Position numbers and translations under genes: made by a program. Shown piece after piece: positions 1-64,000 of a DNA stretch of 64,000 nucleotides; position 1 is the stretch's first letter; the number at the start of each line of letters is the position of its first letter. The stretch spans positions 16,745,264 through 16,809,263 of the forward strand of contig OZ038462.1 in the NCBI GenBank assembly GCA_964036295.1, read 5' to 3'. The notes beneath the pieces are model-generated. The model was not told the origin of the DNA. It saw only the letters and a list, made by a program, of their open reading frames with translations, and did not search any database. This DNA is from Plumapathes pennacea (taxonomy: Eukaryota; Cnidaria; Anthozoa; Antipatharia; Myriopathidae).

Positions 1-3000
1 ACGGAACATTTGCCGGATTGTTTAGTCATACTTTGAGTCTAAGAATTGAGACAACTCCGCTTGCCATAACCTCTGTGCGAATCGTTTTACCATACAACTT
101 CACACTGAAAGGCATACAGGGCAAAGGTACTTTGCAACTGAACGTCGACGTTCAATTCAGTGACGGCACGATGCTGCTCGGGATGTTTAGTAAACAAAAT
201 GAGACTCTTATGAACCTGATAACCTTTACTACTCAAGCAACCAAAATAGTCTCCTTGAATTCTACAAATGGGCTGCTTACCCTAAAAGACAACAGTTTTC
301 GCGAAGTCACCGTTGCGGCCGTTGCAGTTAGCTCTTCGGTCACCCACTCGACGCATCTTGCGTGCAACCTACACCCAGATGTTGGTGACGTAGACATTGG
401 TGACGTCATTGGAGTACCTTTGAAATCACGTAGTATTGGAGAAACGTTTACAGCGGATCTTTGGATTAACGCAGGTACTGCCTCACTTGGATGTTTAGAT
501 GTTGAGTTGAAATTTCAGCCAGAGCTGTTGGAGATGGTCAAGGTGGAAAAGGGTCGAGATATGACAGGGCTTATGCTGTCGAATATCATTGTCGGCGGTG
601 GTAAAGTTCAAATAGCTGGTGCACTTTATATCACGGGCGCTAAAAGTTCGCCACTACACTTTGCAACATTAACAATTAAAGCTACGTCCAGTGGTATTGC
701 GCATCTAACAGGAAAAATCCTTATGATGGCCGAGGACAATGTTCAGGGGACACAAATTGGATTACCGCTTCCTCGAGATATCGTGGCAGGAAACGTCAAA
801 ATTGAGATAACAGAAAAAGAGGGCCGTTCTAGACGGTCAGGTGGGGAAAGGAAGGAGTTCTTATCCCGGCAAAAACGCTCTCTGCCGATTAGCTGTTCCA
901 CACCTCCTTGCTCGGTTTGCCCATCTGGGCGAGAGCAAGGTGACGCTGACGGAAACTGCGCTTTTGACATCAGGGATATCCAATTTACACTAACTTATAT
1001 TGCCGAGAAACAGTTCAACTTTTCCAGATCGAAAGGGAGAGAAATACAGCGGACCATAATACCCGAGCAGTTACGGGCACTTGATGCCGACGGAGACGGG
1101 GTTGTCTCAGTGAACGATGCAGATCGCCTTCTTAAAGCGCGCTTGAACTTGATTTCGCTCTTTCCTTCTGTTGAAGTAGTGCCAGTACAAGATCCGCGAT
1201 CTCGATGTCTTCTCAGCATCTCTGTACCTGCAGACGATCTAGGGGTTCAACCAAGGGACAATGAGCAGACTAGGGTGTACTTCCAAGTTTCCCAAAGCGA
1301 GAAGAATTTCTCCCTTCAGCTCCAAAAGAGCAGAGTCCTTGTTGGAGAGCACTTTGCGAGAAAGAACTCCGGAATCCTTCTGGCCCAATTCAACAACATA
1401 AGTAACAGTTTCGTCGTCGTACTAAACACATCCATAGTTTTACCGGGCATCGGTGTGTCTATCATCAAAGTTGAGCTTCGGGGAGGTGGATTGGATCAGT
1501 CAAACGTTTTCTTTGGACAATTCTCCGATCCTCCGCTGTATCCTGCAGAACTGAATCTAAATTTAGATGTCGGAAATGGCCAACAATACTCTGTAAAGAG
1601 GCTGAGAGGATATAACCCACTGATCACATTCAGCAATACTCTTGCCTCTCTCGACTGCACCGAGGAACCGCTCCTCGAACGAACGTTGTCTGACCTGCAA
1701 GTTTTGGATGCTAGAACAATATTTGTTTTGTGGGCTATCGGAAATTTGCGGAAAGGTCTTAATTTTACATTTGTATTAGCTGTGGTGGAGTGTGATCTAC
1801 TGCGGGTAAATGAGCCATGCAGGTCTTTTCGAGTTGATGTCAGCGGAGACAATCACACTTTGACAAACTTGAGACCTTACAGTAATTATAGCGTGAATAT
1901 TGAAACCAAGAGTCTGCCGTTAAGGAGCACAACCTGGGAAACTGTTCGCACTGGGGAAGCAGGTAAATGAAAACTAGCTTTTTTTTATTTAGACGTCCAC
2001 CTACAACCTATATAATACAAAATTTCTTTCATACAGAAGTCTCCTTAAGGGGATCATAGCCTTAGGGGGAGTTTACTGTGTACAATATAGTTTTGGGAAT
2101 CCTAAAAGTGTGCTACAATTTCACCAAAAATTGATAAAAGTATTGTTTCACTAATCAGCACGCCCTAAACTTTGATACCATTTTTAAGCGATTTTAAAAT
2201 ACTACAAATATTGTAACGAATCGTTCGCCACGAGATGGAATGTTGCACCTGAACGATTTTTAGTGCAACGTTGTGTCGTTGCAAATCCACTCCTGGTTAC
2301 ACCGACTTCACATCTCATCCTAACATTCTTCCTATTATATTCCTTTTAAGCCCCCGAAGGAGTGAATGTACCGACTGTCCAAATATTGAACCATGTCAGT
2401 ATAAATATAGTGTGGTCAATCCCCGAGCGACCTAATGGAGTCATCACCAGCTATTCACTTTACATGAACAATGGCACTGGCTATCATCTCGTGTACCACG
2501 GTGTCAACCTCACATGTGACTTGACTGGTCTGACCGCTGGCAACACGTACCGCTTCTACCTTGTAGCAAATACGTCTGCAGGTGGAAGAAGCAGTGAAGA
2601 GGTCACAGTTGAGATACCGTCACAAAAGAGATCACCAGGTTTGGAATGTGGCACTGTGTGGGGCATGAATATAAGTCTTGAGTTTCATCATTGTTATTTC
2701 ATAACTATACTGAAAGTTAGCTCTATGGCATACTAAAGCCTATAAATCGCGTCTGCAGTATTGCCTGTAGATATTATCATAATCATTTAGAACTTTCCAA
2801 ACACGTTGATTTGTAGGTGTTCTTTGAGATAAAGGTGATCAGTTGCATGTGAACGACCAGAGTTTCCGTGAAAACAACCTTGAGATCCTTCACAAAGCAC
2901 GTGGTTCTCTTGCAGAAATATCTGGGAAGCGGACAGCCTTTCCTCCCGCGGCAAGCGTGGCCATTGCACTTGGTGCAGCATTCGTGATCCTGATCTCTAT

Positions 3001-6000
3001 TGTACTGCTCCTCAAATTGAAGGGCTACAGGGAAGACCGCAAGTTGGAGAAATACAAGAAAGCATACCACTTCCTGGACAAGTACAACTATGTGGTAGGG
3101 ACTAACTTTCAAAATTTATCGAATTCAACTATCTCCTTCAGTTCCTCACCAGATATATATGGCACATATAAGAAAGCTGATTCAACTATCAATTCTTACT
3201 ACACCACTGGTATATTTTCTTCTTGAAAGGTCAGAAGAATCTGCATTATTTATCTGGGAGTGACTAGGGTTAACACCTCAAAACCAGTACAACACGTCTG
3301 AGGGGCTCAGTACAATTTAATCCTCAAAAAAATACTGCAAAATTTCGTAAATAAACTCTGGACTGATATTTGTTCAAAATGAGTTTTCGTGGGCCTATTA
3401 TCGAGAGGCTTATTATTGGAGTAAATTACGTTTCAAAATGGTTTGATTCAGTGTTTTTTTCGTTATTTATGAAATCAATATGTTGGTAGAACCAATGATG
3501 CGTTTGAGAAGGGGCTTGGGTTGAACCGTCGATACTAAAACCCGGTATGGACTATTATAGTTGGATCATAAACGTAACGTTTGCAGTGAGGAATTTATTT
3601 ATATATTTATTATTTGGAGGTGTTGGGTTTCGTGAGGGGGGGCATATGTCGGATTATTTACGGACTTTTAGGGCAGCTCTTTTTAATCAGCTTTTTAGGC
3701 AAACGAAAACCCTTACAGCTTTAACTCCATAGAGTGACAAACTCCTATTTTCTGCTTCAGTTTCTTTCGGGAAATATATCGTACCTTAAGAAGAACTTGA
3801 CTTTTGATAACTTGCTTAGATGATTCCATACTTAACTATCAACTCTCACTACATCACTCACATTTTTTCTTAAAAAGGCTAGGAGAATCTCTACTTTGAG
3901 CTTGGGAATGATTTCTCTTTTCAATGTTTCCTTTTAAAGGATGGCCGAGAGAACGTCCAGCTAAGAGCAAAAGCACCTGTTAGGCTGCAGAAAGCTCTTC
4001 ATTTGAAAGGGAACGTGTACGACATCCAGGAGCTTTCAGTGGATGGACTGCAAAGTACCTGGGCGAACAACCACGATAACGAGGTGAATGCTGCAGGGTT
4101 CTAAATAATGCACCCGACTGGCAAGGAAGCATGTCACAATAGACCATTTCCTCAAGGTTGCGCGCGCATCCAAATTTGACGGGCCAAGACTTTCAAATTC
4201 AACTTTCAACTTTCATTCGGACTGTACTCGTCCTCGATGTAGATGCTTCATGGTGCGCCCTAATTTGAGTTAGGACGGCTATTTTGAGTATTTAAAGCCG
4301 TTTACTACAAAGTTCACGCATGAGTGCTTGCACTGCTGATTGGTCTCTTCAAAATAAAACCAATTATAAAGTATGCATTTAACTTTCTATACATGTGAAA
4401 ACTAGTTTTAGGCTGCGTCCAAACAAGATAGAGTAGAAAAATTATTATTCAACTCCCAAGTAGCTTGTAAGTGAGCCCTTGGTAACGTGCAAATTATACA
4501 GCCGTGTTGCACGTTGCTAAGAAAAAACCAAAGATCACGGTATTTGCACGTTACTAAAGAAGTTGAGTAATAAATATAGCTAGGCACTGAAGCGTGTAAT
4601 ACTGCTGTAAATTTTAATTTACTCGTCGAAGCAAAAATACTGCACGACTTGTAAACATATACAGCCGTACTACACGCTAAGTGTTTAATAACATGACTTG
4701 TATTTACTGAACGTAAATTAATTGTGTTTTCTTGCTGAACCAAAAAGGGGTTCATCGACGATAAATGGCAAGATGATTTGTCAAGCGCCGACATAAACCA
4801 ACGCCCTGATTACCGTGGAGCAAGTAATCATGACGCTTTGGTAACGCAAACGCAGATGAGTGTACAAGAACAGGTGATGTCTAATAACTCTTTCATCCCC
4901 AAGCTCAAAATGTAGATTCTTTTAACCTTCCAAGGAGAAAATGTATGAGTGATGTAGCGAGAATTGATAGTTTAATTAAATTTGTCGTTACTGTATGATA
5001 TATTTCTGGTGAGAAACTAAAAGAGAAAATTGTTAAAAGTTGATCACACTTGGGAGTGAAAAGGTTCATTCGTAATATACAAAACACAATGCAGTACATT
5101 TCCAGATAATCTTTACAATAAAAGTTCGTAAAATAGCACAGTCATCTTAATTTAAAATACTACTACTAAAACTGCTGCTAAATAAAAAGTAAAAAAATAT
5201 TGAAATATGCTAAGTACTCTAAAGGTATCAGAAAGAATAATTTGTGCAATAACTTTTAATAAATTTGCACTCTTCGTGATTTTTTTATGCTAAACTGTGG
5301 GTTGAAACATGCTAAATCGTTCCTACGCGATAACTTTTCCTACAACAATTAGTTAACTAAGAGTGTGACACCCTTCAAAATAAACAACAACATCCAGTCG
5401 TTCAATAAACGACCAGGCTAATCCTGGATTATGTCTAGTCTTTTTTGTTACCTTTAAGTCTAATTAAAAACCGGTACGATGTTCACAATACGAGTACGAC
5501 CAACATTGCCGTCTTATTTTGTGACTAATGTGGCGACTTACATGCGTCATGTTATCCACCAAGAGATCGAGAGTGAGAAATTTGATAATCCTGGTTTAGC
5601 CAAATAGTATATTGTGAACATCCATTGTTGTTGTTCCCTGGAACAGAACGGAAATTTAAGTTGTTCACTAAGAGATCGAGAGAAAGAAATTTAATTTAGT
5701 TTAATGTAGTTGTGAACATCCGGGTCCACATGTTTTTAGTAACTTAAGGGTTGTTGTTTCTCGTAACAGAAAGGAACCTGGGACCACATGATGCAAGGGA
5801 ATAATCACTCCACGCTACCGATGACGAAGGACGCGCTTGATGGTTATTTTGGGCAAAACGAGCTAAATCAAAGAGCTCTGATAGGTCAGTACCACGGGGA
5901 AAATCATAAAGGGCACTATTTATTGATCAATACCGTGTCGATGTTTTTATGCTCGGCGCCTACGAAGTGGGAGACGAGTTTTACATGATCAATCTAACTG

Positions 6001-7303
6001 GAATGTATCCGTGTCCCATGTCGTGGAACAATGGACATCTAAATATGGGATCGTCCTAGTCCATAATTGAACATGCACGCGAAACAAAACAGAAATTAAG
6101 TGCTTTTTGTTGAACCAACAATCAATATCTAGAATATTGTCAGCCAATCCGTGTGCACTAGAAATAAAAACATTAAACACAAACAGATAGGAATGCGTAA
6201 ATTGAATACAAAACTGCTGTTTTTTGTTTTGTTTTTGTTTTTGTTTTTTGTTTTGCTTTCATTTTAGCTTTGTTACAGTGCGAATTATACTCGTGCTTAG
6301 AAGAAAGTTAGACTTAAAAACGTAATACACGTTTTACTATTTTGAGGAGGAGGAGGATACACGTATTTAGTTTGGATGCAGGATGGATGTGCTGGTGTGA
6401 AATCATAACAAAATAAAACTAGGACCTCGCTGACATGAACATGTTTTCGAAGAAACGAGGAAACTAAATTTTGCATTTCTGTACCTTTAGTTCTTACGGA
6501 AACGCGTTTTCGCGTCTTTAAAGAGAGAAACTTTTCACTGTAAATTGGAAACGCTATAACGTTTTAGTATTAGTCGACTGGAAGCGTGCTTATCTAGTCG
6601 AGAAGATAAAGATGAAATATTCGTACTCTTTGTATGGTTGATGTAGTTGTCTACAAGTTTGTTATTTTATCATTTCTCGCATCACGTCGTCAAACTGAAA
6701 AACTTACCAAAATGGGTTACAGGTCAGGTGCACGCCAAACTGTTTACATACACAGCGAGCAGAGGTTATCTATTCGATGCTTTGCAGTTTCTCTTAAAAA
6801 TAATTGAAATAATTGGGATCTAAATGCTCTGTTTGCATCCTAAAACACCGGCAATAGTACAGGCGTTCAATTAAAAAAAAAAAAAAAAAAGAACTGACGC
6901 GTACCGCATTGTAAATTCCCTTTCTGCACTGGCAGATTCTAATCATTAGTTGATTCTCAGTAATTCAGTATTTTAAAATCCAGCATGGAAAATGGTCATT
7001 TGGTCGTCAGAGCCGCATAGCCGAAGATTTTCTATGGCACAAATTTCGGCAAGAATCTCGAAAATGTGTACGAAAGTTGTCATGAAATTGCCAGAACAAG
7101 AATGATAGCCGATAAGTATGGTTATTGTTTAAATCCAGGAGCTTTTTAACTGCGGTCCAAACTTTGTTTGTTTGGCACAAAGGCTTTATTTTTTCGATAG
7201 TCATCCCAAAGACGCTTTGGTTGACGTGAAGATTCCTTTCTTAGGCACACAGGTTGAGAGAGAGCACTTCGCTGAAGTTGAGAGCATGCTTCAAGTCACG
7301 AAG
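1..7303 (+). CDS. Cohesin/dockerin-like, FN3, single-pass transmembrane receptor (5' partial, multi-exon)
   Basis: Gene model from GT-AG sites with agreeing phases: exons 1-1962 (open from base 3, continues off the left edge), 2351-2638, 2835-3094, 3940-4083, 4748-4873, 5770-5884, 7212-7303. The last donor (AAG then GTAAAT) implies at least one further exon that I could not place. The first exon encodes a cohesin-like beta domain (motif WINAGTASLGCLDVELKF, about base 460-520), a furin-like site RQKR near base 870-880, then two dockerin/EF-hand-like loops (GDADGNCAFDIRD near 940 and LDADGDGVVSVND near 1080) and an FN3-like stretch. Exon 2 is a full FN3 domain bounded by phase-1 introns. Exon 3 holds the transmembrane helix (ALGAAFVILISIVLLLKL) followed by a basic stop-transfer. 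The remaining exons give a hydrophilic, presumably cytoplasmic tail. Cohesin plus dockerin with FN3 on an animal surface protein is unusual. Ligand and function are unknown. Exon 3 could instead read through to a stop at 3226. Confidence 0.7.
3180..3895 (+). repeat. Diverged direct repeat inside intron 3 of the receptor gene
   Basis: A segment of about 65 bp at 3180-3245 (ending the read-through form of exon 3) recurs in diverged form at about 3830-3895, just before the exon at 3940. The shared stretch includes TCAACTATCAA followed by TCACTACA-like sequence and a pyrimidine-rich tail. It looks like an old local duplication around an exon/intron edge. Confidence 0.4.
5556..5775 (+). repeat. 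Tandem duplication upstream of an exon acceptor
   Basis: Two diverged copies of about 105 bp each. Each has AAGAGATCGAGAG near its start, then GTGAACATCC, then a GTTGTTGTT stretch and a (C/G)AACAGAA end. The second copy provides the acceptor of the receptor exon at 5770, and the first has the same kind of acceptor-like end without an exon. Confidence 0.5.
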
Positions 7304-8138
7304 GTAAATACTTTTTATACCTTTTTATATTTAGCCAGCTTAGTTCATTTATAAACCTCGAACTACAATTTTTGACAAATTACCTCCATCCCCTTATACA
7401 GTGCTGTTCAATGTGTTGGCTGATGTTTCGAGTAATCGAGAATTTGATTTCGCTCGACAGCTTTAGCCCACCAACGAAAACCCGGAGTAAATCCGTAGCA
7501 TTTTGTTATCAACTACCTTGGCAGAAACAAGGGACAGCTACAAAACAAAATGCCCCCTGTTCTGATGGAATAATTTCAGATTTTGCATCGGCTTTCTCAA
7601 TGTGCCCTAGATTTTACCAATCGACATAACTTTACTTATAGTAGGTTTTGCTAAACATGTATAGTCAAAAAAGGAATTCGAAGCAAAACTAAACATTGAC
7701 ACACTAGTAATACCCTGGTTCGAGAGCTGGTTTAAGAGCTGTGAAGCAACAAGGCTAAAAGGAACTGGAAAAAGTTTTGTTTAGCTAACATGCTACCATA
7801 AGCAACCAATTACAATCCAAGTTAGTATAAGTTATGCAACAGCCAATCAGAGCACGCTAAAGTAATTAAATATTCTTCCAATCAAAAAACAGTTTGAGAA
7901 CTTGATCCTTGGTTTCTCTCGCTCTCTTTGGTCTCTTCTTCAACTCATAAACCAATTGTGACTGGTCAGTTAAAGTTGTTTTGTTACATCGTCTGTGATT
8001 GGCACTGTAGTTGCCGTGGTTTTAGTTTTACGAATATCATAAAAGTCGAAAGAAGTTCCAATGTCAATTGATTTAATCTTCACAGAGAATAACGCAGTTC
8101 TTTATAAATAGATTGTATTATTGCTTGTACCCGTTTAC
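7304..8138. other. No supported gene
   Basis: An open stretch after an acceptor-like site near 7392-7400 could be a terminal exon of the receptor gene, but there is no independent support. Otherwise AT-rich sequence with nothing recognisable. Confidence 0.4.
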
Positions 8139-9290
8139 CGCTCCTGATCACCACTCCCGATTACCACTCCCGATTACCTCTCCCGATTTCCACTACCACT
8201 CCCGATTGCCACTCCCTGCTAACACTCCCTTTTACCATTCCCAATTACCACTCCCGATTGCCACTGCCTGTTACCACTGCCGACTACCAATCCCGATTAC
8301 CACTACCGATTGTCACTCGCTCTCCCAATTACCACTGCCGATTACACTGCCGATTACCACTACCAATTACCACTTCCAATTATCACTCCCGATTACCTAT
8401 CCCAATTGCCACTCCCTGTTACCACTCCCGACTACCATTCCCAATTACCACTCCTTGTTACCTCTCCCAATTACCACTCCTGTTACCACTTCCTGTTACC
8501 ACTACCGATTACCACTCCCTGTTATCACTCCCGAATGCCACTCCCGATTATAACTGCCGATTCTGCCGATTACTACTACCAATTTTCACTCCCCATTAAC
8601 ACTTCTGATTACCACCCCGATTGCCGCTGCCTGTTAATACTCCTTGTTAGCAGTCACAATTACCACTCCTAAATACAACTCCCGATTACCACTTCCTGTT
8701 ATCACTCACAACTACCACTCCCGATTACTACTCTTCATTGCCACCCCAATTACCACTCCCAATTGCCAATCCCGAATACAACTCCCAAATACCACTCCCA
8801 ATTGCCACTCCTGATTACCACTTCCGATTGCCACTCCTGATTACCACTCCCTATTGCCACTCTTTGGTACCACTCCCTGTTACCACTCCAGATTACCACT
8901 CCCAGTTACCACTCCCTAATAGCGTTCCCTGTTATCACTCACAATTACTAGTCTCGATTACTACTCTTGATTGCCGCTCCCAATTATCACTCCCAATTAC
9001 CACTCCTGATTACCACTTCCGGTTGCCACTCTCTGGTACCACTCCTGATTACCACTTCCGATTGCCACTTTCTGGTACCACTCCCAATTACACTCCCTGT
9101 TATACCATTCACATTTTACCAGTCCCGATTACTACTCTTGACTGCCGCTCGCAATTACTACTCCCAATTGGCAATCCCGATTGCAACTCCCAATTACCAC
9201 TCCCAATTGCCACTCCTGATTATCACTTCCGATTGCCACTCCCTGGTACCATTTCCTGTTACCACTCCCGATTACCACTCCAAATTATTA
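8139..9290. repeat. 13-bp minisatellite (CCACTCCCGATTA)n
   Basis: About 85-90 imperfect copies of a 13-bp unit, consensus CCACTCCCGATTA with common variants (CCCAATTA, CCCTGTTA, TCCTGATTA). Because 13 is not a multiple of 3, every plus-strand frame reads as the same Leu/Pro/Thr/Tyr/His-rich pattern, and stops are rare. The long open frames here are a product of the repeat and not genes. The array ends in a short (ATT)n run near 9285-9298. Confidence 0.9.
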
Positions 9291-9298
9291 TTATTATT

Positions 9299-9991
9299 AC
9301 CTAACCGCTCTGAGCAATTACTTTCTATCAAAAAATTATGTACATTTTGAAGCATCTAAGGAAAGAAATAATTAAAACAAATTAATCAAAATCTCTGTTT
9401 ACATTGTGGCTAAATCGGCTCGGTCCGCTTTGTTTTGTGATTGTGAGAGCTTTGCTCTCATTTTTCTCTTTGTCTTGTAACTCGTTCTTGTTCCGATTGG
9501 GACAAATTGGGGGGTCAAGTCGATGTAATGGATTTTTTGTCAGTGTGAAAACGGGCCAATATATGATCTCAATATTGAGTGCCAGTACCAATCTCTGATC
9601 GACCTCATTTTAGCGATTGAAGTGAGGACGGGCCCGATGCTACAATATCCAGAGCGAGAGAGTTTACGTCGAGATCCCGTTACATGTAATTGCTGTTGTG
9701 ATACGTTGTCCAGTCACTTGAAACAGGGGACTCAAAACTGAAAAAATATCAAAGCTGATCTTCACCACTAAAGAATTTCTTTATTATATTTGCTCGATAG
9801 TATTTCATAGAGCAGGAAATCTAAGACAGTCAGTATGTATTTAACTCTTCAAACACCGCCAAAGCCGAATTTGACTCAGCTTTATATAAAATCTGCAATC
9901 TCTGAACTAACAATGACAGTAAGTAACACTTGCGATTTTTTTATTAAGGATTTGGACCCGACAATGTACACCGAGAATTAAAACATTGTCC
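9299..9991. other. No supported gene
   Basis: Unique-looking sequence between the minisatellite and the first paralogous segment. No domain or clean splice structure was seen. Confidence 0.4.
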
Positions 9992-10414
9992 TCACCACAT
10001 TAAGCCGGTAATAATGAGTCGGCGGGTAACAGAGAAATTGCGCCGCAGTTTCCGCAGAGAATTTCCGTTGATCATCATTTCTTTCTCTATTTCCTCGCAA
10101 ATCGCATTTCTTCTTGTCGTGAGTTGGTTTTGAACTCGCCAGATTTTTCCTGCCAACTCGGCGTTAACTTTTGCTTTGGCCAATGTATCTTTCCGGTTCG
10201 CCGATGTCGGGTTGATATCTTCAGCTATCTGGCTTGCTGTGCTGATCTTCTTGCTTGAAACGCTGTTTTTCCGTGAGTTAATTGATGTAGAACTCAGCAT
10301 ACTTTCTTGTCCGTTGTGCACCCAGGAAGGAGCGACTCTGTTCCTACGAAGCTGTTGCGTCGGCATCTCTTTTTCTTTATCGCTGAACAAAACCCACGGT
10401 ATATGATTTCTCAA
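9992..10414 (-). CDS. Paralogous coding-like segment, copy A (unknown)
   Basis: Open frame of 140 codons. Its last ~120 residues align with two neighbouring segments (copies B and C). Shared features in order are RRNRVAPSWVH, SMLSS, a Ser/Lys linker, an Ala/Glu/Lys helix around NAELAGK, a QLTTRRNA-type motif, and a basic tail with LRRNFSVTRRLI before the stop. Similarity to copy C also holds at the nucleotide level around the stop codon. The residue pattern shared between copies suggests past protein-level selection, but no domain family is recognised and no exon structure is certain. It could be a terminal exon repeated by segmental duplication. Confidence 0.45.
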   Translation of the reverse strand: MRNHIPWVLFSDKEKEMPTQQLRRNRVAPSWVHNGQESMLSSTSINSRKNSVSSKKISTASQIAEDINPTSANRKDTLAKAKVNAELAGKIWRVQNQLTTRRNAICEEIEKEMMINGNSLRKLRRNFSVTRRLIITGLMW

Positions 10415-11111
10415 CTCGTTATTAAAATTTCAAGGTACTTCGCCCTCGCCTTGAGCAGTAATCGAACAAGATGACACCAATATGAACTGAGTCACAGCAA
10501 AATTGCTGCTCCCTAGCGGAAGGGTTTTTTGAAGTTGGTTGATAATTACCACCAAAAGTCAATGCGCCCATCCGCTCCAATAAGAATTCACCACATTCGT
10601 TTGGACGTCAACGCCCACACAAAAGCCATCCGTTTTTACTGTGCCCGTCCCTTTTTGTCCAAAGATTTAAATTCCCAAACCCGTTCATTTTTCACTCACG
10701 GACACGATCTTTGACCAGTGCATTGGCACTGTTCGTTTTCAGTGAATTGGACAGAGCCAACGAATGGAACTGACGGAACTTGCTTCAAAAAAGCGTGATA
10801 GTTTTTGTAGTGTCATGGAAATATTGCAAAAAAAAAGTAATGATTTTTTAAATGCTTCTGTGAACTACTGCCCATTTGCAAATAGTCAAGATCTTACCCG
10901 CTTTAGGAGTCCAGGGAGGATGTCTGTATTGCATGGTAAAATTGAGTTTCCCTCTCTAAAACTCGGCCTTGTAATATAGCCTGTTGCCTCTTTGAAAATT
11001 GAATTTGTGATGAATCAATGCTTGGTGAGGATTGGAAACGCTATAATAAAGCGGTCCAGAGGATTCATTTTCTTGTTGGTATTTTCTTCAACGTAAACCA
11101 AGTTCAAGTTT

Positions 11112-11473
11112 GGTCAAACGCCTTACTTCACGGGGCCGAACTCAAATCCGGGGGGAGGGGGGGGGGGGGGGGGGTACTCCTCAAAATTTTGGGTGGGAGT
11201 GTGCCGTCCGGGACTGAAATCAGACCAAAATTTGCGATTTTCGACCCTATTTCAGACCAAATATCAAAATCTCCGACCCTATTGCAGACCAAAGGTTAAA
11301 ATCGATCTGAAAATGATGATCTGAAAACGCCCCTTTTGGGGCGACACATACCTACATGGCTCATATATGGGAGTACCCCCCCCCCCCCCCCCCGGGACTC
11401 AAATTAGCTCAAACAATAGGTTTTGCTCATTTGAATGATTGAGTTCGGCTCATGTGGAGTACGGTGTTTGACC
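11112..11473. mobile_element. MITE family 1, interrupted by a nested G/C-tract element
   Basis: Ends are inverted copies of GGTCAAACGCC...TTCAC...CCGAACTCAA. The left end is at 11112 and the right end finishes at 11473. The same family occurs uninterrupted at 24308-24412. No coding capacity. The copy here is split by another inverted-repeat element at about 11148-11396. Confidence 0.75.
11148..11396. mobile_element. Nested inverted-repeat element with G/C homopolymer ends
   Basis: Starts with a G-rich tract running into GGTACTCCTCAAAATTTT and ends with GGGAGTACCCCC and a C tract, so the termini are inverted. The internal text (ATTTGCGATTTTCGACCCT, TTTCAGACC) is shared with 14733-14880. It is non-coding and inserted inside the MITE at 11112-11473. 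Confidence 0.65.
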
Positions 11474-12413
11474 CTGGCCTTTACGCGGCTCTGTGATTGG
11501 CATTGTAGTTGCTGTGGCTTTGTTTTCAAGGACGTCAATTGCAAGCCACTCTGGCTCAGTCTTCATAGAGAATAACGCTGCTCTTTGTAAAAAAAGGAAA
11601 TATATGCATTGCTGGAATGCGTAAAAAGACTTACCACCAAACTATTTGCGTTCGATTTGTTAAAATATCGAATTTCAAGAATAAACTGCAATAGAGGGGT
11701 AATGCTAAAATTAGAGTAATAAATGTTCTAGCTAATGTCATGCAACATCATAGATTGAGATCCTAATCAATGAAAGTTTAATTACTCTCCCATACCACCC
11801 TTTCCTTCGCATAAAACGACTGTTAGAAATACAACAATCGTACCAGATGTGGTTGCAGTAGTTATCGCTTTTTGAATGCTACACAAACGGCCTACAATAC
11901 TGTGCTAGCGTGGAGCCATCACCTCAACTAATACAAAATAATGGGCCCGTTCACACCGGGGAGTTAATTAGATTGATCTAAAATCCAGTGACCTGGGTTA
12001 AATGCGAGCCAAGTATAAACGGTTCCAGATCGATCAAAGGAACTTTAAGTCAATGCAAATGCGCTCCAGGATGGCGAGGTTTAATTTTTGCGATCGACGG
12101 GCTGATAGACCAGCCATAAACCAGTGCACCGGTTTGCTCGTTTTCCATCAGTGTAAACCACACATGAGATACCACAGGACGACTTCACCGCGGACGCACG
12201 AACCCAATATGATCAATATACACACAACTTATTTTTTAAGAATTTGAATCCTACATTGGACCAATATAAAGTAAATAGTACCTTAAATAGATAATTTAAA
12301 CTATCAGCAAAAAATGCTAGCATTTTCTTGCCATATAAGACACCTAAAGACTTGTCGGCGATTAAAATGCACCGCAGTGTCCGAGAGGAATTCCGGTTAA
12401 TTGGCATTATTTC
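11474..12413. other. No supported gene
   Basis: Non-repetitive sequence between the nested MITEs and copy B. Only short open frames without features. Confidence 0.4.
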
Positions 12414-12660
12414 TTACTCGACCTTGCTTATCGCATTTCTTCTGGTCTTGAGTTGGCTTTGAATTCTCTCTAGTTTCGCTGCCAACTCGGCATTGATTTT
12501 TGCTGTGGCCACCGATACAGCAGATTGGCTTTTCTGGTCAATTCCTGGGGGTGATGCTTTCAACTGTAATGGCTTGTTATGCTGATCTTCTTGCTTCAGA
12601 CGTTGTTTTTCACTCAGCATACTCTCATGCATAGTGTGTATCCAGGAAGCAGAAGCGGAC
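12414..12660 (-). CDS. Paralogous coding-like segment, copy B (unknown, shorter)
   Basis: Second member of the three-copy family. It retains a WIH motif, ESMLS, the helix INAELAAK, QLKTRRNAI, and a nucleotide remnant of the basic tail up to about 12365. The reading frame stops earlier than in copies A and C, so the tail motif is no longer in frame. An A26-type homopolymer lies just upstream (12672-12697). Probably a decayed duplicate. Confidence 0.4.
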
Positions 12661-14385
12661 CCTGTTCTGGCAAAAAAAAAAAAAAAAAAAAAAAAACTGC
12701 ATCGACACCTGCACGTCTTCCTCTAATTGGGATTTGAACTAAGCGAAATATCAACGTTTAATTTAGGATAAACAGGTACCAAATTATGTGATAATAAAAT
12801 AATGACAATCATAAAATCATGTGACTATAAGCAAGTGCATTTCAATCCAGAATGCTCCTCCATGCGGCAGATTCCGTCGCCTATGTGAGAGATTCGGGAT
12901 TTGAGATACATCACTCGACTTTATAGATTTTTCCACGTGGTAACTGCGCCGGAAAAAATTGCCATTTTTGCATGAGTTTTGAAAAAATCATATGAAAGAA
13001 GAAGAATTCTTGGTCTTTTTTTTAGAAGATAGCATACGCAAAACAGAAGAGTTTACTTTTTGGTCGAGGGTCCAGGGTACTGTGTCAATGGTCCAGGGTA
13101 ACATGTCGACGGCTGAAAAAAAAGAGTCCTTTTTTTTTTCGAGAAAAGAAGAGAAGTGAACTGAAGCGATACTCTGAGTCGTTGTTATCAGTGAAAACAG
13201 GAAACAGATTGGTCTAATTAGTTATTTATACTATCGTGTATCATGCTCATATTCGCATTTCCTCGGGGTGATTGAGCAAGTGTGCGATCTGCGAGCGTTT
13301 ATTTTCATCGTTATTGGTACGACTTATCGACTTTACGACTTATCTTGCAAGCTGAGCACGTCTAGTAATGCTAGCGTTGCTCAAGCACTCCTCCAGCACG
13401 CTTTCAAATAACTGCACACTTTGCGCACTACACATTCCAAGCGTTTCTGATCACACTGGTGCAGATATTTACGTTTCTGGAGGCACAAAATGCGGAAGTT
13501 GAATGAAACTCAGCATCACCTGTCACACACTTGCACATGTTCTTTTATCTGCTTCGGATATGCAGTCAATGTATATCTTGGTGACAGCAATCATGACCTG
13601 AGAAGACAATCACTCTCTGATCGGGAGCTGTTCATAACAAGCTCATTTCTTTGACTTTCCCAGCGAACACATGAACTGGACTAACATTATTTTAACATTA
13701 TTTGTTTATTGATTAATATATTATATTAATACAATTTATAAGTAGTAATCTCACGATGGGGACTAAGGAAACCTTTTCAGGTTTTTATGGTTTTTTGGCC
13801 ATCTTTAAGCCTGAAAACGGAAAGGTTTCAGTCCCAAAACTTTCTTGATATATTTTGAGCTAAGGATAAGCTTTTTAGTTGCCCTTCGATCAAACCCTGC
13901 AGTTTGTTGGCCAAGAGGTTGAGAGAAAGAACTTGTTTAATATTCGGTTAGCAATCGAGCTTTGAACTTTGAACCTTGATGTTCAAATAATTTTACATAG
14001 ATCCACTGCAAATCGTTAGAGCAGGGCTGATTTGTAAACGAGATTTAGACAACGTCCCGGTTTTAACAAGGATTATCCACGGAGTACAATTTTTCTCATG
14101 ATTTACCTCAAACCGTGTCCAGACGACGCCGTTTACACAAAAACTAAATAAACAATTGGACGTTAAACCTGCTCATGAGTTTGATGAAAAACAAAATAAA
14201 CGCCACATTGCATTGCTTTTATCAAATACAAACTGTTCAGACACTTATAAAATTAACCCAATGTCTGCCTTTTTCTCGATTTATAATTTTCGATGTGAAC
14301 TTTGCAATGTTTACTGGCAAAATAATATTCTCACTATTTCTAGCTGGAACTACAGTGTCTCTCGTTTGGAAGTCCTGGACTGACT
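12661..14385. other. No supported gene
   Basis: Contains a poly-A run at 12672-12697 and a duplicated phrase GGTCCAGGGTA near 13069 and 13091. No coding signal. Confidence 0.4.
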
Positions 14386-14720
14386 TTACCACATCCGGCC
14401 CGACTCGATCAGTCGGTGGGTAACAGATAAATTGCGTCGCAGATTCTGAAAAGAATTTCCGCTGATCTTGATTTCTCTCTCACATTCCTCACATTCCTCA
14501 CTTCTTCTGGTCTTCAAAAGCTCTTGAACTCGCTCAACTCTCGCTGCCATGTCGGTGTCCGTTTCAGCTAAGGCAAATCTTTTCTTTTTCGACGCTGGGA
14601 TGATGACTTCAGCTACTTTGCTAGCAGGGCTAAGCTTCTTGCACAAAACATTGCTTTTCTCTTGGTCAGTCGAGCTCAACATACTTTTATGCCTTGTGTG
14701 TACCCAGGATGGAGCGACCC
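14386..14720 (-). CDS. Paralogous coding-like segment, copy C (unknown)
   Basis: Third copy of the family. It has RRNRVAPSWVH followed by a KSMLSS block, a central lysine-rich linker, a helix around DMAARVERVQELLKTRR, and a tail with LRRNLSVTHRLI and a GRMW end that matches copy A's GLMW end. The 5' side is abutted by a G-tract repeat at 14733. Function unknown. Conservation of spacing between motifs in copies A and C is the main reason to treat it as real or formerly real coding sequence. Confidence 0.45.
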
Positions 14721-14732
14721 TGTTTCTTCGTA

Positions 14733-14880
14733 ACCCGGGGGAGGGGGGGGGTTTCTTCGTAACCCGGGGGGGGGGTGGGAGGTACTCCTCAAAATTTTGG
14801 GTGGGAGTTGCCGCCCGGGACTGAAAACCCTTACCCTATTTCAGACCAAAATTTGCGATTTTCGACCCTTTCGACCCAAC
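14733..14880. repeat. Partial copy of the G-tract element
   Basis: Two successive CCCGGGGG tracts, then GGTACTCCTCAAAATTTT and the same GACC-containing interior as 11148-11396. Only the left half of the element is present, directly next to the MITE starting at 14879. Confidence 0.6.
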
Positions 14881-16049
14881 CTCGTTCCCAGGCTCTTTCG
14901 TCTCCCGGCCCCCTCCCCCGAAGAAAGACCCTGGTTCAGGCTGGTCACGTGCATTGCTCACAAAAATAATCCGTTGGGAGGGGTCCCCCTGTCAAAGAAA
15001 TTTGTCGTGCTGTGCGTTTGTCAAATCAAAACGAGGCTGGTACAAACGACACAAATCAGCCACGCTTTTTGGCAAACTTCCTATTAAAGGGCGCTTCCCT
15101 GGGAAGCGCAGAGCCACTTGTCAATAAACAGCGACCGAGACAACAGCTCCTAATTAGTAAAAAGCCAAAAATGTCCAAATTTTGTTTTCCTTGTACTTGA
15201 ATACCACGCAAAACAAGATAATGTTGCCTCACCAATTTTCCATCACATAAACATTCATTTTGAGTGCAATTTGAGTAAAATCCAAGAATAATCTTCAGAG
15301 TAAAAAATTAAATATGCTTGGTGGTCGTATTGCACCACGAAATTCAAAATGTATTTTGGCAGCCAAGAGAAAAATTTCGTTTCAAACCCTTCCGTCCAGG
15401 ACTCCACATTAAAGTTGCCCGTGTGTGTTTAATTTTAGGTATACTTTTAGTTGCTGCAGAGAAATTTCATGGACGGAGCGACTTCTGAACGCTGTGGACG
15501 CACGTGCGATTCAACAAACATTGTGCAAATTTGATGTCGAAAGAGGCGGCCAACGGCCTTTTATAGCGCGCCTTCGTGTTTAAATGCATCTTTTCACCCT
15601 TCCAAAGGAGCCTTGACTCTTGAAATGACCTTTTTGAAAGCTCTGAAGTTGTCGAGGCGTCTTTCACATGGTCTGCAGATTAAATGCGGCAAACCTTCGC
15701 TCTGTGGCAACGAGCTGCTGTAAAACTCTTTCGCTGTTTCGAGAAGTGCCTTATTAGCTCAGTTTTCCGCATACGTTTTTGCAGTGGTCTCCCACAGAAC
15801 TACAAGGCCTGCAACAACTTGACTTGTTGTTCAGACGCAGCGTAAACTACATTGGAGGTGTTAAATTTTTATATCCAAATTTTTCTTTCCCCAGTAGACA
15901 AAGTAAAGTAAATTTCCAACTTAACGGCCCCTCCCTTGGTTTCTTTTTTTGCAACCGGCCAGATTCTGGCCGACACGTGACCAGCCTGAACCAGGGTCTT
16001 TCTTCGGGGGCGGGGCCCGGGAGATGAAAGAGCCTGGGAACGAGGTTGC
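14879..16049. mobile_element. MITE-like element family 3 (about 80-bp inverted ends)
   Basis: The left end contains ACCTCGTTCCCAGGCTCTTT, then CCCTGGTTCAGGCTGGTCAC. The right end (15970-16049) is the inverted copy, ending GAGCCTGGGAACGAGGTTG. The interior of about 1 kb has no recognisable transposase. Relatives occur at 21836-22092 and, as a fragment, near 54585. A TATAAAAGG on the minus strand at about 15557-15565 lies inside it. Confidence 0.65.
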
Positions 16050-17180
16050 TTTCGACCCTGTCTTCGTCACCGACTGCACTTCAGCCTGAGTGACATCTGC
16101 ATGGACAATACGTTCAAACCTCTGTGAAACTATTTAACCAGCATAAGCTCCAGCATAAGCTCCAGCATAATCTCTACATTCTGAAGTTTCATCCAATTGT
16201 AAGTTTCTTTCTCACCTTCGGCAGTGAACAGCGAAAATGATCCGGCAACAAGTTTGTTATCAACTAAATTTCTGGACAGGACGTGGTGGCCTTTGCAAAG
16301 TTCTGCAACCTTGGCCGATTTAGTATCGCCGATGTATCGCACGGCTCTTTAAAACAGCCACCGTTCATCCAATGAGAAATTATAGCGCATTCCTTTGAAT
16401 GTCAAAGTCCATTATTTTGAGGATCGCTGCAGCTGCAAATTAATTCAACCGGTTCAATGGAGAAACCCTTTCAATTGCATTGAATTCGGCACAGCGAAAC
16501 GGAACCTTGATTAGTCTATGACTTTGCTCTGACAAAATGCTAACCTCGAAACGAACGTCAACCAAAACATTACCCACATCAACCTTACGTCGATACTGTA
16601 CATGCATCTGTTTTCGGCGCAGCCTTCACTTGCGCGCACAGTCGGTATTCTCCGCCACTCTTTGTGATATTTGAAATATTATCGCTATATCAAGCAGTAT
16701 CTTCTTCATTTACGTGAGTTTTTTTGAAGGATGTGGTGTTCGTCGGTATGTCCCCTCGCCCAAATGGTCAGGAATTATGTAACCTGTGATTTCTCTTAAT
16801 ACTACATGCGGCTAAGTACTGCATGTGTATCATAAACCAAAAAAAAAAAAAAAAAAATAGAATATTTTATTTCGCCAAGTGAACACTTCCGCGTGATAAA
16901 CTTGCAATGGAAATCTCAACCGGCCAAACGCAGACCGGTTTCTACTGGTTAACGGAAAGCGGTCATATTTTTAGCATTTAGTTCCCAGCGAATGGCGCGA
17001 ATGGGGTAGTGGGCGCTTGCAGATGAAACCGGTCAGAATTTGTCCTGGAATTGCCGCTAATTTTCTAAAAAAGCTACAGTTACTGTTGGCTTGTTCTAAA
17101 ACAAAGGCAAAGGAGATGGCAATGAAAATGAAAATGGCCTATTTGTCAGTGATGTCCTCCTGTGGTTTCCTTACATGAAG
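16050..17180. other. No supported gene; upstream region of NKIRAS
   Basis: Contains a short AGCATAAGCTCC repeat (16139-16170) and a poly-A run (about 16838-16857). A minus-strand open frame at 16130-16342 ends at a donor-like site and could be a first exon of something leftward, but I cannot extend it. Confidence 0.3.
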
Positions 17181-17189
17181 TATAAAAGG
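17181..17189 (+). promoter_or_regulatory. TATA box of the NKIRAS gene
   Basis: TATAAAAGG lies 58 bp before the start codon at 17247, which leaves room for a short 5' leader of about 30-35 nt if transcription starts at the usual distance. Confidence 0.55.
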
Positions 17190-17246
17190 AACAGTTTTCA
17201 CAGTGCGCAAAGGATCACGGTCCATGTTGTGGGAGAGTAAACCAAA

Positions 17247-20200
17247 ATGCCGAAATGTCATCGTCTCGTTGTAGTTGGTGCAGGTTCTGTGGGAAAAACG
17301 GCTTTGATCGAGCAAGCAGCTTTTGGAAATCATGCTCCAGGAAAGGTATAATCTTTCTGCTTCTTCTATTTTGACAAGAGTTTAATTTGATGTGAATTTG
17401 TAGTTTGGCACTCTGATGATATATTTTTAAACTCATGTCTGTACTTATTCACTGACAAACAGCCAACGTTTCGCACCATTGAAGACATCTACGACGTCCT
17501 GATCGAAACAGAGCGTGGAGGAAAAGAGAAAGTTCGAATTTATGACACCGCTGGACTGGTAAGTAGCTGCACTACATTTAATCTTTAATTCGGTGGACGA
17601 TCTGTCCCCAGGAGCTGTAAAGAACATTACAATGGGATCAGGAAAACGAGTAATCAGTGACCTTTATCATGTGTGAAAATAATCACTGTCACCCGTTGGA
17701 AAGGTTCATCGCAGGAATGAAATGTCCAATTTGTTAATATGAATGAATAAACTATACTGGACGTATAATACACATAGATTTTATGTGTGCATGGCTGCAA
17801 ACCCGGCGTATACAATGGATGAAAATCATCGCATATCCAATCGATCAATCGATTTCAATTAGTTAATTGGTATTGATTGGGCAATCGATGACCAATTGAT
17901 AGTCACAGAAATGTTCTGCCAGTTCATCGATTATTTGACAGTTTTATTCGGCAGCCATATTGATCGATTCCAGTCGCCTTCCCAGGCTATTTTCAATAAC
18001 AATATTGATTAATTGTTATCGATTTTGATTGATTGGGATTGTGTGCCAAATTAATTGAAGATTTATATACGCCGGGCTGCAAACTGGGCTATTTACACCA
18101 CCATATATATGCTAAAATGTATGTTGTATCAAATATAAATTCTATTCTATTTTATTGATTTGTGAATAATACACCAATCAATTCCAGGGCTTGACAACAG
18201 CATGGTAACAACTGGAATTGATTAATGCATAACACAGCTGTATATGTTCTCCACAGGAACATAACAAAGGGGAGGTGCCACGACATTATGTCAATCTTGC
18301 AGATGTGAGTATAATCACACTCAGTACACATAATATACCTCAGAAGAGCTGGTTAATATATTTTTGCCAAGTTTATGTTATTTTAACCTTGTAGTGAAAA
18401 GCTCTGCAACCAATTTTTCAGTTCTTCTGTGGTGTACGATCATTTCTTTCGTATAATGATTCTTAGTCATACCATCTAAAGGCTGAGTTGCATCTGAAAA
18501 AATAAGAACTCAAGTACTACCAGATTTCTCTCTTGTCACTGATCAACAGTCAATGTACTGTCAGTAGTAGTTATTTAACATTTATTCTTACACATGCTTG
18601 CCAAATATGGAATGATAAATAACCAATGAGACCCTGTGCCTAGTTGGTTATTTATCATTCCATATTCAGCAAGCCCAAGTAGAATAATATGGTTTTATTG
18701 GGGAAAAAAAAAACAAAAATCAAAACAATCAGCAGTGCAAGGGAATGCCATCACCACTTGCTTGCTCACTTGAGAATATTGCAATCAGGCTTTCTTTTGC
18801 TCCTGATTGGCAAAGAATGTGGCCAAACTTGTTTTGCACATTCTGAAAGCGTAGCAAGCAATCAAACGAGTACTTTTGACAGTCATCCGAAAACGGCTCT
18901 AACTTGAAGGCATGAACGACTCCAACTTGTAATTTACACTTTTGTAAGTGTTTGATTCATTGCATTGGTCCCAGGTATCAAATGCATATGAGCTGCAACA
19001 CAGGAATTAGGAAATGGTATTTGGTAGTCACTAAACTGTGTGTTTGCATGTAGGGAAATTGGTCAAACCTGTCAAATACTTTCAAAAGTTCCCATTTCAA
19101 CTCTTTGTAACTTCTTTTCAATCTGTTAATACTTTAAGTATCCTTTTAATTGAATTTCAAATGAATCAAAGATATTATGGGAATACAAAAATACAAAACA
19201 TGAAAACAGAATTCCCCTCTGGTTCATGAACTTGTGTTTTAAGTAACTGGTTTATAATTATATAACTTATAATAATAATAACTATGTTTTGTTTCATTTT
19301 AGGGATTTATTTTGGTGTATAGTGTTACTTCAAAAAGGTCATTTCTACTTATCCAAGCAGTGAAAAGGGAAATAGACAAACAAAGAGGGAAAGATGTAAG
19401 TACACAATGAGCTTTCACCCCATGGGGTCATTAATTTATAAATCTGCAAACACATTTAATTATTCTGTTTTAATTTGGTATTGTTGTTGTTTTCCTCTTT
19501 AGTTTCCAGTTATTATTGTTGGTACAAAGATTGATATTGAGAAAGAAAGAGAATGTGTTGCTAGTTTGACTGCCAAGTGGGCTGAAGCTGACAGAGGTAA
19601 GGTTCAACTGCAGCTGACTGATCTCCTCAACAATAAACCAAAACATTGTAAGAAATGTCCACATTCCCTTCAAATACAGTTTTCTCAATCACATAAAAAA
19701 TGTTTAAATTATTGTGCTCATCACAGCCATATTTTTATATAACTGATGCTCATAATGCCCTGTGGGGAGAATAGTATAACCCCACAGATATGCACAGACG
19801 ATGTTACACAGTGGCGTGAAGTTATGAATTTTTATTTTTGAGTGGTACAGAACAAGTGCAGACTAGTGAGTAAAATAATAAATTGCTTTATACCATGAGA
19901 AATTAAAATCCACATCTTCAAGCCATCATGTAATTTTCTCTTTATATATAAAACACAAGTGTTTTACTGGAAAATAGACCACATTTCCCACTTTTGATGT
20001 CATTGATGTCTGCCCTAGTGAGCTAGGATATGGAAAGTACGCTACTTGGGTCCCAGATGTAGTTTCAGACAAATTTTACAAGTGGTCCAATTTCAAGTAA
20101 AGCACTGAATGCAAGTGATTAGTTCAGATGTTTGAAAATTAACTAACTGTTTCTGTGTGAAGATATTTTAAATTGTGAAAAACATACTTTAATATATTTA

Positions 20201-22267
20201 AAAAATCAAAAAGAGCTGGTTGTGGGTATGTGCCTGCAAAATACCATACTGAAGTCTATGGAACACATAATCCCATACATCTCATCCTCCAAATTTCCCC
20301 CCAAAATGATATTTATCAGACATTACTGGTACATACGGTCCTGGTAAGGTCCACCTGGTTATACTGTAGGCCCACCAATCTGGTCCAACAGAAAATTTCT
20401 TTCCAGACAAAGTTTAAACCTGCGAATTTGTAAACAATGTGACAAAATTCTTAACAAAATGAAGAGTAGCATGGTCAGTTTTTTTGTTTTTGTTTCATTT
20501 GCTTTTCATACTTCTATTTCTTTTTCCTTGTTGAAGTTCGCCTCCTTGAAGTGTTCGTTGGAGATCGCAGGGCACTGCAAGACCCTTTTACATGGATAAC
20601 TACCAAGATGCTTATGTGCTCTGGTGAGTGTTTACGTAATTCTTGTATTTGACATGGTTTTGTGTTCTGGTGTGTTCGGGTTAGATAATAATCCTACTAT
20701 TGTACAGAGAGTGAGGTGACAAACATAGTGCAATGTAAACCACTTTCAGGGTCATGCACAGTAGCAAATTGTACTTTCTTCTGGCCATACAAACGAGTGT
20801 CTGTCAAGTAAATGTCTCTACTGAGCTTAGTTTTGTTTCTCCTTAACAACATTGTGACAGAAGGAACAGTTCTTAATTCCAAGTTTTATCATCATGTGGC
20901 CTGCCAAAATACCTCAGAATCACAAACTGAGTATGATCCTGAAAATGGCTCATTGTTTGGTAGCATCAACTCTGGCTTAGTTGAATGATACTTTAATCCT
21001 TTCATTTGCAAGAACGATCAACTTCAGTTTTCTCCTTCAGTTGCTCACCAAAGATATATCATACAGTGAGGAGAACCTTAAGCCAATCCAATGTTTCTGT
21101 CTACATCTGGAAAATGATTCTAAAAGCAACAGAGGCTGACTTTGCTTCCAAATACGAAAAAGCAATACATTGATGGAAAAATCTATAAACAGCACATTTA
21201 TGCCAATGAATTTTGATGCTAAAAATTGACTTGAGTTAAATTGGCAGCTGTTTTCAATGTCAGCAATGTGGAATAAAACTTCCCTGAAAACAAGCAACTG
21301 TTGGAGCCACTGTATTTCAAATACAATGAACTCCCTCCAAGGCGGGCACCCTTGAGACCAGTTATATGTATCTGACACCAGAAATCCATAACTTCACAAC
21401 TAAATAATTATTTACAGCCTTGACAGGCTTAACTGATGTTGAACAGCTGATCAATTAGTTCTATGTACAGTCCCTGCAAGAATTTTCTCTGATATGACTG
21501 TATTCCAATACAATTTATTGTTGCATTGTCGTCATTAGTTCTCATTTTGCGAAACTAGTACTGTATGCATTTCTAGTGTCTGCTTTGAGGACTATTTTTG
21601 ATAAATTTGTTGCTGAAAAAGCTCTCCCCCTTTAGAATGATGTCCGCCTTAAAGAGCGTTTAGGTACAGAAAACACAGTGAAATCTGGCCGGGACCACGC
21701 AATAATGTCTGCCTTACAGTGGTGTCCATTTTGAGGGAGTTCAGCATTGTTGATGAACCCAAACAAACAAGCCAAACCAAAGAAACAAATGCAACCTAAT
21801 ATCGGAGCAATGAAAATGACGGATCGATGGTTTTAGTCATCCGCGTTCCAAGGGTCTTTTCCCTACCCCGTCCCCGAGGCGGGAAGAGAAAAAGACCCTG
21901 GTTGCGGCTGGTCACGTGTCTCCCAAAATCTTGGAGACTTCAAATTGTCGTCTTGAGGGAGGTGTCACACAGTAATAAATTGTCATACCAGAGAGGGAGC
22001 GCGTTGTCAGATGCAAATTGTGAGGTCGCGAGGAAAATATAAAATGTTTCAAGGGAGGCGGGATAGGGAAAAAAGCCTGGGAACGAAGATGTGGCTTCAG
22101 TGAGCAAAGGACTGTGGCTGAATCCACTGGTTGTTTTTAATTTTTTTCCAGGTAAGGGATACTTACAGTCCGGCCACTCAGAAGTGAGGAGATATTTTTC
22201 CATGCGCAAATCAAGTAAAGCCATGTCGGCATCCAAAGACTCGGGGCTTGATGTGACGAAGGAGTGA
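17247..22267 (+). CDS. NKIRAS: NF-kappaB inhibitor-interacting Ras-like small GTPase (kappaB-Ras)
   Basis: Seven exons give a 210-residue protein: 17247-17345, 17463-17558, 18257-18304, 19303-19395, 19503-19596, 20537-20623, 22152-22267, with all GT-AG phases consistent. The P-loop is GAGSVGKT (residues 11-18). The switch II region reads DTAGLEHN, so the catalytic glutamine of Ras (Q61) is replaced by leucine, a hallmark of the kappaB-Ras family. The NKxD motif is TKID, and the usual SAK motif is not evident. There is no C-terminal CaaX box: the tail ends in a Ser/Lys-rich segment and KE. In vertebrates this family binds the PEST region of I-kappaB beta and slows its degradation, and it also restrains Ral signalling. 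That role in this organism is inferred from the family. The P-loop keeps glycine at the position equivalent to Ras G12, unlike the vertebrate proteins as I remember them. Introns carry several MITEs. Confidence 0.88.
17795..18084. mobile_element. hAT-type MITE in intron 2 of NKIRAS, with target duplication
   Basis: Inverted ends CCGGCGTATA...TATACGCCGGG, with CTGCAAAC repeated directly at both sides (17795-17802 and 18077-18084). A target duplication of about 8 bp and short inverted ends fit the hAT superfamily; one base of ambiguity remains because the ends differ by one G/C. The interior is rich in ATTGATT/AATCGAT permutations and non-coding. Confidence 0.75.
18596..18674. repeat. 79-bp foldback (intron 3 of NKIRAS)
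   Basis: GCTTGCCAAATATGG...GATAAATAACCAA is followed after a short loop by its inverted copy ending TATTCAGCAAGC. Arms are about 31 nt with few mismatches. Confidence 0.75.
21836..22092. repeat. Relative of MITE family 3 in intron 6 of NKIRAS
   Basis: Shares AAGACCCTGGTT, GGCTGGTCACGTG and the terminal phrase GCCTGGGAACGAAG with the element at 14879-16049. It is shorter and diverged. Confidence 0.55.
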
Positions 22268-22533
22268 ATTACAAGGCGACCAGAACAAAGAGAAAAGGTG
22301 GGTTACCAGGGTGGAAACGTAGAGCAGGGGAGCGGAGTGGAGAACATACCTCCATTTGATAGGTCGGATTCCGGTTGTTCAGAGCACGATTCTGCTAATC
22401 CTGGGTCTAAGTCTAAATTTTAGTGTTGTTTTTTAAGCCTGAAAATGAGAAGCTCCAAACGGCTACCATGCAATATTGTGAGTTATAACATAGTCACGAT
22501 ACAAGCCGCGCGCTGATTGGTCGAAAACCGTGG

Positions 22534-22606
22534 TTTGCCAGAGTATAAACCACACTTACCCGTGGTTTATAAGTTATAAACCACGCTCACGTCATCCTCT
22601 GGCAAA
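22534..22606. repeat. Small inverted-repeat element
   Basis: Ends TTTGCCAGAG and CTCTGGCAAA are inverted, with internal palindromic GTGGTTTATAA/TTATAAACCAC blocks. Non-coding. Confidence 0.55.
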
Positions 22607-24307
22607 AAAAAAGAAAAGAATGCGAGAATGGAGTCACCAATGCCCAACTTCGAGATAAAATTTGGCTTTAAGTAAAGACACCGGCTAGTACAGTTCACCG
22701 TGAATCGGTAAAGAACGTGACCTCATCAAAAAGCACTTCAACAGTTTGGAGAGGGAAAATCTATGTCGAAGAACGGCAAGTTTCTTGTCAGCGTCGTGGA
22801 AAGCGACTCGGTTTAAGCACTGTCCCTAAGTACAGCATATTTGGGAGTCACAATTACATCAGTGGGTTGTTTGAATGAAGTTGAATGCTTCAACAAGGAA
22901 GGAGAGAGCAAATCATTCAGTTGAAGAAGATCAGCCGTGAGCAATCACTGAACACGAACGGCGAAGACAGACGAACAGACGTGTTTGTAGTGATGCAAGA
23001 GAAAGAATTTCCGACGATGTGACTGAAAAAAATGATTGAAGAATTTTCGGACGGACTTCAAATGATTGTACTACGAGGTATATGAGTCAAGAAATCGGTA
23101 AGTTTTCATTCACACAATTTTCGAGTCGGCCGTTGGAGCATTTGTTGACTCCCTTCAAATTTGCATTTTATGCACTAGTCGACTGTATGATTTCATGTAC
23201 TTGTAGTCCAGAGTTCTACGGGAAAATATAGTTCTTTACTGTGAGATGTTGTCTAATTTTATTTATACCGCCTTGTGCGACTGGGCTCCCTTATTCTTTC
23301 TTCAAAATACTCTGCGCTTTGTTTGGCAGATCGAGTAACAACGTCGAATGGAGCAGAGTAAATCAAGGACAATATAATTTCCGATAACAACAACAAAACA
23401 AAGAAACGGTTGTTCGCAACTCACGGATTAGGCTACAGTAGTTTTGGATCAGAGTGAGACTTTGTTGTCTTGAAATGAATAGCTCTTGCTCACAATAAAA
23501 TTCCTAGCTAAGTTTTTAGTTAGAACAGCCTTAATTTGGTTTCTCTTTGATCAAAACTCTGCAGTTTGCTGGCCAAAAACAGGAGTGAAAGATTTTGGTT
23601 AATCCTGGGTTGCCTTAATCGAGTTTCGACAACAGGGCACAGAGCAACAGAACAGAACAATCAGCTAGAAAAAAGCACAGCCGATCAAGGTGAAGCACAA
23701 CAGTACGCGGTACAGCTTAATATCGCTTCACTTGAATATGTGGGCCCAGTTCAAAACACTGACTAATCTTGCATTTATAGGTCAAACGTTTGTGATCTCG
23801 AAGCCTGAAAATATGAATGTTTTGCTCTCAACACGTCTTCCTTTATATGTTGTGAATTACAGCAAGGTTTTTAGTTGGTGTCTGGTCAAGACCCTACAGT
23901 GTAATGGCCAAGAGCTGAACGAAAGACTGGTTTTATCCTGAATCAGCTCTTCGTCCATAACCTGGCGTTTAGCACTTTGTGCGTTTACGAGATTAAGAAT
24001 GTCGAGATGAAATAGGTAGAGGTGCATATTGTTGCTTTTATTCCACTACCGCATTCCTAAAACGTCGAATTTCCAACAAAACATTTAGCATCCAAACAAA
24101 ACTAAGTTTGCGTTCTATTGGGTCTGTTCCGGAATAGGAATAGCTAAAATGACCCAAAATTTTGCTTGTTTTACTGAAAACGTCTTCATGCTTGTATTTT
24201 GAACAACTTCGGATGCATCCTAATCTAATCAGCTTCAAACCAAATAATTTTACCGATCAGCAGCGCTATTCCTATTCCGAAATAGATCCAATCGAACGCG
24301 CCCTAAG

Positions 24308-24412
24308 GCCCGGGTCAAACGCCGTACTTCACATAAGCTGAAGTCAGTGCAAATGATCCATGCTAATTTGCATTGAGTTCGGCTCATGAGAAGTACGGCG
24401 TTTGACCCGGGA
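24308..24412. mobile_element. MITE family 1, intact short copy
   Basis: GGCCCGGGTCAAACGCCGTA at the left and TACGGCGTTTGACCCGGGAC at the right form inverted ends of about 40 bp. Same family as the copy at 11112-11473. Confidence 0.75.
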
Positions 24413-26032
24413 CTAAGCATGTAATAGACGTCTACTGTTGTATCCAGAAATGATTATTTGAGGCTGCTTTTTCTTTTAACAGGACAGACCAGTTGGCAGG
24501 GCTTACATCGGCATTATCCTGCAATAACAAACAAACGAACAAACAAACGAACAGAAGTTCCACAGTAAGTGATACTCATATGATCGTTTTTTATGACATC
24601 TGAACGTAAATGTGGACAGAAATATTCTTCCAAGGAAAGCAAGCATACCAATATGATTATTCATAATTAGTGAATGTAAAAATGAAAATAAATTATGGCT
24701 TTGAACGTTTGGCTTTTACTTGCACATACAAAGATAGACGCTGTTGGAACTGTTCATGGGAGGCAACGAACTTTTGCTTGATATTGTGAAAGTTACAGAG
24801 CGTCAAAAAAAACCTCATTCCCGCGCTCTGCGAAGTCGCCAATCGTGAAGCTGATCATTCGTGTATGCGCGTTTAGGCGAAGAAAGTCTGCGAATTGTTA
24901 TGACTAGTTGTGCAGTGTTTTATAACAAGCATTTATCAACCCACGCCATCACCCTTGAGATTTATTGGTATCAAAACCTAAAGAGTATATACAAAATGTT
25001 TAATTCAGTAGCATGCATTTATGCGAAGAAAAAAATTTGTACACGTCTAACAGTGCGGACCTACCGCAAAAACGTTTGTGAGAATCAACTACACACCTTG
25101 GATTTCATACACCTGATTGGCCCAGCCTCCACCTTCGCCGTCAGACCCACAACCGCTGGACACTCCGTATTTGTTATAAGTCAGCTCAGCTGTTTGAGGA
25201 AATGCACACCAACCACCGTCTTAAACAGCAAATACTTTAAATCCACGTCTTTTTGCCGCTTGGTAACACTTTGTGATGGCATTTACTCGTGCTTTGTATC
25301 TGCCATCAAGCAGTGGAATGGCTCGATTCAGTACCGGTGTCTTTAAAGCAGCCAATAGTTTGATAAGGTAGTACTGTAGAGTTTGACCAGACGGCCAAAA
25401 CAAAATGACAATGTTAGTCATTGTGCGATGGACCTGGAACGAAACTTCTTTGTCGTTGGTGAAGATGAACTTCCATTAGACTGTTGTAATGATCGTTTTT
25501 TTTTTTTTTTTTTTTGATATCTTGATTACACATTTGCGCTAATGAACTTTTCAGTAATGGTAATGACAATTTATTTCCTGTTCATAAAAGTGAAGGGGCC
25601 GTGTAATTTGTAGGACAAATTAATTACATATGTATTCTAATTACAGGTGCTCAGTCATAAGCTGAGGTGCAGTAGCTCAGCTCTCAAAACTTGAAAACGT
25701 GAGGCTAATGTTTTCAAGTTTGATTAATAGCGGATGAAGCAAAGCGAAGCTCAACCCGTGATTTTCTGAAATAGGATGCACTTACAAGGCCAATCAAGTT
25801 GCCCGAGGACTGCTCTTTAATTGCTCGCGGCTTCGGCGAGCTTAAAATAGTGATTGGTTCATTGTGTTCGACGAAGGAGAACGCAACCCTAATCTCAACT
25901 GGTGTGGGTTCCATGGGGTCGACGGGATACCTGTCACGTGCTTTCGGTCAGCGCGAAGAATCCATATGTTTTGGGTCATTGGGTGGGCGGGCGATGTGCA
26001 AAATCTGCACCATTTTGAATAATTACTATAAG

Positions 26033-26347
26033 CGCTCTGTGTCGCACGAGTGGCTCTGAATGATCACACTGAGGTCTATCAAGGCAAAGACACCTACTTT
26101 TCAGTAAAAGAAGCCAATATCTGGACAATAAGAGCAGCACGACAGCAAGAATTCCACAGAAAAATGTAATCGACTCACGCGATTGCCGTCACGCTCTGTG
26201 TCGCACGCGTGGCTCTGAATGATCACACTGGGGTCTATCAAAGACAAAGACAGCTACTTTTCACTGAAAGAAGCCAATATCTGGATAATAAGGGCAGCAC
26301 AACAGCAAGAATTCCACAGAAAAATGTAACTCGACTCGCGATTGCCG
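26033..26347. repeat. Tandem duplication of about 158 bp
   Basis: CGCTCTGTGTCGCACG starts both copies (26033 and 26192). The copies share TGGCTCTGAATGATCACACT, GAAGCCAATATCTGGA and CAGCAAGAATTCCACAGAAA with a few per cent divergence. Confidence 0.8.
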
Positions 26348-26872
26348 TATTTCAGTTTCTGCGTTGATGAAAATATAATACTCAATATGAAACTGACACT
26401 TTACTGATGTTCCAGATACTTGTCTGGAAGAAATATACGGCTTTGTGGAGACTGAGGTATCGCGGTGATTCATTCGCAAGCCACAGGATGGTTGAATTGT
26501 GAAACTCGTGTGCAACTCAACTCAACTCAAATATCACACAAATCAAATGTTCACTCAAATGAAACCTATTGGTATAAATTGTCATTACAACACTCACACA
26601 CTTGCTTCTTAAAGGTTGAGCGACTCTGCATTTTGAGCTTTGGAGTGAAAAAGTTAGCCAGCAAGAAAAGAGTAATGCGTCACTTATCTTTTTATGCAAA
26701 GTCGATTTTGACAGTTTGACTAATTTGTAATCAGAGGCCACGATAAGCTAGCCTTCGCTTCAATACTTCTGTATTTTTTACTGAATGCGTTTCTTCTATG
26801 AGGCTTTCGAGTATTCGCGAATATTTCAACATGCACTGTTACGATATTATATGATCTAAATCTTCGTCTGGC

Positions 26873-27955
26873 TTGCCTTCTCATGTTCATCCTCAGTTGT
26901 CCCGCCAATCAACGTCTAAATCTTTGTCTGGCCTGCCTTCTGATGTTCATTCTCAGTTTTCCAGCCAATCCACGTCTAAGTCTTCGTCTAGCCTGCCTTC
27001 TGATGTTCATTGTCAGTTTTCCAGCCAATCCGCATCTAAGTCTTCGTCTGGCCTGCCTTCTGATGTTCACTCACAGTTGTCCAGCCAATCCACGTCTAAA
27101 CCTTCGTCTGGCCTGGTTGCTAAAATTCACTGTCAGTCCTCGAAATCCACGTCTACTGGAGATAACCCACCGTTATCGCCGATAAGCAGATTGTTGGTGG
27201 GAAAGGCACAGCACACCCAGGATATTATAACCTCGTCTGTAAAGCATTGTCGTCAGTCTTCTCTTGCTCGTCAGTCGTCCTCCAAGTCTTGTACTTCGTC
27301 TGGCCTGTCTCTTGAAAATCCTAACAATCACGCTCAGTCGTCCCAATCCCAATCAAAGTCTAAATCTTTGTCTGGCCTGCCTTCTGATGTTAAATCTCAG
27401 TCAATCAGCCAATCCACGTCTGAATCTCCGTCAGAATCTACGTCTACTAGAGAAAACAGACCGTTATCGTCGATTAGCAGATTCTTGGTGGAAAAGGAAC
27501 AATACAACTCGGCAACCGTTCGTCAGTCTTCTGTGGATCGTCCGTCGTTCCAATCCAAGTCTACTAAAGAAAAACCACTGTTATCGTCGATAGGCAGATT
27601 GTTATTGAAAAAGGCACAACACATCTCGACAACCGTAACCTCGCCTGTAAAGCATCGTCGTCAATCTTCTCATGATCGTCAGTCCTTCTCCAACTCTTCC
27701 ACTATTTCGTCTGGCCTGTCTCGAAATATTAGCTCTAACTCGTCTCAACACAAGTGTACCAGAGAAAACTCGCCGTTATCGGCGATAAGCAGATTCTTGG
27801 TGGAAAAGGAACAACACAACTCGGCAACCGTAACCTCTTGTGTAAAGCATCATTGTCAGTCTTCTCATGATCGTCTGTCCTCCTCCAAGTCTTCTACTAT
27901 GTCTGGCCTGTCTCCTGACATACGCTCTCAGTTGTCCAGCCAATCCCATGTCTAA
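26873..27955 (+). CDS. Ser-rich repetitive open frame (unknown)
   Basis: Open for 360 codons, very rich in Ser/Gln/Lys. The first part is four copies of a 60-bp unit reading LPSDVHSQFSSQSTSKSSSG with variants. After it, a longer module containing PLSAISRFLVEKEQ-like and VKH(R/H)-QSSHDR segments is repeated four times. The frame is lost near 27955 and continues in other frames to about 28530, so the gene is broken or mis-assembled. The first codons may not be the true start. It probably forms the N-terminal low-complexity part of the larger decayed coding region that runs to 33991. Function unknown. Confidence 0.45.
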   Translation: MPSHVHPQLSRQSTSKSLSGLPSDVHSQFSSQSTSKSSSSLPSDVHCQFSSQSASKSSSGLPSDVHSQLSSQSTSKPSSGLVAKIHCQSSKSTSTGDNPPLSPISRLLVGKAQHTQDIITSSVKHCRQSSLARQSSSKSCTSSGLSLENPNNHAQSSQSQSKSKSLSGLPSDVKSQSISQSTSESPSESTSTRENRPLSSISRFLVEKEQYNSATVRQSSVDRPSFQSKSTKEKPLLSSIGRLLLKKAQHISTTVTSPVKHRRQSSHDRQSFSNSSTISSGLSRNISSNSSQHKCTRENSPLSAISRFLVEKEQHNSATVTSCVKHHCQSSHDRLSSSKSSTMSGLSPDIRSQLSSQSHV

Positions 27956-28503
27956 CTCTTCATCTGGCCTGCCTACTGATAATGACCACTCTCAGATCCA
28001 CGTCTAACTCTTCATCTGGCCTGCCTGCTGACTTTCACTCTGAATCGTCTGAACCCAAATCTACAACTTCATCGCGACAAGCCGCCAAGAGAAAAATGGG
28101 AAATTCCGACGGAGAGCACGAGAAAAAAAAAAACAAAAACAAAAACAGAACAAACAAAAACAGGCAAACTTGGTGTACTTCTATATGGGCTCAATATGTC
28201 AAGCAAGAGCGGGCCTAATCTAAAGGGTATATACAGCATAAGATGAGTAAAACTGTTTCTCTGGTATTTCATCCTAGCGTGTACCAAAATCGGAGTCAAG
28301 CTGTTGAGGACAAATGCTCGACTATTCCATCAACGTCAGAAGTATCTAGTAAAGCCCAAAGGATGTTTTTCCAGACACCTGCATTTTTTAAATCCAACGT
28401 CATCTAACAAAGCAGATGCTGTAGGCCGAGGTCCAAAGGAATCCAGCCTGATCCTCCCACTGCCAGCACCGAACAGTGGTATACGAAACAAGGAGAATTA
28501 TCC

Positions 28504-29320
28504 ATGGCAAATAGAGGAGGTCAGAGCGCCGTAAATCGGCTACGAAGAGTGACATTGTCGTGGACAACGGACAAGCCAGATGTCTGCATGAGTTCTTCTG
28601 AAATGTTTGCCATTCTTTCAAAGCATTTGAATATAGTACATCTTTATATCAAGGGGACGGGTTTTATCATGGAGTTTAAGGACGAAGGCCCCCTCCAGTT
28701 TTTCTTGGAAAGCATCTCGAACTTGATATGTACTACGTCCTTCAGAACAGAATTGAACAAGCATGTGGAGGATAAATTAGAAGATATCTACAGAAATGCT
28801 CTGAGCTATATGGACACCGAGAAAGACAGAAATACGGTAAAGTACCTCTTAACGAAGATTACAAGCATGAATTTTATGGCCAAACTCCAAGACGTCCAGA
28901 ATAGATCTGCACTTCGGACATGTCATGACATCGTTCCTTTACACATACGACAGTTCGAGAAGCTCCGCGAAGAAATAACGGTGTGGTTGGAGGGAAGAAA
29001 GTTTACACGAAGACAACAAAGATATCTGCTGAAGAGGACGCTGGAAATGCAAAAGTTAAAAGTGACACGTTCCAGAAACAGCACAAGAACGGGCCGCAAG
29101 CTTAAGATCGAAGAGTTTCCCGATCTCGTATCAATTTTAGAATACGAAGTTGGGGAAGGCGATACGAGAATACAAGGGGGAGGTGGACTTGAAAGCCATA
29201 CAAGGCTTCGGAACGAAGTGCTATACAGGGCAGCTGATAACAAAACAAGAATGGCAGATGCAAGAGAAGCAATAATGGCACTGGCTCCAGGGGACTTCAA
29301 AATTTCTATGTCGACGTGTT
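28504..29320 (+). pseudogene. Decayed repetitive-family gene, part 1 (interrupted by a TTAA element)
   Basis: Open for about 272 codons of charged, helical sequence with an acidic/basic middle, then a segment around GGGGLESHTRLRNEV and a DFKISMSTCF block. The frame runs into the terminal repeat of the element at 29325. Beyond that element the same reading frame resumes at 31656, so the transposon split a formerly continuous coding region. I recognise the general pattern as a multi-copy cnidarian/sponge family of uncertain, possibly transposon-derived nature, but cannot name it. Confidence 0.5.
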
Positions 29321-29531
29321 TTAAAGTGCAAGTGACACGGTTTTTCTGATTTTTTTTTTGTGCATTTTGTTACGTGTTGAATACCGTAATAAGAGTTGTT
29401 CTGCAAATCCGTTTGAGCCGAAAGCTAATTCTCGCGGCGAAAATTTAGCGTAAATCATCAACAGCAGGGCGCGTGCCTTTTGGCACGCAGGAATCTTGTG
29501 ACTTCACATCCAGAACAACACTCAAACCAAG

Positions 29532-30345
29532 ATGGCGGACGATGGGCAAGGAAGCGACTCGGGATCTGATTATGCGTCCGACGATTCGTATTTATTGAGC
29601 AACGAATCTTCGAGTGAAGAGGAAATTAATCTGGCTCAAATTCAACCATACAGTTTCGAGCCAAGATTCGAAATGGAAGAGCTGGGGGAAGAAGAATACG
29701 AAGAAATGCCCGATGCCAAGGAGAGGCCACGACGCATAAACAATCTTGACTGGTACGATCACCCATTTCTTCATTTGCATTCATTTGATCGTAATAAACA
29801 TATTATAAAATTGCTTTGCTGTTCGTGTGTTGTTTTGTTGTGAAGGTGCGTGTTTGAGGGAATCATTTTCAAGTAGCTGTTCTCATCTATCTCACCGAGC
29901 TTGCAAATGATCAGGCTATTTTGTTTTCTGCAAAATGTGCTCTTGTGACAACTGCCAGATAATGGGTCGAGAGGAAGAATGCATATGCTGCAAGGAATGT
30001 GAAGGAACGGTTGCAAAATTACAAGAGAACATTTCGATTTAAAGTAATGAAACCCCACTGGAGTGTATAAGTATTCACAGAGGGTTTCAGTCCGTTTGCA
30101 TTAACCCTTTGGTTTTGCACGTGGCATGGTTGGCCTATAAGCAAACATACGACAACGTTTATGATGGTCCGACTCATAAAAAGTACAGGCACATAGCTTA
30201 TAGGCAGTATGTGGGCAAAAACATTCGTGTTGTTATTCTCTCCTGTGCTGTTAGTCGCATAAGGGCACACTTTCCACCACCTGGAGACGAAGATAATTTT
30301 GAGTTCACAGGATTTAGATACCCAGACAGATCTGTAAAAATATAA
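29532..30345 (+). CDS. Protein with P2X7 intracellular (ballast)-like domain, probably 3 exons, damaged
   Basis: First exon from the ATG at 29532 to a donor-like site near 29757: an acidic Ser/Asp/Glu-rich start, then RPRRINNLDW. A second block near 29935-30040 carries the Cys-rich motif CSCDNCQIMGREEECICCKE. A third block (about 30065-30345) holds FQSVCINPLVLHVAWLAYKQ, YRHIAYRQY, VILSCAVSRIRAHFPPP and a GFRYP end. The order Cys-rich cluster, YRQ, SCAV..IR..FP, GF(R/K)YP matches the P2X7 intracellular domain family, known outside vertebrates as free-standing proteins. Exon edges are uncertain and the acceptor before the Cys block looks weak. It is carried inside the TTAA element. Confidence 0.6.
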
Positions 30346-30360
30346 GTAGTTGCATGCAGT

Positions 30361-30768
30361 TTATAAAAACCTGGCAGTATGCTGTGCAACTGCAGTGTCT
30401 TTGTCAGGCCTCAAATAACTTGAACACAGGAACGGTGGAGTAGCTTCTGCCACTTGTTGGTTGCCCCTGTCCGGCTTTTGCAGTGTTGTGATTAGTTCGT
30501 GAGACAAAAGGCCAGCATAATTGAAGGTACAATCAACCAGAATTTTTCTCACCATGTGCCCTCCCTTTATGTATTTTGGAAATACAATGGCATAATGGAG
30601 TTCACCTTGCTTGTTCTTCTGTTGCTCCCTGTCACTGTTTTCATTATGATGCATAGCAGCCAAAAATAACCTGGACTTCATGCCATTGAATGAAAAATGG
30701 TACATTTTGGGGGCAAAGTGGTTTACAAGGCTATGGTAGCCCTCCACAGCAGATGTTTGGCCATGCAC
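30361..30768 (-). pseudogene. C-terminal fragment of a THAP-element transposase
   Basis: Open for 135 codons with a pattern typical of the end of cnidarian THAP-transposon proteins: TSAVEGYHSLVNHFAPK, HFSFNGMKSRLFLAAMHHNE, then a YAIVFPKYIKGGH segment. No start codon, and stops lie just upstream in frame. The central catalytic part is absent. Confidence 0.45.
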
Positions 30769-31081
30769 AGAACATTTTTTGACTCATTAGCTCTTGGACT
30801 TGCGAGGAGTTTGAAAATCCCCCTGTTCCACAGATGGAGACTCAGTGGAAATTACAGTATGAATTGTTGGCAAGGCATTTTTCTTGTCCAACAAAAATCT
30901 GAAATTATAAATGGCTAAAATTTGACTTCTGGTCACCCGATTGGAATCATGTCGCTAAAAAGTAAAACTCACACAGAAAGAACGAATAATGGAACATTCG
31001 GAAAATCATTTATTTGGTACCGAAAAGCAAACGACTTTTAGATAGCTTACAGGCGAAAACAGCTTGGTTCGACGCGTCTGA

Positions 31082-31384
31082 TCAGTACGCTCGTTGTTGC
31101 ATACATCGAAAAAAAAAATAACATCGAAATTCGTGCCTACAAGCCAACGGTAAATTGATTTTTACGGACCTTTTTGCAAAACCAGCTCTGTATTGTTCAG
31201 CATTCAGGAAACACTCGTCCCTAAAATGCTTACTGCACAATGCGGATCGAGCGGTCGGTGTCCATTTATCTCTCTTCGTTTTCACAAAGGTCGTCTACAG
31301 TCGTGCTACGGAAGCATCCTTTGGCCACTCATACAACTGCTTATCCTTGTGATCACACCCTGCGGCAACACAGCGGCTCGGCAT
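31082..31384 (-). pseudogene. THAP DNA-binding domain with an in-frame stop
   Basis: From the ATG at 31384: an N-terminal C-x4-C (RCVAAGC), an aromatic LYEWPKD block, then RDKWTPTARSALCSKHF with the C-x2-H half of the C2CH zinc module and ECF after it. Codon 30 is TAG (31295-31297), so the domain is broken. THAP domains recognise transposon ends, which fits the orientation just inside the right terminus of the TTAA element. Confidence 0.65.
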
Positions 31385-31659
31385 TTTGATAAACGAAGAG
31401 AAAACTTGCGTAAACAAAGGTATGAACACTTTGCTTTATCACAGTTATGGAATGGGTTCTGGATGTGACGTCACGCCTCGTTTTCATGCCGCGCGCGAGA
31501 ATCAAAAACGATGCCGAAAAACTGAAACTTCGCCGGCCTGTAACTTTCGGAAGGAAAGAGGTATTTTCATTCTGTTTTTTCCCTCTAAATCAGTATGACA
31601 CAAAAATTTCGAAAATGACCGACCAAAATCAATCTAAAACCTTGTCACTTGCACTTTAA

Positions 31660-31852
31660 CTACACACAAAACTTCAAAAAGGGGACTTTTCAAGCCAGAC
31701 GCCACCACGAAGGCCGCGAAATCAACGCGTGTGTTTCTCTCCACAAGGCACCAGACACTGCTCCTATTAAAGATCTTGTCATAAACATTCACTGGACATC
31801 GGCAAACGTGAATCACGTCCTCGATGATGCTGCAAACAATCCTCGGAGCTAA
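31660..31852 (+). pseudogene. Decayed repetitive-family gene, part 2 (after the TTAA element)
   Basis: Resumes the frame of 28504-29320 after one TTAA. Contains RRHHEGREINACVSLH and DLVINIHWTSANVNHVLDD before a stop at 31852. The sequence then continues in other frames to 32037. Confidence 0.5.
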
Positions 31853-32036
31853 CTGTGTTGACTCGCGTGATGCAAAGCAGTGATTCGTGCCAACACTGGG
31901 CATGGAGGCCGTGCGTGGAGAATATCCAAATCCCCGACCACACCTTTGACACTTCACGCACAAATGCAGTAACCCCGGTGACGCATCTTCTTGTCGAAAC
32001 CCCAATACAGGACGCCTCAAAGAGGTCCTGGTCTCT

Positions 32037-32693
32037 ATGGTTAACAACGGCATTGAATTGCCAAGAAGCCCTCTGGTGAAGATGATGCTGGTACGGATAA
32101 GAAGGCTACTGTCTTTGGAACGGATTATCCAAGTTTCGTTTGCGGAGTACCACAGCAAGAGGAATCCTGTAGAAAGAGTACATGCAGTACACACGAAGGA
32201 ACTAGAAAAGCATGGTCCTTTTAAAGTCTCCGAACTTCATGTTGACTCAGAAGAGCACAAGTCAAAGATGGATGGAATGCGTCAGGAAGTTGAGGATGTC
32301 TTGAAGGCAGCTATATTTGGAGGTGCTTACACAAGCGTTATGACAGGAATCGGTGGTGAAGACAACTATGTCTATAGTGATGTGGACAACCTTCAGACAT
32401 TCTTAAGACTGAATGAAGACAAAAAGGGAAAATGCGAGATGACTTCTGCTGTCAACAAAAATTCCCAGATTTCATCGGACCTTGCTGAAATTTGGGGGAT
32501 TAACCTAAACCTATCTGGAAGCTATGCTGATGATTATGAGATTCTCAATAACACATTTGAACCTTTAACTCGAACTGCATGGACGGACAAATACGCAACA
32601 GTCGTATTTGACGAACAGTCAGAGCCACTGCCGGATTACATCCGCTGGTATTTAACTCGAGGCAAGCTGCACTCTATGACATATGAGCAGTGA
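32037..32693 (+). pseudogene. Decayed repetitive-family gene, part 3
   Basis: 218 codons with a block FAEYHSKRNPVERVH, then acidic sequence with EDNYVYSDVDNLQTFL, and a DYIRWYLTRG end before a TGA at 32691-32693. Coding-like sequence continues in the same frame past this stop (LPEGQWDD, ALLCWCPEDEV, RKWKPCCTLP) to about 33020, so the stop is probably a mutation. The YHSKRNPVERVH-type block looks like an integrase/transposase motif but I cannot assign a superfamily. Confidence 0.45.
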
Positions 32694-33028
32694 AAGCTAC
32701 TGCCAGAGGGTCAGTGGGATGATAGTGAAGGTCTTTTTCTTCCATCTAAGATTCTTGACATCGTCAATCTGGCTCACCCATACATTTCAGAAGGCAGCTA
32801 TAAAGATCTGGCTCTGCTCTGTTGGTGCCCTGAGGATGAGGTTAGGAAATACCTTTCCATAAAGAAACTAGAGGCCACAAGGAAATGGAAGCCGTGCTGC
32901 ACTCTGCCCGCTGGAGAAACCATCGACTCTATGCAAAACCGAAACGTCAACTGGAGGAAATGTGCTGAAAAGAAAACCTCGACGCAGAGGACACCAAAGG
33001 TAGGCTTGTCGAAAAGTTATGCAAGAAA

Positions 33029-33253
33029 TTGAAGCTGGAAGAACCACCAGAACTGGAGCCATTTGATGGTGACTTGACTCACATTCCAAAAACAGTCAAG
33101 GAACTGTCTAAATTTCCACTTCATAAACTCAAAGAAGCCCTTAAATTGTACGACATTCCTTGGTCAGGATGCAAAGAACAAGTCGTCTTGAGAGTTTTGG
33201 CTTTAAAGACAGGCACTACACATTTGCTATTCAGTAGGAAAGAGACGAGCTAA
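33029..33253 (+). pseudogene. SAP-like DNA-binding module of the decayed gene
   Basis: Contains LSKFPLHKLKEALKLYDIPW followed by a SGCKEQVVLRVLALK segment, which fits the helix-hinge-helix SAP motif (L..L...L......SG.K..L..R). No start of its own is needed. It follows frame-shifted continuation of the gene at 32037. Confidence 0.5.
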
Positions 33254-33562
33254 CTGAATTGATGAACATGGCTAAAAATCTCATCCTCGCACAAAAAGAA
33301 CTTAATGTTGTCTCAAATGATTTCCTGGTACGTCAGCGAGCATTTTCAACTCCATTCCAACGCCAGCTTATCAACTGACAGGCCACAAGAGGCAGCTGGG
33401 GCTCCAACCATCAACAGCCAAAAATTGTTGGTTCCTGCCCACATCAAGTTGGAAAACCTGTATACATTATTTGACGAATTCAAGGTAGAAATGAAACTGC
33501 TCAAGAAAGAAGAGGATCACGAGCCATAAAATCTGGAAGCCATCAGAAAGTATAATGCTAAG

Positions 33563-33991
33563 GTGATGGTAAGATGGACAGAAGACGACGAGACAAGAGG
33601 ATGGACTCCAGGGTGGGATAGTGCAACGGTGTTGAATTACACCAGGGAAAACGACACAGTAGAAGTAGAGTACAGCAGCGAACCCGGGACAATGTACGTT
33701 ATGGCAGTGAAGGAAAGTGTGGAAAGGGGAACGTTGCGCCTTCAGAGGGCCACTTGCAACGCCATGGACTTGCACGAATAAATGACGGAAATTGGGGCAA
33801 GGGTTTCGATAAGATGGAAGAAGGAGGAGGTAGTGGAAAGTGGATGGAGGGCAGGCTGGTATGCAGCAGAGGTTCAGACATTCGACCCAGACACTGATGA
33901 GATGGACATCGTATATGACCGCGAACCAGATGTGATATATACGGAATGCGCCACCACGCTGATTTTGGAGGGAAACGTTAAAAGGAGATGA
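33563..33991 (+). CDS. Two tandem Tudor-like modules (unknown)
   Basis: Two successive open frames (33563-33781 and 33782-33991; the second ATG follows the first stop directly). Each contains a (V/I)RW......GW..GW..A.V......D.(V/M)(E/D)(I/V).Y..EP...Y pattern, so one arose by duplication of the other. The pattern resembles Tudor/chromo-like beta barrels. Together with the SAP-like module this suggests a chromatin- or DNA-associated protein. Probably the 3' end of the decayed gene. Confidence 0.4.
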
Positions 33992-34803
<812 letters not shown>

Positions 34804-34894
34804 AGTCATGCTGGATTGGCTATTATATTTTGTGGCTGCATGGCCTTAAATGTGGCACTATATAAGTACATTGTAGTTACTGATATATATCAAT

Positions 34895-34900
34895 CAGGTG
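34895..34900. repeat. Left target-site duplication of the Polinton
   Basis: CAGGTG, identical to 53837-53842. Confidence 0.92.
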
Positions 34901-35396
34901 AGTAGTATAGGAGTTGGCGGTTCTAGCGCACTTTACAGCGCATTTTCATCAAAATATGGCATAAATTAAGTTGCTAAAAAACTGTGCTCTTAGCTTTTTG
35001 ATTTGTTACACTTGCACCGCCTCTGCAACACAACATATACCATTAAAAAACGACTCTACTTACAGCACAGTTTTTAGTGATTTTTATTTTTGCAAACGCA
35101 CTTAAATTTTTTAAAAAACATATAGAATTGAAAAATGAGGCACCATATGATTTAAATTTTTTTTAAAACATATAGATTGGTTAAATAATTTAGTTGCTTA
35201 AAAATTGCGCTTATAGCTTTTGACGGTTACGCTATTTCATCCACTCTGCAATCACTATATTATTCACAAATTTCAACTCGTAAATGACACTAGCACTGTC
35301 TTGCACACGCGCTTGAACACGCTCTTGAACACAATTGAAGAGACGTTTTTCGTGTTGTGTAATTTCGTATGTGATTTAAAAACGCGTTGAAATAAA
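34901..35396. repeat. Left terminal inverted repeat of the Polinton (496 bp)
   Basis: Matches the right repeat along its whole length with one substitution that I can see (G/A near 35293) and one extra 12-bp tandem duplication in the left copy (CACGCTCTTGAA within 35317-35330), which accounts exactly for the length difference 496 versus 484. Confidence 0.92.
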
Positions 35397-35428
35397 GACG
35401 AGGACTAAAATTATGTCGTGGTGGTTTG

Positions 35429-35653
35429 TTAAGCTATTCTTTTTTTTCGTTTTTTACTTTTTTCGATTGCGTCTAGTTCAAGATTTATTTTCATAATTGT
35501 GCTTTCAACGTGTTTTATATATCTGCGAATTACTTCATTTCTTCCTTTTGCGTGTTCTTGTTTTTCTTGAAATGTTGAGTTTTCCTCTATTAATTTGTTT
35601 CTGCTTTTAAAATCGAAAAGGTCATCGTAGATGGATTTAACCCAGTTGTTCAT
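35429..35653 (-). CDS. Polinton small protein, charged/helical (unknown)
   Basis: 74 residues, mostly charged, helical throughout, with a lysine-rich C-terminus. It begins directly behind the AT-rich start motif (TAACATATTATATA then ATG) used by the other element genes, which supports expression and the chosen start. It is the leftmost gene, just inside the inverted repeat. No family recognised. Confidence 0.55.
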   Translation of the reverse strand: MNNWVKSIYDDLFDFKSRNKLIEENSTFQEKQEHAKGRNEVIRRYIKHVESTIMKINLELDAIEKSKKRKKRIA

Positions 35654-35664
35654 TATATAATATG

Positions 35665-35853
35665 TTACACACTTGTTTCGACGTGGTTTTGTTCTTCATG
35701 TTCAGATTCGCTTGATTCTTCGTCGCTTGTGGTTGACAAATTTTCATTGCTTGAGCTTAATTCTGATACCGATGTAATGGATTCAACGTTGCTTTCTTTG
35801 TCACTTTCATATTCATAGTCGCTTTCTTCTATTTTTTCGTAAGGGGTGCTCAT
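35665..35853 (-). CDS. Polinton small acidic protein (unknown)
   Basis: 62 residues, almost entirely Glu/Ser/Asp/Asn with many tandem SE/ES/DE pairs and a C-terminal EHEEQNHVETSV. The start lies behind AACATATTATAT then ATG. Divergent from the VLTF3-like gene with 44 bp between. Such acidic tracts can act as DNA mimics or histone-binding tails, but no function can be assigned. Confidence 0.55.
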   Translation of the reverse strand: MSTPYEKIEESDYEYESDKESNVESITSVSELSSSNENLSTTSDEESSESEHEEQNHVETSV

Positions 35854-35897
35854 ATATAATATGTTTACTTAAGAAAAAATCTGTATTAATGGTATAG

Positions 35898-36470
35898 ATG
35901 ATGTGTGATGAAATTTTACATGAAGAGTTTAAAAGTGAAAGATATGACTTTGTGGATTGTCCAATTTGTAACGTGGAGATTTGTGAGCAAGTGCTGAAAC
36001 AAAAGAGTTGTTGTGAAAAAATGGAGACGCGTATTGTGCGTGGAAGAAAAACTTGTGTGAAATGTGGAATTGAAAATGGATATGCTGTTGTGCCAGACTA
36101 CATCGACTACGCACAAAATATGTACAAAATAAGTCGTAAGACAATTTATAATAGAAAATACAGAATACAAAATGTCTTAATCGAAATGGTGGAAAGGGGG
36201 CAGGTTGTATTGAGTATAAGTGAAAAAGAAAAGATACAATGTATCCTGAAAGAGTTAGGAATCGTGGCAAAAAGAATTGGAGGAAGACGAAGAATGATAG
36301 ATTTTAAGTTTATATTTGAAAAGGTGTTTGAAGCTATGAACGTGGAACATGAAGGTAACTTAAATATAAAGGTTAAAAAGTTTTTGAAGTTTAAAAAATG
36401 GTGGAATCGGGCATTAGAGGAAATAAAACGTGGTGAAGATTATAAGTTTTGCAAAATATTGTTAGGGTGA
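35898..36470 (+). CDS. VLTF3-like late transcription factor candidate
   Basis: 190 residues. An N-terminal Cys-rich part (CPIC, then CC, then CVKCG) is followed by a helical domain with an ISRKTIYNRKYR block and a long basic/hydrophobic C-terminal region. A Cys-pair zinc ribbon followed by Y-R-rich helices and a KIQ/RRRMID-type core resembles the VLTF3-like family of large DNA viruses, which activates late genes; related genes occur in some Polinton-like viruses. It is the only plus-strand gene in the left half. It ends 9 bp inside the convergent gene at 36462. The assignment rests on pattern only. Confidence 0.45.
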   Translation: MMCDEILHEEFKSERYDFVDCPICNVEICEQVLKQKSCCEKMETRIVRGRKTCVKCGIENGYAVVPDYIDYAQNMYKISRKTIYNRKYRIQNVLIEMVERGQVVLSISEKEKIQCILKELGIVAKRIGGRRRMIDFKFIFEKVFEAMNVEHEGNLNIKVKKFLKFKKWWNRALEEIKRGEDYKFCKILLG

Positions 36471-36982
36471 ATTTGGTTGTTCAGACGATGAAGTGTCAGT
36501 TGTTGTTTTATATTTTGCATCGTATATTTTAAACCATTTGTGAGGTGGAGGTGTAAGGTCAATACGTAAATCTTCCAAGAACGACATCTTTTTTATGATT
36601 GACTCTGTATTTATGTTTCCAAGACGAAGCGATTCTTTGATTTGATTGAGAAGATGTTCATACGATTGATAGACGTATTTACAATTTGCTATTTTGGATG
36701 ATAGGTTTTTTAATTTCATGATTGTTTGAATGCCGATTGAAATGCTTCCAACGACCAATAATATAATTCCTGATGTCGCTATGACTGAACTTACAGCGAT
36801 TCCAGCTACGACCCCAGACGAGACGTTCCCTGCAATATTTAACCTCTGATAATGCTTAAACATATGTTTATAAACGTAGCAAAGTCGATGACACGTTTTG
36901 TAATAGGCCATCATTTCATTGATATCGTTTTTTGAGACTTCGTTTGATATATGATTGAAAGTTACAGATTTTTTTTGCTCAT
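36462..36982 (-). CDS. Polinton membrane-hairpin protein (frame break near the start)
   Basis: Main open part (36462-36914) is 150 residues with a glycine-rich hydrophobic double segment (SSGVVAGIAVSSVIATSGII, then LLVVGSISIGI), followed by a charged helical C-terminus. The likely start is the ATG at 36982, which sits directly on the shared TATATATA motif. A run of eight A residues (36969-36976) separates it from the main frame by one base, so this copy has a one-base break or an assembly error. The hydrophobic hairpin is reminiscent of apolipoprotein-L-like proteins and of the protein at 59697. Function unknown; possibly membrane-associated. Confidence 0.55.
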
Positions 36983-36996
36983 ATATATACGGTAGA

Positions 36997-38049
36997 TTAC
37001 AAATAACGTTTGATGATTATTTTTGAATATTTTAAACCATCAAAACCACTTTCGCTTTTTCCAGAAAATCTTATTTTTATCGTTGCGTTGGCTTTTAAAT
37101 CTAAGATTCGTGAAAAATAAAAGGTGCTCCATTTCGAAGATTTTTTGATGGTTTGATAATATTTGTTGTCGTCGCGTTCAAGGTTTTGATTCGTGACTAT
37201 CATTTCAACGTTTTTTAAGCCGCCACTTTCTTTGATTTGGTCGATTAAAGTAACCTGCCAAATGCCCTTTTCTTTTATTGTCAATGTTCTTTTGTCGTTC
37301 GAAATTGCGTAGAATTTTGTCAACGATGCGGGTATGGGACCAAAAAATTCGATCTCGTCTTCGTTGTTGTGTGTGCAGTGTTGAACATAATGGTCGTTGG
37401 ATTTATTGAGCGATTGTATTTTGTTTTCGAGAGAGTTAATCTTGGTATTTAGAGAGCTAACGTCTAATTTATGTTGCGATTTTAAGTCTTTGATGTATGT
37501 GTCGACGTCTTCTTTTTCATAGTAGTTACTGAGGTCGACTTTTTCGTTTTTTGATTCATCGCCTTGATCTTGTTTTTGAAGTTCGTCATCAACGTATTTT
37601 ATTGTTGCAAAGTCGTCCAAGGTTTTATTCAGAGTATCGGTTGTTACTGCATTTGTGTCGAAATATTGTTTGTTGATGGCGTCTAAAGAAGAAATGGGAT
37701 TGGAAGAAATGCCTGTCAATTGATTTCCGCCAACGTCGTATTTTTGTTTTCCAGGGTCGAGTTTCAAACAATCGTCGAAGCTATCTTCCAAGTATTTTTT
37801 TGTTACACAATCGTTGTCGTCAACAGCTTGAGCAAGGTTTTTAAGAAGATTTTGGTTCATGTCGATGTTTCCCATGATTTTTTTACTTCCATCAGTCAAC
37901 ATTATTTCGTCTATTTCTTCGTTGATGATACTTAAAACAGAGTCTTTCAGACGATTAGCTTCTCTTTCTTTCACAAAGTTCATATGACGATGTTTCATTT
38001 TTGCATAATTCGCGAGGAGAGCTTTTTGTTCTTCTGATCTTGAACTCAT
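36997..38049 (-). CDS. Polinton fiber-like protein 1 (coiled shaft, jelly-roll head)
   Basis: 350 residues. N-terminal coiled coil, then shaft-like repeats with phage-fiber character (KKIMGNIDMNQNLLKNLAQA, DCVTKKYLED, LDAINKQYFD, ATIKYVDDEL), a second coiled coil (LNTKINSLENKIQSLNKSND), and a C-terminal domain of about 120 residues with alternating beta pattern (FYAISNDKRTLTIKEKGIW ... TFYFSRILDL ... IIIKRYL) resembling TNF/C1q-type jelly rolls. This architecture fits a trimeric receptor-binding fiber. First of three fiber-like genes in a row. Start supported by the TATATA motif. Confidence 0.65.
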   Translation of the reverse strand: MSSRSEEQKALLANYAKMKHRHMNFVKEREANRLKDSVLSIINEEIDEIMLTDGSKKIMGNIDMNQNLLKNLAQAVDDNDCVTKKYLEDSFDDCLKLDPGKQKYDVGGNQLTGISSNPISSLDAINKQYFDTNAVTTDTLNKTLDDFATIKYVDDELQKQDQGDESKNEKVDLSNYYEKEDVDTYIKDLKSQHKLDVSSLNTKINSLENKIQSLNKSNDHYVQHCTHNNEDEIEFFGPIPASLTKFYAISNDKRTLTIKEKGIWQVTLIDQIKESGGLKNVEMIVTNQNLERDDNKYYQTIKKSSKWSTFYFSRILDLKANATIKIRFSGKSESGFDGLKYSKIIIKRYL

Positions 38050-38066
38050 GTATATATTGGGTTACA

Positions 38067-39783
38067 TTACGCTTTGAGGTGGAAATACTCAAATTTTAAA
38101 AATAATGAGAATTTGTCGATTTTGTCGTTTTCGAGCGCTCGGAACACCAAGACGTCGCCATTTTTTACCCAAAAGGAATTGGACGCAGAGTCTCTTCCCA
38201 AGACGTCAACGGCTGCTAAAATTTTTCGTGATAACCGGTTGTTTGTGTACTCCAAGACGATCTCAAAGTCTACATTTTTTGAATGGGGAGTGTTGCCTTG
38301 ATTTAGTAGCGACGTCGTCATGAATATCAAAGTGTCGTCTTGACCATCAAATTCAAATGCAGCGACATAAATTTCTTCTTTGTTTGTTTTTCGTTTTCGC
38401 CTTGCCATGCGGCTTCTTCCAGTTATGAAATTTGTGTTTGTACCAAATTTTGAAAATGCATTTGTTTGAGAAATGTTGATGTATCTTTCGTTGTCGTCTG
38501 ATTGTGTTGAGTCCGCAAAATCAAGGAGTGCGACGTCGAATTTTGGAGCATGGTCGTAAACGAAACCAACAGTTGCGGCGTAATTTTTTTGAGCCAAGGA
38601 CGTGTATTCAGAAATTGATTCACATTGTATTTTGCCTTTCACATTGAGGGTTTTAAGGGATGAAGGGACGATTTCTTTAACTGTGAGACGATTGAGACTC
38701 AAGATGTTGTGATTATTGCCTTTGAGATCTTCAGTTAATCCATCCATTTTGTTGATGAAACTTGAACCTCCAGGTGCATGAATTCCTGCGATTTTTTGAT
38801 CGATGTAAGTTTTTTGTGTCGATATTTTTTGATCAGTGTAAGTTTTGGAGTCTGTTAAGGTTTGAGTTGTTTTTTGATTTGTGTAATTTTTTCCCATGAC
38901 TTTTGCGTCCGTTAGGCCAGTCAACATCGCGAGGTTTAAGTTACCAATTTTTGTGTCAAATGAAGTTTCAGTTTCAATCAGCGTTTTGAGGAGACAAATT
39001 TGATCGCCTTCATTTTTGTTGTTTTTTTATCCCTTTTGACGAAGCTAGGAGCACGTAAGGAATGTTTAAAAAGTAGACTTGATCGCTATTGTTGTCGATT
39101 TGCATGAATTCGTGACCACCTTGACTATAAAATCCAATAGATGCACGGAAAAATCCATCATATTGCCTCACGTCTAGTTCAGTTATTTTCGTCTTCGAAT
39201 CTTTAAAAGTTGGTGTTCTATGAGAGCCATTTACCTTTTTTATTTCGTCATTGAATGTTTTAACAGTCAGCAACTCTGTATCAGTTGATAAATTGTTTGA
39301 TGTGGAGGTTAGTAATTTTGGAATATGTTTGAAATACGTGTTTTGAAAGTCGTCTACGGCCATATAAAGGTTGCCATTGATATAATATTGAAGTTGTCCA
39401 TTGTGCTCATGTCGAAAATCGAAATTTTTTGTCAAGTCTCCATTTTTGAATTTTGCGTCTGAGGCGTCTATTTTGCCAATTTCACTTTTCAACGTTTTAA
39501 CCAAAACGAGTTGATCATCTTTTGTAAGATCGTTTGTAGCATTTTCAATGGTTGGGGTTTCTTTGAATATTGCAACTCCAGAGCTTTTTAAAGTTAAGTT
39601 TTTCACGTCTGTATCGTTGTTGTTTGTGTGAAATTCGAGATCGTGGTTTGAGGGCGCTCGAAAATCGAATTGACTTACGAGGTCGCCACTCTTGAATTTT
39701 GCAACTTGAGTTTCTATAATTGTTTTAGTACCAAAATGTCTTTGATCAGAGTTTTCTTCTATAGAATCGTTGATTATACCCAT
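38067..39783 (-). pseudogene. Polinton fiber-like protein 2, split by a one-base frame break
   Basis: The start is set at 39783, where ATG lies on the shared AT motif, and not at the earlier ATG at 39864. The first part (39783-39010) has two shaft repeats of about 85-90 residues, each with a KTL..EI linker, KF..GDL and DFR motifs. It stops at 39010. A second open part begins in another frame between 39012 and 39029 and runs to 38067: it continues the same KTL-type linker, then YTNQK/YTDQK coiled-coil repeats and a jelly-roll-like head. The linker motif crossing the break shows that the parts were one gene. The break needs a one-base change next to an A7 run and may be an assembly error. Confidence 0.6.
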
Positions 39784-39793
39784 ATATGATACG

Positions 39794-40960
39794 TTACATT
39801 CCTGGATATTCAATTTTGAGTGTTGTGAAACATCCACTTTTGCCATCGTGTATTTCTGCGGCAAAGTAAAGGTAGGCGTCTTTTTTTAATAACAATGGTA
39901 ATGTACGCACTTCGCCCCCCCCCCCCCCCCCATTCTCTAACAATAAAGGGTATTTGTTTACTATGTCTCTTGGCCCCCCCTCATAGGGTGGTATAAATCT
40001 TGATAGATGAATCGTTAAAGTGAATTTTTTCGAGAATCTATCGTCTAGGTTGCAAAAAGCCGACATTATCGCAATTGTGTCATCGTTTCCCAAGAACCTT
40101 ATCGCTGTGATGCCCCCAACATTAAAAGGCAAATAATATAAGTCTGTGCCATTCCAAAATTTTGTTTTGCGATTACTACCATTGAGCATTTGTGATTGAT
40201 TGATGAGGAATCTTAAGTTTTTGTATTCTAATCGCCCTGGGATCGTTTTGTAATTACTACTGTTGGTGAAGTTGAGTTGCGCATAATCAATTTGAGGGAT
40301 GTTTTGCAACATGGTGCGTACATTTGGAATGTAGTCAAGTTGGTCGTCAGTCGTTATTTTTCCAAGGTCGGTGATGGATACTGTGCTGGTAATTTTACCA
40401 ATAATTTGAATTTTTTTTGGATCTCCTAGTCCTATGATTTTTCTTACTCTCAATTTGTCGACACCGTTGAGTTCGTGTAAGTTGCAATTTAAGTCTTGCG
40501 TTAAACCTGTTTTTTCAATGTATTTAGACTTTACTTCATCGAAGATGTGTTTCATGATTGAAAGTACGTAGTTCGTTAAAGTGCAAAATGTTAATTTTAT
40601 ATTTAGTAAGATTGGAATGTTGTAGTCGTCGCGATGTGGTTTTAATTGAGGAATTTTAAATAATAAAGGGTTTGTGTGTTGATCGATCGCTATTGATGGA
40701 GGAGCGACTGGAGCTTTCGTCTTTGGTAAGTTTGTGAACTCCACGACTTGATTTCCATCAGAATGTTCTTCGACACTCATGTATTTACTCCCTTGATTGT
40801 AAAATTCAACGGCGGCATTCGATTTTCTTATATCGATTGAACTTGTGGGTGTTGAGTCGGCAAAACGCCCTGTTGCTTGTTCTATGATGGTTACGCCGCC
40901 CCCAATCAAAGAATCTTGATGATGAGAACGATTTTGATTAACCCCATTTATGTATCCCAT
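39794..40960 (-). CDS. Polinton fiber-like protein 3
   Basis: 388 residues. The N-terminus (MGYINGVNQNRSHHQDS) parallels that of fiber 2 (MGIINDSIEEN). A short shaft with SIDIRKSNAAVEFYNQGSKY is followed by LTQDLNCNLHELNGVDKL-type repeat text and a C-terminal beta-rich head that shares the (F/I)D.A.L.F..S entry motif and GNDDT(I/L).(I/F)M strand with fiber 2. A run of 17 G (39915-39931) lies in the head and encodes six glycines. The start lies on a TTATATG motif. Confidence 0.62.
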   Translation of the reverse strand: MGYINGVNQNRSHHQDSLIGGGVTIIEQATGRFADSTPTSSIDIRKSNAAVEFYNQGSKYMSVEEHSDGNQVVEFTNLPKTKAPVAPPSIAIDQHTNPLLFKIPQLKPHRDDYNIPILLNIKLTFCTLTNYVLSIMKHIFDEVKSKYIEKTGLTQDLNCNLHELNGVDKLRVRKIIGLGDPKKIQIIGKITSTVSITDLGKITTDDQLDYIPNVRTMLQNIPQIDYAQLNFTNSSNYKTIPGRLEYKNLRFLINQSQMLNGSNRKTKFWNGTDLYYLPFNVGGITAIRFLGNDDTIAIMSAFCNLDDRFSKKFTLTIHLSRFIPPYEGGPRDIVNKYPLLLENGGGGGGEVRTLPLLLKKDAYLYFAAEIHDGKSGCFTTLKIEYPGM

Positions 40961-40973
40961 ATAATTACGTTTT

Positions 40974-41678
40974 TTAGTGACGATGATTAGTGAAATAATC
41001 GACTATGAACTTTTCATTTTTGATCATGTTTTTCATCGATAACTTTCTGACGATTTCATAAAAACTCTTTCCTTTGTTCATTTCATTCATAAAATATAAA
41101 ACAAAATATCCACACAAAACACTGTTCAAATGATGATACTGACTTGAGTTGTAAAAATATGGCAATCCCATTTTTGCAGAAAGATTCAAAACTTGTAATG
41201 GTGGTTTCATGCCAAACGAGTCGAAATATAGAATTTTGTTGTTTTTGATGATCAGCAATACCCAATGAATACCATTTCCAATTTGATCGTCCAAATTTAT
41301 TACCCAAAATCCTTTTTTCATTTCATTTTTCATTTGATCTTTTGAAATCACACCGTTGAAGTTTTTAATTTTGAGGTATTTCACCCAATTGACAATATCG
41401 AAGTTACTGATTGGAATATTAACAAATTGTGGTTTTACATTATTGACCCAAGCATTGAATATACTGTCCTGTCGAATTTTCTTTTTGTTCTTGGAGTGTA
41501 GTAATCGCCCATCATGAGTCCGCGACCCTTTTTTGACGTTTTTTTTTTTCCTCCTCCACGAGGACAATTCCCGATAAATGGTGGCGGTCTCATGTATTGA
41601 TATGGAAGAACGAGTCCCCCTTCTTGATTTGGAATGACTAATCCTCCGTCTTGTGTTGAGACTCTTGGTTTTGGCCAA
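40974..41678 (-). CDS. Adenain-like maturation cysteine protease
   Basis: The C-terminal 150 residues form an adenovirus-type protease: catalytic His138 in GIHWVLL, Asp153 in YFDSFG, an oxyanion-type Gln about nine residues before Cys189 in SVLCGYF, in the family order His-Asp-Gln-Cys. Its job is to cleave structural precursors during capsid maturation. The domain starts near FVNIPISNFDIVNW with no suitable ATG or AT start motif. The frame is open upstream only as an overlap of 244 nt with the PX-like gene, in its -1 frame. It may therefore be made by frameshifting from that gene (slippery site at 41528-41534) or by internal initiation at 41678. Confidence 0.8.
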   Translation of the reverse strand: MAKTKSLNTRRRISHSKSRRGTRSSISIHETATIYRELSSWRRKKKNVKKGSRTHDGRLLHSKNKKKIRQDSIFNAWVNNVKPQFVNIPISNFDIVNWVKYLKIKNFNGVISKDQMKNEMKKGFWVINLDDQIGNGIHWVLLIIKNNKILYFDSFGMKPPLQVLNLSAKMGLPYFYNSSQYHHLNSVLCGYFVLYFMNEMNKGKSFYEIVRKLSMKNMIKNEKFIVDYFTNHRH

Positions 41679-42331
41679 GTGCGTCTTGGAGGAGATCTGG
41701 GAGTGTAACTTGGACGATTTTGCATGCCGTTTCCTGAGAATAATTCTGTCGTTCCAGCGATTGCAGCGGGGATCAACATCGATGCCAAGAGTGCACCGAG
41801 GAATCCGCCTCTTTGTGATTTCGTGGGCCTGAGAAATGCAGGAGTCATACTACTCATGGCATGCGCAATGTCTCTTTCTTGTTTGGGGGTTAATAGATGT
41901 TTGTAAGGAAGAATCTTGGAAAACGATTCAGGCATCAAAAATCCACCATTTTGGCCACCAAGGGCTTTATCTGTTGCTCGAGACGCCAATGAACTCATGA
42001 CACCACTCAGAAGTCCAGGAGCAGCTTTTTTTGCGCCACTTTTCAGCAATCTCGGTATCAACCTACGACCAGTTCTAAATAACATGCTTCCCCATCCTCC
42101 TCCAATTTTACGGACTCCTGTTTTGCTAATTTTAACATCAACACCAGTTCCAGTGCTCATTGCTTTTTGGATTCTTTTAATTTGCGACTTCGTGAGGTTC
42201 AACATATGATTCCCTGAAAGTTGATTATTCGCCAGTCGAAGTGTGATTGGCATTGATTTTTGAATTGCGTTTTGAAGTGAGCGCATTTGTCCATCGCTGA
42301 GACTTACGCCGTGAGAAAAGTAACTTGTCAT
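41435..42331 (-). CDS. PX-like minor virion protein (Gly-rich, basic)
   Basis: 298 residues starting on TAACATATG. N-terminal helical part with LSDGQMRSLQNAIQK and LTKSQIKRIQKA, then basic and Gly-rich segments (KIGGGWGSMLFRTGRRLIPR), a hydrophobic stretch GGFLGALLASMLIPAAIA near residue 180, and a Pro/Gly/Lys-rich tail. Polintons and adintoviruses carry such Gly-rich, basic, membrane-active or core proteins next to the protease; GG sites may be protease targets. The overlap with the protease ORF at the 3' end is discussed there. Confidence 0.6.
   Translation of the reverse strand: MTSYFSHGVSLSDGQMRSLQNAIQKSMPITLRLANNQLSGNHMLNLTKSQIKRIQKAMSTGTGVDVKISKTGVRKIGGGWGSMLFRTGRRLIPRLLKSGAKKAAPGLLSGVMSSLASRATDKALGGQNGGFLMPESFSKILPYKHLLTPKQERDIAHAMSSMTPAFLRPTKSQRGGFLGALLASMLIPAAIAGTTELFSGNGMQNRPSYTPRSPPRRTWPKPRVSTQDGGLVIPNQEGGLVLPYQYMRPPPFIGNCPRGGGKKKTSKKGRGLMMGDYYTPRTKRKFDRTVYSMLGSIM
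41528..41534 (-). promoter_or_regulatory. Candidate -1 ribosomal frameshift site, PX-like to protease
   Basis: In the zero frame of the PX-like gene the codons read TCA AAA AAG, giving the X XXY YYZ heptamer A AAA AAG. A one-base backward slip leads exactly into the protease frame. A second A-rich slippery run (A11, 41539-41549) lies 5 nt upstream. No convincing stem-loop was found downstream by eye. Confidence 0.4.
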
Positions 42332-42374
42332 ATGTTATACGTTATATAAGCGATATTTCTTTAATCACACACTT

Positions 42375-43727
42375 TTAGACACGCAATTTTGCTTTTCCTG
42401 AAGCTATGTCGATACTCACGTCTTTTTCGTACAAAATGAGAGCGAAAAACAAAATATCAGCATTTGGAACATCATTCAATGTATATGAAAACGTCAATTT
42501 TGGCATGGCAGATTTTAGTTCATTTTCTTGATTTCTTAGATCAAAATATAACATCCCATACAAATCTTGAAACGTTTTCAGATCAATGCTTGTCGAACTC
42601 AAATAGTCATTAAAACTTTTGTTGTACTGGAATACTTGTCGGAAAGTTTTGCTGATTTGAGTTGTTGGATTCATGTCGATTTGCGGATAAAATTCAGAAT
42701 TGCCAAGTTGCAACTGCGCTTTTGTAAATGTGCGATTGTTGGCCATGTTGTATGTGTTAAAGTGGAACATATTTTGTGTCTGATCGTTGAGCTTGCTGTT
42801 CAGAGTCCAAACGAAGACATGCTTTGGTTTTGAAATTCCTGTATCGATTCGCCAGGTTCCACTTTGTGAACGAATTGGTTCGGAACTCTCGACTTTTTCC
42901 ACCAAAAATGTCCAAGTGCGAGGTTTGAGGTATTGATCGGCGTACAAACTCAAACCTGTGCTGTTGAAAATTAATTTTGGCACCCAAAGACGCATCATTG
43001 TGACAACGTATCTTGATATTTCTGCGCCCTGTCTGAATATGAAATTATCGTCGTTTTCGAGATCTAGAGTAATGTTTATCAGACCATTAGGGGCTATCTG
43101 ATTTTTGAAACTTTTGAAGAAATTGTAACGGTTTAAAGGTATGATCACGTTGTTTATCGCAGCCGCCTCGAGCAATTTTTTACGTTTGGAGAAACCCTCG
43201 TTGTAATTTGGATTGACTGAATCTATCATGGCTCCTGCATCGTCGGCATTGTTTGCTGCATTTCTTCGATGGGTTACATGTCTTGTGAGATATTTTTGTG
43301 AACTCGCGTGTGTCGAAGTATCGAGGTAGTGAAAAGTTGCCGGACCTATTTTTCGGCCATATTCGTCGCTATAGTCAAGCAAATTTTTTACGTTGACAGC
43401 ATGGTTGCACCTTGGAATATTGATCAAATCATCACCTCCATACGATACGTTTATCTTATTTATCATAGCGTGCGCACCATTAATTGTTCCAACCTCGTTA
43501 ACTTGAGCATATCCTCCGCCGCCGTCTTTTTGCTCTACTTTAAAGCTAACCTCAATGTGGGAATTGAAAAGGTCAAAAGGAAAAGAGTCTGAGCTTGAAT
43601 CTACAGTAAATTTGTAGCCATTTTTTGCCTGAAATTGATCGTTGGCAGGCAATCTTATTACATTCTGTAATTCAAATGGAAAGTATTCATAACGTTTTAA
43701 AACATCCGGAGACCGAAAATTAGCCAT
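42375..43727 (-). CDS. Major capsid protein (double jelly roll)
   Basis: 450 residues, the usual length for Polinton MCPs. Begins near YEYFPFELQNVIRLPAND and contains SSDSFPFDLFNSHIEVSFK (first-strand region), GGDDLINIPRCNHAVNVKN, an inter-barrel FKNQIAPNGLINITLDLE block, WTFLVEKVESSEPIR, and a C-terminal LTFSYTLNDVPNADILFF strand pair. It forms pseudo-hexameric capsomers of the icosahedral shell. It lies next to penton-like and PX-like genes. Start directly on AATATTATAT then ATG. Confidence 0.9.
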   Translation of the reverse strand: MANFRSPDVLKRYEYFPFELQNVIRLPANDQFQAKNGYKFTVDSSSDSFPFDLFNSHIEVSFKVEQKDGGGGYAQVNEVGTINGAHAMINKINVSYGGDDLINIPRCNHAVNVKNLLDYSDEYGRKIGPATFHYLDTSTHASSQKYLTRHVTHRRNAANNADDAGAMIDSVNPNYNEGFSKRKKLLEAAAINNVIIPLNRYNFFKSFKNQIAPNGLINITLDLENDDNFIFRQGAEISRYVVTMMRLWVPKLIFNSTGLSLYADQYLKPRTWTFLVEKVESSEPIRSQSGTWRIDTGISKPKHVFVWTLNSKLNDQTQNMFHFNTYNMANNRTFTKAQLQLGNSEFYPQIDMNPTTQISKTFRQVFQYNKSFNDYLSSTSIDLKTFQDLYGMLYFDLRNQENELKSAMPKLTFSYTLNDVPNADILFFALILYEKDVSIDIASGKAKLRV

Positions 43728-43769
43728 ATATAATATTGTTTACATAAGCGAAGTTTGATACATCCAATG

Positions 43770-44186
43770 TTACATGTCTAATATTTCATCGAATTGAGAC
43801 GATATCGTGTTAGAGGGCTTTGTAGTGTTTTTTGAGTTTGAAAGTTTTTGCAATTCTTTGACGATTTGATCACCTTTTGTATTCGTCGTTTCAATTAATT
43901 GTTTAACGTCTTGTTTTGTTTCAGGTTGTTTGGCTTGTTTTTTTGACTTTTTTCCAAACTTGTCTTCGAGTTTGTCAGAAATCAAGTCTCCAGTTTTTTC
44001 TCCGATTTTCCGACTAGACACCTTTACACCTTCTTTTATGCCCTCCTCAAGTGCTTTTGCGGCTATCTTTTTCGCTGTCTCGCCTGTCACTTTTGCAAAT
44101 ACTTTTGAGGCGATGTCCCCCCATCCTGCACCATATTCTTCTTCATAAATGTAGTCACCAAATTCATCACGTTCACGTCTACTCAT
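43770..44186 (-). CDS. Small Lys/Ala-rich amphipathic virion protein candidate
   Basis: 138 residues from the ATG at 44186, which lies on the AT start motif; an earlier in-frame ATG at 44228 overlaps the penton gene and is less likely. The N-terminus RRERDEFGDYIYEEEYGAGWGD is followed by an amphipathic Ala/Lys helix (IASKVFAKVTGETAKKIAAK) and a highly charged tail. GWGD plus an amphipathic helix is also seen in the 46832 protein and suggests a membrane-active or core role like the small melittin-like/X proteins of adintoviruses. Lies between MCP and penton genes. Confidence 0.55.
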   Translation of the reverse strand: MSRRERDEFGDYIYEEEYGAGWGDIASKVFAKVTGETAKKIAAKALEEGIKEGVKVSSRKIGEKTGDLISDKLEDKFGKKSKKQAKQPETKQDVKQLIETTNTKGDQIVKELQKLSNSKNTTKPSNTISSQFDEILDM

Positions 44187-44224
44187 ATACAATAATCTAC
44201 ACAAACGTCGTTCATTCAATCGCT

Positions 44225-44995
44225 TCATCTTGGCACACTTCTAAGCAGTAAGTTCAAATTTATGGGCAAATTATTTAAATTTATATATCTTCCGATAGTG
44301 TCCGTCAAATAAATACGAATTTCTTTTATCGTCGTAGTATTCAATTTATTGAACGACAAATGGATTGGCTCTTGGTGAAAAGGAAACGTGAGAGGCAAAT
44401 TATCGACATTCACAAAAAACAAGACGTCCCCATGGCCTCCCGAATCAATGGTGTTTGAGAGTATAGAACATCGCAAAAGAAGTGCATCTACGTCACGAGT
44501 TATGTTAGGTATTATCTCACTGAATGATGTCGCAGTCAATATTCTTGGATTAAAACCAACTAATTTATGAAATTCACCTTCCGATAAATCCACTTGATAA
44601 TTGTCTTTGAGTGTAAATAAACTTTGAAAAACTGCTTTGTCGAAACTTAATTGAATTCCAGCTTTGTCCTTATTTATAGCATCGCCGTTGGCTCGAATGA
44701 CATAATCTATATAATCATTGAGGTCACGATAACTATAATTCCCGTTTGGGGACCTTATCTCTTTCCAATTTGCCCCGTTGTCTTTGGAGTATTTTATGGT
44801 GTGATTGTTGTATTCTTCAGCCACGTTGTACCATGAATATGACATGTCGAGAATCCTAAGGGCTATCAGATGATCCATATTTTCTTGCAATCTGATTGGA
44901 TCGTCAAATCTGACAACAAAATCGTGACTTGGTCCTATTCCATCGACTGATTGTATCGTAATTGGCGTATCATAATTTTGACTAGTGTCGCTCAT
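44225..44995 (-). CDS. Penton-like minor capsid protein (single jelly roll)
   Basis: 256 residues. Starts with TPITIQSVDGIGPSHDFVVRF and PIRLQENMDHLIALRILDMSYSW, followed by alternating beta segments, LLLRCSILSNT and a C-terminal IRIYLTDTIGRYINLNNLPI. This pattern and length match the Polinton/adintovirus penton protein that forms fivefold vertices and would anchor the fiber-like proteins encoded downstream. Start directly on TATAATATAT then ATG. Confidence 0.82.
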   Translation of the reverse strand: MSDTSQNYDTPITIQSVDGIGPSHDFVVRFDDPIRLQENMDHLIALRILDMSYSWYNVAEEYNNHTIKYSKDNGANWKEIRSPNGNYSYRDLNDYIDYVIRANGDAINKDKAGIQLSFDKAVFQSLFTLKDNYQVDLSEGEFHKLVGFNPRILTATSFSEIIPNITRDVDALLLRCSILSNTIDSGGHGDVLFFVNVDNLPLTFPFHQEPIHLSFNKLNTTTIKEIRIYLTDTIGRYINLNNLPINLNLLLRSVPR

Positions 44996-45033
44996 ATATA
45001 TTATACCTTACATTAAAAAATCGAGTTGAAAAG

Positions 45034-46098
45034 TTATGTCAAGAATTTATTGACGTAAGCATCGTGTTGTTCTTTCGATATTTCGCCACTTTTATGGAGA
45101 TGATCGATTATTTGCCATATTTCATTACGAATTTGTAAATTATTGTTTCCTGCGGCCCTTGTTCCAGTCAAAAGTTTCAATCTTTTTATCAAATCTTCAG
45201 GTTTTGAATAATAAACGTTGCCAGACCCTAACTTACTTTTTCCAGAGCTTCTATGAATTGGTAAATTTCCCAACACGTTTAAATTGTTAAAAACTTGTCG
45301 TGCCACTGAACTGTAACGTTTCTTTGGATCAAATCTCTTCGTCAACAAATCAATCAAACTTCTGTCGGCGTGGTTTTCGTATATTTTTCGCCCATCTTTC
45401 GAGGCTTCGACAACCATTTCGTTCATTAAACGTGGGACATTGATTATCAACCCACCATAATTTCCACCTTTGCTCACCTTATATGCATGACGTTTTGGTT
45501 GCTTGTAATTTCGTGTTCCAGAGCCAGTCGTCGTGTATGATCTACTTGGCAAGACTCCTTTTTGTCTCAAGTGTTGTTTAATCGTAATAACGCCACGCAA
45601 CACGTCAGAAATTTTTGTGAGCGCCTGAATTTGAAACGTTTTTTGTTTGCTGTTTTTTTGTTTCTTCTTGTTTTTTATCATATTCAAGACACCTTCGCGC
45701 ATTTGCGTCAGTCCTTCTACGTTAAAGTCACTCAACTTTCGAACGTCAATACCAATGGCCATCAAATATTCAAGTTCTTCGGCCATAAACATTTCCAAAA
45801 AGTCATTCATGTCGATGTCAAGATTTTTATTCAACCGTTCAACGATCGCCTCTTGATTTTCTTCCAACTTTCCAATCAACGCGTCTTGTCGCTCGTCAAT
45901 TCCTTTTTTGTCTTCATCGCGCAATTCTCTTTGAACTTTTTCTTGCATTCGAACAAGAGGTTTAAAAGCCTGTTCCCCAAAAATATCCCTGTCAATTGCG
46001 CGATTTCGTTCTGCGGAAATTTCTTCCGAAATTGGGCGAATAATATCGTGAGCCTTTTTCTCTCTCAAAGCCAAACGTCTTATTTCATCAACTTCCAT
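45034..46098 (-). CDS. Conserved Polinton protein of unknown function (coiled coil)
   Basis: 354 residues. The N-terminal half is charged and helical (KKAHDIIRPISEEISAERNR; ERQDALIGKLEENQEAIVER). The C-terminal half has a GGNYGGLIINVPRLMNEM block, a (K)IYENHADRSLIDLLTKRFD block and YSSVARQVFNNLNVLGNLPI, which look strongly conserved in type though I cannot name a family. Its place between penton and packaging ATPase suggests a virion or assembly role. Divergent from the ATPase with 86 bp between, AT motif at the start. Confidence 0.65.
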   Translation of the reverse strand: MEVDEIRRLALREKKAHDIIRPISEEISAERNRAIDRDIFGEQAFKPLVRMQEKVQRELRDEDKKGIDERQDALIGKLEENQEAIVERLNKNLDIDMNDFLEMFMAEELEYLMAIGIDVRKLSDFNVEGLTQMREGVLNMIKNKKKQKNSKQKTFQIQALTKISDVLRGVITIKQHLRQKGVLPSRSYTTTGSGTRNYKQPKRHAYKVSKGGNYGGLIINVPRLMNEMVVEASKDGRKIYENHADRSLIDLLTKRFDPKKRYSSVARQVFNNLNVLGNLPIHRSSGKSKLGSGNVYYSKPEDLIKRLKLLTGTRAAGNNNLQIRNEIWQIIDHLHKSGEISKEQHDAYVNKFLT

Positions 46099-46184
46099 AT
46101 ATACTTAAGTTACATAACACTATTAATCAACTATTTAACTTTCAAACGACACTTAACTCTTCAACTTGTGTAACTTAATGTATA
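46099..46184. promoter_or_regulatory. Divergent promoter region of the Polinton
   Basis: 86 bp between the leftward structural genes and the rightward genes. Both edges carry the element's motif: TTATGTAACTTAAGTATAT before the minus-strand ATG at 46098, and TTGTGTAACTTAATGTATA before the plus-strand ATG at 46185. The GTGTAACTTAA/ATGTAACTTAA cores form an inverted pair, consistent with a bidirectional promoter. Confidence 0.6.
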
Positions 46185-46820
46185 ATGAAAATACCAAATT
46201 ATGACACATACAGCACGAAAACACATGACAAGAGAGTGGTACCATTTCTTCCTGAAGACTTTCGAATGCTTATTTGTGGACAATCGGGATGTGGAAAAAC
46301 AAATACTCTGATGCATATGTTACGAAATCCATTAGTCTACTACGACGAATGTTTTATTTATACACCCAATTTTCATCAAGACAAAATACAAGACCTTATG
46401 AAGTTTATGAATGGTATTTCACGTAAAGTTGGATACGACGTTTTAAACGTCCTTGGCGAAGATGATATAAAAGACACTTGCGAGTACCCTCACAATAACA
46501 GAAAGATCGTTGTTTTTGATGATCTCGTGAATGCTCCAGAACGTGTGCAGGGGAAGATTGCAAATCATTTTACTGATGGACGTCACCGTGGGATCTCGCC
46601 AATTTACCTATCGCAAAGCTTCTACGACGTACCAAGTAAATTACGACAAAATTGTAGTCACATGATATTGTACCCTCCAAATTCAAAAACTCACTTCAAC
46701 CTGATATCAAAAGAAAATGGTGTAATGCCCGAATTATTCAACAAATTAAAACCATATGAATTCTTATTCCTTGATAAAGTCAAGAAAACGTGCAAAAAAA
46801 ACTTTAATGAGGTTGTCTAA
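46185..46820 (+). CDS. FtsK/HerA-type genome-packaging ATPase
   Basis: 211 residues. Walker A GQSGCGKT at 32-39, Walker B KIVVFDDL with acidic residues 112-113, followed by a HFTDGRHRGISPIYLSQSF region (sensor and arginine-finger-like positions). Typical size and motif spacing for the A32-like packaging ATPases of Polintons, which pump DNA into preformed capsids. First gene of the rightward group. Confidence 0.9.
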   Translation: MKIPNYDTYSTKTHDKRVVPFLPEDFRMLICGQSGCGKTNTLMHMLRNPLVYYDECFIYTPNFHQDKIQDLMKFMNGISRKVGYDVLNVLGEDDIKDTCEYPHNNRKIVVFDDLVNAPERVQGKIANHFTDGRHRGISPIYLSQSFYDVPSKLRQNCSHMILYPPNSKTHFNLISKENGVMPELFNKLKPYEFLFLDKVKKTCKKNFNEVV

Positions 46821-46831
46821 CGTATGTATAT

Positions 46832-47194
46832 ATGGTTACATCGTATTGTGTAAAAGAAAGACGTCAAACTGAATGTGCCCCTGGGTCTGAAAAATACGTT
46901 ACAGCAAGAAATGGAAGGATGATGATGAAATGCGTTTGTGCATCTTGTGGAGCAACGAAAAGTCGATTTGTGAAGGCATCCAAAGGCATGACAGGCGGCA
47001 TAGGCTGGGGGGACGCACTTTTCCACGCAAGCGCACAGGCTGCCAAAAGAATATTAAAACATAGCTCCAAACAAGCTTTGGAAAGTGACTATTTGCGTAA
47101 TTTTGCAAAAACCAAAGCCAAAAATTTCGTTGGAAGTCTCATCAATCGAAGTCGACGATATCACACAAAGACTTGCCGACAGATTATAATCTAA
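46832..47194 (+). CDS. Zinc-ribbon protein with amphipathic (melittin-like) tail
   Basis: 120 residues. N-terminal module SYCVKERRQTE ... NGRMMMKCVCASCGATKSRF is a zinc-ribbon-like fold shared with the next gene. Then GGIGWGDALFHASAQAAKRI and further amphipathic basic helix sequence. Adintoviruses are known to encode a small melittin-like membrane-active protein near the ATPase, and this fits in place and composition. The first zinc pair has only one Cys (CVKE instead of CVKC). Starts on GTATATATG. Confidence 0.6.
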   Translation: MVTSYCVKERRQTECAPGSEKYVTARNGRMMMKCVCASCGATKSRFVKASKGMTGGIGWGDALFHASAQAAKRILKHSSKQALESDYLRNFAKTKAKNFVGSLINRSRRYHTKTCRQIII

Positions 47195-47204
47195 GCAATA
47201 ATAT

Positions 47205-47726
47205 ATGTTGAGTTACTGCGTGAAATGCAAATCTAAAACTCAAGGTCACGACGAAAACGTGAAGATAACAAAGAATGGTAAAAAAATGATTAATTCAAGG
47301 TGTACAATTTGTAGTTGCCATAAGTGTTGTTTCGTAAGCAATAAAGAAGGAGGAAAACTCAAATTCGACATTCACGCGGCCATTGGTAAACTCCCAAAAC
47401 CAAGAACAGGATTCACGCCATCGAAATATAAATATTTGGGTCCATACAATCCATTAGAAAAACAATTAGAATACGACAAAGAAACAGGACAGGTGACAAA
47501 ATGGCATGTACAACCATACAACAAAGTGGACGAAATTGCCGCACGTCATGATATTTGTTACGATCGTGGGGTCGACAAACATGGTTGTGATAAAAAAATG
47601 GTGAATTCGTTAGATCAAATTCCTTACGGCGAAATACCAAAATGGGGGCAAACTGCACGATTCTTAATCGACAAAAAAAGAAAACTTGGACTTGGAAATG
47701 TATCAAAAAACGGAAAACGGCGTTGA
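47205..47726 (+). CDS. Zinc-ribbon protein with parvovirus-type phospholipase A2 domain
   Basis: 173 residues. N-terminal zinc-ribbon-like module (SYCVKCKSKTQ ... CTICSCHKCCF) paralogous to the previous gene. The PLA2 domain is at about 72-125: YLGPYNPL as calcium loop (77-84) and HDICYD as catalytic His115-Asp116 with Tyr119. Parvovirus VP1 and adintovirus PLA2 domains breach endosomal membranes during entry, so this is probably a virion protein. The loop has Tyr81 where the usual YxGxG has Gly. Its last codons overlap the integrase ORF, with a slippery heptamer at 47705-47711. Confidence 0.75.
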   Translation: MLSYCVKCKSKTQGHDENVKITKNGKKMINSRCTICSCHKCCFVSNKEGGKLKFDIHAAIGKLPKPRTGFTPSKYKYLGPYNPLEKQLEYDKETGQVTKWHVQPYNKVDEIAARHDICYDRGVDKHGCDKKMVNSLDQIPYGEIPKWGQTARFLIDKKRKLGLGNVSKNGKRR

Positions 47727-48703
47727 GTGACGATTGGGCTCAACAATTGGCCGATGAACTTCATAAACCAATCAAGCGAAATTTTTTGAAGCGAAAAGTG
47801 ATTGTGAATTACGCCGACGAAATATGGGCTGCAGATTTAGTCGACATGCAAAAATTAAGCAAGTGGAATAAAGGTTATAAGTATCTATTGATGGTGATCG
47901 ACCTATTTTCAAAGTATGGATGGATTCGACCTCTAAAAAACAAGAAAGGCGAAACTGTCGCAACCGCATTCAAATCCATTTTAAATGAGGGTAGAAAGCC
48001 AAAATATTTATGGACAGACAAAGGCACAGAGTTTTACAATCAGCACTTCGAAGAGTTGTTGAATAAGTGTAACATCACGTTATATTCAACAGAAAATGAA
48101 GAAAAATCACCGGTTGTCGAAAGATGGAACAGAACAATGAAAAATAAAATGTGGAAACAATTCACGGCACAAAACAACACACAATATGTAAATTTGCTTC
48201 CGAAACTTGTCGATGAATACAACAATACGGTTCACTCAAGTATAAAGTTAACACCTATTCAAGCGTCAAAAAAGTTAAACAAAGGTATTGTATTTGCAAA
48301 TTTATTCGACGAAAAAAGACTCATGGCGCTTCCGAAATCTAAATTTAAAGTCGGAGACAAAGTTAGAATTTCTAAATACAAACGAAGGTTTTTTGATAAA
48401 TTTTATACGGAAAATTGGAGTGAAGAAGTGTTTAAAATTAAAATCGTTTTGTCAACAAACCCAATAACTTATAGAATTGAGGATTTAAATGGCGAGGAAA
48501 TACAAGGTTCTTTCTATGAACAGGAACTTCAAAAAACCAAACAAGATGTGTTCAGAGTTGAAAAGATCATAAGGAAAAACAAAAAGAACAACACAGCATT
48601 AGTAAAATGGAGAGGCTATAGTAATGATTTCAATTCATGGATGCCACTTGGCGACTTGAAAAACGTCTTGAAAAAGTCTCACGGCGTGAGAAAAACCAAC
48701 TAG
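47642..48703 (+). CDS. Retroviral-type integrase with C-terminal chromodomain
   Basis: 353 codons open from the ATG at 47642. The catalytic core has Asp65 (WAADLVDM), Asp126 (LWTDKGTEF) and Glu160 (SPVVERWNRT), i.e. a D,D-x33-E triad. A C-terminal chromodomain (FRVEKIIRKNKKN, VKWRGYSNDFNSWMP, from about residue 304) is typical of Polinton integrases and Chromoviridae and may direct insertion to chromatin marks. It integrates the linear element DNA at 6-bp staggered sites. No AT start motif precedes it. The first 28 codons overlap the PLA2 gene in the -1 frame, so expression may be by frameshift. Confidence 0.92.
   Translation: MGANCTILNRQKKKTWTWKCIKKRKTALSDDWAQQLADELHKPIKRNFLKRKVIVNYADEIWAADLVDMQKLSKWNKGYKYLLMVIDLFSKYGWIRPLKNKKGETVATAFKSILNEGRKPKYLWTDKGTEFYNQHFEELLNKCNITLYSTENEEKSPVVERWNRTMKNKMWKQFTAQNNTQYVNLLPKLVDEYNNTVHSSIKLTPIQASKKLNKGIVFANLFDEKRLMALPKSKFKVGDKVRISKYKRRFFDKFYTENWSEEVFKIKIVLSTNPITYRIEDLNGEEIQGSFYEQELQKTKQDVFRVEKIIRKNKKNNTALVKWRGYSNDFNSWMPLGDLKNVLKKSHGVRKTN
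47705..47744 (+). promoter_or_regulatory. Candidate -1 ribosomal frameshift signal, PLA2 to integrase
   Basis: Zero-frame codons TCA AAA AAC give the canonical heptamer A AAA AAC (47705-47711). Slipping back one base enters the integrase frame at 47711. Ten nucleotides further, GTTGAG (47722-47727) pairs with CTCAAC (47739-47744) around an 11-nt loop, and the PLA2 stop codon TGA (47724-47726) lies inside that stem. Heptamer, spacer and stem are arranged as in known -1 frameshift sites, although the stem is short. Confidence 0.5.
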
Positions 48704-48752
48704 ACGCTGCTCCAAAAAAGTTATTACACGACGTGTCTCATGCCATGAGACA
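48677..48752 (+). repeat. Two palindromic hairpins at the integrase 3' end
   Basis: TCTCACGGCGTGAGA (48677-48691, within the last integrase codons) and TGTCTCATGCCATGAGACA (48734-48752, after the stop). Both are perfect arms around one base with core CTCA(C/T)GNC(G/A)TGAG. They may mark transcript 3' ends. Confidence 0.6.
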
Positions 48753-48804
48753 ACACGTGCGTTCATGAAATTATTTAAAAATATATAGTAATAGTATAGT
48801 TATA

Positions 48805-49110
48805 ATGCCAAGACCAAAAATTTACGACGACGAAGAAAGATATAAAAAAATGAGAGAAAGCAAAAATAAATATATGAGGAAAACAAAATGGAAATGTCAT
48901 TGCTGTGAAATTGAAATTCCATACAATCAAAAAACAAATCATTGTAGAACAAAAAAGCATCAAAACGTGTCAAAAAAAATTGTCAACACGCTCGACACCA
49001 TTCTAGAAAACGAAAATCATAACGAGCAGACGCGCGAATCGTTAGAAAATGCAATAAGTAGTGTAAAACAAAATATCAAAACAAAACCACTTAAAGAAGT
49101 GCGTTTATAA
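48805..49110 (+). CDS. Small zinc-finger protein of the Polinton
   Basis: 101 residues. Basic start MPRPKIYDDEERYKKMRE, then a matrin/U1-type zinc finger: CHCC with Cys-x2-Cys, followed by NHCRTKKH providing His-x5-His-like ligands; the C-terminus is helical and charged. RPKIYxxEERxKxxR N-termini plus one such finger recur in small proteins of many DNA viruses, and a nucleic-acid-binding role is likely. Preceded by AT-rich TATAGTTATA. Confidence 0.6.
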   Translation: MPRPKIYDDEERYKKMRESKNKYMRKTKWKCHCCEIEIPYNQKTNHCRTKKHQNVSKKIVNTLDTILENENHNEQTRESLENAISSVKQNIKTKPLKEVRL

Positions 49111-49143
49111 TAGGATTATAATATATATAGTTAATATATATAG

Positions 49144-49293
49144 ATGAGTGAAAAAATTACGTTGGAATTAGGCGACGGAAAAAGTGATTTAAATAATCTT
49201 TCTAAAAGTGAATTGATAAAAATTATAAAAAAGTATAAAAAGAAGGTTAAAAAACTTAAAAAAAAGAAGGCACAAAAACTGACAAAATGTTGA
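49144..49293 (+). CDS. 49-residue lysine-rich leader ORF overlapping the polymerase start
   Basis: Begins behind the TTAATATATATAG motif, so it has the element's promoter where the polymerase has none. Short helical Lys-rich protein (LSKSELIKIIKKYKKK). Its stop TGA (49291-49293) overlaps the polymerase ATG region (ATGTTGA), an arrangement suited to termination-reinitiation. No family recognised. Confidence 0.55.
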   Translation: MSEKITLELGDGKSDLNNLSKSELIKIIKKYKKKVKKLKKKKAQKLTKC

Positions 49294-52200
49294 AAAGGCT
49301 AGAAGATGCAAAGTCATTGAAAAAAAGAGACGACATCAAGATTCACTCAATTGATAGAAAATATGCATTCATGAACATAAAGCCACGAACGATGAAACCA
49401 ATTCCACAAGTCAGAACAAAAATAACACCATTACAAAAAGCTCTCAAAAATTTCACAGAGAGTTTTGAAACTAGTATTAAAAATAAAAAAGATCCATTAA
49501 TTCAACTTCAATCAACGCGATTAGCAATAAAAAATTTCGCGTTAGAAAAAAACTTAAACGAAATGAAGGGTTTGAAATATGTTGAAACATTAAAAGTAGA
49601 ATTCTTTAAAGAAGCAAAAGACAACGTGATTCAAAAAAGTGCCTTCTTCAATAGCAAGACTGAAACGATCATAAGCGTTAATGAAATTCTAAAGTCGTTA
49701 AACTTTTCAATGGCGCAAATCCTCGGAAAAATAGCGATTTGGATTTCTGAAGGTTCAGGTTGGAGAATAAAAAACGTTGAATCACATCATATAAACATCA
49801 TCAAATATAAGCCACTAAAAGGTAGTTCATACATAAAATTACCACGTGAATTGAAAAACGGAAAAAAAGGCTTAATCAACATTAAAAACGACGACAATGA
49901 ATGTTTTAGATGGTGCCACGTGCGTTTATTAAATCCACAAGAAAAAGATTCACAACGAATAAAAAAAAGTGATAAGAAACTAGTTGAAAAACTAAACTAC
50001 AAAGGAATAAACTTTCCAGTTCAACAAAAAGATTACAATAAAATTGAAAAGCAAAACGATATTAACATAAGCGTATTTGGTTATGAAAATAAAGAAACTT
50101 TTCCAATCCACGTCTCGAAAGAAAAGTTTGAAAAACAAATGAACTTATTATTAATAATTGAAGGTGAAAACAATCATTACGTGTTGATCAAAAACTTCGA
50201 TCGATTCATGTACAACAAATCAAAGCATGAACACAAAAAGCACTTCTGTATGTATTGTCTTCAATGTTTCTCTAGTGAAAGAGTCTTAAAAGAACACAAA
50301 CAAAACTGTATCGTGATTAATGGTCAACAAGCAATAAAAATGCCTGAAAAGGGTTCGTTCATTAAATTCAAAAACTATCACAAGCAACTACCAGTTCCAT
50401 TTGTGATTTATGCCGACTTTGAAGCAATTACTGAGAAAATTCATGGATGTCGCCAAAATGATGATGAATCTTACACTGAGGCATATCAAAAACACACTGA
50501 TTGCGGGTTCGCTTACAAAGTTGTTTGTTGTTACGACGATAAATTTAGCAAACCATTAGTTTTGTATAGAGGAGAAAATGTAGTATATAAGTTCATCAAA
50601 TCAATTTTAGAAGAAGAAAAGTGGTGTGAAAAAATGATGAAAGAAAAGTGTAATGAGGAAATGATCTTGAACGACGAAGACGAAAAAGACTTCAAAGAAT
50701 CCAAAAATTGTCATATTTGCGAAAGAAAATACAAAGAAAAAGACGTCAGAGTCCAAGATCATTGCCACATCACAGGCAAATATCGTGGATCAGCTCATCA
50801 ATGTTGTAATTTGAGTTTTAAACTAACGAAGAAAATCCCAGTTATTTTCCACAACTTGCGTGGTTATGATAGTCACTTCATAATGCAAGAAATTGGTAAA
50901 TTCAAAAAAACAATCAATGTGATTCCAAATAATATGGAAAAATACATGGCTTTCATGCTTGGGCAAAATCTGGTCTTCATTGATAGTCTTCAGTTTTTGA
51001 ATTCAAGTCTTGAAAAATTAGTCAATAATCTATCTAAAGAATGCTTCAAGTACACGAAACAAGAATTCGAAGAAAACCTTGAAATTATGACTAAAAAGGG
51101 TGTATATCCATATGACTTCATGAGCAGTTTTGAAAAATTTAAAGAAAAACAACTTCCATCAAAAGACGATTTTTTTAGCATTTTAAACGATGAGCACATC
51201 TCCAATCAACAATACGAACACGCGCAAAATGTATGGAAAACCTTTAAATTGAAAAACATGGGTGAATATCATGATTTATATCTCAAAAGTGACGTTTTGT
51301 TGCTTGCAGATGTATTTGAAAGCTTTAGAAGCACATGTTTGAAGTATTACAAGTTAGACCCATGTCATTACTTCACAAGCCCAGGATTAAGTTGGGATGC
51401 AATGTTAAGAATGACTAAAATCAAACTGGAGCTAATGAGTGATCTTGATATGCATTTGTTCATTGAAAAAGGGCTGCGTGGTGGTATTTCGTATATCGCA
51501 AATCGTTTTTCAAAAGCAAACAACAAATACATGAAAAACTACAATAAAGACGAAAAATCAAAATTTATTAGTTATTTAGACGCTAATAATCTATATGGAT
51601 GGGCAATGTCACAAAGTCTACCAACAAGTAACTTCAAATGGTTAAGAAATGAAGAAGTAGACAAATTAGACTTAGCAAAATATGATGACAATAGCAAAAG
51701 TGGAATAGTATTAGAAGTTGATCTTGAATACTCAAAAAAATTACACGATCTTCACAATGATTATCCACTCACGCCAGAAAAAATAAAATTAGAAAAAAGT
51801 ATGTTGTCAAATTATTGCAAAAAAATTCAAGATAAATACAACATTAGCGTCGGTCAAGTCCAAAAATTAATACCAACACTAAGCGATAAAGAAAAGTATG
51901 TTTTACACTACAAAAATTTGCAATTATACATGGACTTAGGATTAAAAGTAACAAAGGTTCATCGTGTTTTAGAATTTAATCAATCGCCATGGTTAAAAAA
52001 ATACATCGACTTCAACACTGAAAAAAGAAAACAAGCTAAAAATCCATTTGTAAAAGACTTCTTTAAATTAATGAACAATTCAGTTTATGGAAAAACAATG
52101 GAGAATATTAGAAAAAGAGTCAACGTAAAATTAGTCACAAATGAAAAAGACTTATTGAAATGGTCATCAAAACCTACATTCGTTTCTAGTAAAATATTCA

Positions 52201-52835
52201 GTGAAAATTTAGTCGCAGTGCATAAAATTAAAGAAGTATTAACATTAAACAGGCCAACTTATGTAGGAATGTGTATTTTAGATCTCTCAAAAACACTAAT
52301 GTACGACTTTCACTATAACTACATTAAAAATAAATACAAAAGCAAAGCAAAACTGCTTTTCACAGATACCGATTCACTTTGTTATGAAATACAAACAAAA
52401 GACATTTACGAGGACATTTGGAAAGACAAAAGTAAATTCGATTTTAGTGACTACCCAAAAGATTCAAAATATCATGACGAAACCAACAAAAAGGTGATTG
52501 GAAAATTCAAAGACGAAACGTGTGGTACTCCAATTTGTGAGTTCGTTGGATTGAAAAGTAAAATGTATTCATATCTAAAAGAGACAAACGAAGAATCAAA
52601 AACCGCAAAGGGAATTAAAAAAAACATTATCAAAAACGTCATTCATCACGAAAACTACAAAAACGTGCTCTTAAAAGGGCAACAAATCTGTCACAAAATG
52701 AAAACAATTCGTAGTGATCATCATCAATTAGGTTCCTACGATATAAACAAGATAAGTTTAAGTTGTTTTGACGATAAAAGATATATTTTAAAGGATGGAA
52801 TTCATAGTTATGCGTATGGACATTATAAAATTTAG
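49287..52835 (+). CDS. Protein-primed family B DNA polymerase (pPolB)
   Basis: 1182 residues. The N-terminal third of unknown fold contains a Cys/His finger (FCMYCLQCF, from Cys321). 3'-5' exonuclease: Exo I Asp377/Glu379 (YADFEA), Exo II Asp528 (GYDSHF), Exo III Asp669 (YLKSDVLLLAD). Between Exo I and II an endonuclease-VII/HNH-like zinc module, Cys475-x2-Cys478 to Cys507 (DHCHITGKYRG). Polymerase: motif A Asp765 (YLDANNLYGW), motif B Lys927 to Gly935 (KLMNNSVYG), motif C Asp1027-Thr-Asp1029 (FTDTDS). All key residues are present. It replicates the linear element from the inverted-repeat termini using a protein primer. The start overlaps the 49-residue leader ORF. Confidence 0.95.
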   Translation: MLKRLEDAKSLKKRDDIKIHSIDRKYAFMNIKPRTMKPIPQVRTKITPLQKALKNFTESFETSIKNKKDPLIQLQSTRLAIKNFALEKNLNEMKGLKYVETLKVEFFKEAKDNVIQKSAFFNSKTETIISVNEILKSLNFSMAQILGKIAIWISEGSGWRIKNVESHHINIIKYKPLKGSSYIKLPRELKNGKKGLINIKNDDNECFRWCHVRLLNPQEKDSQRIKKSDKKLVEKLNYKGINFPVQQKDYNKIEKQNDINISVFGYENKETFPIHVSKEKFEKQMNLLLIIEGENNHYVLIKNFDRFMYNKSKHEHKKHFCMYCLQCFSSERVLKEHKQNCIVINGQQAIKMPEKGSFIKFKNYHKQLPVPFVIYADFEAITEKIHGCRQNDDESYTEAYQKHTDCGFAYKVVCCYDDKFSKPLVLYRGENVVYKFIKSILEEEKWCEKMMKEKCNEEMILNDEDEKDFKESKNCHICERKYKEKDVRVQDHCHITGKYRGSAHQCCNLSFKLTKKIPVIFHNLRGYDSHFIMQEIGKFKKTINVIPNNMEKYMAFMLGQNLVFIDSLQFLNSSLEKLVNNLSKECFKYTKQEFEENLEIMTKKGVYPYDFMSSFEKFKEKQLPSKDDFFSILNDEHISNQQYEHAQNVWKTFKLKNMGEYHDLYLKSDVLLLADVFESFRSTCLKYYKLDPCHYFTSPGLSWDAMLRMTKIKLELMSDLDMHLFIEKGLRGGISYIANRFSKANNKYMKNYNKDEKSKFISYLDANNLYGWAMSQSLPTSNFKWLRNEEVDKLDLAKYDDNSKSGIVLEVDLEYSKKLHDLHNDYPLTPEKIKLEKSMLSNYCKKIQDKYNISVGQVQKLIPTLSDKEKYVLHYKNLQLYMDLGLKVTKVHRVLEFNQSPWLKKYIDFNTEKRKQAKNPFVKDFFKLMNNSVYGKTMENIRKRVNVKLVTNEKDLLKWSSKPTFVSSKIFSENLVAVHKIKEVLTLNRPTYVGMCILDLSKTLMYDFHYNYIKNKYKSKAKLLFTDTDSLCYEIQTKDIYEDIWKDKSKFDFSDYPKDSKYHDETNKKVIGKFKDETCGTPICEFVGLKSKMYSYLKETNEESKTAKGIKKNIIKNVIHHENYKNVLLKGQQICHKMKTIRSDHHQLGSYDINKISLSCFDDKRYILKDGIHSYAYGHYKI

Positions 52836-52861
52836 ACGTAATATGTAACGTTAATATATAC

Positions 52862-53212
52862 ATGGACTACTACACGAAAATTAAATTATTTTGTGACTAC
52901 ATCTTCAACCACCTTTCAAATAAAAAATCTACTTATGAACTTCAAAAAATAATTGACGAAAAAGACATTGAAATCTACGATTTAAAAATTTGTTGTGCCA
53001 AAAAAGAAAGAAAAATACAAGAATTATACAACGAATTAACGCATCTTCACCAAGAATATTGCAACGTCGAAATGGATTTAAAAGACGTTCATAAAAACAA
53101 CTTAAGATTAATTGAAAAACTTGAAGAAGAAAAAGGAAAACACATTTGCATTGAACAAAAAATCAAAGAAAAAAACATCGACTTACAAAATTTCGTTAGT
53201 AAATTATTTTAA
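52862..53212 (+). CDS. Small coiled-coil protein (unknown)
   Basis: 116 residues, almost entirely charged helix (KKERKIQELYNELTHLHQEY, RLIEKLEEEKGK). Start on GTTAATATATAC then ATG, 26 bp after the polymerase stop. Location downstream of the polymerase is compatible with a replication accessory protein, but this is inference. Confidence 0.55.
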   Translation: MDYYTKIKLFCDYIFNHLSNKKSTYELQKIIDEKDIEIYDLKICCAKKERKIQELYNELTHLHQEYCNVEMDLKDVHKNNLRLIEKLEEEKGKHICIEQKIKEKNIDLQNFVSKLF

Positions 53213-53225
53213 AACGCTAATATAT

Positions 53226-53447
53226 ATGGAAGAAATAATCATACCTATAAAACGAGAAAACATTGTTTCAAAATATTATTTGGAAAATTTAATCATGATT
53301 TTTGTGTTTAAAGAACCATTTGTAAAACCATCATCTTACAAAAACGACAATATTTATTTCAACGCGTTTTTAAATCACATACGAAATTACACAACACGAA
53401 AAACGTCTCTTCAATTGTGTTCAAGCGCGTGTGCAAGACAGTGTTAG
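53226..53447 (+). CDS. Small protein whose C-terminus is encoded in the terminal repeat (unknown)
   Basis: 73 residues from the ATG at 53226, directly on GCTAATATAT. N-terminus MEEIIIPIKRENIVSKYYLE is regular protein-like. The last ~31 codons lie inside the right inverted repeat and end in a Cys-rich SSACARQC. No family recognised. Confidence 0.5.
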   Translation: MEEIIIPIKRENIVSKYYLENLIMIFVFKEPFVKPSSYKNDNIYFNAFLNHIRNYTTRKTSLQLCSSACARQC

Positions 53448-53836
53448 TGTCATTTACGAGTTGAAATTTGTGAATAATATAGTGATTGCAGAGTGGATGA
53501 AATAGCGTAACCGTCAAAAGCTATAAGCGCAATTTTTAAGCAACTAAATTATTTAACCAATCTATATGTTTTAAAAAAAATTTAAATCATATGGTGCCTC
53601 ATTTTTCAATTCTATATGTTTTTTAAAAAATTTAAGTGCGTTTGCAAAAATAAAAATCACTAAAAACTGTGCTGTAAGTAGAGTCGTTTTTTAATGGTAT
53701 ATGTTGTGTTGCAGAGGCGGTGCAAGTGTAACAAATCAAAAAGCTAAGAGCACAGTTTTTTAGCAACTTAATTTATGCCATATTTTGATGAAAATGCGCT
53801 GTAAAGTGCGCTAGAACCGCCAACTCCTATACTACT
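53353..53836. repeat. Right terminal inverted repeat of the Polinton (484 bp)
   Basis: Inverted copy of 34901-35396. Its inner 95 bp also encode the C-terminal end of the small gene at 53226-53447. Confidence 0.92.
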
Positions 53837-53842
53837 CAGGTG
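53837..53842. repeat. Right target-site duplication of the Polinton
   Basis: CAGGTG, identical to 34895-34900. Confidence 0.92.
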
Positions 53843-55807
53843 TAACAATGTCAGCTACAGCTGGCAAACATTGTCAGAAGTGAAAACGGTTTTCATTGCT
53901 AGTAAATCCTATAAAGCAATCCAGGATTAAATCTAAGTTTAGTTCAGGTTTTTGCAGCACATGCTAAGTCCCATGGGACTACTAATCATATTGATCATGA
54001 CTGCAATATATAGTCCACACTGAGTTCACTTTGTAGTTGAACTTAATGTTCGAGTTGTTACTTCCGGACCAACATTTTCATTCACTTAAGTTAAAGTTCC
54101 AAGTTTTAAGTTTTACTGGCCCTCCCAAGTAATAGGCAACTAGCTAGACACGCAGCATTTTGGCCTGACTCTCAGTCTCCAGGGGTCGCGGGTGAGTCAT
54201 GCATTGGGTTGGAGACCACGTTTCCAGGTTTTTACCTCAGCAGCAAGGCAGGTCATTTTTCCCTGGTTTTTCGTGGCCGGCAACTCACCCACTCAATATT
54301 AATAATTATAGCTTAACAATGTTACAATATTTTGCAGTGTTTGATTCGTTATATAGGACTGTTATTCGCCATTTTTTGTGTATGAAAATTAAGGGGCCCA
54401 GCACTGCATTAAAGGTTCATAACATCGTTACCGGTCACCCAGTGTGAACTATAATTGCAATGTTAAGCACTAAATGAACTGTTTTGACCTACAGGTCACA
54501 ATAAACCAGCATATTGCATTATCAACTGTTTTCCTGGTCAATTAGCCTTTTAGTAGACCAACGGACTCCTGAGAGCCTGGGAACAAATTTAGCAGATTTC
54601 TGCGGGTCTAATAATTCCTAACTGATTCCTACGGGTATATTGATCAGGTACGATTCCTAAGGATTAAATTTCGGAACCAACCGATTCCTACGGGTCACAA
54701 TAAATCAGCGGGGAAAAATTCATACATTGGGGGGGGGGGGGGGGGGGGGGGTGTCGGAGTATGAATGGAACATCCCTAAGCCGATCAAGCATTTTGACAA
54801 CTGTCACGCTCGCACGGAGCATAATACCAGTAATATATTCACACAGACGCATTGGTCGAGTCTTAAGCCGTGAGAATAAGTATTTTCGTCACAAAGACGG
54901 ATATACTTTCGGCGGAAAAACTTTACAAAACGGCTACAGTATGTACGAGGCCCGTACGAGGCAACAGATGTCATGCACAGTGTAAAGCATAAATCATCAT
55001 TGTTTACGGCTAAACTTTGTCATGGCTTTGGTGTTCCCGGCCTGGTATCTTCCCAAAAGTATTTCGTGTCGACACAGAAAGTTCGTAGGGACTAAATAAT
55101 TAGCGGCGACAGAGTTAGGGTCGATCCGCACTATGGCCAAACTTCTGCTTTGGCTAGGACAATCACAGGCGGCCCAAGCTCGGTGACGAAATGTTGCGCA
55201 ACTCAAAATTATAAGGAAATGTATGGCAATTTTACTGATCCACGGAAAATCATAGAATTTGATATGAAACTCAAATAAACGTTCGCTACCTATTAGTAGT
55301 TCTCTCCCGTGTCCCTTGTATCAATTTAAAGCCCCTGCGGCCAGTATTAGTGGTAGAAATTCCTGCCGATGTTTCCACCCCCAAAAGAGAGAGAAGGCTG
55401 GAAACTCCGTTGGCGAGAGGTCTTCACTCAAGCGCCGATAAATGTGGCCAAAATCTTCCAACGTCAAAAATTTCTCCACCGCGCCATTCCTCGATAAACT
55501 TCCCTCATCATATTGCTGTTTCGGCAGATTCGCGCTACCCTCAAGCTCTCAAATCAAACGACATGGTCTTCAAACTGCCACGATTTTGCGTGCTCTGATG
55601 CTTGACCCGAACGGCTGGACAACTTTTCGTAAAAGCCCAACAGCCGTCCTAAAAGCGTGCTTCCCATTGGTCGAACGACACAATGGCAATTTGATCGGCA
55701 AGCAACGAAACGAAGTCTGTCACAGTAGTGTAGAATTGTTCCTTCAGAGTCACCACCCCAAGTTGTGCTAGCACACCTCGTTAAAAATGGAGTATGACGT
55801 AACCACA
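53843..55807. other. Host flank, no supported gene
   Basis: Contains GATTCCTA(C/A)GG repeats at about 54620-54695, a 23-base G run (54729-54751), a fragment of MITE family 3 (GAGCCTGGGAAC near 54573-54585) and short open frames without features. Confidence 0.4.
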
Positions 55808-55885
55808 AAAATGGGAAACCCCCGTCATAATGAAAAATTGATTTAGAATAATATTGGCTTAAAGAGATTAAGAAAACAAAGAAAG

Positions 55886-56297
55886 ATGCCGACTTTAGAC
55901 GAATTAAGATATGGAAAAAGGTAAAGAGCTTAAAACAAGAGGCAGATGAAAGATGAATAGAAAAACTCTTGAAGAAGCAATAATGAAAGCCGAAGGTGTT
56001 GGACGAGAGGAGCTAAATTTTTCACCAAAGTGTTAAATATGACTGTGATCATGGTGTTAGTAAGAATTCATGCAGAATTTGTAAGCTTTCAATTGTTTGT
56101 GAACACAACAGGAAAATGATATCTTGTAAGAATTGTAGATTCATTAATTTTTTTGACTTTGTTAAGGCTATGAATAACAAGAGAGAAGAGAGGCGAGGAG
56201 GAAATTGACGTGAATGATCTGTTGATGAGAGAAGAATTTCATGAAGTAGGAAATAATTTGAAAACTAGAGGTTATGGGTTCAAGGAGAGAAAATGAA
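55886..56297 (+). pseudogene. EsV-1-7-like Cys/His zinc-repeat protein, frame-broken
   Basis: Coding-like text spread over several frames: MPTLDELRYGK at 55886, MNRKTLEEAIMKAE at 55953, then from 56038 CDHGVSKNSCRICKL and CEHNRKMISCKNC. The C-x-H-x6-7-C-x2-C spacing repeated twice matches the EsV-1-7 cysteine motif known from algal viruses and other elements. A tail with DVNDLLMREEFHEV ends near 56297. At least three one-base shifts are needed to read through. Confidence 0.5.
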
Positions 56298-56428
56298 TGA
56301 GTTGCGTTACTAAATAATTCATAACAAATGACGTTATGAATTTTAATTGTTTTCGCACGAGGTTGTCACATGCTGAAAGAGAGTGTTCACGTGAATATTT
56401 TTAACGTAACAATAGGTAACAATAGACC

Positions 56429-56519
56429 GCATTCCAAAGTTCCCTTACAAATTGAGTCAGTTGATGTAAACATAAAATTTATTTCCAAATTGGCTGGTTG
56501 TTAGGGAGCTTTGGAATGC
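56429..56519. repeat. 91-bp inverted repeat
   Basis: GCATTCCAAAGTTCCCT at the left and AGGGAGCTTTGGAATGC at the right, unrelated middle. Small MITE or hairpin directly before the second GGGAAACCCCC leader. Confidence 0.65.
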
Positions 56520-56613
56520 AAAAAGCGGGGAAACCCCCAAGAGAAAACTTTTGAAATGAAAATTGATTTGAATAATAATAGTTTAAAGATAAGAAATGTA
56601 AAATTTGGAAAGA

Positions 56614-56811
56614 ATGAAAATCGAAGATCTGAAAACTGAAAATTTAAGATTTACAGACTTTGAGACGAAGAAGAACAAAAATGGTGAAAATTTTCACGTT
56701 ATAAAAGTTTACACAGAAGATTCTAATGGAAAGAGTAAACCAATAATTTTAGAGAAGAAAGATGTGACAACTTTTGGTTTGAAAGAATTCTTAAAAGAGA
56801 TGGAACAATAA
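56614..56811 (+). CDS. Small protein of the second cluster (unknown)
   Basis: 65 residues from the ATG at 56614 (the open frame itself extends a few codons upstream). Contains ENLRFTDFETKKNKNGE and a basic C-terminal half; reads like a small beta-rich protein. An overlapping open frame starting at ATG 56556 (MKIDLNNNSLKIRNVKFG) may be its displaced N-terminus. The next gene starts closely downstream in another frame. Confidence 0.4.
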   Translation: MKIEDLKTENLRFTDFETKKNKNGENFHVIKVYTEDSNGKSKPIILEKKDVTTFGLKEFLKEMEQ

Positions 56812-56842
56812 GTCATTTTTATTTTTCAATAATTTTTGGACC

Positions 56843-57628
56843 CTTCTTTAGAGATGAAGCTTGGGTTGAAAAATTTAATGACATTTCAAACTTTATAAGA
56901 ATGTATGTCAATAAACCAGAGATTAAGAAACAAATTGGAAAGAAGCCAGGCGGAACGAGTTTTAAGAAGTTTGATCCTTTGAAAGAGGAACTTGGAGAAG
57001 ATCCAATAATGTTTGTTAGGGTAGGTCATTGTAATGGGAAAGTTTTTAATAAGTTTTATAGCCACGATGGAAAACGATTGACTCCTGATTTTATGCTTGA
57101 TGAGTATTTTGACGTTGATGTCTTTATTAATTCAACAAACGCGTGTTTACAAGTAAGTTTGAAGGAGAATACTGCACAATGTGCTGGTAATCTGAAGCCA
57201 CAGAATAGGGCACAAAGGCCACGGTGGTAGAGGGCATTACCCCTTGATCTACCAAAAAAAAATTGTGAGCTCAAGTAATAGCAGCCATGGACAGCTATGC
57301 CATGCTGACGAGGCCTAATAAGGCCGAAACAGCTGTCCATTGCTGCTATTACTCGGGCTCACATTTTTTTTTTTGGTAGATCAAGGGGTAATGCCCGCTA
57401 CCACCGTGGCCTTTGTGCCCTATTCTGTGGCTTCAGCTTACCAGCACATTGTGCAGTATTCTGATTATGAAAATTAAGCCACATCCCACAAGCCTTACGA
57501 TTTTAAGTTTAAAGGAGGCGATTGTCAGTCTAATGTCAAAGATTAAAGATGGCGAGGTAAAAATCTTTGTTTATAAAGTTGAAAAGCGAAGCCAAAGGCG
57601 AGTAAAAAGGTTTTTAGAAAAAATCTAA
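56843..57628 (+). pseudogene. Gene of the second cluster interrupted by a foldback element (unknown)
   Basis: The frame is open from about 56819 (GPFFRDEAWVEKFND) through the ATG at 56901 and GGTSFKKFDPLKEELGEDPI, PIMFVRVGHCNGKVFNKFY, to the foldback at 57166. Beyond it, coding-like sequence continues from about 57468 (SLKEAIVSLMSKIKDGE) to the stop at 57628, with a basic C-terminus. The two halves are separated cleanly by the 297-bp insertion. Function unknown. Confidence 0.5.
57166..57462. mobile_element. 297-bp foldback/MITE inserted in a gene
   Basis: Almost completely palindromic: AGAATACTGCACAATGTGCT ... and its inverse at the right end, with arms over 100 bp including GGGCATTACCCCTTGATCTA and a poly-A/poly-T centre-proximal block. 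If TA is the target (both ends show TA inside the arms) it could be Tc1/mariner-derived, but the palindrome hides the exact border. Confidence 0.8.
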
Positions 57629-57658
57629 AAATTAATTTTGTTAATTAAGTAGTAGTGC

Positions 57659-57731
57659 GGCTCATGGCATGAGCCACTTTGTATAATTTCGTAGTGTGTT
57701 TATTTTTAACAGTGGCTCATGGCATGAGCCA
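57659..57731. repeat. Two palindromic hairpins at convergent gene ends
   Basis: GGCTCATGGCATGAGCC (57659-57675) and TGGCTCATGGCATGAGCCA (57713-57731), between the plus-strand gene ending at 57628 and the minus-strand gene ending at 57960. Same core CTCATGNCATGAG as the hairpin after the Polinton integrase. Confidence 0.7.
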
Positions 57732-57959
57732 TTTTACATATTTCTATTTTTGAAATAGGAATAAAAGGAGTTAGCGAAAGAACCACCAAATGAATCCACC
57801 AACAACTACGGCGATTGAAGCTAATTTTTCTTTGTGAATTTTTGAGCTCAATGAATCATCAATTTTTGTTGCAGTTACGTTTGCTTTTGAATTTTATGAT
57901 CGTCAATATGATCTGGTTTTACAACACTTTGATATGAATCTTTCTTCGTATTAACTTCT
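57732..57959. other. Intergenic, weak coding-like remnant
   Basis: Minus-strand text resembling a short hydrophilic protein is visible but broken. Nothing can be assigned. Confidence 0.3.
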
Positions 57960-59281
57960 TTAGTCTTCGTTTACTGAATCATTCACTCCAAACTTCATAT
58001 CATTCGTAGCTTTTTGTAATTTGTTGTTATAACCATCGACTCTTCCTGTGTTGATGACTAATTCAGAAGGAAGTAACCAAGTTCCCGGAGTTATGGCAAA
58101 GTCTAATTTTACTTTTGCATTTTGAACAGCCACTTGATATCTTGAAATACTTTTTGAAATGTCTTCTTCGATCACAGCACTTTCAAATATAATCAACATT
58201 TCTTGTTGCGCTTCTTGAACTCCACCTCCATCTCCAACGATCGGATTTCTAACGTTCGCTTGAGCCCCCAAAACGCAATAAACAAATGCTTCGATAATTC
58301 TATTAAGTCTGCCAAGCCCCGCTTTTGTAATCCTTTACCTTTTCTCAAAGCGAACCATTCATGTTGTTTTCCTTTATGCGCAGTGTTTTTAATATAAGAT
58401 ATTATTGGTAATTTATCATCTCGTGTGAAAAACTCAATGAATTTTTCTTGATCTAATATGTTTTTATACTTGCTCTTTTTGTTTTCATCATCCTCTGAAA
58501 ACTTGAGAATATCATTTGGCCACTTGTTATACTTTTCTCTCACAACACCATTGTATGAGTTTTTCCAAATGTAAACGTCACCTAAACCTCCATTAGGCCC
58601 TTTCCATCGAAAATCAGGATTTTTCAATCCAAATTCTTTACACAAAGCTTGATATTTTCCTTTGTCAACAGGATTATTAAACGTGTCAAAAGCATTTGTA
58701 TTAGGCAAAGCAACACCAAGCTCATAAAGGATTCTTCTTATCGTGAAATACACGTGAAACTCAATCAAACTTTGAACTACTTTTGAATAATTTTCATCAA
58801 GACAAATTCCACATCCACAAGTGGCGCACCAAACAGCAAAGCTTAATTGTTGTGACCAAAATGTTATGTCGGGCCCTGCTAACCACTTCTTCACTTGTTT
58901 CAAAGTTTTAAAAGTGAGTGTTTCATCCATAAAAACATTTTTCATCTTTGCGATGAAGAATTTATCAGACGTGACGTAAATGTTCAAATCTGTAGGCACT
59001 GGTTTAGTGGGGCGATTGAAAGGAGTAGGATGGGGGTTATAAGTTTCCGTTCTCAATAATAATGTGAATGGAAATAAAAGTCTTCTTCCTAAATCTACTT
59101 TCAAATCTTCTGAAAATGTTTCTGGATTTACTAAAAAGTTTCCATCTTTCCAAATGATCCTTGTTGCACCTTCTCCATTTTTCAAGTCTTTCCACTCAAT
59201 AGAAAATTTCCCATCTCCATCCCCTTCATCAACAGCTAGAAACTTTTCATCTTTTGCATCAGGGAAATATTTCTTAAACAT
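57960..59281 (-). pseudogene. Large conserved-looking protein of the second cluster, one frame break
   Basis: About 440 codons in two frames. From the ATG at 59281: FSIEWKDLKNGEGATRIIW, a LGRRLLFPFTLLLR segment, WCATCGCGICLDENY and KGPNGGLGDVYIWKNS. The first frame drifts near 58316-58322 (next to a GGGG run), after which the true continuation runs in a second frame to 57960 with NPIVGDGGGVQEAQQE and PGTWLLPSELVINTGRV. I have a general recollection of similar uncharacterised proteins repeated in cnidarian genomes but no function. No enzyme motif is evident. Confidence 0.55.
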
Positions 59282-59291
59282 ATTATAAGCT

Positions 59292-59531
59292 TATCTTTTT
59301 TCCTTTAGTATTTCTTCAACTTTTTCTTGTTTGAGTTTATTTTCTTTTGCAATTCTTTCAACTTCTTCGTGTGACTCAACTTTTATCTTTTCATCACCAG
59401 CAGCATTATGTTGTTGCGGAAACCAAGGATTATTTTGATTTGTTTGGCCTGTATAACCAGTACCAAAGTATCCTTCATTCTTTAGAATGGATAGGGTATT
59501 TATTTGGTTGAAAAATATTTTTTTTACTCAT
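59292..59531 (-). pseudogene. Small charged protein, frame break near the start
   Basis: From the ATG at 59531 the frame shifts by one base in a short T run after about seven codons. The following frame holds NEGYFGTGYTGQTNQNNPWF and a Lys/Glu-rich helical tail to 59292. Compact spacing to the large gene (11 bp) suggests shared transcription. Unknown function. Confidence 0.45.
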
Positions 59532-59696
59532 GGTTTTGTATTTAAATAATACAAAACAATAAACTTTAAATAACATTTTCATATGCTGGAGGAGCACTTG
59601 GTTCAAGTCTTTGGTCTCTATCTCGAGTTCTAATGCTAATGTTTATGTCAATATCTAATTTATCCAATAAATTTTCGAAAGTTATTTTGTCTATAT

Positions 59697-60417
59697 TTAA
59701 GAAGTTTTCGATTGTTGAAGAACTTTCAAAAGCTCTTCTACTAACTTTTTTGTGCTTTGTGATCTTTGTAAGGTTTCTCCCTTTTTTGGAATCTTAAGAA
59801 TTTCTGATCTTTGTGATTCGTAATTATTTCGTTCGTCGTTCATTTTTCTAAACTCTTCCTCAGAGGCGTTTTCATCTGAAAGTGCCTTATTCACCATTTT
59901 ATGAATGCTGCTAATTTTTGATTGACCAAGTGATATTAGCTTTTCGTAAATCGTTAATTTTTTAATTGTTTCCTTATCGAGAGCAATAGTCACGAGAGAT
60001 GTCGCTCCTAAAAGTGGGCCGACTCCATTGAGAGGAGCACTAACAATAACACCAAAACCAGTCCCTGAAATACCTGCTCCAGAAACTGATAAAACTGAAG
60101 CGCCTGCTGAGGAAAATATGTTTACTGTTCTCAACATAGAATGTTTTTTCAATTTTTTGTTTCTCTTCTTGATATCATGTTCCAAGTTCTGTTTCATTGT
60201 TTCAAGAATTCTTGAGCAGACAGATAACCTGGGCCCGGTTGCATAAAACGCTAACGCCAGTGACCAGGCGTTAGTAACAATGGAAATTAATTTATTCCTA
60301 TTGTTATTAACGCCTAGTCCCAGGCGTTAGAGTTTTATGCAACCGGGCCCTGAAAGCGTTAGAATCCTTTGGAATAGCCGGGTATAATGTTTCTTTTTGA
60401 TTAACTTCAGTATTCAT
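59697..60417 (-). pseudogene. Membrane-hairpin protein of the second cluster, interrupted by a MITE
   Basis: Main open part 59697-60197: basic helix (DIKKRNKKLKKHSMLR), a glycine-rich hydrophobic hairpin (SVSGAGISGTGFGVIVSA and GVGPLLGATSLVTIAL), then a long charged helix. An N-terminal piece from the ATG at 60417 (MNTEVNQKETLYPAIPKD) precedes the 120-bp MITE at 60231-60350, after which the same frame resumes. Composition resembles apolipoprotein-L-like pores and the Polinton protein at 36462; homology is not proven. Confidence 0.5.
60231..60350. mobile_element. 120-bp MITE within a gene
   Basis: GGGCCCGGTTGCATAAAACG at the left and its inverse ending AACCGGGCCC at the right, with inner CTAACGCC/GGCGTTAG blocks. 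Non-coding. Removing it leaves the surrounding reading frame intact. Confidence 0.8.
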
Positions 60418-60456
60418 TTTATTGTCATTCAACTTTATACTCTCTTAAATTAATTG

Positions 60457-60885
60457 TCAGTGTGATGAATGATAACTTGGATGAATGACTCCTTTTTGTC
60501 GATCATTGTCTGATAACTTTTTATCTCTAAAAAAGAAAATTTCGATATTGAATTCATTTATTTTGCTTTTCGATGGATTTATTGGTGTCATTCTTATGGT
60601 TTTGTCGTTTTTGGTGAACAACATAGTAGTTGTTTGTTTAACCTTTTCCAAAATGTCATCAGAACCAATGCTATTAACATTTGTACAATGAGAATCGTCG
60701 TCTATTAAATCACATGTTACAGCCATGGATGAGTTAGTGTATAATAAATCACAAAATATTTCTAAAAACGTTGCTCCTTGTATTTGTTTAGCAAGTTTTA
60801 CTTTGGTCTTTGATACTTTTATCAGGATCGACGGATCTTCCTACTCCAGTGGGGCTTAACTTTAACAAAAAATTTGTCTGATACA
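60457..60885 (-). pseudogene. Small protein of the second cluster, one frame break (unknown)
   Basis: Starts at the ATG at 60885 (MYQTNFLLKLSPTGVGRS). The frame shifts near 60825-60840, then continues through LAKQIQGATFLEIF to CDLIDDDSHCTNVNSIGSDD and RMTPINPSKSKINEFNIE, ending at 60457. An internal ATG at 60726 gives an apparent 89-residue ORF. Reads like a small beta-rich structural protein (MTPINPS..INEFNI). No family recognised. Confidence 0.45.
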
Positions 60886-60888
60886 TAT

Positions 60889-61756
60889 TTATGACTTTTT
60901 ATTTTTATTCTTAAATTGTTCAATGACAAAAGTCACGACGAGAAGAATCAATAACCAAGCATGTCTAGAAAGAAAACCAATAGCCTCCCCAGCGGCTTTA
61001 AACAAGAAACTAACTATCGCTCCAACCATTCCAGGAAGAATTTCAGCCAACTTTTTTCCAATCTCTTTGAGACCATTTCCAACACCTTTTGCTACCTTAG
61101 ACAATCCTGCCGTGAGATTTGATACGATAACGCCAATTATAGTTTCCACAGCTGCTAAAACACCAACGACAGATAAGCCATACTTTTTGAAGATATATTT
61201 AACTTTTTCTTTGAGAGATAATCTTTCAAAAAATTTTTCATTTTCTCCTTCTAATCTTTCGTTTCCTTGTTCTATTTCGTTTATTCGTTTCTCAATCCTT
61301 TCTCTATCTTCTGGATTATTGTTTATTTCTTCTCTTAATTCTTCGATTCTTTCTTTGTTTTTTTTTTTTATGGTTGCTTCGCTTTCTTTCCTTACCTTTA
61401 CCACTTTTGCCCTTTGTCTTTCTATTTCTTCTTCTAACTTTTTTCTTTCTTCAGGAGAGGTTGATTTTTCAACTCATTCTCAAGAGTTTTAATCGAATCG
61501 TCTCTTCTTGAAACACGAGCTCTCAATGATTCGTTATCATCTGTCAATTTTTTGATTGTTCTGTTCAACTTGTCGTTCCTTTCTTTTTCCTCTCTTAGTT
61601 CTTTTTCCTTTTTCTTATTCCATTCTATTTTTTGATTGTTCTCATCAATGGTCTCTGTTGTTGTCTTCCCTAACGCATCTCGTAGTTTATCAGATATTTT
61701 ATTTCTTTGTTTCTCGGGTGTTAAGAGCGGATTGCTGTAAATATCGACTATAGGTA
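60889..61756 (-). pseudogene. Coiled-coil membrane protein of the second cluster, one frame break
   Basis: The 5' part (61756 to about 61460) encodes NPLLTPEKQRNKISDKLRDA and a long Lys/Glu/Asp coiled coil. A one-base shift near 61455-61460 leads to the main frame (ATG at 61404): more coiled coil, then KYIFKKYGLSVVGVLAAVET, an amphipathic Gly/Leu/Lys segment (GLSKVAKGVGNGLKEIGKKL), and two hydrophobic helices (MVGAIVSFLFKAAGEAIGFL; WLLILLVVTFVIEQF) with a basic end. Such a stalk-plus-membrane architecture could be a virion fusion/lysis protein or a tape-measure-like protein, but function is unknown. Confidence 0.55.
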
Positions 61757-61760
61757 TGCA

Positions 61761-64000
61761 AGATAGAAAAATCCGATTTTCTCAAACTTTGCCATATTAA
61801 AGGCCTTCAGTAACTATTACCAAAAATATAGGCCCGAGGTTGTTTTGATTCTTTATCTATTTTTGGTGAATTATTTTGTATTCGCGCGTGGAGTTTGGCA
61901 AATTCAACACTAAAATACCAAGTTTTTCGGAAGCTCCCTCACGATGGTAAAGACCGTTTTACAGAAAATTGAGTCCTACAAAGTAAACAATGTCTCTCCT
62001 CTGTTAACTAGTGCTGTCAGATTGCAGTGTTACCGAAGCCTGAATTTTTGGCAAATTTTTAAAATTTATAACCGTGACAGTGATGTGTGACCTTAAAATA
62101 TAGGTCAAGTTCAAAGCCAAAAATTGCACTCTGGTACATCGCTTCGACCACTGAGAATTTACCCCAGGGAAGGACCATCCCTTGAACTAAACATATAGCA
62201 AATAAAAAATTGGGGTAAATTAAATGGCGGATTTCGGGAACGGTTTGAAGTCGGGTTACGTGACCAAAACAACGCATTTCTTTGATCTTTGACTTTATCG
62301 GAAATTAGCGGTCGGACGTTCCTATATGTTTATAATTTCCGCTTTAAATCACGACAAAACGAATTTCAAGGGTGTTTCAAACCCCTGGAACTACAAATTC
62401 GCGTTTGTGTGGATCTACAGACGTTTATTTTGAAACTTACCCTAATTTACATTTTCTCAGCGACACTAATCCATCACAACATAATCGCTTCTGTCCGGTT
62501 AAAGTACAAATCGTAAAAAAGTGGATCAAATACCAAAAAACTGGACACTATCTGATACATCATACCGTAAAAAGCTATTTCCGGCCGGTAAATGCAGCCA
62601 ATGTTGTCGCAGAAGGTGCAGCTGTCATGTCGAATTCGTCCCAGCCGCGGCGTTTAACGGTTGCAAAGTTAACGATTAACCGAGAGTATACAAGAAGAAT
62701 TTGCTGCACAACTCTCGTATTCATGCTTTGAAGATCTACAGTTAAATATGTTAAACAATCATGGTGTGAAAGCTTTTTGCAACAAGCTTGTGGTTGTCAA
62801 TCATAAAATGGCCGCCCCGGATCTGATGTCATGGAAAAATGGCGCGAGAGACTGGCAACTCACTGCAGCAATGGATTCATTAAAACAATTTTTTTTTCCT
62901 CTTCTCCAACTAGACTGCTGACAAGTTTTCGTTCAATGTACATTTTCGCACGTGTGCAGGCGGCTAGCAGGTTTCTTGTCACCATCTTCTGGTCCCTACT
63001 TTGCATTGCGCATCTTTAGTGCGCATAACACTTTTGAGATGGTGGACATTGAGAACCACTGAAATTTCAAGACCGAAAGCTTTTTTACACTCTTTACGCA
63101 AATAAGTTTTATTTTTCATTCCTTGAAAGTTGAAAGTCGTCCCAGTCCCCTCTCGGAAAGACGTATTTTGAAGTGAATATTTGCCTTTTCCTGACAAATG
63201 CGCAAAAACGAGCACGGTGACCCCCTTTTTTATTACATAAGTTTAATAAGAACAGTATCCCCAGTAAAACAGGAAAAAATAGGCAGAAATCTATGAGCAG
63301 ATTTTACGCAGTTGAAAGAAATGCTACGGATTGGGCCACTTTTGGTTGAAGACAGCATATCAACTTCCCACCAATTTTGTTGTTAAAATAGATTTGGAGC
63401 TATTCACATACGTTTTTCTGTGACATATGTGAATAGTCAATAGAATAAAGTTGAGAGTTTGGTGATGTTTCAGACTGCATTGAAAATCATCGACCTTATT
63501 TCCCAGTATCGGGGTGCGCGCAACAGGAGCTAGAACATCATAATTTGTCAGCTTGTGCCGTAAAAACGAACACGGCGACCCTTTGTTTTTATTGCATCAT
63601 TGTGACTCACTTGAGTTGTTGTACAATCGTGCCAAGTTTCATTACAAATCTATGACAGATTCTTTTTCTAGGGAATCACCTCAAGCAATGCACAGGGTTG
63701 TCGCCACACCTGCCATACGGTGCTTTATTTTGCAGCGGACAGCTTTGGAGACACTCCGCAAATATAATCGTTACCGCAAATATAGAGCCGTTTTCGCATG
63801 TCTGTTGAAAGTAATTGTTTGATTGCTTTGGTTTTGCATTTGCTACGCTTTCCAATTGATTCCAACACTGTAGTTTAGCAACATTCATGGCCAATTAAGG
63901 ACGAAAGCAAAACCTGGTTGCGATATTCTCACGCGAGAAAGCAAATGACGATGGCGTGTTCTCGACCTACTGATTGGTAAGTAAAACCAATCGCAATTAC
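61761..64000. other. Right flank, no supported gene
   Basis: Contains a hairpin CTATTCACATA...TATGTGAATAG at about 63399-63436 and a diverged repeat (AAAACGA(G/A)CACGG(T/C)GACCC at 63195 and 63565). Short open frames lack features. Confidence 0.45.

What the first reader, a model, noticed from the sequence alone, without database searches (positions are those of the whole stretch)
47642..47744. Canonical -1 frameshift signal may fuse the PLA2 virion protein to the integrase
Seen: the integrase ORF is in the -1 frame of the PLA2 gene, has no AT start motif of its own, and the PLA2 zero frame reads TCA AAA AAC (heptamer A AAA AAC, 47705-47711) just before its stop. Ten bases downstream, GTTGAG/CTCAAC form a stem containing the stop codon. 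Known: X XXY YYZ plus a spacer of 5-10 nt and a stem is the retroviral -1 frameshift layout. Inference: a minor fusion product would carry integrase into the capsid attached to an entry protein, as Gag-Pol does in retroviruses. I know of no report of this for Polintons.
Basis: partly seen in the sequence, partly recalled or inferred. Interest (0 to 1): 0.82.

Follow-up and report, generated by a model that had tools for sequence, protein, structure and literature searches.

The report
Frameshift fuses Polinton phospholipase to integrase
In a family of virus-like transposons (Polintons) the integrase gene seems to have no start of its own and to be made by ribosomes slipping back one base at the end of a phospholipase gene, the same trick that retroviruses use to make their enzymes.

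Summary
A AAA AAC (47705-47711) lies in register just before the PLA2 stop; the integrase frame is -1. In one copy this is unremarkable: about 0.1 such heptamers are expected in the overlap. Other copies in the same genome make it strong. Of 22 copies examined 20 have integrase at -1: 19 with A AAA AAC, one with A AAA AAT. In 15 of 19 the integrase frame has no AUG before its catalytic core. Selection switches frame at the heptamer or within about 20 bases after it. Many relatives encode PLA2 and integrase as one ORF, so the fusion is a normal product of the family. A second lineage switches frame at ten A's inside a conserved integrase motif. The window's own stem is weak; sister copies L018/L019 have an 11-bp stem with a covarying pair. 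No experiment exists; packaging of the fusion into virions is inference. Loose ends: an in-frame UGA in 6 copies, and a -1 offset at the protease gene.

The parts
34901..53836 (.). Polinton element, 18.9 kb, with terminal inverted repeats that begin AGTAGT and a 6-bp target-site duplication CAGGTG (34895-34900 and 53837-53842)
   Evidence: inverted repeat 422 nt, 100% complementary; flanks read, where I trimmed the element ends by eye to AGTAGT/ACTACT
47205..47726 (+). PLA2-like protein gene: DUF5679 + Phospholip_A2_4, stop TGA at 47724-47726 (frame 0)
   Evidence: ORF; Pfam PF18930 1.6e-7 and PF08398 1.1e-7
47594..48703 (+). integrase open frame, stop to stop, -1 to PLA2: rve domain about 47816-48085, chromodomain about 48551-48667
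   Evidence: Pfam PF00665 2.8e-10 and PF00385 2.6e-7
47642..47644 (+). only ATG in the integrase frame ahead of the catalytic core; probably not the start
   Evidence: AUG ahead of the core in 4 of 19 copies; frame upstream of the heptamer not under protein selection
47705..47711 (+). slippery heptamer A AAA AAC, in register
   Evidence: identical and in register in 19 of 19 copies L001-L018, L020; A AAA AAT in L047
47712..47721 (+). 10-nt spacer
47722..47728 (+). stem 1, 5' arm GTTGAG(T), holds the PLA2 stop
   Evidence: matching two-sided change in L017 and L020
47732..47737 (+). proposed stem 2, 5' arm GATTGG
47738..47744 (+). stem 1, 3' arm (G)CTCAAC
47768..47773 (+). proposed stem 2, 3' arm CCAATC
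   Evidence: codons CCA and ATC unchanged in 18 of 18 copies
47846..47848 (+). first AUG in the integrase frame after the heptamer (Met of WAADLVDM); lies after the presumed first catalytic Asp, so a start here would lose it
   Evidence: the Asp is invariant in the 28-protein alignment; its catalytic role is from general knowledge of rve integrases

Best explanation
The integrase of this Polinton has no start codon of its own that selection maintains. Ribosomes translating the PLA2 gene reach A AAA AAC, are slowed by RNA structure just downstream (in the window a weak stem with a possible pseudoknot), and a fraction slip back one base. They bypass the PLA2 stop 15 nt on and continue through the integrase and chromodomain. 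Products: free PLA2 (most ribosomes) and a PLA2-integrase fusion (some). Shown from sequence: offset, register, conservation, lack of AUG in most copies, switch in the selected frame, single-ORF fusions in relatives, a second lineage with its own -1 slip run. Inferred: that slippage is ribosomal, its efficiency, and what the fusion does. My preferred guess is that the PLA2 part tethers integrase to the particle or membrane so that integrase enters the next cell with the genome, at low ratio, as in Gag-Pol.
For: (1) Offset and heptamer: of 22 copies of this clade examined (L001-L020, L047, L049; L001 is the window's own), 20 have integrase at -1; 19 with TCA AAA AAC and one (L047, truncated) with ACA AAA AAT, still X XXY YYZ. 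Exceptions: L019 (seven A's, frames in line) and L049 (decayed). (2) No AUG before the catalytic core in 15 of 19 copies (exceptions L001, L010, L011, L018); among the 11 of 19 copies with an uninterrupted PLA2 gene, 8 have none. In 12 of 19 the integrase frame opens only 27-45 nt before the heptamer; from the heptamer on it is open for 302-333 aa in 18 of 19, 127 aa in L020. (3) Selection: upstream of the heptamer the PLA2 frame has pN/pS 0.33 but the same bases in the integrase frame 1.37; after the PLA2 stop and before the core the integrase frame has 0.23, like its core at 0.21 (18 copies). Best change point 47703-47713, with a tie at 47730-47731. (4) 41 of the 120 listed integrase relatives exceed 400 aa; 39 of these 41 align with both PLA2 and integrase, i.e. 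one ORF. In P0012 the match to the integrase frame starts at 47705. (5) Second lineage L022/L026/L028: PLA2 frame reads ELHKPVKK into A10, the -1 frame continues I.PRRQ.., no AUG before the core, integrase dN/dS 0.17-0.22 at dS 0.63-1.07. (6) L018/L019: 11-bp stem GCCGUCGAG(U/C)A: U(A/G)CUCGACGGC 7 nt after the slip run with a U-A/C-G covarying pair; 0 of 2000 synonymous shuffles as stable (L018); fold z -3.3 and -2.6 on 100 nt. (7) Window clade: invariant synonymous codons 10 of 15 near the site versus 22 of 98 beyond (p 0.001; 6 of 10, p 0.018, counting single-frame codons only). (8) Listed PLA2-only proteins: 88 of 120 have KN at this place and in 87 of 88 the residue before K can have an A-ending codon (72% of residues can).
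Against: No transcript, ribosome-profiling or reporter data. The window copy itself has an in-frame AUG at 47642. Its junction fold is weak (z about -0.9), the spacer of 10 nt exceeds the typical 6-9 given in PMC3835772, and the pseudoknot is reached by 30 of 2000 synonymous shuffles; L017 and L020 do not form it at the energy cut used. In the A10 lineage no downstream structure stood out: six folds (three copies, 60 and 100 nt), z from -0.75 to 0.87. Bases 47712-47726 are read in two frames, so their conservation need not mean RNA structure. L019, one of the two carriers of the 11-bp stem, is now in a single frame, so its stem is not needed for a shift. The bootstrap of the change point spans 47697-47731: it cannot separate a slip at the heptamer from an event at the stop. 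Eight of 19 copies carry an insert with UGA in PLA2, in frame with the heptamer in 6; this should block the fusion, yet the integrase of these 6 is as constrained as in 8 copies without (pN/pS 0.17 versus 0.15). PLA2 is also interrupted in L008, L017 and L020. The virion protein-protease pair of the same element shows a -1 offset, mostly without AUG, whose selected frame switches at the stop although the nearest in-register slip run lies about 100 nt upstream, so another mechanism may exist in this element. DNA of relatives outside this genome was not found, so the wider claim rests on proteins.
Confidence: 0.8

Rival explanations
1. The integrase starts independently at ATG 47642 inside the PLA2 gene (overlapping genes, leaky scanning or an own transcript).
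For: The ATG exists. Fourteen of 120 listed integrase relatives were classed as overlap-like and 11 of these 14 begin with Met-Gly as here, but those starts were probably set by a gene caller.
Against: AUG ahead of the core in only 4 of 19 copies and 0 of 3 of the A10 lineage. The ATG follows from the TGG-GGN codons of PLA2. In the integrase frame upstream of the heptamer pN/pS is 1.37, and a change point at 47642 scores lower than at 47703-47713 (40.5 versus 44.5).
Confidence: 0.05
2. The offset is a plain frameshift mutation that broke an ancestral single PLA2-integrase ORF.
For: Single-ORF fusions are common in relatives; L019 and L055 are in one frame; L021, L057, L060 and L049 look like copies broken by indels.
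Against: The same offset sits at the same heptamer in 20 of 22 copies, with integrase pN/pS about 0.2 over 18 of them; L022/L026/L028 share an A10 offset over dS of 0.63-1.07 with dN/dS about 0.2.
Confidence: 0.03
3. An intron or other RNA processing restores the frame.
For: Not tested with RNA.
Against: PLA2-phase constraint runs up to 47704 and integrase-phase constraint is seen from 47727, leaving about 22 nt for an intron.
Confidence: 0.03
4. The event is at the stop: termination-coupled initiation at a non-AUG codon (UUG 47723) or another stop-linked -1 event, not slippage at the heptamer.
For: UUG is conserved in 18 of 18. The change-point bootstrap includes the stop. The protease pair of the same element switches its selected frame at the stop.
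Against: Does not explain the invariant in-register heptamer, the A AAA AAT variant in L047, the A10 lineage where the integrase motif continues across the A run, or the KKRKTALS match to single-ORF P0012 that begins at 47705.
Confidence: 0.06
5. Slippage is by RNA polymerase (transcripts with altered A-run length), not by ribosomes.
For: The A10 run of L022/L026/L028 is long enough to make this plausible (general knowledge).
Against: The window clade has only six A's followed by C, and L018/L019 have a possible RNA stem downstream with a covarying pair, which fits ribosomes better.
Confidence: 0.08

Closest known systems
Retroviral -1 frameshifting at gag-pro / gag-pol (MMTV, BLV, HTLV-I, EIAV listed with AAAAAAC in a table of PMC3835772; passages seen)
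   Same: Same heptamer with a downstream stem or pseudoknot; an upstream structural protein is extended by enzymes; other retroviruses reach the same end by stop readthrough.
   Different: The upstream protein is a PLA2-like protein, not Gag; no reverse transcriptase seen; dsDNA-type element; weaker structure in the window; packaging not shown.
IS3-family and other bacterial insertion sequences (PMC5009743, passages seen)
   Different: Bacterial ribosomes and slip sites; [quoted passage not shown]
Predicted -1 frameshifts in adintoviruses (Penton 3' end; Hexon-Adenain; PMC11071296, passages seen)
   Same: Same broad virus group; computational proposal of programmed -1 frameshifting.
   Different: Other genes; predicted by KnotInFrame. 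The passages seen do not name PLA2 and integrase as a frameshift pair.
Parvovirus VP1 PLA2 (recalled; a figure legend of PMC3671162, passage, calls PLA2 the phospholipase A2 domain of parvovirus capsid protein)
   Same: Pfam Phospholip_A2_4; YxGPxNPL and HDxxY motifs visible in the ORF by eye.
   Different: In parvoviruses it is part of a capsid protein; here it is followed by an integrase.

Membership tests
Polinton/Maverick | Terminal inverted repeats with AGT-type ends and 6-bp target-site duplication | tested here: met
   422-nt inverted repeat, 100% complementary; AGTAGT/ACTACT ends and CAGGTG duplication read
Polinton/Maverick | rve integrase with C-terminal chromodomain | tested here: met
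   PF00665 and PF00385 above cut-off
Polinton/Maverick | Protein-primed PolB, packaging ATPase, adenain-like protease, capsid proteins | tested here: inconclusive
   ATPase: Pox_A32 above cut-off. Long ORF 49260-52835 shows PolB-like motifs by eye but Pfam gave only a sub-threshold endonuclease VII hit. Protease ORF: weak C48 hit below cut-off. Capsid candidates: no Pfam hit for 42378-43736.
Programmed -1 ribosomal frameshift signal | X XXY YYZ heptamer in the zero frame | tested here: met
   A AAA AAC at 47705-47711, in register; conserved 19 of 19, A AAA AAT in L047
Programmed -1 ribosomal frameshift signal | Stimulatory stem or pseudoknot about 5-10 nt downstream | tested here: inconclusive
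   Window: spacer 10 nt, weak stem plus possible pseudoknot. L018/L019: spacer 7 nt, 11-bp stem, significant. A10 lineage: nothing significant.
Programmed -1 ribosomal frameshift signal | Downstream frame open, under protein selection and lacking its own start | tested here: met
   exceptions with an AUG: L001 (the window), L010, L011, L018
Programmed -1 ribosomal frameshift signal | Measured frameshift product | not testable with these tools
   no RNA, ribosome or protein data on hand
Gag-Pol-like virion delivery of integrase | Fusion is incorporated into particles through its upstream domain | not testable with these tools
   no particle data; inference only

The most novel reading that the evidence does not exclude
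A dsDNA virus-like transposon group has evolved a Gag-Pol-like strategy: integrase exists only as a fusion to a virion PLA2, made either by a -1 frameshift (at least two different slip sites in one genome) or by a single ORF, so that the particle brings its integrase into the cell attached to the membrane-breaching protein and the ratio is set by slippage.
Probability: 0.35. Interest if true: 0.9.

Novelty: new variant of a known kind. Interest (0 to 1): 0.78.

Why it matters
How Polintons bring integrase to the next genome, and whether they still make particles, are open questions. If integrase is made only as a PLA2 fusion, that points to delivery by a particle, gives a concrete junction peptide to look for, and would explain why gene callers split, truncate or mis-start this gene. 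It would also put programmed -1 frameshifting, well known for RNA viruses, retroelements and bacterial insertion sequences, at the centre of a eukaryotic dsDNA element, with natural variants (A6C, A6T, A10, single ORF) that can be compared directly.

Tried and rejected
Viral and prokaryote genome collections: three scans found no DNA of relatives (56 and 71 pattern matches in the first two were not confirmed by tblastn). Folding of the window junction by minimum free energy: not significant. A long-range stem CGGCGT:ACGCCG (loop 87) scores slightly better than stem 1 in the window, but it is not among the five best listed for L002, L004, L011, L012, L014 and L016, so I do not use it. BLAST of the window's PLA2 and integrase against single-ORF fusions to locate the switch: alignment ends are ragged (integrase starts 47600-47771, median 47648), so only single cases such as P0012 are informative. 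Independent ATG start, broken gene and intron: see rivals. A -1 slip at the A run ahead of the protease gene: not accepted, because constraint stays in the upstream frame until its stop; not excluded either, since the run is in register in 12 of 12 copies. SECIS or other Rfam family near the UGA copies: none at gathering cut-off in L003, L005, L010, L014 and the window. Known structure for PLA2 by sequence: one match at E 0.88 only, to a tRNA synthetase. A Fisher test was given wrong counts by me (6 of 9); one search holds the right one (6 of 10). Codons present in fewer than 15 of 18 copies were left out's count (near the site one case, Q at 47741, 14 copies). My first count of UGA copies (7, notebook) was wrong; one search gives 8 copies with the insert, 6 with the UGA in frame with the heptamer. 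Paper searches for the claim that this pair is not in print: (listings; one search listed 8 of 21), with passages of PMC11071296, PMC12567637, PMC8097293, PMC3671162, PMC12721341, PMC10120064; of PMC5009743 and PMC3835772 I saw passages only. No paper was read in full. Subscription papers and most preprints are not covered.

Full report
WHAT IS THERE. The finding lies inside an 18.9-kb Polinton (34901-53836) with terminal repeats that match perfectly over 422 nt, AGTAGT ends and a 6-bp duplication CAGGTG; such repeats suggest a recent insertion. The PLA2-like protein gene (47205-47726) carries DUF5679 and Phospholip_A2_4; the integrase frame (47594-48703) carries rve and a chromodomain. By itself the heptamer is weak evidence, because this A-rich element has in-register slippery heptamers at 1.3% of codons and A AAA AAC at 0.22% (66 and 11 of 5020).

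COPIES IN THE SAME GENOME. A six-frame search of the window's own assembly (290 Mb) gave 111 integrase matches, with loci for the best 30; a PLA2 search gave 32 matches, 30 with loci. I examined 22 copies of the window's clade (L001-L020, L047, L049; L001 is the window's own copy; L018 and L019 are only 64% identical in integrase). Of these, 20 have integrase at -1. In 19 the PLA2 codons are TCA AAA AAC, while bases on both sides differ between copies. L047, a truncated copy, has ACA AAA AAT. L019 has seven A's, which puts both frames in line. L049 is decayed and offset otherwise. The PLA2 stop ends 15 nt after the heptamer in 18 copies and 21 nt after it in L018.

NO START. In the integrase frame an AUG lies between the last upstream stop and the catalytic core in only 4 of 19 copies (L001, L010, L011, L018). 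In the others the first AUG is that of WAADLVDM or later, behind the presumed first catalytic aspartate. PLA2 is uninterrupted in 11 of 19 copies (168 aa or more from ATG to stop), and 8 of these 11 have no such AUG. From the heptamer on, the integrase frame is open for 302-333 aa in 18 of 19 copies and 127 aa in L020.

WHERE SELECTION CHANGES FRAME. Across 18 copies (L001-L017, L020), variability is highest at PLA2 third positions up to 47704 and at integrase third positions from 47727 on. Upstream of the heptamer pN/pS is 0.33 in the PLA2 frame and 1.37 for the same bases in the integrase frame; between the PLA2 stop and the core the integrase frame has 0.23, its core 0.21. The best change point is 47703-47713, tied with 47730-47731; bootstrap 47697-47731. 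So coding passes from PLA2 frame to integrase frame at the heptamer or within about 20 bases after it, and the ATG at 47642 is not the functional start of the family.

RELATIVES ELSEWHERE. Of the 120 best of 6597 database relatives of the integrase, 41 exceed 400 aa and 39 of these align with both PLA2 and integrase. The starts of many short relatives (MSEEENWQ where fused relatives read LSEEENWQ) look like bacterial-type TTG calls, so I take the set to be called without introns; that is inference. P0044 (469 aa) and P0012 (488 aa) carry PLA2, rve and chromodomain in one ORF, plus DUF5679 (above cut-off in P0012, just below it in P0044). Among 120 listed PLA2-only relatives (of 1105) 88 have KN at the heptamer's place, and in 87 of 88 the residue before K can end in A (S, Q, P, T and others; background 72%). 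These proteins are not independent of each other, and 32 of 120 have no KN there. By the logic of two overlapping frames, KN in one frame with KKR in the other fixes A AAA AAC as DNA. I could not pair the two proteins by contig, so for other species this remains inference. The only names given in the lists are Oculina patagonica (a coral); the host of the window was not tested.

A SECOND SLIP SITE. Copies L022, L026 and L028 (about 40% identical to the window's integrase) also have integrase at -1, but the PLA2 frame runs on into ELHKPVKK, the usual start of the integrase motif, within a run of ten A's; the motif continues in the -1 frame as I.PRRQ.. None of the three has an AUG before the core, and integrase dN/dS among them is 0.17-0.22 at dS 0.63-1.07. 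L055 of the same lineage is in one frame up to the core; L021, L057 and L060 are decayed and do not count either way. No significant structure was found after the A10 run. Here slippage could be by ribosome or by RNA polymerase.

RNA STRUCTURE. Window clade: stem GTTGAG(T):(G)CTCAAC, spacer 10. GATTGG in its loop can pair with CCAATC downstream, an H-type pseudoknot with a 23-nt third loop, found at the energy cut used in 16 of 18 copies (not L017, L020). L017 and L020 show a two-sided change (G-C to A-U) in stem 1; they look alike there, so it may be one event. Codons near the site are unusually invariant (10 of 15 versus 22 of 98; 6 of 10 counting single-frame codons), including GAT, CCA and ATC of the proposed second stem. 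Against: z is only about -0.9, and 30 of 2000 synonymous shuffles reach the pseudoknot. L018 and L019 instead have an 11-bp stem 7 nt after the slip run, with a U-A/C-G covarying pair; 0 of 2000 shuffles match it in L018, fold z -3.3 and -2.6 on 100 nt (not on 60 nt, where the stem cannot form). L019 itself no longer needs a shift. I hold that a stimulator is likely in the family and that its exact form in the window is open.

MECHANISM AND FUNCTION. Best reading: programmed -1 ribosomal frameshifting makes a PLA2-integrase fusion beside free PLA2. A AAA AAC is among the most shift-prone heptamers on mammalian ribosomes (PMC5009743, passage) and is the shift site listed for several retroviruses (PMC3835772, table passage). 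That single-ORF relatives make the fusion all the time shows that the fusion is compatible with the element's life. What the fusion does is inference: tethering integrase to the particle or membrane by the PLA2 part.

LOOSE ENDS THAT COUNT AGAINST OR COMPLICATE. Eight of 19 copies share an 18-nt insert in the PLA2 calcium-loop region that begins with UGA; in 6 the UGA is in frame with the heptamer (L003, L004, L005, L010, L014, L020), in three sequence forms. In these 6, downstream PLA2 and integrase are as constrained as in 8 copies without it (0.19 and 0.17 versus 0.21 and 0.15). Either the UGA is read through, or fusion is not needed in those copies, or selection predates the UGA. The virion protein-protease pair of the element is also at -1 (relative to the end of the virion protein) in 12 of 12 copies, 9 of them without AUG at the switch, and the selected frame switches at the stop; an in-register A AAA AAA lies about 100 nt before that stop in 12 of 12. 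A common stop-linked mechanism cannot be excluded.

KNOWN OR NEW. Frameshifting in this virus group has been proposed by computation for Penton and Hexon-Adenain in adintoviruses (PMC11071296, passages). I found no report for PLA2-integrase in the searches listed under Tried and rejected. I rate it a new variant of a known kind.

Noticed in passing
L003, L004, L005, L010, L014, L020 (in frame); L008, L017 (insert present, frame broken elsewhere); PLA2 gene, about 93 codons before the heptamer: 18-nt insert beginning with UGA between YMG and PYNPL in 8 of 19 copies, in frame with the heptamer in 6; in those 6 three forms (UGA followed by CLC, CIR or YSC). Constraint downstream is unchanged. Possible readthrough or selenocysteine; no Rfam hit in the four of these loci scanned.
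   Followed up: partly
window 40974-42334 (minus strand); L061-L072: The virion protein ORF (41435-42334) and the protease ORF (40974-41849) are offset by -1 in 12 of 12 copies, with a run of 9-15 A's about 100 nt before the stop; no AUG at the switch in 9 of 12 (L069-L071 have TGATG). In 5 of 12 (L062, L064, L067, L069, L072) the virion protein match itself changes frame. Selected frame switches at the stop. Mechanism unexplained.
   Followed up: partly
L055, L019: Copies in which PLA2 and integrase lie in one frame within lineages that are otherwise at -1, so the element family moves between shifted and single-ORF fusion.
   Followed up: partly
L023, L024, L025, L027, L029, L030: Other integrase lineages of the same genome with no PLA2 match in the 1.5 kb upstream.
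   Followed up: no
window 46811-47194: A second DUF5679 gene directly upstream of the PLA2 gene, perhaps a duplication of its N-terminal part.
   Followed up: no
window 34645-34816: Dense overlapping inverted repeats of 64-86 nt beside the left end of the element, probably a simple-sequence tract.
   Followed up: no
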